Under the pieces are notes generated by a model. That model ran no database searches. It worked only from the letters and a program-made list of their open reading frames with translations, and was not told the DNA's origin. A stretch of DNA of 64,000 bases from Straminergon stramineum (taxonomy: Eukaryota; Streptophyta; Bryopsida; Hypnales; Calliergonaceae): positions 8,189,001 to 8,253,000 of the forward strand of contig OY987266.1 of the NCBI GenBank assembly GCA_963920665.1. Reading direction: 5' to 3'. Positions 1 through 64,000 of this stretch are shown here, piece by piece. The first letter of the stretch is position 1. Each line of letters begins with the position of its first letter. The position numbers and the translations under genes were made by a program.

Positions 1-3000
1 GAATGGTGCAACACCTAAAACACGATTATCAACTCTAGTGACCCTCAAATGAATAAAAGTGATTTGATTCTATAGTTGTGAAAATATATCATTACAATGA
101 ATCCAGGAAGGTATCAAAATGTAGTAATAAAAAAAACCCATCCAACCCTATGTTTTGATATAATACTTGGTCAATGTTTTCAAATGATAGATGAATGTTT
201 GAACAACTAATAGCTTCCAACATAGAATGTATACTATTAACTTTGGGTCTATGGATGTTGAATATTCCATTCATTGTTTGTTAGAAAAAAGTCACAATTA
301 ATAGTAGAAGACAATGATTTTGATCAACTTGTTTTTGGCTTGAAATCTTGGTTTCTGATACAAGACATCCTCTAATTGCAATTCAAACTCTAGAGTTTGG
401 GCCACAAGATAGAACACAATGTAAAACAAGCTTATGAGATGGAAAAAACAATAGAAACAATTAATGAGAAAACACCCAAAATTGTCAAAATGAGCAATTC
501 ACTATAGTTGGAGCTATCTTTTTCTAGTAAAGAAATATTTTGTAGTATTAGAAATTGAAAATGATGAATTAAAAAATTTATAATTATTGGACAAGATATG
601 TAATTGCTATGAATTTTCAATGTGCAACTCCCTAGGCCGTTGAAAACATCACATAGCTTAGTCATCATATTGAAATCTAATGAATCAACAATCAACTAAT
701 CATTGTTAAGTATAGGAACAATTTCAATAGAAGTCTACTTGACCAACTTTGAAATTAAATTCTTTTTTTGATGAATCAAAATGTCATGAAACAAAGTTTG
801 TGCACCCCTCTTTGATAAAGGCTTTCCAACAATACCAAAAATGAAAATTGGGGACGCATGATCCAGGAAATCTCATTGTAAGAAACAAACAAAGCAAGCA
901 AAACAAAACAACCTCAATTAAGGTACAAATATGTACAATTATCTTTTCTGTGTTAATGCCCTTATTGGCATGAAGCAAACATATGATGTCATATGTCTCC
1001 CAATAAGATCCCCAATTTAGAATTTTTTTAATTCAAGGTGTCCTATGTATTTAAATAAGCTCTTGTATAACAATTTTCTTTCAAAAATTGCTAACACAGT
1101 GAATGCCTAGCCAAACTTGCAAAAAGCCCAAATTGGGCTTTTCAATCCTTTTACACTAATAAATAAACTATGCTTCACAATGAATGCCTATTGCTTAAAT
1201 TCTACAATATTTTAAAAGATTTTTTAAGAAGGAATAGATATCATTCTAGAACTCTATGGCAATATAGCAAGGTCACCCACATAGTAAGATTGTAATTCCA
1301 TATACAATACTATTGTCAATAGAATTCTAACTTGTTGGATAATTTGGAGCATATTATTAAAGAAAAAGATATATTATATTAATGTATGCATGTGCCCATG
1401 CTTTTGATATGAATAAAATCTCAAATGTGGGCCTAGTGAATGGTTTGGGATTTGGTTGAAGACGGTTCAAAGATATACCTAATTATAGAATGCTTTAGTC
1501 TTCAAGTCTTGACTTAAGAAATTCACAATTATTATAAAAATTCTTCAATTATAATTTTTTTCTTATGATTTCCATTTGTCTACACGTTAATAAATGATCT
1601 TTGAACCTAGATTGTCTCATTAGAAAGTCAATCATTATGTATTTGTTATAGTACTTGTTTGAACACCAATGATTATATTAATTGATCCTTTGGCCCTCAC
1701 TCACTAATGGATTGATCGATCTATTCTTTAATCAAGATTGAGAAATGTGGAACAAGTGCAATGTGGAGTCTTGGTTGAAGGAGACATACCACCTAATGAA
1801 GGCATGTGGAATGGTAAACCAAGATCAAGACTAGGTTGCTAGAAAATTGGACACAAAATAAAAATACGTGGGCTTGGGTTGAAAGCCTCACATTTGTTAG
1901 TTCCTCACAATATCTATGGAATACATTCATGTTGAATATTATTCTTTCTTTTCATTGATGTATTACATGATCTTCTTTGAATCTTCCTTAGGAATATCAA
2001 TTGAATGAAGAGTAATTTTCAAACCATTTACCATCCACTTGGTGGGTGGTTAAACATTTAGCAGCTAAACAATTGTAAAGTTGCTACAAGCATCACCTAA
2101 GATCTACTTGCATGATAGAGTCAAACTAGTTCTAAATTATTTTTTATAGAATGCACATAAAAGAAAAATATCTTGGCACGCTTTAACCTTGGAAGGATGT
2201 TGAGGACATTTTGTGTCCTTCAAATAGTCAAGCAGACTTTGAGCATATTGAAGGATGGATGATTTTCATCCAATTTCATGTATGCAACTTTAATGATGTT
2301 AAAGTCACATCATTGAGTTATGTTCCAGAAAAAAATTTGTATTTTGATTTTATATGGAGTAGTTTATCAAAAACATGGTACACTATCTACTGTATTTCAA
2401 TACTTTGAATATTTTCCCTTAGAACTTGATTTTGACATTCATAACCATTAGAAGAGATTTTGGGGCAAGGGAGGGCCATTTCAAGGCTATTCCCTTGGTT
2501 GTTCCCCTTGTTGTTTGGGAACTCTAAAGTCTGAACCAACCACTATAGCTAGAATTTTTGAATTAAAATTCTTTTAAAAGAAATTTAAATTTTTTAAAAA
2601 AAGTATCAGAAAAACTAAGAAATTATATAAAAAAAAAGTATTTAGAAATATGAATTAATTAATACTATTTGACATGGCCATCTCCTAACCACGTCTAATT
2701 GTTGATGTAGTGAGTTCCCACAATTTGGGAACTCCAAGGAGCTCATGGGCTTCTTTAGCCTAAAAATCTCTTCTAATGGATTGCTTTTGCTTTTGAGAAA
2801 ATCTAACAAAACAAAGCTTCTGAAGTGCAATTTCTACTCCACTTAGAATTCTTAAAAAGTACCTTAAAATAGGCATTTTAGTGAAGTTTGAAGTTGAAGA
2901 TCTATGACCACATTTCTATACATGGAGGACACAAAAGTTTTCTTTATACGACAATGTTCTACACTATAATGTAATTCTTTTTTGAAAATTTTAGATTTTT

Positions 3001-3201
3001 TGAACATGATTTATATTTGATATGAAGTTTCTTCATTTTTCATTCAAAAGTTCATTATAATTTGGAATTTTCACAAAGAATTTTAAGAAAAATATTAAAC
3101 ATGTAATTTCATCTCTGAAAATTAAAACCAACAAATTTCATTCATAAATAGAGAAGAAATGGAGGATACATAATGGAGGACTTCCAAATTTGACTCTACA
3201 C

Positions 3202-3469
3202 GGTCATAAGCTCCATCCTGTAGGGGGCAATTGTATGAAGTCCATTCAAACCTCTATATAATATGATCTTTTGATTGTGGTCCAAATCTCATTTATTAAT
3301 AAAACCCATGATGGCGTTTGAAAATACCCATAATGGGGTCATTGCATAGGTGTCCACTATGGGGTCTTTTGACTACAATGGGTTGTTTTACCTTATACAT
3401 GGTCATAATCTTTATCATGTAGGGGGCAATTGTAAGAAGTACATTCAAAACTCTATATAATATGATCTT
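3202..3469. repeat. Internal direct repeat of about 70 bp in block R
   Basis: Two similar segments (about 3202-3271 and 3401-3469) both contain tgtagggggcaattgta followed by ctctatataatatgatctt. The same pair recurs in the other R copies, near 40647 and 40853 and near 61147 and 61345. The duplication therefore predates the spread of block R. No function is visible. Confidence 0.7.
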
Positions 3470-5877
3470 CTCTACAATATTATGACATTCTATAATTGTA
3501 CACATTTGCCTCATTATCATTGACTATTCATACACCCAAATTTTCATTATGATTGTCATTTTGGTGGGAACACAAGCAATGAGATGAAGGAAATCAAAGT
3601 GAAGTGAGAAAGTCAATGTTTCATTTTACCAAGCCATTTCATAATAAGATTCATTACTAATAGTGACAAATCTCTACCGTCGATTTTGTTAGATTCTCAT
3701 GAAAGAAATGAGAGTAACAAATCTTTTAGGGGCAATGTTTTGCAATCTTTGAGGTATTAGAGCTTCTTGCAATATGCTCAGCTCGTCCCTACATTTTCAA
3801 AGAACAATTGAAAGTCATTTTCATGTTGACTAATGAACTCCCAATGTCAACTTATTATGGAAATGATGTTTCATGGTGCATGGTTTCTTATCGAATTTGG
3901 GCGTGGACTAAAAAGTCGCATCCAATCAATGGGATTGTTGCCATCTTTCAAAGAGGGGTTAGATCAATGTTTTTTTTACAATTTTGGAGAAGTAGCCACT
4001 TGTTTCCTCAATACTCATGTCATATTTGGTGATATCTACATCAAAATTAAAGGATACTTAGATAAAATTTAGCCATTGGTCTTAATACTATAGTAATATG
4101 GTTATTTTGGCCCCCCCAAATGAATTTTTTCTTTCCAAAAAATAGCCAACATCCTTTGGTAGTAGCCAATTGGCAAAAGAATGTGTATAAAAAAACATTG
4201 GATTAGATCCAAGGAGTTAAAAGAAAGCACAATTGTGTCAATTATTTTGAATGATTTTCTCAAAAACTACTCTCATTTCAATGACCATGGTGCATTGCAA
4301 GCTCCACCCAATTTTTAAAAATAACCAAAATGTTGTGAAATTTTAGTTGAGTATTTTCATCTCTCATATCTTTCACAAAACACATAATGGTCAACATTTC
4401 AAAATATTCTTACTAAAATATGTTTCTCCAAAATGGATTGTCTTGTTTTTCATTTGATCCAAGAAAAACTTGAAACTTAAATACCTATTAAACCATGTAG
4501 TCAAATAATGTGAATTTTATTGACAACATCTTCTCTTACAATATAAACTGCAGGATCCTACAATTACATTCTATCCGATTATGCTTAAGATGTTGGTAGT
4601 ATTGGCTTGTTTTGAAAATATCCACCCTTGAGTCATCAAATGTTAATTCATGTGTGCTCAATCAAATATTTTGTAGTCGTTTCTCATAGTTTCTTCATGG
4701 ATTTTTCTTTTTCTATATTTGATCAATTTTTTTAATATTTTAATATTCATAATAAATATCATTGTAGTAAAAAACATTATTGTAGAAAAGAACATAAAGT
4801 GTCTTAACATGAATCTAATGTTAAATCATTTACTAATAGACAAAAACAATGATGTTTTTACTATCAATTCTTTTCTTTAATTTTATCGCACAATATAAAC
4901 ATCATTGTAGCCAATCATAAAAAATTTCAATTTCTAAAGATAAAAATGATATTTTTGGTGAATTTTCAAAGCTAATTACTTCTAATTTGATTTTTAAATT
5001 TTGTCTATACAAATAAATCCTTATCATTATGTTGAACATCTTCTCTTCAATGACCTTTTAAAAAGAAAATTTAGAAGTCATATTTTTTTGGCATGTCTAT
5101 GTTTTGTCTTATAGCCCTTAGGCATCTAGGGATCAAACAACAAGCCTTTGACCACTAAAATTAAAGTCTAATATTTGCAATTTCTTACCAATTTTACAAT
5201 TGAAATTGATGTAGATTGCATTTTTTTGCCATGATTAGAACCCATTGCATCAAAGGTTGACATCCTCAGTTACTACCCTTTACAAAGTGGACTCTAGACA
5301 TTTGATCCCGTTGAGCTCCTAAATGCTAAATTATGTATAGGACAATGCTCGAGGAGCAAGGAATTCAATTAAAAAAACATTGACAAGGAGGACAAAGCCT
5401 GATGAGGAGTTTTTTTTGTGGAATCCCCAACAGCAAGCGACATTGCTTGGTATAAACCATCAAGGGAAAATTATTTTCAAAAAAGATAACTATTAAGCAA
5501 GTCCCTACAAGACCTCCGCAAGGCTACTATGTGCCTTCTAAGGAGCACTATGCTTCAAAATTGGACTAGCAACTAAACCACAATCCAACTAATCGGTCAC
5601 TTAGACATTGGTTGAGTGAATTTCAAGTAAAGGTTTATTTCTGTATATACACTTTGTAATGAACAGCAATATGGAATGCATAGACTTCATAATCACCAAT
5701 ATTCGCCTTCTTGTTTAGATATCATTGGAGGTTTTGTAAATGTATTCAATCACAGGCTCACGTGCAATTTGAAAGCTCTTTGTAATGCATTTGTAGGATT
5801 TGTAGTTGGCAAATGTAGTCTCAAGGTTTGCAAATTCTTGCACATTTGTAATCTCTTTGAATGCTTAATGTAGTTAA

Positions 5878-6802
5878 CCCCTAAAGGACCGGCCTTGTGT
5901 TTTTGGCAACATAACTTTTTTGGGCAGGTACATGTGAGTGGAGATTTGACTCATTTAGGCTGAAATTTTTTGACAAGGTGTGGACGAGGAATATCTTTGA
6001 TGCATGCTAAATTTCATTTCATTTGAGTATACAAGTAAAAAGTTATGATGCAAAATGTTGTTTATTTCTCAACTCGGGCAGCTCAGGCAGATCTGAAAAA
6101 ATCACTTTTTTCAAAAAGAAAAATTTGAAATTGGTTTTCTATATTGAAATATATGGGGAAAGCTTTGAATCAATCCATTTTGATCAATGTGATGAAAGTT
6201 ATGAGGAATTTCAATTTGCGGGTAGTTAAGGAATCTCTACTCTAAAATAAACTTTGAAGTCCTTTATTTAACTCAATTTTTCATATTTTTTGAAAAAAAT
6301 AAAATCATAGGATGTAGATTGTTCATTACAACATTGCAACCATTGGGATTGGCATTTTTCAATTCCATAATTAAATTTTTGACAATTTTGTATTTTGAAT
6401 TATTCTCTACTTCTTTCTACATTCTATTTTTTTCCTATATGTTGTACAATTCGAAATGATTCGAAAATTTTCAAGAAGATAGACAACTTGCCTTGAAAAA
6501 TGAATCCAAAGATGCACCACCATTTTGGACATTTTTTCATACAAATGTGACCTTTTGAAGTGCTGCTGCCCGGTTTTTTGCAGGGCAAAAAAACTGATTT
6601 TTGTCACTTCAAATGTTAATATCTTCCAATCCACACGGTGGAAATTTTTGAATTTTTTTCCACATCCTTTCAAAACAACTTACTACAAGATCCTATGCTT
6701 ACATGTGTTCAAAAATGTTTTTTTTCTTAAATTTGGTACTTGTGCTAAAAATGGCAGTTTTGGAACGTTTTTGGTGAAAACATAGTCAAGGAACTTTAGG
6801 GG
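5878..6802. mobile_element. 925-bp non-autonomous DNA transposon at TTAA (CCCCTAAAG family)
   Basis: The left end reads CCCCTAAAGGACC and the right end is the inverse of CCCCTAAAGTTCC. TTAA lies immediately outside both ends (5874-5877 and 6803-6806). The matching places in the other R copies (about 44590 and 63838) lack the element and have a single TTAA, so this is a true insertion. No transposase is encoded. The interior resembles the element at 19643-20562. TTAA targets with C-rich ends recall piggyBac, but a Tc1/mariner (TA) or PIF/Harbinger (TAA) reading is not excluded. Confidence 0.85.
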
Positions 6803-7918
6803 TTAAAGGTTTAGGTGTATTTTGCAAACTCTTTGTAATATAGTTGTCACATTTGTTGCATATGCAGATTGCAAACGTAGTCAAAGCTCATGTGCCTTTT
6901 GTTGTCTCTTTCAACACATTTGTTGCCTATAAATGTATTTGCAGTCTCTACAAATTTTTTACATTTGCTAGCACTTTGGAGCATTGCAAATGTAGTCACA
7001 TTTGGAAGTTAAGATTCCTTGTCCATATGATTGCTTCAATTTCTTTTGCACCCTTCAAGAGTCATTGTATGTGAAGTTTAGGAGAAGGTTGATTGCTATT
7101 AGTGACTCAACTAAGCATGCCTTGGTTGTGAATTTATATGATGAAATGAGAAGGAGCACACTTCGATATATTGATAGTTGAAATTCCATCGATTCAATTG
7201 CTAGAAATGTTATTGTGATATCTAAATTCCCAAGTCCTTGGAATCTCATCCAAATCCCAAGAGTGATGGAGTCCAAAGTGTGGATCATTGTAATTTCTCC
7301 AAAAATTATATGCCTATGTTTGCAACAAGGAACTAATTGTCCCCAAAACATCTCAACAATCTCTAATCATTGTAGATTTGTGATACTGATTTTAATCGAG
7401 TTTGTGACAAAAATACAGTCGCTCCCAAAATTCTACAATCACATACAAATGTCACCTCTCTTCACATAAAATGGACTTTTGAACAATATTTCTCCAAATC
7501 CAAGAGAAGTATGAGCTTCTCACAAAGAATAAAGGCTTACAGTTTACAATTCATCGCTACTACTAATTCCAATGTGATCAAATGGTACCAAATGGTACCA
7601 AGCTCCAAAGATTGAACTTTACACAAATTAGGGTTTGTATATTCCCAACAATGTAGCTCAACTTGAAAATTTTAGATGATAATGAATTCTAGTAGATAAA
7701 GAGATGTTAAAGAGATGATAAAGATATAGAAATAACAATCTAGGATGAATAAAAAGATTTTTGATGAAAATGCATAATGCCCAATTACATAGGCAAGACT
7801 ACGTAGTCTAGCAAGGAAACACCAATTACAAGGCAAAATCCTCCGCGAGAATGAATTGTAAATTTCCCAACAATGGTTTGCACATTGCATAGATGACAAA
7901 TGATGGAATTTGTAATTT

Positions 7919-8269
7919 TCTATACAACAATCTGAAATGATGTATACCAACATGCCAAGGCACAAAAAGTTTTTTCAAAGTTCTAAGAAAAAAATGACAA
8001 AAATTAAAGTAATTCCACATCACAAAGAAGAAATTGAGTTTGGGACATAGCTAACTTTAAAACTAATATTCTTTCAAATCACAACTAATTTTTTCTTCAA
8101 ACTTCCATACTAATGTGTAATACCGCACACACTACAACTTGGGTATATCCACTTTTGAACTTTGTCCATTGATTCTTATAGTATGGTTGTTTGAATGAAA
8201 ACGTTTCAAATTTGTACTCAATTTTGTTTGCCAATGTACGGTCATGAATTTTTGAAGAAAAAACATATT
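7919..8269. other. Unique spacer between blocks R and G
   Basis: AT-rich spacer with no match elsewhere in the window that I can see, and no supported coding or RNA feature. Confidence 0.5.
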
Positions 8270-10868
8270 AACTACAAATCATGTTCAAAAAATCTAAAAT
8301 TTTCAGGAAAGAAATACATTATAGTATATAACATTGTGGTATGATGAAAACTTTTGTGTCCTCCATATAATTTAGAAATGTAGTTATAGATCTTCAACTT
8401 CTAACTTTGCTAAAATGATTATTTTTAGGGACTTCAAAATATTTCTAAATGAAATAGAAACTACACTTTAGAAGCTTCATTTTTTTAGCTTTTCTCAAAA
8501 GAAAAAGAAAATGCTATGAATGACAAAATCAAGTTTGAAAGGAAAATACTCAAAGTTGCACATAAAAAAATATGATAAAAATCCTCCATTCTCCAATATG
8601 CACAAAGTTCTCTTGACCACTTGAAGGACACAAAATGCCCTTGGCATCCTTCTAGGGCAAATATCTAAGAAGGCATGATCAAATTTTGAAATTGATTATC
8701 TTTTCTAAAATCAAGGGTTGAATATGATTTTATATTGACCTAATAGATTTAATGCTTTGATGTTTTTTGTCAAGCCATCTAGCTACTAAACTACCATATT
8801 AGCATCCCAAGTTTAGCAAAATATTTATTATAATGACAAGAATGGATTTGAATACTTGGACCTTTAGTCCATTTGACTTTGTAAATTGTAAGATTATGAT
8901 GCTAGAAGTTAGAAATTAGATTACTACCCTATTTGACAAGAATAACAAACTTCAAGCCCTCTAGTAGTGAGATTTTTGCTCCTCACGTATGAACTTGAAG
9001 ACTATAAAATATTATATCCTGTGGAATACAAGTGTGCAAATTTTTGCAAGGAAATGTTAGATTTTACTTATTCTCAGTCACATTGCAATATAAGGAGGTC
9101 AAATAAATTGGCCATACGATATCTATTGATTGGTGATTTCTTGCAAGCTTAGGAATTTAATTTGGAATTTCGATTGTGCAAAATTGTTCTAAAATTTTAT
9201 GGAAAAAACTTGAAAACTTTGACCGCTTCGAATGAAAGATTATGTCTCTTGAATTTGGAAAAAAATTATTCCCAACCCTGTTTGATAGGATCAACATACT
9301 TTAAACTCCTCTTGAAGTGAGATTTTAGCACTATACATAGTCTTTCTTGCTTCAAACCATGGCTTTTTTTTTCTTTGCTTTTTGGTGCCAGATTGCACCA
9401 TAAAAACTTAGTTCGGCTAAAAAATGACAACAAATCATGAAGATTTTCGCTAGAATACCTCGAGTTCAAAAAACATCTTTGATGAAATTGCAAGATTGTG
9501 GATGAAAATAGAATCACGGACATGTAATATCTGCTAATGCAATCTTTTCTATCCAATATGTGGATGAATGTTGAAATTTGGAACACCACTATAACATTTT
9601 TTATCCCTACTTTGGCACTTCATAAAAAATGAAAAAAAAGCCCTGCTTCAGACTGCTGCATCCTATGGTCATGGACACTATCTTAACAATGAGGCATGCT
9701 TCATTTACTACTTCAGAGGTTGCAAAGCATTTGTGACAGGGCTAGTTTTAAAATTTGCATTTCATGTTCAATTCTTGAAATGTCTCATCCTGAAAATGAG
9801 GATGCCATATTAGCAAATTGGTAGGACCCTACATTTTGCACCACATTGCTGCTTCTGTTTTCCCAGATGGTGACAAGGTATACTATTTCATTTTATGGAA
9901 GATATAACGTATCTACATCATTTTCCTTTCTCTTGTTTTGTACATGACATTTTGCAACATGTGCCTTCTAAATAATGCTTTGCAGATGCAATGCAATACG
10001 AACTGGAAGTGCAAATGTTTGATTCCAGAAAATATTTCATACGTGTATTCTGTCAATGGATAACATGTTGAGGGATGTTGTTCTGGGACTTGAGCAGTAG
10101 GTGATCTGGAGTAGCATCTGTGGAATGGAGGTCAATGCAATTGGTGACATGATAGTCACTGCTTATCTGTAGAAAGGGTTAAATTTTAGGTTCTGAAGTC
10201 CTTCAAAGGAGATGTAATGAAAATATTGGACATAATAAAGCCCAGGAATATTGCAATGCTACATTTCTTTTGCCACTACTCCATGTATTATCCATACATG
10301 CTGAGAAGTAAATTAATTCCATAGTATAATGTGCCCAATGATTCTATGTATACTGCATCTTATATTTCTAACTCAAAATACCACAGTGATTGATAAAAAA
10401 ACAACTCCTCATTGCATAATGTACATGACTGTAGTTATCATACTATCAATTATCAATCATTGAAATAGAAACCACTGTACTCAAAAATTGCTACAGCTCA
10501 AAAAAATACGTTTCACTACCAAAAACCATTTTCATGTTGGTACCAACAAAGTTATGCTAGTTTTGTCTTGGGTTTTGGAAGGCCCTCTGGTGGTGGAACC
10601 ATAGATCATATCCATACTTTTGAAAACCATTGTTAAATTGTGCATATAGGACATCATCACAAATTTTTAAATTTAAAGTACCTTAGTCATTAAGGGTTCA
10701 GGTTCTTATTGTTACATTCCCTTAATCATGACAATTCAATATCCTAACTTCTAGTCATGTGGGAAACAACCACCTAAGAAGTTTAAAAGAAGGCAATGAT
10801 GACTTTGTGATGAGCATACCCATAATTACCCAACAACCAACACAAGTGTATGTAGCTCAAGTAGCTCT
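8270..10868. repeat. Block G copy 1, 3' flank of the protease/LRR gene
   Basis: Non-coding sequence downstream of the minus-strand gene, collinear with 23320-26768. The other copy carries two extra insertions (23486-24031 and 25697-25993). Short frames here are broken differently in the two copies. A segment at about 9420-9600 belongs to the same repeat family as 25020-25230 and the 297-bp insertion at 25697. A tract near 10550-10620 is well conserved between copies but shows no clear reading frame. Confidence 0.75.
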
Positions 10869-11810
10869 TTATTTGAATTCCCACTCCAAATTCTTCAAAT
10901 TGATCAAAGCCTCCCTACCAGGGATCTCCTTGACACTAGTCCCCCTCAAATCCAAAGAAACCAATGCCTTCAAATGCCCTAAGAATGGAAGGCGTTTTAG
11001 TGACTTGCAACAGTAAAGGATTAATGAAGTCAACAAATGCAATTCTTCTACACCTTCAACATCTTTGACACTACTATCCGACAAATCCAAGTGGGTCAAC
11101 CCCTTCAAGCAACCTAACTCTGATACACTTCTCAGACTCCTGCAATGCCGAAGTTGGAGTGCCGTCAAAGCTTGAAGCCCACTCAAGCCTCGGATGCTAG
11201 AAAAGGTACAACGTGTAAGTGACAAGAATGCCAAGAACTTCAATCCCTTCAAATTCTCCAGGTCCATTTCTGACGACCTCTCACCAGACATCTCCAATCT
11301 CCGCAATTTAGCACAATGGCTGAACGCAGACAATTGCATAGGCATCAGTGACTTCTGCAAAAGACTTCGTGATACCCGAATTTCCCTCAAAGAGAAAAGG
11401 TTTCGTACATCAGGAAAATCGTAATAAGCAGGACACGACCATATATCAAGTGATCCAAGACTGGTTGCAGCTTCCCAACCTGCCACCGAGTTGAAATTTG
11501 GACAACCAAACACGCCAAGGTAACGCAAGCTGGGAAATTTTCTCAAATCCAAATGCTTAAGTTCTTTACACCCCCAAAGAGTCAACGCTTTAATATATTG
11601 AAGTGAAGACTGCTCAATGGGAAAACTCTGACAATAAGTCTTCAAGTGGGGATTCTTGCAGAATACTTCCTCGAAGATCTTTTCGTACACCCATGACTTT
11701 AAGTTCCATGTTTTGCCCTTCCAAAGATCTATATGGGCAAGATCCTTTCCTTCTTCAAAACAATCCATGCCGTCGACTTGCACAAGTTCAAGCTGCCACA
11801 GCCTTGATAC
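10869..11810 (-). CDS. Exon 10: leucine-rich-repeat domain
   Basis: A 942-nt terminal exon encodes 313 residues with about ten LRRs, many of the form L-x-x-L-x-L-x-x-C and L-K-x-L-x-x-L-D-L. The style resembles LRRs of plant TIR-NBS-LRR immune receptors, but no NB-ARC P-loop or TIR domain is visible anywhere in the block. It joins exon 9 (12263-12051, 71 residues, helical) through NY/VSRLWQLELVQ in phase 0. Such LRRs normally bind proteins or recognise ligands. It ends in WEFK before the stop. Confidence 0.92.
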   Translation of the reverse strand, partial: VSRLWQLELVQVDGMDCFEEGKDLAHIDLWKGKTWNLKSWVYEKIFEEVFCKNPHLKTYCQSFPIEQSSLQYIKALTLWGCKELKHLDLRKFPSLRYLGVFGCPNFNSVAGWEAATSLGSLDIWSCPAYYDFPDVRNLFSLREIRVSRSLLQKSLMPMQLSAFSHCAKLRRLEMSGERSSEMDLENLKGLKFLAFLSLTRCTFSSIRGLSGLQALTALQLRHCRSLRSVSELGCLKGLTHLDLSDSSVKDVEGVEELHLLTSLILYCCKSLKRLPFLGHLKALVSLDLRGTSVKEIPGREALINLKNLEWEFK

Positions 11811-14800
11811 CTACGCACAAATGCAATACGCCACATAAGAGTAGAATGACTCTTAGAAAACCCAAGTTCTCATACGAAACCAGTTGTGTAATGAAGTGAC
11901 GTCTAGCAGTTGAATTCCATAATACTTCAGATACCACATAGTCTCATAATCATTTAAACAGATGAAAATCAAGAATTCAGATCATGTAGGAACAAGAAAT
12001 ATGAAGCAAACAAAAATAACGATCTCGAAATGGTGGAAAACAGAACCTACATAGTTCAAAATGTCCCTCGGTTCACGGTCTTGCAAAATTGCTAGACGTC
12101 GACATACTACCTCCATAGAGATAAAATTTACGGAATACACTCTCTCTTCGACCAGATTGAGTAGTGTAGATTGCAAGTCCTCATCCAAAGAACTAAACAC
12201 GGTCGTTGGGACAACATCGCGAAGTGCAACCGCAACTGGTCCACAAGCAATATCCAATGCAACCTGAACCACGCGCATGACCCAATCAGAGCGAGCAAGC
12301 AAACATAAATTGTGAGAACATTATCACCTTCCTCGCGTACAATCATCTTCAAGAAGCATCTTGTTCTCACATATGAATCAATATAGACACTCTCATAACC
12401 ACAAACTGAATCTTCAGGAAACTGAATCCAAGAAAAACAAATGCATCATTTGAATACACAAAAGAATAAAAAAAAAACAAGAAATCAATAATCCAATCAC
12501 TAATCCAAAAAGAAGGAGAATGCCAAAATACAAGTTTGAACTGAGAACAAACTTACAGCTTCATCCTTAAATGGCCTTTCGAATGACATTGGTGGTGGAC
12601 TGGGAGCAAGTGAGTCACGTGAGCTCAATGGATGCAAGCCTTTACATACATTAGAACTCAACTTCATACGCTTCTGAGATATATTGGCTGGGTCGCAAAT
12701 TTTATCCAAAATTGTGTACCATTCCTGACTCAAGCTCGTTGCCAATTTCAAGGCAAGTCGCTCTGCTTCTGTTATCGCAGAAAATTCCTTACCAATATTC
12801 TTGTAAGATTTATAAGCCTTCCGCAAAGTTTCATATCGGCGCCGACATTGGATTGGTGATCGCTTACTTCCATGTTTCTTTTCAATTTCTTCAGAGATGA
12901 GCTCCCAATTTGTACCACCTCTGCTCTCGTTGCAGAAGTGACCTCCTTTCAACTTACATGAAAGCAACAGCCCAGTCTCCGCATCTGTCATATACCGTCC
13001 TCTCTTCTTTTCTCCCTTTTGAACTTCAGACAAATCCATACATGGAACTTCTTCAAGCTTGTCTGGATACATTGTAGTGGCTCTTTCATACTCGGGATGT
13101 GCATGCTCAAGACCATCCAACGGTTCATCATCCAACCTGAACATCTTGCTTGACTGTTGATGTTCCACATTGATTGTATCCTCTTGAGTTGACACATGCT
13201 TGGTCTCAAAAATTGGACTATTGACATTGGTCAGGCCAACCGTCTGCACCTCAGGCTCGGCATGCTGTTGCTTGGGTGATAAACTTTCACATCTATTTTC
13301 ATACTCCAAGGGATCACTCTGAGGACCACTCAATGGTTCATAATTCCCCCTTAATATCCCACTGGACTCATGGTGTTGGGCATACATTATATCTTCAACA
13401 ATGGAAGCATGGTTGATCTCACAACATTGACCATTGAAAATGGTTGGGCCGACAATCAACAGGTCTTTGATGCATGCTCTGAACTTCCCTGCAAAACATA
13501 CCCCCTAATGACTAAGGTTCTGAACTCCACTATGATTTTGAAGAACATGCAGTACTATATCCCCAAAAGATGCGACATCCAAGAACTTGGTGCACATTAC
13601 GTCAGTCTCAATTGTAGCTTTAAAAATTTTAATTTGAGATCTCCACCATGTGCTGACAATAGATGGTGTGCCTCTGATAAATTAGTGTCACATGCATAAA
13701 TAGAAAGAATCCGAGTAGGTCATTCAGCTCCTCTATGCACGCATTGAACACAAACATCTTTGAAATGTGACCACTTGTGGACATCGTAATTGCGCACAGA
13801 CAACAAGGAGTATATACAAACTATCACAACCTCATCTCTCACAGTGGAAGAAACATCACCTTCATCCTCAAAGCATGCCCGAAGCTTTCGAGAGGTTTGC
13901 ATGAGCTCTTGAACAAGGTGCTTAATTTCCTCACGCTTTTGGAATTCACCTTGAAGCTTGAGAATGAGGTCCTGGATCTGTCCCCGTTTGGACGAAACCT
14001 CCGCTGCAAAAGGTCGACCAGTAAAATGCGGACCCCTTTCACTTGAAGCAAAGCTGAAGTCGGGTGAAGTGAACTCCTCCAGAAATGATTCAATATAGTG
14101 TAAAACATATAAACCACAATCGTGGGAATTGTCTTGTTGGGGAACCTACAATGAAAATTTGGCAACATGAAACTTCCATATTATATACACTGTGAAACAT
14201 TTTTTGTAACCTTTGCATAATTCTGTTTTTAAAAACAAACAACCACGAATTACTCAGCGATAACAGACAATACCTGAGCTTGAACATACTTCATCTTCAA
14301 GAGTCCTCGTAACTGATGTCTGTCTTGATCGCTGTCCATCCATGCTTCCAAGACATAACTGCACAAAAGACATAACCACCATTCTCACAAAAACGTATGG
14401 GCAACAAGCCAATTGCACAATCTAACATTACCAATCTAGAAAACAGGGCAAGCAACCGCTACAAATTCTCAAAGTGAAATTACAAACTACTGCCCAAAAC
14501 TACCCTCGAGTAATTTAGGCCCCAAACATACTACACAACACACCAGTTATGATACTTTCACGTTTGACCTTCGCAACAACTTTTCGTTTTTTGCAAAACT
14601 AGTCGGTACACAAATGGACAAGTGAACCTTGAACCTATACACACACTTGAGAAATGCCAACCCTATAGCATATGTACATAAATGGAACTTTGAACATTCA
14701 TATAGAAAACGATCTAAACGTAGGGAGACGCTTTCAATCCATGATGCTAGTCAAAGACTCACCTCCGGATCATTTCTTCAAAGCTCGCATGTTGCCCTTC

Positions 14801-15836
14801 AAGCGGATCCAGATGAACTATACAAGGGAGTCTCATCGTTTCACCTACATAGAAATCAACATTAGTTTGTTTTGACCAACGGTCCATAACCGATTATACA
14901 TTCAGACCCATGCAATGAAATACAGACTCACCAGCTGCACGAGTCAGGCTACTGAGGTTGCATATGATGACCAAGCTCCAATGTGAACTGCCATCCCCAA
15001 ACGATCACCACAATATCAGAGCTACAACACGTGCACAAATCCTCTCTTTGTCAACCAATCAACTCATAATGTTTTACTGGACAAAAACAATCAACGCCTA
15101 GAAACTTTACATCAAGCAGGAGATTCAAATCTTCAAAAACCCTCACAATTTGCAACCGTGTTTAAACATATAGCACAATAGGACTACCACCTTCTCACGA
15201 TAGGTATGAAAACATAGTCTTTTTCAAACAGGTTCACTTCCTTGGTCCAACTCCGGAGTTGCTTGTAGTCCACCTGACAGGGATCGATGGGTGTAGATCC
15301 ATTACTTGGGAAAAGCTTCTGAAAGAAAAAGCTGTTGAAGAAATGAAAGAGCTTCCCATGCTCACGGGAAAGTCCGCTTTCGAGGTACCTGCAATCAGGG
15401 CAATCAGAGCACAACACAGGCAGAGCTTCTATAGGAGGAAAACCATTGATATTGAACAACCCTCTCAACAAGTGATTATCAACTAGAAAGAACAAATAAT
15501 CAAATCATCTATGGAACCCAAAGCATGGAGCTCTCACAAACAGACCAGCAACAGGAGTACTCACTTGATATAGAAATCCACGATGTCATTGCCTAGACAC
15601 TTCCCCGGCTGTAGTTCCTCCATATCTCTCTCAGTGATGGCTCCCGCATCACGAAGCAATTCTTGTGACGCCTCAACTTCTTGGGGGAATTCCTGGATCG
15701 CTAACTGACACGTTGTCTCTGCTTCCCTTAAAGCAGGATCGGTCTTGGAAATGCCAACGGGCTTGAAATCCAAATGGTGCACTCCAGAACTACCTCCAGT
15801 CATCCGACCCAGTATGGGCGAACTCAAAGTGGTCAT
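10869..15836 (-). CDS. Ulp1-type SUMO protease / trihelix / LRR fusion protein, ten exons (copy 1)
   Basis: Minus-strand exons: 15836-15565, 15388-15191, 14987-14932, 14844-14763, 14358-14274, 14145-13860, 13488-12557, 12421-12371, 12263-12051 and 11810-10869. All introns are GT-AG, and every junction phase matches. The sum is 3117 nt (about 1038 aa) without internal stop. Order: Ulp1/SENP (C48) protease (about 70-260), helical charged stretch (about 280-325), acidic linker, KKRGR basic patch and trihelix (about 487-586), helical region (655-725), LRRs (726-1038). Predicted role is removal of SUMO from proteins, probably nuclear, with DNA-binding and recognition domains attached (inference from families). 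The start ATG follows an in-frame TAG three codons upstream in the unspliced sequence; a further 5' exon is possible. It could be two adjacent genes, but the short phase-0 intron between trihelix and LRR parts argues against that. The exon-6 donor is GTGATG, weaker than GTGAGT in copy 2. Confidence 0.72.
12371..12421 (-). CDS. Exon 8: 51-nt symmetric micro-exon
   Basis: Preceded by a pyrimidine-rich tract ending in GGATTCAG and followed by GTGAGA. It encodes 17 residues (FPEDSVCGYESVYIDSY) in phase 0 on both sides, so skipping it keeps the frame between the trihelix and LRR parts. Copy 2 retains a related peptide sequence but has lost the 3' splice site. Assignment rests on phase and conservation only. 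Confidence 0.6.
12557..13488 (-). CDS. Exon 7: acidic linker plus trihelix (Myb/SANT-like) DNA-binding domain
   Basis: A 932-nt exon encodes about 310 residues. The first 150 are acidic, low in hydrophobics and probably disordered. A basic patch KKRGR precedes a trihelix-type domain: MTDAETGLLLSCKLKGG, then NWELISEEIEKK, then RSPIQCRRRYETLRKAYKSY. The second-helix Trp and the QC-RRRYETL-YK signature are typical of plant trihelix factors. The first-helix Trp is not visible, so that helix is atypical. The exon is bordered by TTGCAG/GG and GCT/GTAAGT and is 88-90% similar by eye to copy 2 (28455-29386). Trihelix proteins bind GT-rich promoter elements; target DNA here is unknown. Confidence 0.85.
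13860..15836 (-). CDS. Ulp1/SENP cysteine protease domain (exons 1-6 of the copy-1 gene)
   Basis: Six exons encode a recognisable C48 fold. Exon 1 ends with LQPGKCLGNDIVDFYIK, the usual family entry. Exon 2 holds HFFNSFF and FEKDYVFIPI. Exon 3 starts at the catalytic His motif SSHWSLVIICN (His159). Exon 4 has IVHLDPL (Asp188). Exon 6 opens with VPQQDNSHDCGLYVLHYIE, giving the oxyanion Gln235 and nucleophile Cys241. All residues needed for catalysis are present. The family removes SUMO from proteins or matures the SUMO precursor. After the domain, exon 6 continues into a Lys/Glu/Gln-rich helical stretch. If the exon-6 donor is not used, translation runs on to a stop at 13720, giving a protease-only protein of roughly 370 residues. 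Confidence 0.93.
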
Positions 15837-17215
15837 GTCTTCAGTCTAGCAAGAGCGATCCCTTGGAACCAGTTCTGGAGCCTGCTGGATTGATTAGAAA
15901 GTTACTCACTGTAATCTTCCTTGAGTCTCTGCAGATACAGCTTCCAGGACAATTTCAGTGGAAATGAACAACGCGAGAGTTTAACGCCGACTTCGAAACG
16001 TTCTGTCGACGGGCGATGAAACTCCCAACATCACATCATATGAGGGCCTATCCATCTACGCAAAGCCAATTTTTCTGGAGAAAAACACGATACTATGAAA
16101 CATAAGAAAGTGAATCAAAGTTGGGGGACGTTTCTGTCTATTAAGGAAAAATTTGAATCACTAAAAAGGTACCGCGTTGATTAGACCAACATGGGGATCA
16201 AAACGTCGTGGGCTCCATCGCTGGTATACCTACACCACAAATGCCTGGCTAGCTGCCTGGATAAAATGAAACATATCAGTTCCATAAAATCAGAAAATCA
16301 TCAACCCTCAACACCAGTGTGCACCTCAGCTGTCGCTCGCCTCCAACGTTCGCAAATAAGAAATGATCTGTCATAGAATCCTAATTACAACCAAATGTGG
16401 AAGCTAGGGCTGTCAAAATAACTCGCAGCTGCCGTGCTCTGTTTCTGTTGACTACGCAAGCATCACCAACTGAGTTTCTAATCACCAAAACACAAAGCTA
16501 CAAAGCGCTACACTAAAGAGAAAATGAGAGGTGCTCAAGAAAATCCACGGGCCTGCGTACCTTACACGCACCACGCTGTCTGTGAGGTCGAAGAAGTCGT
16601 ATAGTTGGAGCGCTCCTGCCGCTAATGTCGCTACTACCAATTTGGCAACCGATGGAGACGGACTTCCGTGCTTCCTGTGATCGAATTTTCGGCTCAAGAA
16701 GGTCGATATTGCGACAGGATGAACGAGACGACGGAATCTCAAATTGCACGCACAACTGAAGGCCGCTATGCCAGAGACGTGGTTCAGTTCAGAGCGCGAG
16801 CAGCTCGCGAGAGGCTCCCGAGTGACCCAACATCGAAGCAAGCGCGAGTGAGGAGATCCTGCAGTCAGATAATGAAGTTAGAAATCACAATAACCATAAT
16901 TTAAGCTTATGCTGAAGGCAGATTGGTACAGAAGGTTTCCGGCTGTCCGATACCGGGGATGGTCCGATACCTGGGCCAGGGCAGGGTCCGATGACTCCGA
17001 TGCTCTAAATTTCGACTTCAATCGGCCCAAGTTCGGAGGAGTTAGGGTGGCTTGTGGTCCGTGAACGTGGCGTGGCGTCTTGGTCTGCAGAAGGTCCTTA
17101 AGTCAGGACGATATCGGAGGTGGGTTGGTGGTGGCCCTTTCGATCCCCATTAATTGGGAGTATCTTATGATCATATCGGACCAATCGACATGGACAAATC
17201 TAAGGTAGAGGCACC
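15837..17215 (-). promoter_or_regulatory. 5' flank / probable promoter and leader of the copy-1 gene
   Basis: More GC- and CpG-rich than the surroundings, and duplicated at 31738-33230. Frames here mostly shift between copies, which argues against long coding exons. Two splice-like candidates exist: an open stretch about 16029-15910 followed by GTGAGT, frame-conserved in both copies, and a GC-rich stretch 16841-16558 ending GTAAG/GTACGC that is frameshifted in copy 2. Several short repeats of tgtccgat and atcgga occur at 16940-17120. No transcription start can be assigned. Confidence 0.45.
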
Positions 17216-18305
17216 AGTGGCTGATCATTTAAGCAGGAGGCAACCCATTTCCAACAACTGAAGTGGTTACACTTATCTGGAGGGCGAGTTTCTTAAGGGG
17301 GAAATTTTCTAGTGCGCAGAAATAGAGGTGGGAAGGTTTCCATCTTTGTTTTCCAGATTTCTATTTTTCAAAACATAATTACTGTAAATTTTTTAGCAGA
17401 AGACTCCGTTCCTCCCACTCTAGCCATGTAGACCTTTGTGTTTCCCACAAAGGCTGCCAATTGCAAAATCCAACAAAGATTGAGAGTGTTGTAAAACAAT
17501 CACAAAAAATCACAATTGCACTCGGAATGTGTGCTATAATTAATCATTGTCATCTCCTCCCGCGTTGAAAGAGAGCACTTTGTATTGCCAAAAGGGGGCG
17601 GTGATCAAGAATGGGTTTCCTCCCTTAACCTGTCAACGATGTTGTGGATGTTTTTAGTGTGGACTTCTCCTGTATAGGACAAAAGTGCAACTATTCATCC
17701 TTGGAATTAGGGGTGGAAAGGGGAGATCTTCTCAATTTGACTCCCAAGGAGTATTTTTTTGGTTTTTCTAAGTAGATGATGGCACACGGTTCCAAAAAGG
17801 ATGATTTCCATAGTCACTAGATCAGTGATTTAAGGGTTAAGCAATTTTGTGGCAAATTGTGAGTAAGTATGAGGTGATGGAAATTTTCCCCATGTCAAAA
17901 GATAGGAAATATGGGGATTGAAAATTTTCAAAATTTATTCCCAAAGCTGAAGTTACTAGGAATTTTGGGAGCCAAAAAGTACTCCCACCCCATAGCCAAT
18001 GTGTAGACTCTTCTAATTCCAATCATTCGAGAACTACTTCCCACTCACTACTTTGGAACATGTGTCATAACCTTATGAGTCCCAACTTTGAAAAGTACAA
18101 AAAAAAAACATTCCAAGCTTTGGTTAGAAAACTCTTCCAACCTTGTTTGGTGATACAACACCCTACAAGTTGGCTATTGGGTGTGGCTGACAATTGGTGC
18201 CTCTATAAGACACATCTATCACATTCCATGGCAAATAGTGGGATAGATAATGAAGAAGTAAGATAGAAAAAACTAAATGCAACCTTTTTCCCAAGTCCCA
18301 CTATC
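17216..18305. other. Spacer with a fragment of block T
   Basis: About 17640-17830 matches 34130-34310 and 50930-51115, including aggggtggaaagggg and agatcttct. It is therefore an older, diverged piece of block T lying between G copy 1 and S copy 1. The rest shows nothing I can annotate. Confidence 0.6.
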
Positions 18306-18309
18306 TTAA

Positions 18310-19042
18310 CCCCTAAAGTTCCTTCATGTGTAGAGGCCTAAAACTATTTCAAAATACTTGTTCCAAAAGTAAGATCAAAATCTTTATCAATATTTAGTTT
18401 CTAACAAGTTACCCAACTGTTGGATCCTTTGGTATAATAACTTGTTCTAAGTACATTGTTGCCAAATTCTAGAATGAATATCTCCATTGCTTGTAAGTTC
18501 AATGTGCCTAAACTTCAAAACATAGTCTTTTCAAGCCCATCCTACCAAAAGGTGAGCTTTTGTCTTGCAACATTTTTAGAAAAAAAAATATGCCTCATAA
18601 GATGTCCATTTCATTGAATAAGCTAGGAAATTGCTTGAGAATATATAATTTTTAAAATTGACCAAAACATTTTTCATATTCAATTTTTTAAAACTATAAT
18701 GTGGAAGGTGTTACAAAATGAAAGATAAAACTAATATACTAACAACTTTTGGAAGAATCGGAGAATTATTAATCAGAATGACAAGAATGTTCTAGTAAAT
18801 ATTTAATATCCTTTCTTTTTCTTTTTCTTTGAAAATTTTCAAAACTGAGAGCAAAAGTTGACTTCATAGAATTTTAAACTTTTGCAATATTTATCGAAAT
18901 GACATGAAACAAAGCTTCACACATGGATTGTAGTGAGTAGCATCTATCCTAAGAAAATCCTATAATAATTTCAAATAATGAAGTCAATAGAGCTTGCTCA
19001 AGTTTTCAAAAAGCCCAAAGTGGTTCCTTGGTCCTTTAGGGA
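18310..19042. mobile_element. 733-bp element of the CCCCTAAAG / TTAA family
   Basis: The left end is CCCCTAAAGTTCC and the right end is the inverse of TCCCTAAAGGACC. TTAA lies directly outside on both sides (18306-18309 and 19043-19046). The two end types are in the opposite order to 5878-6802, so this copy is inverted. No coding capacity is visible. Confidence 0.75.
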
Positions 19043-19170
19043 TTAATGGACAAATGACACCAAAAATCTGATGAGATTATTAGCAAACCCAACAGAAATG
19101 CATCCAAAGTGGCTTGTAATATTCCAAAGTCCAACTTATAATATTTTGCAAATTGAGACCAAATGTAAAG

Positions 19171-19355
19171 TTCCCCATACATAACACTGAAATCACTACA
19201 AGTTCATGAGATGGAACATTGAATCTTCATTGCAACTTGAGATTGAACAATGAGTTCCCTAACACATAACACTAGACTCTCTACAACTTGAGATAGAACA
19301 TTCAGTCTTCATTGCATCTTGAGATTGAACATAGAATTCTCTAACATATAACACG
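19171..19355. repeat. Minisatellite, about 83-bp unit, 2.2 copies
   Basis: Two tandem units share cataacact, gaacatt, cttcattgca and cttgagattgaaca, followed by a partial third unit. It is AT-rich, with no open frame across it and no evident function. Confidence 0.7.
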
Positions 19356-19642
19356 ATTTAAACACCATTTATTCTACATTTGGATGCATAATACTATGCT
19401 AGTAAATACTTTGGAAGCATGAAATGTCTCAAATGTCATTGTTTGCTTCAAACAACTCTTCACCTCTTTTTGGTGGCTTTTGAAAAGTTTTGGTGGTTGT
19501 GAATCTTATTGTGTTCATTCAAGGTCACTTTTCAAGTGTTGGAGAAAGAAAATGTCACCATTGAGTGTGTTTTACCCATCCTTGGAGCCCCCTCCATGTT
19601 GTGAAATAGGGGTCCCTTGAAGTTTTGCAAGTATAACCTTCA

Positions 19643-20562
19643 CCCCTATAGGACCATGATCCCCTTGGGGGACAAATTAGATATGGGATGGATCCCTATG
19701 GTTTCAATTTTTGTCATGATTTTTTCAAACTTTTTCTTAAGATAGACATTAGATTTTAGGGGATATAATCTTTATTTCAACATGTACTGAGGAACAAGAA
19801 TTATGCTAGATATGCTCAAAACAAGGGAGACTGAGTAAAAAAAAAGAACTCACAAAAATTTGAATTTTGGAATTTTTCATTTTTTTTCCATGGATTATAT
19901 TTTTGTTTACATAAAAAGCTTTGATTCATTCCATTTGGATAAGTGATGTGAAAGTTATGAAGCATCTTGTTTTTTGAGCAATCATAGCAACTTCTTGAAA
20001 AAATAATGTGTTGGAATCATTTTCAAACTCAATTTTCCTAATTTTCAAAAAAAGAAGTTTCACAAGGTTGAGTTTGCTTGCTAGAACAATCTCACCATTG
20101 GGCTTATTGTGTTTCAATTCCATCTTAAAGATATTAATAATTTAGATTTTCCTTCTATCTCTTACCCACTTCTCCTTAATTATTTTTTTAACAATGAAAA
20201 CTAAATTGTTATTTTCCTTTTAAAAAAAAAGATTCCTAGACTCTCAATTCAATTCTCCATCATATAGATTCAAATCTCAAAACTTTGTAGTGCCAAAACT
20301 AAAGTTAAGAGGGTTCAAAGTCAAATAATCTAATTACACAAAGTGCACAAAAATTTGTTTTCTTCACTTTAAACACAAATATCTTACAAATTGTGAGGTC
20401 AAGAATTTCGAAAAAAATTTCCACACATTCTCATACTAATTAGATGTAAGACCCTATGGTTAGGTGTGCAAAATAAAATCTTCAAAGTTTTTTACTCTTT
20501 GCAATAGAAATGGCAATTTTGAATGTTTTTTAGACAAAGAAAAAGCTACCATCCTAAAGGGG
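19643..20562. mobile_element. 920-bp element of the CCCCTAAAG family
   Basis: The left end reads CCCCTATAGGACCATG and the right end ATCCTAAAGGGG, with TTCA and TTGA flanks that look like decayed TTAA. Length and interior match the 925-bp element at 5878, including a shared tract with gtgatg and aaagttatga near 290-300 bp from the left end. Its right part (from about 20107) is also present in S copy 2, ending at 47598 where TTAA follows. Confidence 0.65.
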
Positions 20563-23129
20563 TTGAACCAAACTTGTAGGATATGCAAAAATCTTTTATA
20601 ACCACATGAGAAAGAATGGATCGTCTTATTGGAAAATGAAATTAACTATAAACTACTTGTAAAGATAAGTTATTCTAAAATAATCCTAAGAAAATGTATT
20701 TTGGAAATATTTATGATATATTATTAAAATACCTGTACAAATATTCCAAAATTACAAATACCTTGAGAATATATATATTTTTTCATTCCCACCCCCCCCA
20801 AAAAAAAATACCCTTTGCATATCACAACAGGAAGTCTAGATTTTATATTATATGTCCCCCACCTTCAAACTTGTGTAATGTTTCTAATGTTACACATAGT
20901 AGCAAATGGTTGCAAAGTAATAGAACCTTTATTGAATGATTTTGAATCTTTTTGAAGGCACTTCAAACATGCACTTATAGAGCATTTGAAGGTTTCTTCA
21001 ACAAATGAGGGACTTTGAAAATTCACAAAAAGGACCAAAAGTCTCTAGAAAGAATACTTTATTGCAAGAAATTTTATGATTTTTATTTGCCATGCAACAA
21101 GTAAAAAATAGCCCCTAATTGTAATTTTGACTCTATCTATGCACACCAACTTCAGTGCATGGTTTTTGATCTTTCTATTTTATGGTATTTAGAAGGCTCG
21201 TTAAATTTAAGGATAATATTTCTAAGGTGGAGGCACCTATTCCAGCTACTATATTTTAAATCAATCATGAAAATATAAAAATATGGAAAGTCCAAAGTGT
21301 GTAGCTTACATATATAAATGTGGAAAATGAGTTTGGAATATATTATATATTTGAACTTCACAAATTCATAGCATTTTCATATATGTATTCACACAAATAT
21401 CAATTTAAAAAATACGATATTCCATTGACAAATATACACGTTGAAAGATAAATTTTTACATTTTATCCACCTCAAAGTATGTGAAATTGCTTAAAGTGAT
21501 GGAAATAGGTGCTTCCACTTTATAAATATTATAGCACATGAACCACTTAATTACCATGTACATTTCTTATTTTTGAATAATTCATCTAAAAATCTTAGTG
21601 GATATATAATTTCACTAATATGATAATTCCTACTAGCTCCCTCTATAATGATTGTGAGGATTTTAAGACTTATGAGTTGCGAAGGGGCCGTGGGATAAAA
21701 TTGTAAGGTAATTTTTTTATAAAACCATTCACCAAGCACTCTTGATTTCAATGAGTCATTGGAGTGAGCTGTGAAAGGTTTAGTGACTAGTGAAATCACG
21801 AATTGAATTGAGGTCAAATACTCGATAATTGGTGGCATACAGATGTTCACTTGGTGAAGGTATGATATTAATATGTTGGTGACACACATAGTCAAGGAAC
21901 TTTAGGGGTCAACATCTTATAGTTAAGGCCAATTAAAGCACAAATTGTATTTGAAGTAGAATTTTAGACATCATTTAGGCATAGTAGAATAATGTTTTTC
22001 AAAAATTTTGAACAAAAAAGAGTTGGGAAATCAAGTGAAATTTCATACTCAAAAACTCTTTTGAGATTTCAAGTCTTCAATCACAAGTTATGGACAAATT
22101 TCAAAGAGGGGTTGGAAGGGACATTTTTTTCTTTACATTTTAATCCTTCTCTTTGAATTTTGTCCACAACTTTTGATTAGAGTCTCAAAATTACAAGCGG
22201 ATTTTGGAAGATGAAATTTAGATTGATATCAAAACTTTTCTTAGTCTAAAGTTTTTGAAAAGAGTTATTCTAGCATGCCTAAATGAGATCTCCTATTCTA
22301 CTTCAAACATAATTCCTACATTTTGACAATGAGCGTTTAAGTTCTCATCTTCAAGTTATCCCATACCTTTTGAGGAGTCATGATGGACAATGAATTTCTA
22401 TATAAAAATGACATTCACTTTTCACTCCCTTGTTCCATAAACTTGTTAAGTTGTCAATATGTTGTCCATGGCAACCCTTGCCGATTTGCATGTTTGGATG
22501 AGTTTTTGGTTGTCCTTGCTACGAGCTACATAAATAGCTTCCCCATTAGCCATTGAACTCTTCGACACCATTGTACATTGGAGCATGGTCCATGAATCGG
22601 TGACAAGTACTCTTCATGTTTCAATTGCTCTCCAAAAGAGAGTTGTAGACAAGGGTGGAGTAGACTATGTAGAAGCATAATCTAACTCTAAAGTTGTAGC
22701 TATTCACCACCATGGTCAACAACTTTATTCAAGCTTCTAGTTTTTTAGTAGATTTAGGAGTTATGATGCCACATCAAAATCTCTCCTCAATCCTTACAAA
22801 TCACTTCAAAAAGCTCACTCACAATTTCAAAGTTAATTGTTCAAAAATGTACACATTTAAAGAGAGAAATGTTGCACCAATAAAAGTGTGACCACTAAGA
22901 ATTGCGCTACATTGGATTGCAAAATTTGAGACAAATTTATTATATAGTTGTTAGGATAAAACTCCCACGAGCTTTGGGCAATTGATTGTTCATACAATTG
23001 ATGATGCCACATACTTACTAGAAATTTTGTTGGCCTTTGTGCAAGGAGATGGAGATGTACTAGAAGAATATATTTCTATAATCAAGAAACCACATCATAG
23101 AACATGACGGTAAGTGGTTGCAAGGAAGA
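20107..23129. repeat. Block S, copy 1
   Basis: Collinear with 47137-50188. It starts inside the 920-bp transposon and ends at gcaaggaaga. It is AT-rich, and frames of 60-115 codons are not conserved in the second copy. The sequence is therefore treated as non-coding. Confidence 0.8.
21889..21904. mobile_element. Isolated terminus of the CCCCTAAAG family
   Basis: The sequence aaggaactttagggg, preceded by cacatagtc, equals the right end of the 5878-6802 element and is repeated at 48912-48927. The partner end could not be assigned with confidence. Candidates are 19643 or 18310, which would imply a larger or composite element. Confidence 0.5.
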
Positions 23130-23319
23130 CCGTTTGATTTTCATAGTGTTTTGTCCAAACAACAGTTTCTACGCTTAGTACTAAGAGTACTACAAGTACT
23201 ACAAAACAAACAAATCTTAGCTATTGATTTGTAAAATCGAGAGCTAAAAGTACCGTTGCAAGTACTATGACTATTAGTAAGTACTCAAATAGTACTATTT
23301 GGAAAAAATGAAGAAAATT
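23130..23319. repeat. Unique spacer with a cluster of AGTACT palindromes
   Basis: Six AGTACT hexamers start at 23177, 23186, 23195, 23261, 23280 and 23291. The first three are spaced exactly 9 bp. Two are embedded in longer palindromes: CTTAGTACTAAG (23174-23185) and AAATAGTACTATTT (23287-23300). The spacer lies exactly between blocks S and G. Confidence 0.7.
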
Positions 23320-23485
23320 TATATTAAATACAAATCATGTTCAAAAACTCCAAAATTTTCATAAATATATTAGTGTAGAACATTGTGGTATAATAAAAGC
23401 TTTTGTGTCCTCCGTATTTAGAAATGTAGTTATAGATCTTCAACTTCAAACTTTGTTGAAATAATTATTTTCAAGAACTTTTTAT

Positions 23486-24031
23486 CCCCTGGAGGACCAA
23501 GTGTTTGTTCACTGTACGCAAGAAATCTTGGGTAGGTTCCTACGAAGTCATTTTTGGTTGGATGTTCATGAAATTTGGACATAATTTGTGACTATGTATC
23601 CTCCTTCTGATAAGAAATTATTCTGCCTTGAACTTTGTGGGCAGTTGGGCAACTTTCGGAAGCATGTGCAAGACTCTTCCTATGATTTTGAAATTTTTTT
23701 TGTGTGTAGCTTAAATGATACAGGATGCAATCTAAAAAAACCAAAACCATGCTTAGTGTAAATATCTCATTCTAGAAGGATTTAAAGTTTGCAAGCAATA
23801 TCAAGGAAGGTTGGAAAAAAACTTTTTCCCCTAACTTCAAATGTTATTATCAATCAATCCATGCAGTCAAAGTTTCTAAATTTTGTTTCCACATCTTCCC
23901 AAGGAAGTCTAGTACAAATTTCTACCTTTGAACTTTGAAAAAACGTTTTTCTTTTCATTTATCTCTTGCTGCCCTAAAAAGTGGCAGTTTTTGACAATTT
24001 CTGCCCAAAATGTGCCTTGGTCCTTTAGGGG
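23486..24031. mobile_element. 546-bp element of the CCCCTAAAG family in G copy 2
   Basis: The ends are CCCCTGGAGGACCAAG and the inverse CCCCTAAAGGACCAAGG. Copy 1 of the block (near 8430) lacks it, so the insertion followed the duplication or was lost from copy 1. The flanks (tttat and ttca) are imperfect, so the duplicated target has decayed. No coding capacity. Confidence 0.75.
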
Positions 24032-25696
24032 TTCAAGTTTTTAAGTGAAGTAGAAACTATACTCTAGAAGCTTCATTTTGTTAGCTTTTCTCAAAATCAA
24101 AAGAAAATGCTATGAATGTCAAAATCAAGTTTTAAGGGAAAATACTCAAAGTTGCACCTAAAAAAAACATGACAAAAATCCTTCATTCTTCAATATGCAC
24201 GAAGTTTGGTTGACCACTTGAAGGACACAAAATGCCCTTCGCATCCTTCACGGGCAAATATCTAAGAAGGCATGGTCAAATTTTGGAATTGATTATCTTT
24301 TCTAAAATCAAGGGTTAAAGATGATTTTATATTGACCTAATAGATTTAATGCTTTGATGTTTTTTGTCAAGCCATCTAGCTACTAAACTATCGTATTAGC
24401 ATCCCAAATTTAGCAAAATATTTATTATAAATACAATAATGGATTTGAATACTTGGACCTTGAACCCATTTCACTTGGCTAATTGTATGATTATGATGTT
24501 AGAAGTTGGAAATTAGATTATTGCCCTATTCAACAAGAATAACAAACTTCAAGCCCTCTAGTAGTGAGATTTTTGCTCCTCACATAAGAACTTGAAGACC
24601 ATTAAATATTATATCTCGTGGAATACAAGCTTGCAATTTTGCAAGGAAATACAGGATTTTGCTTATTCTTAGTCACATTGCAATATAAGGAGGTCAAATA
24701 AATTGGCCATACGATATCCATTAATTGGTGATTTCTTGCAAGCTTAGGAATTTTTCTTGGAATTTCAATTGTACAAAAATTTTCTAAAAATTTATGGAAA
24801 AAACTTGAGAACTTTGACCACTTTGAATGAAAGATTATGTCTCTTGAATTTGGAAAAAAATTATTCCCAACCCTGTTTGATAGGATCAATATACTTTAAA
24901 CTCCTCTTGAAGTGAGATTTTAGCACTATACATAGTCTTTCTTGCTACAAACCACAGCTTTTTTTTTTCTCGATTTTTGGTGCCCAATTGTACCATAAAA
25001 AATTAGTTTGGCTAAAACATGGCAACAAATCATGAAGTTTTTCGCTAGAATACCTTGAGTTCAAAAAACATCTTTGATGAAATTGCGAGATTGTGGATGA
25101 AAATAGAATCATGGACATGTAATATGTGCTAATGCAATCTTTTCTATCCAATATGTGGATGAATGTTGAAATTTGGAGCACTACTATAACATTTTGTATC
25201 GCCACTTTGGCACTTCATAAAAAATGAAAATCAAACAAAACCCTGCTTCAGACTGCTGCATTCTATGGTCATGCACACTATCTTAACAATGAAGCACACT
25301 TCATTTACTACTTCAGAGGTTGCAAAGCATTTGTGACTGAGCTGCTTTTAAAATTTGCATTTCATGTTCAATTCTTGAAATGTCTCATCCTGAAAATGAG
25401 GATGCCATATTAGCAAATTGGTAGGACCCTACATTTTGTACCACATTGCTGCTTCTGTTTCCCTAGATGGTGACAAGGTAGACTATTTCATTATATGGAA
25501 GATATAATGTACCTGCATCATTTTCCCTTCTCTTGTTTTGTACATGACATTTTGCAACATGTACCTTCTAACAAATGCTTTGCAGAAGCAATGCAATGCA
25601 AACTGGAAGTGCAAATGCTGGAGTCCTGAAAACATTTCATATTTGTATTCTGTCAATGGATAACATGTTGAGGAATGTTGTTTAGGGATTTGAGCA

Positions 25697-25993
25697 CCAA
25701 TGTTGTTTTTTCCGGCGATTTGTTGTCAATTTGCACCAAAATAATGAACCCAGCACCAAGTCCTTAGAACATAAATAGTAAAATTTTGGATGGAATAGCC
25801 AAAAAACTTCAATTTAAAAAAAATCTTAGATGAAATCGCTAGATTATAGATGAAAATAGAATTATGGATATGTGAATTGTCCTAATGTAATATTTTCTAT
25901 CCAGTATGTGGATGAATGGTGGAATTTGGAGCACCACTATAACATCTAATATGCCACTTTGGCACTTCACTAAAAATGAAAAAAGAATCCCTG
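25697..25993. mobile_element. 297-bp insertion flanked by TTGAGCA
   Basis: Present only in G copy 2; the empty site in copy 1 is near 10095. TTGAGCA is found on both sides (25690-25696 and 25994-26000). Much of the insert resembles 25020-25230 about 600 bp away, so it is a second member of the same small repeat family. The ends show no strong inverted repeat, so the superfamily is unknown. Confidence 0.65.
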
Positions 25994-26768
25994 TTGAGCA
26001 GTAGGTGATCTGGAGTAGCATCTGTGGAATGGAGGTCAATGCAATTGGTGACATGATAGTCACTCCTTATCTATAGAAAGGGTTAAAATTTTGATTCTGA
26101 AGTCCTTAAAAGGAGATGTAATGAAAATATTGGACATAATGAAACACAGGAATATTGCAATGCTGCATTTCTTTTGCCACGACTCCATGTATTATCTATA
26201 CATGCTTAGAAGTAAATTAATTCCATAGTATAATGTGACCAATGATTCTATGTATACCACATCTTATATTTCTTACTCAAAATACCAGTGATTGATACAA
26301 AAACATCTCCTCATTGCATAATGTACATGCCTATAGGTATCATACTATCAATTATCAATCATTGAAACAGAAACCATTGTACCTGAAAATTGCTACAGCT
26401 CAAAAAAATAGGTTTCACGACCAAAAACCATTTCCATGTTGGTACCAACAAAGTTATGCTAGTTTTGTCTTGGATTTTGGAAGGCCCTCTGGTGGTGGAA
26501 CCATAGATCATATCCATACTTTGGAAAACCATGATTACATTGTTCTTATAGTGTACATCATCACAAATTTTTAAATTTAAAGTACCCTAGTCATTAAGGG
26601 TTCAACTTCTTATTGTTACATTCCCTTAATCATGAAAATTAAATATCCTAACTTCTAGTCATGTGGGAAACAAACACCTAAGAAGTTTAAAAGAAGACAA
26701 TGATGACTGTGTGATTAGCATACCAAAACCCAACAACCAATCTAAGTATATGTAACTCAGATAGCTCT

Positions 26769-27707
26769 TTATTTGAGTTCCCACCTCAAATTCTTCAAAT
26801 TGATCAAAGCCTCTCTACCGGGGATCTTCTTCACACTAGTCCCCCACAAATCCAGAGAAACCAATGATTTCAAATGCCCTAAGAATGGAAGGCCTTTTAG
26901 TGATTTGCACCAGCTAAGGTCTAATGAAGTCAACAAATGCAATTCTTCTACACCTCCAATATCTTCAATACCACTCGACATCATATCCAAGTGGGTCAAC
27001 CCCTTCAAGCAACCTAACTCTGGTACACTTCTCAAACTCTTACAAAATTTAAGTTCGAGTGTCGTCAAAGCTTGAAGCCCACTCAAGCCTCGGATGCTAG
27101 AAAAGGTACAATCCGGAAGTGACAAGAATGCCAAGAACTTCAATCCCTTCAAATTCTCCAGGTCCATTTCTGACGACCTCTCACCAGATATCTCCAATCT
27201 CCGCAATTGAGCACAACGGGTAAAATCAGACATTTGCATCGGGATCATTAACTCGTTGGATGCCCATCGGTTTACCGAAATTTCCCTCAAAGAGATAAGG
27301 TTTCGTACATCAGGAAAATCGTAATAAACAGGACAAAACCTTATGTCAAGTGATCCAAGTCGTTTTGCAGCTTCCCAACCTGCCAACGAGTTGAAATTTG
27401 GACAACTTGACACGTGAAGGGACCGCAAGCAGGGAATTTCTCTCAAATCCAAATACTTAAGTTCTGTGCACCAGAAAAACCTCAACACTCTAATATATTG
27501 AAGTGAAGACTGCTCAATGGGAAAACTCTTACAATAAGTCTTCAAGTGGGGATTCTTGCACAATACTTCATTTGAGATCTTTTCATACACCCCTAACTTT
27601 AAGTCCCATGGTTCGTCCTTCCAAAGATCTATATGTGCAAGATCCCTTCCTTCTTCAAAAACCATGCCCTCCACTTGCACAAGTTCAAGCTGCCAAAGCT
27701 TTGATAC
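26769..27707 (-). CDS. LRR-encoding last exon of copy 2 (open)
   Basis: Encodes about 312 residues of the same LRR layout as copy 1, with one codon fewer near the start. Scaffold leucines and the blocks LENLKGLKFLAFLSL and GVEELHLLTSL are preserved. The two residues before the conserved Cys of most repeats differ. No stop interrupts it, unlike the protease part. It is listed separately because it may still be expressed. Confidence 0.7.
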   Translation of the reverse strand, partial: VSKLWQLELVQVEGMVFEEGRDLAHIDLWKDEPWDLKLGVYEKISNEVLCKNPHLKTYCKSFPIEQSSLQYIRVLRFFWCTELKYLDLREIPCLRSLHVSSCPNFNSLAGWEAAKRLGSLDIRFCPVYYDFPDVRNLISLREISVNRWASNELMIPMQMSDFTRCAQLRRLEISGERSSEMDLENLKGLKFLAFLSLPDCTFSSIRGLSGLQALTTLELKFCKSLRSVPELGCLKGLTHLDMMSSGIEDIGGVEELHLLTSLDLSWCKSLKGLPFLGHLKSLVSLDLWGTSVKKIPGREALINLKNLRWELK

Positions 27708-28454
27708 CTACGCACAAATGTAATTCACCAGGTAAGAGTAGAATGCCTGTTGGAAAACCTCAGTTATTAGACAAAACCAGTAGTGTAATGAAGTGAGGTC
27801 TATCAATTGAATTGCATAATGATTCAGATACCACATGGTCTCCTAATCATTTCAGCACATGAAAATCAAGAATTCAGATCATGTAGTAACAAGAAATATG
27901 AATTAATCAAAGATAACGATCTCAAAATGGTGGAAAACAGAACCTACATAGTTCAAAATTTCCCACGGTTCACGGTCTTGTACAATTGCTAGACGTCGAC
28001 ATACTGTTTCCGTATAGGTAATACGTAAGTAACGCACAGACTTAGTGTATAAGCACTCTTGGACCAGATTGAGTAGTGTAGATTGCAAGTCCTCATCCAA
28101 AGAACTCAACACGGTCGCTGGGACAACATCGCAAAGTGCAACTGCAACTGGTCCACAAGCACTATGCAATGGAACCTGCACCACACGCATGACCCAATCA
28201 GAGCGAGCAAGCAAACATAAATTGTGAGAACGTTATTGCCTTCCTCGCAAACAATCAACTTTAAAAATCATCTCGTTCTGACATATGTATCAATATAGGC
28301 ACTCTCAAAATCACAAAATGAATCTTCAGGAAAAACAAATGCATCATTTGAATACACAAAAGAAAAAAAAACAACCAAGAAATCTATAATCCAATCACTA
28401 ATCCAAAAAGAAGGAGAATGCCAAAATATAAGTTTGAAGTAAGACCAAACTTAC

Positions 28455-29386
28455 AGCTTCATCCTTAAATGGCCTTCCCAATGACATTGAAGGGGGATTG
28501 GGAGCAAGTGAGTCAAGTGAGCTCAATGGATGCAAGTCATTACATACATTAGAACTCAACTTCATACGCTTCTGAGGTATCTTGGCTTGGTCGCAAATTT
28601 TATCCAAAATTGTGTACCATTCCTGACTCAAACTCGTTGCCAATCTCAAGGCAAGTCGCTCTGCTTCGGAAATCGCAGAAAATCCCTTACCAATATTCTT
28701 GTAAGATTTATAAGCCTTCTGCAAAGTTTCATATCGCCGGCGACATTGGATTGGTGATCGCTTACTTCCATGTTTCTTTTCAATTTCTTCAGAGATGAGC
28801 TCCCAATTTGTACCACCTCTGCTCTCGTTGCAGAAGTGACCTCCTTTCAACTTACATGAAAGCAACTCCCACGTCTCCGCATCTGTCATTTTCCGTCCTC
28901 TCTTATTTTCTCCCTTCTGAACTTCAGATAAATCCATACATGGCACTTCTTCAACCTTGTCTAGAAACATTGTAGTGGCTCTTTGGTACTCGGGATCTAC
29001 AAGCTCAGGACCATCCAACGGTTCATCATCCAACCTGGATACGCTGCTCGACTGTTGATGTTCGACATTGATTGTATCTTCTTGAGTTGACACATGCTTG
29101 GTCTCAAAAATTGGACTATTGACATTGGTCAAGCCAACCGTCCGCACCTCAGGCTTGGTATGCTGTTGCTTGGGTGATAAACTTTCGCATCTATTTTCAT
29201 ACTCCAAGGGTTCACTCTGAGGACCACTCAATGGTTCATTATTCCCCCTTAATATCCCATTGGACTGGTGGTGTTGGGCATACATTGTATAATCAACAAT
29301 GGAAGCATGGTTGATCTCACAACATTGACCACTGAAAATGGTTGGGCCAACAATCAACAAGTCTTTGATGCATGCTTTGAACTTCC
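28455..29386 (-). CDS. Trihelix-encoding exon of copy 2 (open)
   Basis: 932 nt, the same length and borders as exon 7 of copy 1. It carries ENKRGRKMTDAETWELLSCK. Here a Trp is present in the first helix (AETWELL) where copy 1 has Gly-Leu, making the copy-2 domain closer to the usual trihelix pattern. The NWELISEEI and QCRRRYETL motifs are retained. Confidence 0.7.
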
Positions 29387-31737
29387 CTGCAATACATACC
29401 CCCTAATGACTAAGGTACTGAACTCCACTACGGTTTTGAAAAACATGAAGTACTATATCCCCAAAAGATTCGACATCCAAAAACTTGGTGCACCTTACGT
29501 CAATCTCAATTGTAGCTTTCAAAAATTCTAATTTGATATCTCCACCATGTGCTCAGAACAGATGGTGTGCCTTTGATAAATTAGTGTCACATGCATAAAT
29601 AGAAAAAATCCGAGTAGTTCATTCAGCTCCTCTATGCACCCATTGAACACAAACATCTTTGAAATGTGACCACTTCTGGACATCGTAATTGCGCACAAAC
29701 AACAAGGAGTATATACAAACTATCACAACCTCATTTCTCACAGTGGAAGAAACTCACCTTCATCCTCAAAGCATGCCCGAAGCTTTCGAGAGGTTTGCAT
29801 GAGCTCTTGGACAAGGTGCTTAATTTCCTCACGCTTTTCGAATTCACCTTGAAGCTTGAGAATGTGGTTCTGGATCTGTCCCCGTTTGGACGAAACCTCC
29901 GCTGCAAAAGGTCGACCAGTAAAATGCGGACCCCTTTCACTTGAAGCAAAGCTGAAGTCGGGCGAAGTGAACTCCTCGAGAAATGATTCAATATAGTGTA
30001 AAACATATAAACCACAATCGTGGGAATTGCCTTGTTGGGGAACCTACAATGAAAATTGGCACAATCAAACTTCCATATAATATACACTGTGAAACACTTT
30101 TATGTAACATTTGCATAATTCTGGTTTTAAAAACAAACAACCAAGAATTAGTCAGCGATAACAGACAATACCTGAGCTTGAATATACTTCATCTTCAGGA
30201 GTCCTCATAACTGATGTCTGGCTTGATCGCTGTCCATCCATGCTTCCAAGACATAACTGCACAAAAGACAGAACCACCGCTCTCACAAAAACATATGCGC
30301 AACAAGCCAATTGCACAATCTAACATTACCAATCTATAAAACATGCCAAGCACCCGCTACAGATTCTCAAAGTCAAATAACAAACTGCTGCCCATAAAAA
30401 CCTTCAGTAATTCAGGCCCCAAACATACTACACAACACACCAGTTATGATTCTTCCACGTTTATCCTTCACAACAACTTTTCGTTTTTTGCAAATCTAAT
30501 CGGTACACAAATGGACAAGTGAACCTTGGACCTATACACACACTTGAGAAATGCCAACCCTAGAGCAGATGTACATAAATAGAACTCTGAAAATTCATAT
30601 ATAAAACGATCTAAACGTAGGGAGACGCTTTCAATCCATGGTGCTATTCAAAGACTCACCTCCGGATCAAGTCTTCAAAGCTCTCATGTTGCCTTCCAAG
30701 CGGATCTAGATGAACTATACAAGGGAGTCTCGTCGTTTTACCTACATAGAAAGCAACATTAGTTAGTTTTGACCAAGGGTCCATAACCGATTATACATTC
30801 AAACCCATGCAATGAAATACAGACTCACCAGCTGCACGAGTCAGGCTACTGAGGTTGCATATGATGACCAAGCTCCAATGTGAACTGCCATCCCCAAACG
30901 ATCACCACAATATCAGAGCTACAACACGTGCACAAATGCTCTCTTTGTCAACCAATCAACAGATAATGTTTTAATGGACAAAAACAATCAACGCCTAGAA
31001 ACTTTACATCAAGCAGGAGATTCAAATCTTTAAAAAACCCAACAATTTGCAACCGTGTTTAAACATATAGCACAATAGGACTACCACCTTCTGACGATGG
31101 GTATGAAAACATAGTCTTTTTCAAACAGGTTCACTTCCTTGGTCCAACTCCGGAGTTGCTTATAGTCCACCTGACAGGGATCAAGGGGTGTAGCTCCATT
31201 GCTTGAGAAAAGCTTCTCACAGAAAAAGCTGTTGAAGAAATAAAAGAGCTTCCCATGCTCACGGGAAAGTCTGCTTTCGAGGTACCTGCAATCAGTGCAA
31301 TCAGACCACAACACAGGCAGAGCTTCTATAGGAGGAAAACCATTGATATTGAACAACCCAGTCAACAAGTGATTATCCAGCAACTACAAAGAACAAATAA
31401 TCAAATCATCTATGGAACCCAAAGCATGGAACTCTCACAAACAGACCAGCAACAGGAGTACTCACTTGATATAGAAATCCACGATGTCATTGCCTAGACA
31501 CTTCCCCGGCTGTAGTTCCTCCATATCTCTCTCAGTGATGGCCCCCGCATCACAAAGCAATTCTTGTGACGCCTCAACTTCTTGGGGGAATTCCTGGATC
31601 GCTAACTGACACGTTGTCTCTGCTTCCCTTAAAGCAGCATCGGTCTTGGAAATGCCAACGCGGTTGAAATCCAAATGGTGCACTCCAGAACTACCTCCAG
31701 TCGTCTGACCCAGTATGAACGAACCCAAAGTGGTCAT

Positions 31738-33230
31738 GTCTTCAGTCTAGCAAGAGCGATCCCTTGGAACCAGTTCTGGAGCCTGCTGGATTGATTCGAA
31801 AGTTACTCACTGCTATCTTCCTTGAGCCTCGGCAGATACAGCTTCCAGGACAATTTCAGTGGAAATGAACAACGAGAGAGTTTAACGCCGACTTTGAAAC
31901 GTTCTGTCGACGGGCGATGAAACTCCCAACATCACATCATCTGAGGGCCTATCCATCAACGAAAAGCCTATTTTTCTGGAGAAAAACACGATACTATGAA
32001 ACATAAGGAAGTGAATCAAAGTTGGGGAAGTTTCTGTCTATTAAGGAAAAATTTGAATCACTAAAAAGGTACAGTATTGAATAGACCAACATGGGGATCA
32101 AAACGTCGTGGGCTCCACCGCTGGTTTACCTACACCACAAATGCCTGGCTAGCTGCCTGGATAAAATGAAACATATCAGTTCCATAGCATCAGAAAAACA
32201 GCAGCTCTCAACACACAAGTGTGCACCTCAGCTGTCGCTCGCCTCCAACGTTCGCACATGAGAAATGATCTCGCTTACAACCCTAATCACAACCAAATGT
32301 GGAAGCTAGGGCCGTCAAAATAACTTGCAGCTGCTGTGCTCTGTCTCTGTTGACTACGCAAGCATCACCAACGGAGTTTCTAATCACCAAAACACAAAGC
32401 TACAAAGCGCTACACTAAAGAGAAAATGACAGGTGCTCAAGAAAATCCACGAGCCTGCACACCGTACACGCACCAGCGCTGTCTGTGAGGTCGAAGAAGC
32501 TCTACGGTTGCGGTGCTCCTGCCGCTAATGCAGCTACCACCAAGTCGGCAACCAAAGGTGAAGGACTTCTGTGCTTCCGGTGATCGAATTTTCGTCTAGG
32601 CTGAAGAAGGTCGATCGGTATTGCGACAGGATGAACGAGCCGACGGAATTACCTCCAATCGCACGCCGGCACAACTGATCGAAGGCCGCTGTGTCAGAGA
32701 CGAGGTCCAGATCGGAGCACGAGCAGCTCCCAAGTGGCTCCCGAGTGACCCAACATCGGAGGAAGCGTGAGACACGAGATCGTGCAGTCAGACAAGTCAA
32801 TGAAGCAGTGGAACTCAACTACCGTGTTTTATACTGAAGGCAGATTGGTGCAGGAGGTTTCCGGCTGTCCGATACCCGGAATGGTCCGATACCAGGGCAT
32901 AGGGTTTGCTTTTCCGCTGGGAAACCACAACAAACGACAGAGTGAGTGGAGTGAAGGTCGGGCACTCGAGCTGTCTTGGTCAGAGCAGCAGCAGAGAGTC
33001 GGATGTCCTAATAATAAGCCTCGTTATTCTTTCGGTCGAATTCCGATATCGGAGGAGGTAGTCGGTGGGTTGCGGTCCCTACAGTAGTTCCCTGCACTTG
33101 GCGTGGCGTCTTCGTGCTGCAGAAGTTCCTCAGGCCGATCGATATCGGAGGTGGGTTGATGGTGGCCCTTCATTGAGCGTATCGGACTGATCGACCTGCC
33201 TGCAAGCAAATGTACTCAATTACTCATCTA
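31738..33230 (-). promoter_or_regulatory. 5' flank of the copy-2 gene
   Basis: Matches 15837-17215 with many small indels. The candidate upstream exon ending in GTGAGT is kept in frame here. The more distal GC-rich stretch carries a 5-nt insertion relative to copy 1. It is the likely old promoter and leader region; no start site can be placed. Confidence 0.4.
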
Positions 33231-33363
33231 TATGTTACAATTGCATACTAGCATTCCATGTCAGACAGTGAAACAGATGACGTACTATAGTTCCTGGCCC
33301 TCCAGGTGCCCAATGGAAACAGTCCCTATAGTCCCTATGGTAAGGCGGGAATGTATGCGCACG
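33231..33363. other. Short unique spacer between G copy 2 and block T
   Basis: No supported feature. It contains two close copies of tccctatag. Confidence 0.4.
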
Positions 33364-33630
33364 GTCGAGACTATAGTAGTGCGATGAGCCGAATGCGGAG
33401 ACAGTTTTGCCCCCGCATTTTACCCTTGGGGAAAACGCAGGAATGATTTATTTGCAAGGCATGGAAAAATTTGCAAATTTTGAGTTCATATTTGCAATCA
33501 GAGACCCCAAATTAGCTAGGAGCATTGTAGAGAAATAGATTAATCAAGCACAAAATAGGGGGTCTTTTTTTTTACATTCACCCTTGGCTGGACCTCCGCA
33601 TTCGGCTTGTCGCACTACTATAGTCTCGAC
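33364..33630. mobile_element. 267-bp MITE with inverted repeats of about 35 bp
   Basis: The start gtcgagactatagtagtgcg is mirrored at the end (cgcactactatagtctcgac), and the repeat continues into the agccgaatgcgg region. It is a compact fold-back with no coding capacity. A second copy at 50189-50451 lies at the left edge of the other T block. No target duplication could be defined, so the superfamily is open. Confidence 0.8.
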
Positions 33631-34824
33631 CTATCAGCACCTGCTTCCACCAATAATAGAAACGACAACAAATGGAAAGGAGTGTCAGGGCCAATGGCAA
33701 ACCGCCGGAATTTCTGCAATTCTAAGAAACAACTCCGATAGCTGACTGACGTGAACTTGGGAGGTCTTTTGGTTGGACTCGTCCCGGATTGTCCGACATC
33801 GGAGCGGGTTTCTTCTTCATGACCCCGAAGGAATCCACTCTCGTGCTTCAGTTCAGTTGGTGACCATTTGAGGTCAAGTTATGCATGTCTTGCAGAGGTT
33901 GCGGTAAGTAGCTCCACAAATTTATGCCGAAATTCTTCGGAAGTGGGTTTCCAAATCAAATGGAAGGAAACTCAGATTGAAGGAAAGGGAAAAAAAGGTT
34001 GTGGAATGGGTTAAATTGTTTTGAATTTGGCATTTGTTCGCACACATTTAGTGGCTTTGGACTAAAGAGGAAAGAGCGTTGCATTGATTTAAATCATAAA
34101 TGACAGAGTGGACTTTTTTTGTCCAATGAATGACAAGGAATTCTCTTGTGTAGGATAGAAGTGCAACTATTCTTCCTCAGAATTAGGGGTGGAAAGGGGG
34201 AGATCTTCTACAATAGTTTGACTCCCAATGAGTATTTTTGTTTGTTTTTAAAGTGATTGATGTCACACGATTCCAAAAGGCATGATTTCCATGGTCACAA
34301 GTCTAGCATTTTAAGGTTAAGTGATATACCATGGGGAAGCTCGAGCACCTACCAAACTTGAAATCAAAGTGAGTGAGTGATACAAGGATTGAGAGAGTCT
34401 CTTGTTGAGTAGTGTCTCCCTTACTAAAAGAAGGAATTAACTTATAGCTAGCATACTTTGTAGTTTTACTTCTTAGAATGAAATCCGGTTTCATTTGTGT
34501 CACAAAAAAAGATTTATTTTACAAAAACATGGTGATAGTATGTTCTACCAACAAAATATTTTTTTACCAAGTGAAGAGCCTTCCAATTAATCTTACGAAA
34601 AATCCAAGTATCTAGTAAGAATTAATGCGCCTCCAAAGGATGAGGTGGCCACACTTCCTAGACTCATAGTAAGGATGACTCTATCTTTCAGCCTCTATTC
34701 TTGGATGCTTCATAGGGGCCCAGGTTTTAGTAGTTTAGAATGTTTGATAGGTTAGTCAAATTTTATATGTAAGGTATTGTATTGTTTAAGGTAATTACAA
34801 TGAATTGCAACTTTCTAGCGTACC
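33631..34824. repeat. Block T, copy 1
   Basis: Collinear with 50452-51616. It includes the promoter-like tract with gtcccggattgtc and catcggagcggg near 33780, and the segment also found at 17640-17830. No conserved reading frame. Confidence 0.8.
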
Positions 34825-37184
34825 TGTAGTACAGTGAAATTTTGTTTTCTTTTACTAATTGTCTTAGTAATGTAAAAGTGCGGCCATTTACTACTTGTCT
34901 TTAGGAATGGATAGAAAAGGGATGAACAATTAGATGAAGGATTCCAAAAGAGGTAGTTTGGCTGGATTGGAAGAGTGACAATTTGTCTTAGCATCGGTTG
35001 GTATTTAGGTATTGCACCTTTTCAGTGGCTTAAGATAGACAACTGGTCATTCTTTCTTCCCTTCCCCACTTCGAATTAAGCCTTGGTGTCCATAGCTGTC
35101 AAGCATTAAAAAACTGTGAACTTTTTGAATATTATAATAACAATTCGTCTGTTTGAACTAATTGTCTAGTACCGTAGTGCTGTGGTGTAGTGTTGAGATC
35201 CAATGATTGGATCAGTTGTTGGGTGTTAATCCAGTGATTGGGTTGATTTAATTATTTGTGCTTGACTTTGTGGGATTGATCCAGTGATTGGATTGTGTAA
35301 TCTTGGAACTGTGTGTGTCTATAACAAATTGTTGAATTAAGTGTGAAAGTTATTGGTGTTTGCAATAAGTTGTGAAGTCAAGTTCTCTATGACAAATTGT
35401 TATGTATGAATGCATGTATTGTATGTGTGTGAATTATAATTGTTAAGTGTCTTTCAAGCATGAATTGTGACATTGGCTAGAAGACAAGTTGACAACTGAG
35501 GAGATAAAGAAATTGAAGGAACGAACTGGTTGAGGAAGGCAAACGTGGAGACAAATTGTGAAGATCTGGTAGAAGAGTAATCCATGCTTGGTAAGTAAAT
35601 TTTCAACAAATTATTTTGTTGGTAATTCTTGATTATACAAGAAGTAGGACAAATTGTCTTACTTTGTATTGGATCCAGTGATTGGACCAGTAGTTTGTTT
35701 TCGTCAATTTGAGTTATGTGGGCTGTGGACCAGTGATTGGACCAACCAATTAGTGATTTAATTGTGAGAAAACAATTTGTTTGTATTGGTTTTATGTATG
35801 TGTGAGTGTGAGGCTGATCTAGTGATTGAATTAGTTAGCTTGACGAATTATCAAAAGGATTATAGAATATCCAGTGATTGGATTTATCAAAGTCATATTG
35901 AAAACAATTAGACATTGATATTAATATAATTCAGTGATGATGATAACCAAAATTGGAAATTGTTAAATGTTGAAACAATTGAAAAACTATATAATATGAT
36001 GTGTATTTTATGTGAGACGAATTGTCTAAATGAATATGTATACTGAGCAGTGAATGTCGTGGAAATTGTGTTAGACAGGGAAGAATAACCTGGATGCGAA
36101 CAAATTGTTTGTTTTGTGAATTATATTGAATTGTGAATTGGAATTATGTCTACTGGTTATTGTTATGTGTAAGAATTGAATCATTTGATCCTACATAAGA
36201 GTGAGAGGGACAAATAAAATTTATAAGTGTCTATTAAGTTGTGAAAGAATTTATTTACCGATTGGGAGTTAAATAAATTATCTTTTGATCATTAATCAAT
36301 AGCGTTTGAGTAAATTATACAAATTGTCAAAGGGCTGATTTGGAAGAGTTAATGTGAACTAGTGATTAGTTCATAAGTAGTAATTGAACTGGGATGTAAG
36401 AGTGCCCTGGTTTTGGGAAGATTGAGTAGGACTAATTGTCTTATCATTTAGCACAGGGAATGTGCGGAATAATTAATAATAGAAAATAAATTAAAAGCTT
36501 GATTTGCAAATTGTGAGAATCAGTTAGATAGAGTGATCTCACTATGGATAAGACAAATAGTTTGAGAATGAATTGAATTGGTCAGGTTAGTGAGAGACTA
36601 TGGGCCTTGGATTGATTTCTGAAGTATAGGTGAATTGTGTACTTTGACAAATTGTTTGTGAATGTGCAGAGTGACTTAAGCTTGGTGTATGCATTGCAAT
36701 CATGCCTTGCATTAGATAGGGACAAATTGTTGTAGGACTGGGACAGATTTCTACTCATCTAAATTAGTAATCAGGCTAGCTAAATAGTGACTGGACAAAT
36801 TGTCTTGGTAACGCAAATCACCAGTAATTAAGGAACATGTGTACAAATATATATATATATACTAAGTGAATGTTATTTTTGCATTTGTCTAGTTTAGATC
36901 ATGCGCATGACAAATTGTGGTCAAACCTGACAAATTGTTGAAAAACTCCCCTAGAATACTAGGCAGGACTGGGACTGCATTTCACGTGTCCATAGCATTA
37001 TTTAATGGACTGGCCACCAAATTACACTCGTGGGTATAAGAGTGAATGCGTATTTCCTTGTTGTTTGTGAAATATCAAAGTAAATCCCATTTTAATCTTA
37101 AAAACAAGTGACTCTAGCCACAAAACGTTAGACTACTTGATCATTCCCTTGGATTTTTGCTGAAGTGGCAAAATCTAGACTACA
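34825..37184. mobile_element. Solo LTR, 2360 bp, TSD GTACC
   Basis: Begins TGTAGT and ends ACTACA (TG...CA with 6-bp inverted ends). GTACC is repeated exactly outside (34820-34824 and 37185-37189). The empty site is seen at about 51618 in the second T/R junction. There is one LTR only and no gag/pol, so it is a solo LTR left by recombination. The body is packed with palindromic motifs: about seven variants of ATCCAGTGATTGGAT and about ten of ACAAATTGT, several within GACAAATTGTC. Confidence 0.88.
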
Positions 37185-40100
37185 GTACCCCATCTCTGCA
37201 AATTGTAGCCTAAAATATATAGTTGTTGAATATAAGAGTCTAGGGTCAATTTTAGATACACCTACAACTAAAAATTAAAAATTAAAATATTGTTCATATT
37301 CAATGAGACAAAAAAAACATGCTAAGAGATTAAAAAATTTGTGTTCATTTTCCGATGGGATCTAACAAAAAGTAGGATAGTTAAATGTTAGAAATTATAT
37401 TCATATGCTTGATCAAAAACTTCAAGGTGGGTATTTTTTAGTCTTGAATTTGGATATGATATGAGTGTTAATTGTTAAATGGTGCAACACCTAAAACATG
37501 ATTATCAACTCTAGTGACCCTCAAATGAACAAAAGTGATTTGACTCTATAGTTGTGAAAATATATCATTTACAATGAATCCAAGAAGGTATGAAAATGTA
37601 GTAATAAAAAAAAACCCATGAAACCCTATGTTTTGATATAATACTTGGTCAATGTTTTCAAATGATAGATGAATGTTTGAACAACTAATAGCTTCCAACA
37701 TAAAATGTATACTATTAACTTTGGGTCTATGGATGTTCAATATTCCATATTTCATTGTTTGATAGAAAAAAGTCTCAAATAGTAGTAGAAGACAATGATT
37801 TTGATCAACTTATTCTTGGCTCGAAATCTTTGTTTCTGATACAAGACATTCTCTAATTGCAATTCAAACTCTAGAGTTCGGGCCACAAGATAGCACACAA
37901 TGCAAAACAAGCTTATGAAATGGAAAAAACAATAGAAACAATTAAGGTGAAAACACCCAAAATTGTCAAAACGAGCAATTCACTATAATTGGAGGTATCT
38001 TTTTCTAGTAAAGAAATATTTTTGTAATATTAGAAATTGAAATGATGAATTAAAAAATTTATAATTATTGGACAAGATATGTAATTGCTATGAATTTTCA
38101 ATGTGCAACTCCCTAGGCCGTTGAAAACATCACATAGCTTAGTCATCATACTGAAATCTAATGAATCAACAATCAACTAATCATTGTTAAGTATAGGAAC
38201 AATTTCAATAGAAGTCTACTCATCAAACTTTGAAATCAAAATTTTTTTCCATGAATCAAAATGCCATGAAACAAAGTTTATACACCTCTCTTTGCTAAAG
38301 GCTTTCCAACAATACCAAAAATGCAAATTGGGGACGCACGATCCATGAAATCTCATTGTAAGAAACAAACAAAGCAAGCAAAACAAAACAAACTCATTTA
38401 AGGTACAAATATGTGCAATTATCTTTTTTGTGTTAATGCCCTTATTAGCATGAAGCAAACATATGATGTCATATGTCTCCCAATAGGATCTCCAATTTAG
38501 AATTTTTTTAATTCAAGGTGTCCTATATATTTAAATAAGATCTTGTATAACAATTTTCTTTCAAAAATTGGTAACATAGTGAATGCCTAGCCAAACTTGC
38601 AAAAAGCCCAAACTCGGCTTTTCAATCCTTTTACACTAATAAATAAACTACGCTTCACAATGAATGCTTAAGATTTTCTTGGAAGGAATAGATATCATTC
38701 TAGAACTCTATGGCAATATAGCAAGGTCACCCCTACAACAAGATTGTAATTCCATATACAATACTATTGTCAATAGAATTCTAACTTCTTGGATAATTTA
38801 GAGCATATTATTAAAGAAAATGATGTATTATATTAATGTATGTGTGTGCCCATGCTTTTGATATCAATAAAATCTCAAATGTAGGCCTAGTGAATGGTTT
38901 GGGATTTGGTTGACGATGTTTCAAAGATACATCTAATTATAGGATGCTTTAGTCTTCAAATCTTGACTTAAGAAATTCACAATTATTATAAAAATTCTTC
39001 AATTTTAATTTTATTTTTATGATTTCCATTTGTCTACATGTTAATAAATGATCTTTGAACCTAGATTGTCTCATTACAAGGTCAATCATTATGTATTTGT
39101 TATAGTACTTGTTTGAACACCATAGACTATACTAATTGATCCTTTGGCCCTCACTCACTAATGGCTTGATCGATCTATTCTTTAATCAAGATTGAGAAAT
39201 GTGGAACAAGTCCAATGTGGAGTTGTGGTTGAAGGAGACATGCCACTTAATTAAGGCATGTGGAATGGTAAACCAAGATCAAAACTAGGTTGCTAGAAAA
39301 TTGGACACAAAATAAAAATATGTGGGCTTGGGTTGAAAGCCTCACATTTGTAAGTTCCTCACAATATCTATGGCATGCATTCTTGTTGAATATTAGAATT
39401 CTTTCTTTTCATTGATATATGACATGATCTTCTTTGAATCTTCCTTAGGAATATCAATTGAATGAAGAGTAATTTTCAAACCATTTATCATCCACTTGGT
39501 GGGTGGTTAAACATTTAGTAGCTAAACAATTGTAAAGTTGCTACAAGCATCACCTAAGACCTACTTGCATGATAGAGTCAAATTGGTCCAAAATTATTTT
39601 TTATAGAATACACTTAAAAGAAAAATATCTTGGCACACTTTAACCTTGGGAAGGATGTTGAGGACATTTTGTGTACTTCAAATAGTCAACTAGACTTTGA
39701 GCATATAGAAGAATGGATGATTTTCATCCAATTTCATGTATGCAACTTTAATGATGTTAAAGTCACATCATTGAGTTACGTTCCAGAAATTTGTTGTATT
39801 TTGATTTTATATGGGGTAGTTTATCAAAAATATAGTACACTATCTAGTGTATTTCAATACTTTGAACATTTTCCCTTAGAACTTGATTTTGAGATTCATA
39901 ACAATTAGAAGAGATTTTGGGGCAAGGGAGGGACATTTCAAGGCTATTCCCCTAGTTGTTCCCCTTGTTGTTTGGGAACTCTAAAGTCTGAACCAACCAC
40001 TATAGCCAGAATTTTTTAATTAAATTTTTTTTTAATAAATTTTTTAATTTTTAAAAAAGTGTCAAAAAAACTAAGAAATGATACAAAAAAGTATTTTAAA

Positions 40101-42974
40101 ATATGAATTAATTAATACTATTTGACATGGCCATCTCCTAACCATGTCAAATTGTTGATGTAGTGAGTTCCCACAATTTGGGAACTCCGGGGAGCTCATG
40201 GGCTTCTTTAGCCGAAAAATCTCTTCTAATGGATTGCTTTTGCTTTTGAGCAAATCTAACAAAAGGAAGCTTCTAAAGTGCAATTTCTACTCCACTAAGA
40301 ATTCTTAAAAAGTACCTTAAAATAGGCATGTAAGTGAAGTTTGAAGTTGAAGATCTATGACCACATTTCTATATGTGGAGGACACAAAAGTTTTCTTTAT
40401 ACCACAATGTTCTACACTCTAATGTAATTCTTTTTTGAAAATTTTAGATTTTTTGAACATGATTTATATTTCATATGAAGTTTCTTCATTTTTCATTCAA
40501 AAGTTCATTATAATTTGGAATTTTCACAATGAATTTTAAGACAAATATTAAACATGTAATTTCATCTCTGAAAATTAAAACCAACAAATGTCATTCATAA
40601 ATAGAGAAGAAATGGAGGATACATAATGGAGGACTTTCAAGTTTGACTATACAAGGTCATAAGCTCATCCTGTAGGGGGCAATTGTATGAAGTCCATTCA
40701 AACCTCTATATAATATGATCTTTTGATTGTGGTCCAAATCTCATTTATTAATAAAACCCATGATGGAGTTTGAAAAAACCCATAATGGGGTCATTGCATA
40801 GGTGTCCACTATAAGGTCTTATGATTACAATGGGTTGGTTTACCTTATACATGGTCATAAGCTTTATCATGTAGGGGGCAATTGTATGAAGTACATTCTA
40901 ACCTCTATATAATATGATCTTCTCTACAATATTATGAAATTCTATAATTCTACACATTTGCCTCATTATCATTGACCATTCATACACCCAAATTGTCATT
41001 ATGATTGTCATTTTGGTGGGAACACAAGCAATGAGATGAAGGAAATCAAAGTGAAGTAAGAAAGTCAATGTTTCATTTTACCAAGCCATTTCATAATAAG
41101 ATTCATTACTATATAGTCACAAATCTCTACCATTGACTTTGTTAGATTGTCATGAAAGAAATGAGAGTAACAAATCTTTTCAGGGCAATGTTTTGCAATC
41201 TTTGAGGTGTTAGAGCTTGTGGCAATATGCTCAGCTCGTCCCTACATTTTCAAGGAACTATTGAAACTCATTTTCATGTTGGCTAATGAACTCCCAATGT
41301 CAACTTGTTATGGAAATGGTGTTTCATGGTGCATGGTTTCTTATCCAATTTGGGCATGGACTAAAAAGTCACATCCAATCAATGGGATTGTTGCCATCTT
41401 TCAAAGAGGGGTTCGATCAATGTTTTTTTTACAATTTTGGAGAAGTAGCCATTTGTTTCCTCAATACTCATGTGATATTTGGTGATATCTACATCAAAAT
41501 TAGAGGATACTTAGATAAAATTTAGCCATTGGTCTTAATACTATAGTAATATGGTTATTTTGGCCCCCTCAAATGAAATTTTTCTTTACAAAAAATAGCC
41601 AACATCCCTTGGTTGTAGCCAATTGGCAAAAAAATGTATATAAAAAAACACTAGGTTAGATCCAAGGAATTCAAAGAAAGCACAATTGTGTCAATTATTT
41701 TGAATGATTTTCTTCAAAAATTACTCTCATTTCAATGACCATGATGCGGCATTGCAAGCTCCACCCAAATGTTGTGAAATTTTCGTTGAGTATTTTCATC
41801 TCTCATATCTTTCACAAAACCCATAATGGTTAACATTTCAAAATATTCTTACTAAGATATGTTTCTCCAAAATACATTGACTTGTTTTCCATTGATCCAA
41901 AAAACCCTTCAAGCTTCAATATCTATTAAACCATGACTTGTAGTCAAATAATGTGAATATTATTGACAAAATTTTCTTTTTTGATATACACTATAAGATA
42001 CTACAATTACATTCTATCTGATTTTGCTTAAGATGTTGGTAGTGTTGGCCTGGTTTGAAAATATTCCCCTTGAGTCATTAGATGTTAATCCATATGTGCC
42101 CAATCAAACATTTTTTGTCATTTCCCATAGTTTTTTTCTATGGATTTCTCTTTTCCTTTTTCCATATTTGATAAGTTTTTTTAATATTTTATATTCCTAA
42201 TAAATATCATTGTAGTCAAAAAAATTATTGTAGAAAAGAACACAAAGTGTCTAACATGAATTTAGTGTTAAATCATTTACTAATAGACAAAAACAATGAT
42301 GTTTTTATTATCAATTCTTTTCTTTAATTTTATCAAGCAATAGAAAACATCATTGTAGCCAATTACAACAAATTTCAATATCTAAAAATAAAAATAAAAT
42401 TTTTGGTGAATTTTCAAAGTGAATCACTTATAATTGATTTTTAAAGTTTCTCTATACAAATAAATCCTTATCATTATGTTGAATATCTTCTCTTTAATGA
42501 CCATTTCAAAAAAGTTTTAGAAGTCATATTTTTTTGGCATGTCTATGTTTAGTCTTATAGCCCATAGGCATCTAGGGATCAAATAGCAAGCCTTCAACTA
42601 CTAAAATTAAAGTCTAATATTTGCAATTTTTTACCAATTTTACAAGTGAAATTGATGTAGACTTTTTTTTCTGCCATGATTAGAGCCTATTGCATCAAAG
42701 GCTCACATCCTTGGTTACTACCCTATAGAAGGTGGATTCTATATATTTGATCCTATTGAGTGCCTAAATGCTAAATTATGTATAGAACAATGTTTGAGAA
42801 ATAGGGAATTTTGCAAAAAAAAACATTGACAAGGAGGGCAAAGTCCAATGAAGAGTTTTTTTTTGTGGAATCCCCAACAACAAGTGATATTGTTTGGTGT
42901 GAACTATTGGGGGAAAATTATTTTCAAAAAAGATAACTATTAAGCAAGTCCCTATAGGACCTCCACAAGGGTAC

Positions 42975-44259
42975 TGTCGCGCCCCTTAGTGACACTTACC
43001 ACCTTAAGTTCACCTTCCAATGTTTTCCAGGCACTTAACACTTTAGTGGCACCAAGGGTCACACTCTTTTAACACTGCACATGCCACGCACATCTAAGGT
43101 TAGTCTCCAATTCCAACTCTTTATGCTAAGCCCCGGTCACCGGGACTACTAGCACTTACATACCTATCATGACACTGGAGCATGTTATTTGGTAACATGG
43201 GGCGGGACTTCCATGTTATTGTACAAGGACCTATGGTGGCACTACTCACCATGGTCTTAATTGCCCTTGAGTGTCACCCCAACTCCATACTAGACTCATT
43301 GTGTATTTGCTACTTTCTCCTTCGTCACTAACCGGGACTCACGATTCGGAACACCTCAACATAGCTTAGCAAGGAATGGGACTCCACCCAACCTGTGCCA
43401 CGGGGCACACACAAGTCTCCTACGGTACTTTGTAGTGGTGGTGACCCCACACCACCAACCTTGAGTTATCGGGATTCACCAAGGTTCCAAAAGGGAGTGA
43501 GGAGTGAGACCAACCCCTCCTATAGTACTCTCTGTGGGATTCAGCAGCCCTCCCCCCTCGTATGTCAAAGGGGACTCCCAAACCCACTTTGGTTTTGGAA
43601 GAGCACCCCATTTCTCCCGATTCGCCCTTGTGTGGGACTCCTGAACTTCCATCCGGCATAACTTTGCGGTTCGGGCTCCAAATCTCACATGCGAGCCCAT
43701 TTCCGACATCTGCTCGACGAGTAGATGCTGATGGACTACTCACTTGCCCCATTTGGACAAGTCCTTGCAAAGTTATCGCCCTCCAAAGATTCGGGTCCAC
43801 CGGGAGAGGCGTCACGCCTTCACCACGGCGCTTCTCTTGGCCATAACTTGAGGCTCCTACCTTAGAACTTCGTAATGCTTGTCAATATAGCATCCTTGTG
43901 TTCTTAGCTTTCCAGGGATATGTTACATGACATACTTCATGGAGGGATTCCTCATGAACCCCTCAGCCCTTAAGTGTCCCGACGCCACCGAGACACCCCT
44001 ACCTTTGAACGTCCATAACTTTTGACTCACAAGTTCAAATCATGCGTTCTTTGAACGGCTAGAAGCGTCTCCTTGAGACCTTTCTAAGCATGTGTTACAC
44101 GCCCTCAAATTCGTCCGGATCAAAGCGCTACCATGCTCTGATCGCTCGGGACTCCTAGTCCCCCTCACCTCATCTCTTGCAAGGCTTGGGGAGTCACCCC
44201 CAATGTCCCCCTTGCTCACCAAGGTGGCACAGGCACGCCTCGTGATGAGGGTCATGACA
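42975..44259. mobile_element. Solo LTR, 1285 bp, TSD GGTAC
   Basis: Begins TGTCGCGCCCC and ends TCATGACA (TGTC...GACA). The 5-bp duplication GGTAC lies outside (42970-42974 and 44260-44264). Copies 1 and 3 of block R have the empty site near 5527 and 63478. It is far richer in GC than the surrounding DNA. Open frames inside are on both strands and overlap, as expected for unselected GC-rich sequence. No gag/pol is present. Confidence 0.88.
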
Positions 44260-44519
44260 GGTACCATGTGCCTTCCAAGAAGTACAATGCTTCAAAATTG
44301 GACCAACTAATTGGTCACTTAGTTGTTGGTTTAGTGAATTGCAAGTAAAGGCTTATTTCTATAGACACTTTGTGATGGAAAACAATATGGAATGCATAGG
44401 CTTCTTAACCACCAATATTGGCCTTTTTATTTAGATATCATTGGAAGTTTTGTAAATGTCTTCGATTACAGGCTCACATGCAATTTGAAAGCTCTTTGCA
44501 ATGCATTTGTAGAATTTGT

Positions 44520-44800
44520 AGTTGGCAAATGTAGTCACAAGGTTTGCAAATTCTTGTACACTTGTAATCTCTTTGAATGTTTTGCAAATGTAGTTAAAGA
44601 ATTAAGTGTATTTTGCAAACTCTTTGCAATATAGTTGTAACATTTGTTGCATATGCAAAGTGCAAATGTAGTCAAAGCTCATGTACCTTTTGTTGTCTCT
44701 TTCAATACATTTAGTGCCTATAAATGTATTCACAGTCTCTACAAATGTTGTACATTTGTTAGCACTTTGGAGCATTGCAAATGTAGTCACATTTAGAAGT
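44520..44800. repeat. Cluster of GCAAATGTAGT motifs
   Basis: GCAAATGTAGT occurs at about 44527, 44584, 44662 and 44779, with ATTTGTAG and TTTGCAAA variants between. The same cluster exists in R copy 1 (split by the transposon, 5810-7000) and R copy 3 (63755-63970). No function is evident. Confidence 0.65.
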
Positions 44801-45705
44801 TAAAATTTCTTGTCCATATGATTGCTTCAATTTTTTTTGCACCCTTCAATAGTCATTGTATATGAAGTTTAGGAGAGGAATAAGTCCTATTTGTGACTTA
44901 GCTAAGTGTGCCTTGGTTATGAATTTATATGACAAAATGAGAAGGAACATGCTTGGGGGTATTGATAGTTGCAATTCCATTGACTCAATTGTTGGAAATG
45001 TTACCGTGATATCTAAACTCTCATGTCCCTACAAACTCATAAAAACCCCAAGTGATGGAGACTAAAGTATGGATCATTATGATTTCACCAAAAAGTATAT
45101 GCCTATGTTTGCAACATGGAACTAATTGTCCCCAAAAAATCTCAACAATCCCTAATCATTGTAGATTTGTGAATATTGATTTTATCTGAGCTCATGACAA
45201 AAACATGGATGCTACCAAAATTCAACAACCACACCCAAGTGTCGCCTTTCTTCAAATAAAATAGACTTCCAATTATTATGACAAACAATATTTCTCTAGA
45301 TCCAATGGAAGTATTAGCTTCTCACAAAGATTAAGGATTTGCAATTTACGATTCATCACTACCATTGATTCTTATGGGATCAAATGGTACCAAATGTAAC
45401 TAAGCTCCAAAAATTTGACTTTACATAAATTAGGGTTTGTATATTCTTGATAATGTAGCTCAACTTGAAAATTTTGGATGATAAAGAATTCTAGTAGTTA
45501 AAGAGATGATGAAGATGTAGAAGTAACAATATACGATGAACAAAAAGATTTTGGATGAAAATGCATAATGCTCGATTACGTGGACAAAACTGTGTAATTA
45601 GGTAAAGAAACACCAAGTAAAACGCAAAATCCTCCTAGAGAATGAACTGAGAATTTTTCAACATTGGTTTGTGTATTGTGTAGATGACAAATGATGAAAT
45701 TTGTA

Positions 45706-46329
45706 ATTCATCCAATTAATATTTATCAAAAAACATTGTATAATACACCAATGGAAGGAAAGAAGAATGCTCTCAAGATTGCTCAACATGAATCCATGAT
45801 ATAGATACTTTAAAGAAAGTACAAATTGTGATTATTTATAATTTTCGAAAAGAGATTTTGTTATCTTTAGTTTCAACACTTAGGAGGTAAGTATGGATGA
45901 ATCGTCTTATCGTTAATACTTGTTTAATAATTGTCTAGACAAACATGTTGACAATTTCAAATTCCATGTGTGGTAGGTACAAAAATATTGATGATGTGCC
46001 TAAATATTGGTGACATGTTCAAGAAATGACATCAAAATGACATTAAAAAATTTGATGAGGTATTAATTTGATGAAATTCAAAATGAAATGATATTTCAAA
46101 TGAAATGACATCAAGAAATGAAAAGAAATGACCTATTTCATGTTTTGATGAACATTTCTTGAGCATGTCATTTCTTTTTAACATGTCATTTTAAAATATT
46201 TTGATGACATATTAAAATATTGTTGACATGTTTTGCTTAAAATAGAAAATAGTGATAGGATATTTTTTATTTTCAACCTACAATTTGGGAAAGTGAACCG
46301 GCTCATAATACACTAACTGCCGGTTCTCC
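45706..46329. repeat. Unique AT-rich spacer with an imperfect fold-back
   Basis: From about 45980 to 46240 the sequence alternates atgacat/atgtcat motifs, and the left half pairs with the right half around a centre near 46115. It may be a decayed MITE. An 8-bp stem gaaccggc...gccggttc lies at 46296-46326. Confidence 0.5.
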
Positions 46330-46809
46330 TTGTTCATTGCGTTGCATCCTCACATCCCATATTCCCGTCAATTGCAGCCTAACTTGCAGCTGCCTACGCC
46401 ACTTCCTCACGCTGCATCTCCGTCTTCTCAAAGCATTTGCAACGCTCGGTCGACTGTCCTGTTTCTCCCTTTCTTAATTAGGGCGCCGATGTCACAGCTG
46501 CTAATTAACCACTTTCAATCAACTATTTTGCATTTCGGCACCCTTTTGCATCTTCGGACGCAATTTTCAGAAGGAGGCACTTGTGTACAGATGTCATCAC
46601 TTTCGCTACACTTCGGAGTATGTGAGTTATTGCTGATCTTGTTTAATTGTATGTTCGAACAAAAGAATTGGTCAGTGGAATCTGACATGAGCGGAGGGAG
46701 AAGTTTGTACAAGGTTGAAATGCTCTACGATCCGAAGAATGCATGCTTCGTCATGCCTGCGCTTTGCCCTAGAGTTTTTAGGACTACGGCAGGCGAGAGT
46801 CTGCAATAA
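46330..46809 (+). CDS. Possible unknown coding exon in a unique GC-richer island
   Basis: An open frame of 159 codons in a stretch (about 46290-47130) that is richer in GC than either neighbour and absent from the other block junctions. The frame as measured has no ATG at its start; an internal ATG lies near 46492. No domain is recognised, and the composition (Ser, Leu, His, Cys) is not distinctive. It could equally be leader or untranslated exon of a gene whose remainder was lost when block S was joined at 47137. A chance frame is also possible. Confidence 0.25.
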   Translation: MFIALHPHIPYSRQLQPNLQLPTPLPHAASPSSQSICNARSTVLFLPFLIRAPMSQLLINHFQSTILHFGTLLHLRTQFSEGGTCVQMSSLSLHFGVCELLLILFNCMFEQKNWSVESDMSGGRSLYKVEMLYDPKNACFVMPALCPRVFRTTAGESLQ

Positions 46810-47136
46810 TTCTGAATGAGGATAATTCTGAATTTTGATTGTGGAACCGGAAATGAGTGATTTCAAATGAGAATTGGCTTGTTGAGAAGGTAGTGACGAT
46901 GGTGCTATGCAGTGGAAGAATGGCCAATAACTACAGGAATGAACAGTAGTGCCTCTTTCTGTGGCTTAATTCGCTAATGTATCATCTGCATTCCCCTCGA
47001 TACATTTGGTATGTCCAAGTGCTGGAGAGTGCTTGTGATGACACATGGAGTTGCTCAAGCTCTTCTTCTTGAGGCGGATTTAGCCGAGTTAAGTAGCAGG
47101 ATATCTTCGATTTGGAGGAGGAACGAAAATGGACTT
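46810..47136. other. Remainder of the unique island before block S
   Basis: GC-balanced, non-repetitive sequence ending abruptly at the S copy 2 boundary, where the 920-bp transposon is cut. No conserved frame is recognised. Confidence 0.4.
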
Positions 47137-50100
47137 AGTGTGTTTCAATTCCATCTTAAAGATATTACTCCGTAATAATTTAGATTTTCCTTCTATCTCT
47201 TACCCACTTCTACTTAATAATCTTTTTAACAATGAAAACTAAATTGTTATTTTCCTTTAAAAAAAAAAGATTCCTAGACTCTAAACTCAATTCCCCATCA
47301 TATAGATTTAAATCTCAAAACTTTGTAGTGCAAAAAATGAAGTTAAGAGGGTTCGAAGTCAAATAATCTAGTTACACAAAGTGCACAAAAATTTGTTTTC
47401 TTCACTTTAAACACAAATATCTTACAATTTGTGAGGTCAAAAATTTCGAAAATTTTTACCACACATTCTCATACTAATTAGATGTAAGCCCCTATGGTTA
47501 GATGTGCAAAGTAAAATCTTCCATTTTTTTACTCTTTGCAATAGAAATGGAAATTTTGAATGTTTTTTGACAATGAAAAGGCCACTGTCCTAAAGGGGTT
47601 AAACCAAACAAGAAGGACATGCAAAAATCTTTAAAACCATATCAGCAAGAATGGATCCTTTTAATGGAAAATGAAAATTAACTATAAACTACTTGTAAAG
47701 ATAAGTTATTCTAATATGCTCCTAAGAAAATGTATTTTTGAGATATTCATGATATCTTATTAAACTATCCATAAAAATATTCCAAAATTATGAATACCTT
47801 GAGAATATATATATTTTTTCATTATCCCCCCCCCCCCTCCAAATACCCTTTGCATGTCAGAGGAAGTCTAAATTTTATACTATGTGTCCCCCATCTTCAA
47901 ACTTGTGTAATGTTTCTAATGTTACACATAGTACCAAATGGTTGCAAAGTAATAGAACCTTTATTGAATGATTTTGAATCTTTTTGAAGGCACTTCAAAC
48001 ATGCACTTATAGAGCATTTCAAGGTTTCTTCAACGAATGAGGGACATTGAAAATTCACAAAGAGGACCAAAAGTCTCTAGAAAGAATACTTTATTGCAAG
48101 AAAGTTTATGATTTTTATCTGCCAACAAGTAAAAAATAGCTCCTAATTGTAATTTTGACTCTATCTATGCACACCAACTTCAGTGAATGGTTTTTGATCT
48201 TTCTATTTTATGGTATTTAGAAGGCTCGTTAAGTTTAAGGATAATATTTCTAAAGTGGAGGCACCTATTCCAACTCCTATATTTTAAATCAATCTTGAAA
48301 ATATGGAAATATGGAAAGTCCAAAGTGTGTAGCTTACATATATAAATGTGAAAAAAAAGTTTGGAATATATCATATATTTGAACTTCACAAATTCATAGC
48401 ATTTTCATATATATTCACACAAATATCAATTTAGAAAATATGATATTCCATTGACAAATATACACGTTGAAAGATAAATTTTTACTTTTTTATGCACCTC
48501 AAAGTATGTGAAATTTCATAAAGTGATGGAAATAGGTGCCTCCACTTTATAAATATTATAGCACTTGAACCACTTAATTATCATAGACATTTCTTATTTT
48601 TGAATGATTCATCTAAGAATCTTAGTGGATATATTATTTCACTACTATGATAATTCCCACTAGCTCCCTCTATAATGATTGTGAGGATTTTTAGAATGAT
48701 GAGTTGCGAAGGGGCCGTGGGATAAAATTGTAAGGTAATTTTTTTATAAAACCATTCACCAAGCACTCTTGATTTCAATGAGTCATTGGAGTGAGCTGTG
48801 AAACGATTAGTGACTAGTGAAATCACAAATTGAATTGAGGTCAAATCCATGATAATTGGTGGCCTACAAATGTTTGTGAAGGTATGATATTAATATGTTG
48901 GTGACACACATAGTCAAGGAACTTTAGGGGTCAATATCTTATAGTTAAGGCCAATGAAAGCACGAATTGTATTTGAAGTAGAATTTCAGACCTCATTTAG
49001 GCATAGTAGAATAATTTTTTTCAAAATTTTTGAACAAAAAAAGTTGGGAAATCAAGTTAAATTTAATACTCAAAAACTCTTTTCAGATTTTGAGTCTCTA
49101 ATCAAAAGTTATGGACAAATTTCAAAGAGGGGTTGGAAGGGACATTTTTTCTTTACATTTTCAACATCCTCTTTGAATTTTGTCCACAACTTTTGATTAT
49201 AGTCTCAAAATTACAAGCAGATTTGGGAAGATGAAATTTAGATTGATATCAAAACTTTTCTTAGTCTAAAGTTTTTTAAAAGAGTTATTCTAGCATGCCT
49301 AAATGAGATCTCATATTCTACTTCAAACATAATTCCTACATTTTTTCAATGAGTGTTCAAGTTCTCATCTTCAAGTTATCCCATACCTTTTGAGGAGTCA
49401 CGATGGACAATGAATTTCTATATAAAAATGACATTCACTTTTCACTCCCTTGTTCAATAAACTTGCTAAATTGTCATTACATTGTCCATGGCAACCCCTA
49501 CTGATTTGCATGTTTGGACAAGTTTTTGGTTGTCCTTGCTACTAGCTACATAAATAGCTTCCTCATTAGCTATTGAACTCTTGGACGCCATTGTACATTG
49601 GAGCATGGTCCATCAATCGGTGACAAGTACTCTTGATGTTTCAATTGCTCTCCAAAAGAGAGTTGTAGACAAGGGTGTAGTAGACTATGTAGAAGCATAA
49701 TCCAACTCTAAAGTTGTAGCTACTCACCACCATGGTCAACAACTTTATTCAAGCTTCTAGCTTTTTACTAGATTTAGGATTTATGATGCCACATCAAAAA
49801 CACAATCTCTTTTGATCTACAAATTTTGAGCATAAAATTTCTCCTCAATCCTTACAAATCATTTCTGAAAGTTCACTCACAATTTGAAGGTTAATTGTTC
49901 AAAAATGTACACATTTAAAGAGAGTAATGTTGCATCAATAAAAGTGTGACCACTAAGAATTGCGCTACATTGGATTGCAAAATTTGAGACAAATTTAAGA
50001 TATAGTTGTTAGGATAAAACTCCCACGAGCTTTAGGTAATTGATTGTTCCTACAATTGAGAATGCCACATACTTACTAGAAATTTTGTTGGCCTTTGTGC

Positions 50101-50188
50101 AAGGAGGAGATAGAGATGTGCTTTAAGAATATATTTCTATAATGAAGAAACCACATCGTAGAACATGATGGTACGTGGTTGCAAGGAA
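47137..50188. repeat. Block S, copy 2
   Basis: Collinear with 20107-23129. It begins with the right half of the CCCCTAAAG-family element, whose end at 47598 is followed by TTAA. It contains the isolated terminus at 48912-48927. Non-coding. Confidence 0.8.
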
Positions 50189-50451
50189 GAGACTATAGAA
50201 GTGCGACGAGCCGGATGCGGAGACAGTTTTGCCTCCGCATTTTACCCCTGGGCAAAATGCAGGAAGGATTTATTTGCAAGACATGGTAAAATTTGCAAAT
50301 TCTGAGTTCATAGTTGCAATCAGAGACCCCAAATGAGCTAGGAGAGATGTAGAGAAATAGATTAATCAAGCACAAAATGGGGGGTCTTTTTTTAACATTC
50401 ACCCTTGGCTGGACCTTCGCATTGGGCTCGTAGCACTACTATAGTCTCGAC
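50189..50451. mobile_element. Second copy of the gtcgagactatag MITE
   Basis: About 263 bp, ends gagactatag...ctatagtctcgac, related to 33364-33630. It sits exactly where block S copy 2 meets block T copy 2. Confidence 0.78.
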
Positions 50452-51627
50452 CTATCAGCACCTGCTTCCACCAATAATAGAAACGACAACAAATGGAAAG
50501 GAGTGTCAGGGCCAATCAATGGCAAACCGCCGGAATTTCTGCAATTCTAAGAAACAACTCCGATATCTGATTGACGTGAACTTGGGAGGTCTTTTGGTTG
50601 GACTCGTCCCGGATTGTCTGACATCGGAGCGGGTTTCTTCTTCATGACCCTGAAGGAATCCACTCTCGTGCTTCAGTTCAGTTGGTGACCATTTGAGGTC
50701 AAGTTATGCATGTCTTGCAGAGGTTGTGGTAAGTAGCTCCACAAATTTATGCCAAAATTCTTCGGAAGTGGATTTCCAAATCAAATGGAAGGAAAGGGAA
50801 AAAAAGGTTGTGGAATTGGTTAAACTGTTTGAGTTTGGCATTTGTTCCACACATTTAGTGGCTCTGGACTGAAGAGGAATGAGCGTTGCATTGATTTAAA
50901 TCATAAATGACACGGTGGACTTTTTTGTCCAATGAATGACAAGGAATTCTCTTGTGTAGGACAAAAGTGTAACTATTCTTCCTCGGAATTCAGGGTGGAA
51001 AGGGGGAGATCTTCTACAGTAGTTTGACTCCCAATGAGTATTTTTGTTTGTTTTTAAAGTGGATGATGTCAAACAATTCCAAAAGGCATGATTTCTATGG
51101 TCACGAGTCTAACGTTTAAGGGTCAAGTGACATACGATGGGGAAGCTTGAGCACCTACTAAACTTGAAATCAAAGTGAGTGAGTGCTACTACAAGGATTG
51201 AGAGAGTCTCTTGTTGAGTAGTGTCTCGCTCACTAAAAGTTGGAATTAACTTGTAGTTGACATACTTTGTATTTTTACTTCTTAGAACGAAATCCTATTT
51301 CATTTGTGTCACAAAAAAAGAATTATTCTACAAAAACATGGTGGTAGTGTGCTCTACTAACAAAATATTTTTTTACTAAGTGAAGAGCCTTCCAATTAAC
51401 CTTAACAAAAACCCAAGTATCTAGTAAGAAGTAACGCACCTCCAAAGGATGAGGTGGCCACACTCCCTAGACTCATAGTAAGGATGACTCTATCTTTGAG
51501 CCTATATTCTTGGATGCTTCATAGGGGCCCAGGTTTTAGTAGTTCAGAATGTTTGATAGGTTAGCCAAATTTTATGTGTAAGGTATTGTATTGTTTAAGG
51601 TAATTACAATGAATTGCAACTCTCTAG
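50452..51627. repeat. Block T, copy 2
   Basis: Matches 33631-34824 and then continues directly into block R copy 3, without the solo LTR found at the same junction in copy 1. No gene seen. Confidence 0.8.
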
Positions 51628-52434
51628 CATAGCCATCTCTACAAATTGTAGCCTAAAATCTATAGTTGTTGCACATAAGAGCCCAAGGTCAATTTTAGAT
51701 ACACCTACAACTAAAAATTAAAAATTAAAATATTGTTCACATTCATTGAGACAAAAAAAACATGCTAAGAGATTAAAAAAATTATATTCATTTTCCTATG
51801 GGATCTAACAAAAAGTAGGATAGTTAAATGTTAGAAATTATATTCATATGCTTGATCAAAAACTTCAAGGTGGGTATTTTTTAGTCTTGAATTTGGATAT
51901 GATATGAGTGTTAATTGTTAAATGGTACAACACCTAAAATAGGATTATCAACTCTAGTGACCCTCAAATGAACAAAAGTGATTTGACTCTATAGTTGTGA
52001 AAATATATCATTTACAATGAATCCAAGAAGGTATGAAAATGTAGTAATAAAAAAAAACCCATGAAACCCTATGTTTTGATATAATACTTGGTCAATGTTT
52101 TCAAATGATAGATGAATGTTTGAACAACTAATAGCTTCCAACATAGAATGTATACTATTAACTTTGGGTCTATGGATGTTGAATATTCCATTCATTGTTT
52201 GATAGAAAAAAGTCCCAATTAAGAGTAGAAGACAATGATTTTGATCAACTTGTTCTTGGCTTGAAATCTTGGTTTCTGATACAAGACATCCTCTAATTGC
52301 AATTCAAACTCTAGAGTTCAGGCTGTAGTATAGCACGCAATGCAAAACAAGCTCATGAAATGGAAAAAACAATAGAAACAATTAAGGTGAAAACACCCAA
52401 AATTGTCAAAACGAGCAATTCACTACAGTTGGAG
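51628..52434. repeat. Block R copy 3, left part
   Basis: Matches 37190-37990, and 1-507 from 51920. It is interrupted at 52434 by the hAT-like element. Non-coding. Confidence 0.85.
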
Positions 52435-52790
52435 CCCGGGGAGGACACTCTTCGTATTTTCTGGGTACCACGTGCGGCGCTGGGGTATTTTTAGGGGGGG
52501 GTATTTATTTATTTTTTTGAATTTTCAGGCCCCTATAATTACTTATAAACCCCCCTAGAGCCCATATTATCATGCCTATCTTTACTTATAATACGTACAT
52601 AGGCTGAATTTATTGGAGGCTATTTTCTTTATAAAGAACAAAACTAATTCAACAAGTAATGAGAATTAAAGTGACAAGATATGCCCTGTACACCCACAAG
52701 ATTCAACTTTAAGGCAAAAAATGGATGTGTTTACATTAGAATGCATACTTGAAGACAAATACATGCACAAATGCTAAATAAAAGCAAGAC

Positions 52791-52920
52791 ATTACAAATG
52801 ACAAAGTAATGAAAGAGTTTAATGTACAAAATGTGTTAAAAAACAGAAACATTACAAATGAAAAAGTAATGAAAGAGTTTAATGTACTAAAGGTGTTAAA
52901 AAACACAAACATTACAAATC
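52791..52920. repeat. Tandem repeat, 60-bp unit, two copies
   Basis: Units 52791-52850 and 52851-52910 both start attacaaatg and contain aaagtaatgaaagagttta; ten bases of a third follow. Confidence 0.85.
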
Positions 52921-53471
52921 ATTTACAAGAACTATGGCAACAAGCTGCAGTTCTAAGCCATCCAACACATGTGAAAAAAAATTTAGAGTCTATGACACAA
53001 ATGTCTACTTGTACATGAGACTCATAGTCACCCCAAACCAATTGGAGAAGTGATCAGCTCCTTCACTCCTACAACCATGTTCTGCAAATCCACCAATCAT
53101 CACATTCCAAGTGATTACACTGCACCCCATAAATCACAAGTCACAAGTCTGATTGACAAAACCAGCAGCCTCTCAGAAAACAGTCATGCATCAAAAAAGA
53201 TGCCACACTTCCAATACATGTGAACAAGTGCATCCCTCACACACAAATGTGACTGAAGTCCTCCTTTCAGCTCTACTTTCAGCTCTACAAGGCCCCAAGA
53301 TGTGCACATGCATTCAAAAAAATTGCATAAGGAATAGCATTTGGTTTAGGGCCAACCGGTTGCACTTGAAGAAGCACTTCAACTGGTTTGTGCCCACAGC
53401 CATGTTCAGCGACTCCACCAATCCTCACGGTCCATGCAATTCATGCGATCCTCCACAACTCCTCCTTCACT

Positions 53472-53716
53472 TGTGCATCATCCACACTGCCACATTTACC
53501 ACACATGTGAACAAGCGCATTGTGCATCATCCACACTGCCACATTTTCCACACATGTGAACAAGCGCATTGTGCATCATCCACACTGCCACATTTTCCAC
53601 ACATGTGAACAAGCGCATTGTGCATCATCCACACTGCCACATTTACCAAACATGTGAACAAGCGCATTGTGCATCATCCACACTGCCACATTTACAATGC
53701 ATGTGAACAAGCGCAT
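53472..53716. repeat. Minisatellite, 49-bp unit, five copies
   Basis: Five nearly identical 49-bp units contain catccacactgccacattt and catgtgaacaagcgcat. Because 49 is not divisible by three, all frames read through as shifted repeats, so open frames here are artefacts. Weaker copies of catgtgaacaag lie upstream near 53215. Confidence 0.9.
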
Positions 53717-53834
53717 TGCCCCCCGTACATCCCATTGTAGCCCACAATATCACCACCACATGAACTTTTCTGCCCCACTGCGAAGGTTTAGGACTCATCT
53801 GAAGTATGGGAGGCCGAAGGTGATCCACCGAAAG

Positions 53835-54150
53835 TCAGCGGGCACTGTGGTCTGCCAGAAACTGCCGCAAGTGCTCGGCATCATTCCGATCCAGACTGTA
53901 CACCTCATTTTGAGGGTTGTACGCCAAGGTCACGTTACATATAACGCAGTCAATGTCAATCCACTTGCTATCAGTATGGTCATACTTGAATTTGTCCCGT
54001 CCAACGTATTTGCGATAATACTGCAGCATAACCTCTATGTGTGGATTCTGATTTGTTCGCCGACCTCTGTCCTCCAACCTCGCCAGTAAGTCCACAGGCT
54101 GCCGCAGCACACCGAACTGCTTTCCATTGCGCCTCCTCATCGCCTGCACT
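53835..54150 (-). pseudogene. Probable captured host exon in the hAT-like element
   Basis: On the minus strand, a coding-like stretch of about 100 residues runs from roughly 54150 to a stop at 53835. It carries RRRNGKQFGVLRQPVDLLARL, then RKYVGRDKFKYDHTDSKW, then NDAEHLRQFLADH. Upstream the frame runs into tandem repeats and loses protein character. The far right of the element (58048-58140, read on the minus strand) has a plant-leader-like gctagggttt. A captured gene on the minus strand, cut by the MULE, is therefore plausible. I do not recognise the family. Confidence 0.4.
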
Positions 54151-54246
54151 CTACCCAACCAGCAAACCCCCTCATCCACAGCCCGCAAACAATTAGTAGG
54201 AGTTAACCGAGATGGATTGGACGGAGGAACCGCACCAGGCAGAACT

Positions 54247-54838
54247 GATCGCGCACCCCGCAAAAGCAAAACCCCGCACCAGGAATCGGTGATCGCGCAC
54301 CCCGCAAAAGCAAACCCCGCGCCAGGAATCGGTGATCGCGCACCCCTCAAAAGCAAACCCCGCACCAGGAATCGGGAACACCTTTGTCACGCCGCTGACC
54401 CCAAAACAGAATTCCACAACTGATTGCGCACAAACAACTGGTCGCGCACAAACAACTGATCGGGCACAAACAACTGATCGCGCACACACAAGCAAGCGCC
54501 CCCGCACAAGGAATCGCCGACCCCTTCGTTCACCTCCTCACCCTAAGCCCACCACCAATCTGATCGCGCACCCACAACCAAGCGCATGCCATCCCCAAGA
54601 GCAGCCTCCACGGTTCAGCCGAAGAACTGATCGCGCGAATCGGAAACACCATCTCCACGCTGCCGTCCCTCAACAAGCTGCCCCCCTGATCGCGCGATTA
54701 ACCCTCAACCGCACCCAGATTGCAAACAAATTCGTGAACACACGCTGCCGTCACTCAAGAAGCTGGAGAACTCATCGCGTGATTAACCCTCAACCGCACC
54801 CAGATTTGCAAACAAATTCGTGAACACACGCTGCCGCG
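54247..54838. repeat. Array of GATCGCGC-containing repeats
   Basis: Three 43-44-bp units (54247-54378), then four 18-bp units (about 54421-54495), then an 85-bp unit in about 2.2 copies (54656-54838). GATCGCGC or a one-base variant recurs at 54247, 54291, 54334, 54422, 54441, 54459, 54477, 54560, 54628, 54688 and 54770. Frames across it are repeat artefacts. Confidence 0.8.
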
Positions 54839-55859
54839 CCTCCCCTCGGCCCGATGTCCCAGGGGCATTCGGGGTTCCGCCTCCCTGCCCGCTCCAAATT
54901 TTTTTGAGCCCCGCCCGCTCCAGCTTTTTTCAAGCCCCGCCCGGCCTTCTCCGCCATCGCGACCTGGCTGCGCCTGTTGTGGTGGCCATACACTGCACTC
55001 CGCAGTGAGTGGCATTGGCAGAGTGAGCCATACACTCCGGAGTGCAGTGTATGGCTGCCACCATCCCAATGCCAAGAGAGTCGATGCTTTGATAAAATTT
55101 GTATGGCCACCACCATGATTTTACCAAAAGAGTATATGGTTTTATGAAATTTGTGTGGCCACCACCATATTTCTATGTTGTAGCAAGAGCATATGATTTC
55201 TTAAAATTTGTATGGCCAAAATTTTCACTCATGTTAAGGTAATCATGTACACCTAATTGTGACATCTATTTAAATGTCATGAGGCCTAGGTACTTTCAAA
55301 TCTTACAAGTAGATTCCATTTGAAGAAATATTTTTTATACCTCCTCAAATGGCCCTTCAAAAATAATGTGAATATTAAGTAAAAAAACAAAAAAATTAGA
55401 ATAAGAAGAATTTTGAATTTACATCAAAAACTTATAACCAAAATATTATTATAAAAATTAAAAATAGTTCATTAATGAATAGTTATATGAAGAATTTTCA
55501 TACTTTCCTTCCAAAGTTCCATTGTCCAATAATGCTTTAGGTCAATAGTAGGTTCATGGAGATAGATATCTCCCTTAAGAATACACGAAATACTATTGTT
55601 GTCTTTTATGTTGCACTTCATCATACATGTATAAATTTTGGAAATTTTGGATGATCATTGAAACCATGAGGAATTTATTTCAATTTCAAATACATCTTCC
55701 ATGTTTAGGATCTCGAATTCACAATACAAATATCTATATGAAAAAAATAATAATGCATTATATATAGGTATACATTATCAATGGTAAACGAATACAAGAA
55801 AGTTTACTAATAATGAAGTTATCTATTTATACCTTTTGACTTCCCAACTTTAGAGAAAA

Positions 55860-56324
55860 AGTAGAAAGGAAGCCAAAACTTTGGAGAATGTGATTCAAAA
55901 ATTGAAGTTAAATATTGGAGAATATGGAGATGAGGAATTGAAGTATAAGATTGATATTATGAAGGGATGCATAAACTCTATCATATAGCCTTTTACATTT
56001 GCAAGGCCTTCTCCAATTACATTTCCATCAAAAGGCTCTATTTCATCCATTCAAAAAAATGTGCAACGTACAAGAATGGGACATGGTAGGACGTCAAAGA
56101 AAAAGGCCATAATGGAAGAAGACACAACCTCAATTTTAGGTCAAGTACAACCTATATTGAGACCTCCACCTCACAAGTTGGTGTCTACTTCAAAATGGAA
56201 GAGGACTATTTTTCCAAGAAGTCCAAAGGTGATTTGTGATGCATGCTTTACAAGAACTATGATAGAAAAAGGTGACACAATAGTATCTTGTTGTAATTGT
56301 GATAGACAAATGAAATCTACTTGA
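55860..56324 (+). pseudogene. Gene piece carried by the MULE, with Cys-x2-Cys pairs
   Basis: Two plus-strand stretches look coding: about 55870-55990 (AKTLENVIQKLKLNIGEYG, then a stop) and about 56011-56324. The second contains HGRTSKKKAIMEED, RPPPHKLVSTSKWKR, and near its end ICDACFTRTMIEK followed by SCCNCDRQ. The CxxC...CCxxC spacing could bind zinc. The first stretch ends without a clear GT donor, so this is a fragment or decayed gene. Family not recognised. Confidence 0.4.
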
Positions 56325-56779
56325 AGCAAGTAGACAATTAATAGAAGACAATGTATTTGATGTTTTTATATTGAAATAGAAGTTGCTCAATATATTGAAA
56401 AAGTAAGTGAATTGTAGTGTACAAATTTCTATATGTACTAAATCCTAAAATAATTATATAAATTCAAGCACCATATGTCAATGATGCAACTATATGTAAG
56501 ACAATAATCAAACTCTAAACATTAAAGATAAAAATTATAATGCATCAAATTAAAAAAGACTAATAAAAACAAATCATTATGAGTATAAACTCTCTAGTTC
56601 TTGCCTTTGCCTTTGCCTTGGGACTTGGGCTTAGCCTTTCCAATACCTTTAGATGTAGATGAACTTGGACCTCCCTCTTCAATAATCACATTCTTCAACG
56701 CTCTTTTTCAAAGACGATCTTGCATTTCTTTGGTCTTCAAAGGATGGGGAAGTTTTCATTTCCCCATCTGCTTAGTCCT

Positions 56780-57502
56780 TCATTCTTCTTTCCATAGGTT
56801 CTCATTTTCCCACAAAAGCTTCCCATAGTAGAAGCCATTGGCTTGAAGTAGATTTATGAGATGAGATGCCCTTGCATACTCATAGTGTTCCCAATCCTCA
56901 TCTACAAAATTCGATATTACAAATAAATAAATAATTCAAAGTCATTTGAATGTGAAACAAATTGAAAGTATGTGACAAAGAAGAAATGAGACTTAAAGAA
57001 TTGACATGAAGAACCAAATACATTGCATAAGAGAAACTTACATACATAATTCATTAGAGAAATAAATACACAAATAAATGAAGTAGCTAGTACCTTCAAA
57101 ATAGCTTTGTACTCTCTCCACTTTTGCTTCTTCTTGCACATCCCCTTCAATGGAATCAAAGTACTCTTGTAAGCCACGTTTGATGTAAGAAACATGTAAG
57201 TTGGTGGAATCCACAAGGAATGGAACCAAGAATTTGTGGCCCTTCATACGAAACATTCTCAAATCTTTGAGAAATCCCCTCTCCATAGCCTTTATTAAAT
57301 GACTAGATTCCACTTCCTTACTCATGTGAGTGGGATGAAATATTGTTGCCCTTTCTCTCTCAAATTTTGATTGCACACTTTCTTCTATCCTTGTCTTAGC
57401 ATTTGCTTCTGCATTCTCCTCATTCTCTCTATCTTTTCTAGCCCTCCTTGCTTCCTTGGCTCTCTCATCCCGTTTCCAAATCCTCTTCCTCTTAGGGGCC
57501 AT
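56780..57502 (-). CDS. Two-exon unknown gene carried by the MULE
   Basis: Exon 1 is 57502-57094 (ATG, GAAG/GTACTA donor) and exon 2 is 56901-56780 (TTTTGTAG acceptor). Phases match and the sum is 531 nt, about 176 residues. The N terminus is very basic (MAPKRKRIWKRDERAKEARR) with an Arg/Glu helix. The middle reads RATIFHPTHMSKEVESSHLI and KGHKFLVPFLVDSTNLHVSY. Exon 2 gives DEDWEHYEYARASHLINLL and NGFYYGKLLWENENLW before a stop. It may be nuclear by its basic N terminus. The family is not recognised; it could be a host gene fragment mobilised by the MULE. The stop may be a late frameshift. Confidence 0.5.
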
Positions 57503-58463
57503 GATGACATAAATTAAACCTTAAGATCACACAACAAGGTAGCACATTAAACACATAGAAACTTCTATAAATGTTCTCCAAAAGTACAATGCTTTTCAAA
57601 ACTAAGAACCTCAAGCTCACAAACTCTCAAAATGTCAAAATCAAAGAACCCCAAACCTTAAAATTTACATGAACCCAACCCAACAAACAAAAGAACTTGT
57701 AAAAGCTCCTAAAACTCTTTTGCTTAAAAAACCCTAAATCTCACTCTCATGTAACAAATCAATCTAAAAACTCAAAAGGGAGGTGGCCACACACTTCTCT
57801 TGATAGTGCATGATCTAGGCCTAATGAACCACTCACTGCGCCCAACAGTATGTGGCCACGGCCACCTCCAACGCAGTCGCAGTGCGACAGGCGCAGCCTG
57901 AAGTGGACAGGCTTCCCTCGGCCCGATGGTGGAGAAGGCCGGGCGGGGCTTGAAAAAGTTGGAGCGGGCGGGGCTCAAAAAAATTTGGAGCAGGCAGGGA
58001 GGCGGAACCCCGAATGCCCCTGGGACATCGGGCCGAGGCGCGCCTCCCTCCCAACCTCGAAATTATCGTTCGCGCCTAAACCCTAGCAGTAGTCGTTAAA
58101 CTTAACAGACAGAACAGATGGAAACTACCCCATTCATCGACTGACTACAAGATATGTTGTAGTTATACTTCAGATTTGTATAGTACCTGTATCTTACTAG
58201 TACTGTAGCATAACCATAACTGAACCTAGTAAATAGAATTCCTTGGATCCTATTCTTTGGCCCCTATTTTACATTTAAAAAATAATTAATGGACCATAAT
58301 TTTCGGGTATCTATTTTACTTATAAAAGACATGTCACTTTTTAAGTCCCCTTCTTTAAATGTAAAATCTTTATAAATTTTACCTATGATGAATTAAATCC
58401 ACCCTATTTTTTGCCGCAGGTCACTTTGTAAAGCGCGGGGAGTGTCCTCCCCTAGAGTTGGAG

Positions 58464-61400
58464 GTATCTTTTTCTAGTAAAGAAATACTTTTGTAGTATT
58501 AGAAATTGAAAATCATGAATTAAAAAATTTTATAATTATTAGACAAGACATGTAATTGCTATGAATTTTCAATATGCAACTCCCTAGGCTAGTGAAAACA
58601 TTACATAGCTTGGTCATAATTCTAAAATATAATGAATCAACAATCAACTAATCATTGTTAAGTATAGGAACAATTTCAATAGAAGTCTACTTGTCAAACT
58701 TTAAATTAAATTTTTTTTTCCATGAATCAAAATGCCATGAAACAAAGTCTGTGCACTCCTCTTTGCTAAAGGCTTTCCAATAATACCAAAAATGCAAATT
58801 GGGGACGCACAATCCAAGAAATCTCATTGTAAGAAACAAACAAAGCAAGCAAAAGAGAACAATCTCATTTAAGGTACAAATATGTGCAATTAGCTTTTTT
58901 GTGTTAATGTCCTTATTGGCATGAAGCAAATATATGATATCATATGTCTCCCAATAAGATCCCCAATTTAGAATTTTTTTAATTCAAGGTGTCCTATGTA
59001 TTTAAATAAGATCTTGTATAACAATTTTCTTTCAGAAATTGGTAACACAATGAATGCCCAGCCAAACTTGCAAAAAGCCCAAACTCGGCTTTTCAATCCT
59101 TTTACACTAATAAATAAACTACACTTTACAATGAATGCCTATTGTTTAAATTCTATAATATTTTTTAAGATATTTTTGGAAGGAATAGATATCATTCTAG
59201 AACTCTATGGCAATATAGCAAGGTCACCCCCACAACAAGATTGTAATTCCATATACAATACTATTGTCAATAGAATTCTAACTTCTTGGATAATTTCGAG
59301 CACATTATTAAAGAAAATGATGTATTATATTAATGTATGTGTGTGCCCATGCTTTTGATATCAATAAAATCTCAAATGTGGGCCTAGTGAATGGTTTTGG
59401 ATTTGGTTGAAGACGTTTCAAAGATACACCCAATTATAGGATGTTGTAGTCTTCAAGTCTTGACTTAAGAAATTCACAATTATTATAAAAATTCTTCAAT
59501 TTTAATTTTATTTTTATGATTTCCATTTGTCTACATGTTAATAAATGATCTTTGAACCTAGATTGTCTCATTACAAGGTCAATCATTATGTATTTGTTAT
59601 AGTACTTGTTTGAACACCATAGACTATACTAATTGATCCTTTGGCCCTCACTCACTAATGGATTAATGGATTGATCGATCTATCCTTTAATCAAGATTGA
59701 GAAATGTGGAACAAGTCCAATGTGGAGTTGTGGTTGAAGGAGACATGCCACTTAATGAAGGCATGTGGAATGGTAAACCAAGATCAAAACTAGGTTGCTC
59801 GAAAATTGGACACAAAATAAAAATACATGGGCTTGGGTTGAAAGCCTCACATTTGTAAGTTCCTCACAATATCTATGGAATACATTCATGGTGAATATTA
59901 TTCTTTCTTTTCATTGATGCATTACATGATCTTCTTTGAATCTTCCTTAGGAATATGAATTGAATGAAAAGTAATTTTCAAACCATTTACCATCCACTTG
60001 GGGGGTGGTTAAACATTTAGTAGCTAAACAATTGTAAAGTTGCTACAAGCATCACCTAAGACCTACTTGCATGACAGAGTCAAATTGGCTCGAAATTATT
60101 TTTTATAGAATACACTTAAAAGAAAAATATCTTGGTACGCTTTAACCTTGGAAGGATGTTGAGGACATTTTGCATACTTCAAATAGTCAACTAGACTTTG
60201 AGCATACAGAAGAATGGATGATTTTCATCCAATTTAATATATGCAACTTTAATGATGTGAAAGTCACATCATTGAGTTATGTTCCAGAAAATTTAGTTGT
60301 ATTTTGATTTTATATGGGGTAGTGTATCAAAAATATAGTACACTATCTAGTGTATTTCAATACTTTGAACATTTTCCCTTAGAACTTGATTTTGACATTC
60401 ATAACCATGAGAAGAGATTTTGGGGCAAGGGAGGGACATTTCAAGGCTATTCCCTTGGATGTTACCCTTGTTGTCTTGGAAGTCTAAAGTCTGAACCAAC
60501 CACTATAGCCAGAATTTTTTAATTAAAATTTCTTTTACAGAAATTGAAAAAAGTGTCAAAAAAACTAAGAAATGATACAAAAAAGTATTCAAAAATATGA
60601 ATTAATTAATACTATTTGACATAGCCATCTCCTGACCACGTCAGATTGTTGATGTAGTGAGTTCCCACAATTTGGGAACTCCGGGGAGCTCATGGGCTTC
60701 TTTAGCCGAAAAATCTCTTCTAATGGATTGCTTTTGCTTTTGAGCAAATCTAACAAAAGGAAGCTTCTAAAGTGCAATTTCTACTCCACTTAGAAATCTT
60801 TAAAAATAGCTTAAAATAGACATTTTAGTAAAATTTGAAGTTGAAGATCTATGACCACATTTCTATATGTGGAGGACACAAAAGTTTTCTTTACACCACA
60901 ATATTCTACGCTATAATTTAATTCTTTTTTGAAAATTTTAGATTTTTTGAACATGATTTATATTTCATATGAAGTTTCTTCATTTTTCATTCAAAAGTTC
61001 ATTATAATTTGGAATTTTCACAATGAATTTTAAGACAAATATTAAACATGTAATTCCATCTCTGAAAATTAAAACCAACAAATGTCATTCATAAATAGAG
61101 AAGAAATGGAGGATACATAATGGAAGACTTTCAAGTTTGACTATATATGGTCATAAGCTCCATCCTGTAGGGGGCAATTGTATGAAGTCCATTCAAACCT
61201 CTATATAATATGATCTTTTGATTGTGGTCCAAATCTCATTTAGTAATAAAACCCATGATAGGGTTTGAAAAAACCCATAATGGGGTCATTGCATAGGTGT
61301 CCACTATGGGGTCTTTTGACTACAATGGGTTGTTTTACCTTATACATGGTCATAAGCTTTATCATGTAGGGGGCAATTGTATGAAGTACATTCTAACCTC

Positions 61401-64000
61401 TATATAATATGATCTTCTCTACAATATTATGAAATTCTATAATTCTACACATTTGCCTCATTATCATTGACCATTCATACACCCAAATTGTCATTATGAT
61501 TGTCATTTTGGTGGGAACACAAGCAATGAGATGAAGGAAATCAAAGTGAAGTAAGAAAGTCAATGTTTCATTTTACCAAGCCATTTCATAATAAGAATCA
61601 TTACTATATAGTGACAAATCTCTACCATTGACTTTGTTAGATTCTCATGAAAGAAATGAGAGTAACAAATCTTTTCAGGGCAATGTTTTGCAATCTTTGA
61701 GGTATTAGAGCTTGTGGCAATATGCTCAGCTAGTCCCTACATTTTCAAGGAACTATTGAAACTCATTTTCATGTTGGCTAATGAACTCCCAATGTCAACT
61801 TGTTATGGAAATGGTGTTTCATGGTGCATAGTTTCTTATTCAATTTGGGCATGGACTAAAAAGTTGCATCCAATCAATGGGATTGTTGCCATCTTTCAAA
61901 GAGGGGTTCGATCAATGTTTTTTTTACAATTTTGGAGAAGTAGCCACTTGTTTCCTCAATACTCATTTGATATTTGGTGATATCTACATCAAAATTAGAG
62001 GATACTTAGATAAAATTTAGCCATTGGTCTTAATACTATAATAATCTGGTTATTTGGCCCTTCAAAATGAAATTTTTTCTTTACAAAAAATAGCCAACAT
62101 CCTTTGGTTGTAGCCAATTGGCAAAAAAATGTGTATAAAAAAACTCTAGGTTAGATCCAAGGAGTTCAAAGAAAGCACAATTGTGTCAATTATTTTGAAT
62201 GATTTTCTTCAAAAATTACTCTCTTTTCAATGACTATGGTGCATTGCAAGCTTCACCAAATTTTTTAAAATAACCAAAATGTTGGGAAATTTTAGTTGAG
62301 TATTTTCATCTCTCATATCTTTCATAAAACCCATAATGGTTAACATTTCAAAATATTCTTATGAAGATATGTTTCTCGAAAATGGATTGTCTTGTTTTTC
62401 ATTTGATCCAAGAAAAACTTCAAACTTAAATATCTATTAAACCATGTAGTCAAATAATGTGAATTTTATTGACAAAATCTTCTCTTACAATATGAACTGC
62501 TAGATCCTACAATTACATTCTATCTAATTATGCTTAGGATGTTGGTAGTATTGGCTTGTTTTGAAATTATCCCCCCTTGAGTCATCAGATGTTAATCCAT
62601 GTGTGCTTAATCAAACATTTTGTAGTTGTTTCCAATAAAATTTTCATGGATTTTTGGTTTTGTTTTTCCATATTTGATAGATTTATAAAAAAATTTAATA
62701 TTCCCTATAAATATCATTGTAGTAAAAGAATTATTGTAGAAAAGAACATAAAGTGTCTAATATGAATCCAATGTTAAATCATTTACTAATAGACAAAAAC
62801 AATGATGTTTTCACTATCAATTATTTTCTTTAATTTTATCACACAATATAAAACATCATTGTAGCCAATCATAACAAATTTCAATTTCTAAAGATAAAAA
62901 TTATATTTTTGGTGAATTTTCAAAGTTAATTACTTCGAAATTGATTTTTAAAGTTTCTCTATACAAATAAATCCTTATCATTATGTTGAACATCTCCTCT
63001 TCAATGACCCTTTCAAAAATAAATTTAGAGGTCATATTTTTTTGGCATGTCTATGTTTTGTCTTATAGCCCTTAGGCATCTAGGGATCAAACAACAAGCC
63101 TTTGACCACTAAAATTAAAGTCTAATATTTGCAATTTCTTAACAATTTTACAAGTGAAATTGATGTAGATTTCATTTTTTTGCCATGATTAGAACCCATT
63201 GCATCGAAGGCTCTCATCCTCAGTTAATACCCTTTAGAAAGTGGACTCTAGACATTTGATCCCGTTGAGCTCCTAAATGCTAAATTATGTATAGGACAAT
63301 GCTTGAGGAGCATGGATTTTTGCTAAAAAACATCAACAAGGAGGGCAAAGCCTGATGAGGAGTTTTTTTGTGGAATCCTCAATAGCAAGCGACATTGCTT
63401 GGTATAAAGCATTTGGGGGAAATTATTTTCAAAAAAGATAACTATTAAGCAAGTCCCTACAAGACCTCCACAAGGCTACCATATGCCTTCTAAGGAGCAC
63501 AATGCTTCAAAATTAGACCAACAACTAAACCACAATCCAACTAATTAGTCACTTAGCTATTGATTGAGTGAATTGCAAGTAAAGACTTATTTCTGTATAT
63601 ACACTTTGTGATATAAAGCAATATGGAATGCATAGACTTCATATTCACCAATATCCACCTTCTTGTTTAGATATCACTGGAGGTTCTGTAAATGTATTTA
63701 ATCATAGGCTCATGTGCAATTTGAAAGCTCTTTGCAATGCATTTGTAGGATTTGTAGTTGGCAAATGTAGTCACAAGGTTTGCAAATTCTTGCACATTTG
63801 TAATCTCTTTGAATTCTTAATGTAGTTTGCAAATGTAGTTAAAGGTTTAGGTGTATTTTGCAAACTCTTTGCAATATAGTTGTGACATTTGTTGCATATG
63901 TAGAGTGCAAACCTAGTCAAAGCTCATGTGCCTTTTGTTGTCTCCTTCAATACATTTATTGCGAATAAATGTATTCGCAGTCTCAACAAATGTTGTACAT
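58464..64000. repeat. Block R copy 3, right part
   Basis: Continues block R after the hAT-like insertion and matches 508-5877 plus 6803-7000 of copy 1 and the same part of copy 2. It lacks both the TTAA element and the solo LTR. It is cut by the window end. Non-coding. Confidence 0.85.

Follow-up and report, generated by a model that had tools for sequence, protein, structure and literature searches.

A protease-trihelix-LRR gene and its tandem copy

The window, the whole 64,000-nucleotide stretch of moss DNA analyzed here, carries on its reverse strand a gene (copy A; 10869..15836, -) that encodes a ULP2-like protease, a trihelix domain, a winged helix and a leucine-rich repeat (LRR) domain. 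The earlier note had read it as ten exons with nine phase-compatible GT-AG junctions and about 1038 residues, and this model splices exactly. Rebuilt from the window, exons 1-5 (15836-15565, 15388-15191, 14987-14932, 14844-14763 and 14358-14274, all -) and exons 6-10 in ten-exon numbering (14145-13860, 13488-12557, 12421-12371, 12263-12051 and 11810-10869, all -) sum to 3117 nt and 1038 residues with a single terminal stop, and 9/9 introns are GT-AG. The three domains named in the earlier note were recovered in a Pfam scan of the spliced protein as Peptidase_C48, Myb_DNA-bind_4 and several LRR families, all above cut-off.

One of the ten exons is probably not a real exon. The putative micro-exon (12371..12421, -) is 51 nt long, in frame and dispensable to the reading frame. 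Its acceptor, judged by eye, is missing in the second gene copy described below; intron 7 differs between the two copies by 14 gap columns, whereby a possible acceptor is present in copy A only. The residues of the micro-exon have no counterpart in the aligned proteins of the moss Ceratodon purpureus. Given the missing acceptor and the missing counterpart, we prefer a model of nine exons (1021 codons plus stop) as the likelier one for copy A.

Comparison of the copy A protein with the window by tblastn revealed a tandem paralog, copy B, at about 31737-26769 (26769..31737, -). Both copies lie within duplicated sequence of about 6.9 kb that is 90.8% identical. Copy B keeps the exons, phases and GT-AG borders of copy A, the micro-exon excepted; only the two final exons differ in length, in both cases in frame (213/228 and 942/939 nt). 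An in-frame TGA at codon 220 (30205..30207, -), where copy A has CGA, is the only stop seen in the copy B exons, and no frameshift was noticed. Thus, any decay of copy B is recent, and it may be a young pseudogene. In copy A the frame of exon 6 stays open into intron 6 as far as 13720, whereas in copy B, as judged by eye, it meets a stop within a handful of codons, which argues for splicing of this intron. As copy B, about 16 kb away, and the Ceratodon relatives share its layout, copy A is, judged from sequence, a real gene and beyond chance.

The window as a whole (1-64000) resembles a tandem array, in which the segments 2-5528, 37478-42975 and 58452-63827 match one another at about 92%. Further repeat pairs are 20099-23129 with 47130-50190 (91%) and 33359-34822 with 50181-51631 (92%). 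Where the block ending at 50190 passes into the block starting at 50181, a third array unit is without the fusion gene, and about 10 bases at this junction match both flanking blocks. Positions 53471-53718 hold a tandem repeat with a 49-base unit (5.1 copies, 96% matches), and more short repeats occur within 54246-54836. An Rfam scan of the window at gathering thresholds gave no matches, and a Pfam scan of 10 other window ORFs gave two weak matches, neither above cut-off.

Relatives in Ceratodon purpureus

Protein searches covered about 5.8 billion proteins. A first search found two C. purpureus proteins (P0001 and P0002) that have the full architecture and align to 94% of the query at 39% identity, and a third (P0003) that has the Ulp and trihelix domains without the LRR. 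In this search the best 7989 candidates by shared words were scored, and P0026 was missed; it was added by a second protein search with 51 matches, 49 of them from outside Ceratodon. When residues 370-720 of P0026 (trihelix and winged helix) were used as query, 11 of 11 matches were Ceratodon proteins. By precomputed Pfam assignments, nine of these 11 combine Ulp, trihelix and LRR; P0003 is without the LRR and P0082 without Ulp. Among the matches of these searches, the combination was found in C. purpureus and the window only; the trihelix-containing query returned Ceratodon proteins alone, and ordinary trihelix factors lay outside the comparison.

The Ceratodon proteins are gene models named in either of two genome annotations (M758 and KC19), and some of the 11 are therefore likely alleles. 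Read as chromosome plus order, the gene names place ten on chromosome 4 and one on chromosome 11, and nine of the ten chromosome 4 genes fall between 4G087500 and 4G091500. The earlier note had assigned the three modules to one gene and pointed to relatives as the place to look for the same architecture; both the preserved exons and phases of copy B and the alignment of Ceratodon proteins across 94% of the query bear this out.

In a tree of Ulp domains (29 rows, including two from the window and seven from Ceratodon; unrooted, with long-branch warnings on other rows), the window and Ceratodon sequences form one clade with 100/100 support, which favors a single origin of the fusion. The protease-free P0082 was considered as an ancestral form and rejected, as it groups with the Ceratodon proteins in a midpoint-rooted tree. 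More probably this protein, whose branch is long and placement unsure, lost its protease or comes from an incomplete gene model.

The protease and trihelix domains

Peptidase_C48 matched residues 81-259 of copy A (E 7e-30; 104.8 bits against a cut-off of 20.7), and the protease domain as a whole spans residues 81-300, spread over exons 1-6 (13939..15596, -). Catalytic His159 (14981..14983, -), Asp188 (14807..14809, -) and Cys241 (14116..14118, -) are all in place, as is the preceding Gln234 of the VPQQ motif (14137..14139, -). The earlier note had named an Ulp1-type protease. The protease is instead nearer to Ulp2/SENP6-7 than to Ulp1/SENP1-3, and we assign it to the ULP2/SENP6-7-like class on this basis. 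The SENP6/7-Ulp2 class edits SUMO chains.

The nearest protease relatives outside mosses are plant SPF1/SPF2 (ULP2b/ULP2a), with identical catalytic residues. Among the 49 non-Ceratodon matches, the specific names are mostly ubiquitin-like-specific protease 2A/2B; the remainder bear labels such as 'hypothetical', 'Ulp1 peptidase' or 'Peptidase C48', and a few matches are animal proteins. The moss proteins differ from the SPF1/SPF2 type in two respects. PF25352 is listed for 34 of the 49, whereas it was not found by Pfam in the window protein, P0001-P0003 or P0076-P0082, nor in the precomputed list for P0026. Conversely, neither the trihelix family PF13837 nor an LRR family is listed for any of the 49.

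Protease activity was probably not kept by every member of the family, as catalytic residues are altered or the domain is partial in several Ceratodon proteins. The catalytic Asp is replaced by Asn in P0001 (M758_4G088800), and the Gln of the catalytic site by Arg in P0077 and P0078. The gene models P0079 and P0081 include only the later half of the domain and P0082 has none of it. Some members may thus be inactive as proteases.

The trihelix domain (Myb/SANT-like, PF13837) comprises residues 484-600 (12668..13018, -), of which 494-559 match Myb_DNA-bind_4 (E 1e-8; 35.5 bits against a cut-off of 27). In the structure model of P0003, its three helices are at 441-451, 464-478 and 484-504. Trihelix domains typically carry conserved Trp residues; all 11 Ceratodon proteins have the first of these, whereas copies A and B both carry Met in its place. 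Trihelix (GT) factors share PF13837 above the curated cut-off with the moss version, which differs in being fused to a protease and an LRR. The trihelix of copy A is a putative DNA-binding domain that would direct the protein to chromatin.

A winged helix leading into the LRR

Between trihelix and LRR, the earlier note had recognized a helical exon. In the structure model of P0026, this exon starts a winged helix that runs on without a break into the LRR. Mapped by alignment to copy A, the winged helix begins at residue 660 in exon 9 (ten-exon numbering; 12051..12197, -) and its wing runs on into exon 10. The widest structural match of the winged helix plus LRR is the WHD-LRR half of the helper NLRs ADR1/NRG1, although by Z alone this match (25.3) ties with bacterial LRR proteins (25.1). 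The modeled fold agrees with the WHD-LRR portion of an NLR. In P0026, P0001, P0076 and P0002, and at 12263-12051 of the window, the winged helix has a hypervariable stretch of its own, lying between helices 1 and 2.

Pfam gave no NB-ARC hit to the window protein or P0076-P0082 (E up to 1) or to P0001-P0003 (E up to 10), and the precomputed list for P0026 contains none. More generally, Pfam found no known signaling domain in the window or Ceratodon proteins scanned. The Pfam WHD families gave no match at E up to 10 to P0001-P0003 or the window piece, and single-sequence and profile searches of the winged helix against the PDB returned nothing credible (best E 1.2, SPX domain, and E 0.57, MarR protein). 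A sequence-level proof of NLR origin was therefore dropped, and the NLR link of the winged helix rests on structure. The stretch ACGPVAVAL of copy A, which is GLPL-like and precedes the winged helix, was considered as an NB-ARC remnant and rejected: it is not conserved in Ceratodon, and by NLR spacing it lies too close to the winged helix. Compared with ADR1/NRG1, neither RPW8 nor NB-ARC was found in the moss proteins, and their exposed LRR face is hypervariable and sensor-like.

The exposed LRR surface is hypervariable

The LRR domain of copy A comprises residues 780-1021 (10872..11597, -). With the strand register fixed by eye on copy A after copy B had been viewed, 26 of 44 solvent-exposed positions of the xLxLxxC strands are replaced between the copies; the count for the remaining LRR positions is 37 of 198 (Fisher p 2e-7). 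In a circular-shift control, none of 241 shifts reached 26 exposed replacements (maximum 24). For exposed codons, dN is 0.53, which is 4.7 times the gene-wide dS of 0.112 (bootstrap 95% 2.9-7.5) and 3.3 times the LRR dS of 0.161 (1.8-6.2). Taken by themselves, these codons also have an elevated dS (0.28) and a dN/dS of 1.89, a smaller figure based on 6.5 synonymous changes. Changes in exposed codons number 19, 17 and 10 at positions 1, 2 and 3.

Divergence between the copies is 14.3% in the LRR part of exon 10 against 7.2% in the 3' flank. Exon 6, by comparison, differs less than intron 6 (2.4% against 5.9%), and exons 1-7 are mostly equal to or above the 5' flank in similarity. The values of dN/dS are 0.57 for Ulp and 0.56 for the trihelix (both from few changes), 0.44 for the linker, 0.99 for the LRR and 0.76 overall, and reach 2.7 in residues 1-80 (10 changes) and 1.1 in residues 601-655 (14 changes). 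As the 5' half of the two copies is more alike overall, gene conversion may contribute to this pattern.

The same concentration of changes was found in Ceratodon, where an alignment with copy A defined the exposed positions. Among four close proteins (P0026, P0001, P0076 and P0002, which are paralogs or alleles), pairwise differences are 62% at exposed positions, 12% at other LRR positions, 9% in the core, 25% in the winged helix, 3.6% in Ulp and 3.0% in the trihelix. Among the ten LRR-bearing proteins, the corresponding values are 65% (exposed), 21% (other LRR), 14% (core), 35% (winged helix), 36% (Ulp) and 35% (trihelix). In the shift control, 0 of 219 shifts reached the exposed-site value in either set. 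Across the ten, Ulp and trihelix vary more than the non-exposed LRR, so the constancy of both domains holds among the close proteins only.

High-entropy residues concentrate on the exposed LRR face, with some in the winged helix; these comparisons are of gene copies, not alleles. Columns of at least 1.5 bits account for 14/37 exposed, 28/260 LRR, 14/88 winged-helix, 0/184 Ulp and 0/109 trihelix positions in the four close proteins, and for 24/40, 49/270, 31/100, 32/238 and 14/104, respectively, in the ten. Trp, Phe, Tyr and His together make up 21% of the exposed residues, against 10% in the remaining LRR. Such a pattern is described as the mark of NLR target-binding surfaces (PMC8226289). The LRR, which the earlier note had taken for a possible sensor arm, does behave like a sensor surface, as judged from the hypervariable exposed residues of copies A and B and of Ceratodon.

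Comparison with known systems

The pairing of a ULP protease with an NLR-type LRR is already known; what sets the moss gene apart is the added DNA-binding domain, with NB-ARC undetected. Soybean Rpp1 is nearest in kind, sharing a C48-type protease and NLR parts in one plant protein. Rpp1 genes with a ULP1 protease domain are listed as acting against soybean rust, with four gene names near one another, and the title of a paper cited in the same source calls Rpp1 a ULP1-NBS-LRR protein (PMC9528084). In the moss proteins, by contrast, no NB-ARC/NBS is detectable and a trihelix lies between protease and LRR, Rpp1 being compared by its published description. Peptidase_C48 also appears for F. vesca, G. 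max and Z. mays in a table of NLR integrated domains (PMC4759884). Like the moss protein, XopD-type bacterial effectors combine a C48 SUMO protease with a DNA-binding domain in a single polypeptide (PMC8415633). A receptor repertoire above 315 is reported for C. purpureus in a paper whose main text contains neither SUMO nor protease (PMC11218826). The earlier note knew of no described protein combining the three parts. For the trihelix joined to both ULP and LRR this stands within the reach of our literature search, which found none; for protease and LRR it does not, given Rpp1 and the published C48 integrated domains.

Possible function of the family

We think it about evenly balanced whether the genes form a tandemly duplicated moss family of recognition proteins, in which an NLR-like sensor is joined to a chromatin-directed deSUMOylase. 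The members are probably nuclear. The ligand of the WHD-LRR would be a protein that changes rapidly; a pathogen effector is the likeliest candidate, ahead of other foreign or selfish proteins. The trihelix would keep the recognition protein at chromatin. Ligand binding would position or activate the protease, and SUMO would come off the ligand or neighboring regulators, altering defense transcription. Recognition would resemble that of an NLR, with enzymatic action at DNA as the output rather than an NB-ARC-driven assembly. For the copy A product, SUMO cleavage, gating and the identity of the ligand are all predicted. Only tentatively do we suggest a receptor class without a nucleotide switch, in which a hypervariable WHD-LRR would directly gate a trihelix-tethered ULP2-type protease, placing recognition and deSUMOylation output in one protein.

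An integrated decoy seems to us unlikely. Ulp and trihelix would then be a bait mimicking the SUMO proteases and transcription factors of the host that are targets of pathogen effectors, the WHD-LRR would report to a separate NLR, and catalysis would be dispensable. Peptidase_C48 as a known NLR integrated domain and the ULP1-NBS-LRR protein Rpp1 (PMC4759884; PMC9528084) offer precedents, helper NLRs are the widest structural match, and in part of the Ceratodon family catalytic residues are changed or only half the domain is present. However, the Ulp domain is nearly constant in the four close Ceratodon proteins (3.6% differences), the window copies keep the catalytic residues, and the Pfam scans found no NB-ARC or other known signaling domain to report a hit.

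Also rather improbable is a deSUMOylase that recruits substrates, its variable LRR selecting SUMO-modified transposon, viral or meiotic-drive proteins in the manner of fast-evolving adaptor families. SUMO or SUMO chains would be stripped and stability changed, without immune signaling. A protease like SENP6/7-Ulp2, whose class edits SUMO chains, and a hypervariable LRR would suit this role, but the joined winged helix and LRR resemble those of NLRs.

That the array is decaying or transposon-linked, an accidental fusion spread by local duplication with copies A and B non-functional or barely used, is very improbable. The in-frame stop of copy B and the array unit that seems to be without the fusion gene point this way; against it, copy A is fully open, the architecture recurs in Ceratodon with Ulp domains in one clade with the window (100/100), and site-specific LRR diversification alongside exons 1-7 that are mostly at least as similar as the 5' flank is unlike neutral decay. 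Hardly credible is an annotation chimera of separate neighboring Ulp, trihelix and LRR genes: the linking introns of 371 nt and 293 nt could, in principle, hide transcript ends and the Ceratodon proteins are also gene models, but copy B has the same order and phases, and nine of the 11 Ceratodon proteins have all three domains, with alignments that cross the module junctions.

Returning to recognition proteins joined to a deSUMOylase, the idea is testable, as C. purpureus is called a model moss (PMC10057591).

NLRs convert LRR recognition into response through NB-ARC. If our reading is true, a moss family that retains the winged helix and diversifying LRR of an NLR type, with a SUMO protease and a DNA-binding domain instead of the switch, would link recognition to transcription by a short path. 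Besides soybean Rpp1 there would then be a further case of a ULP protease paired with an NLR-type LRR, and SUMO would be a recurrent battleground.
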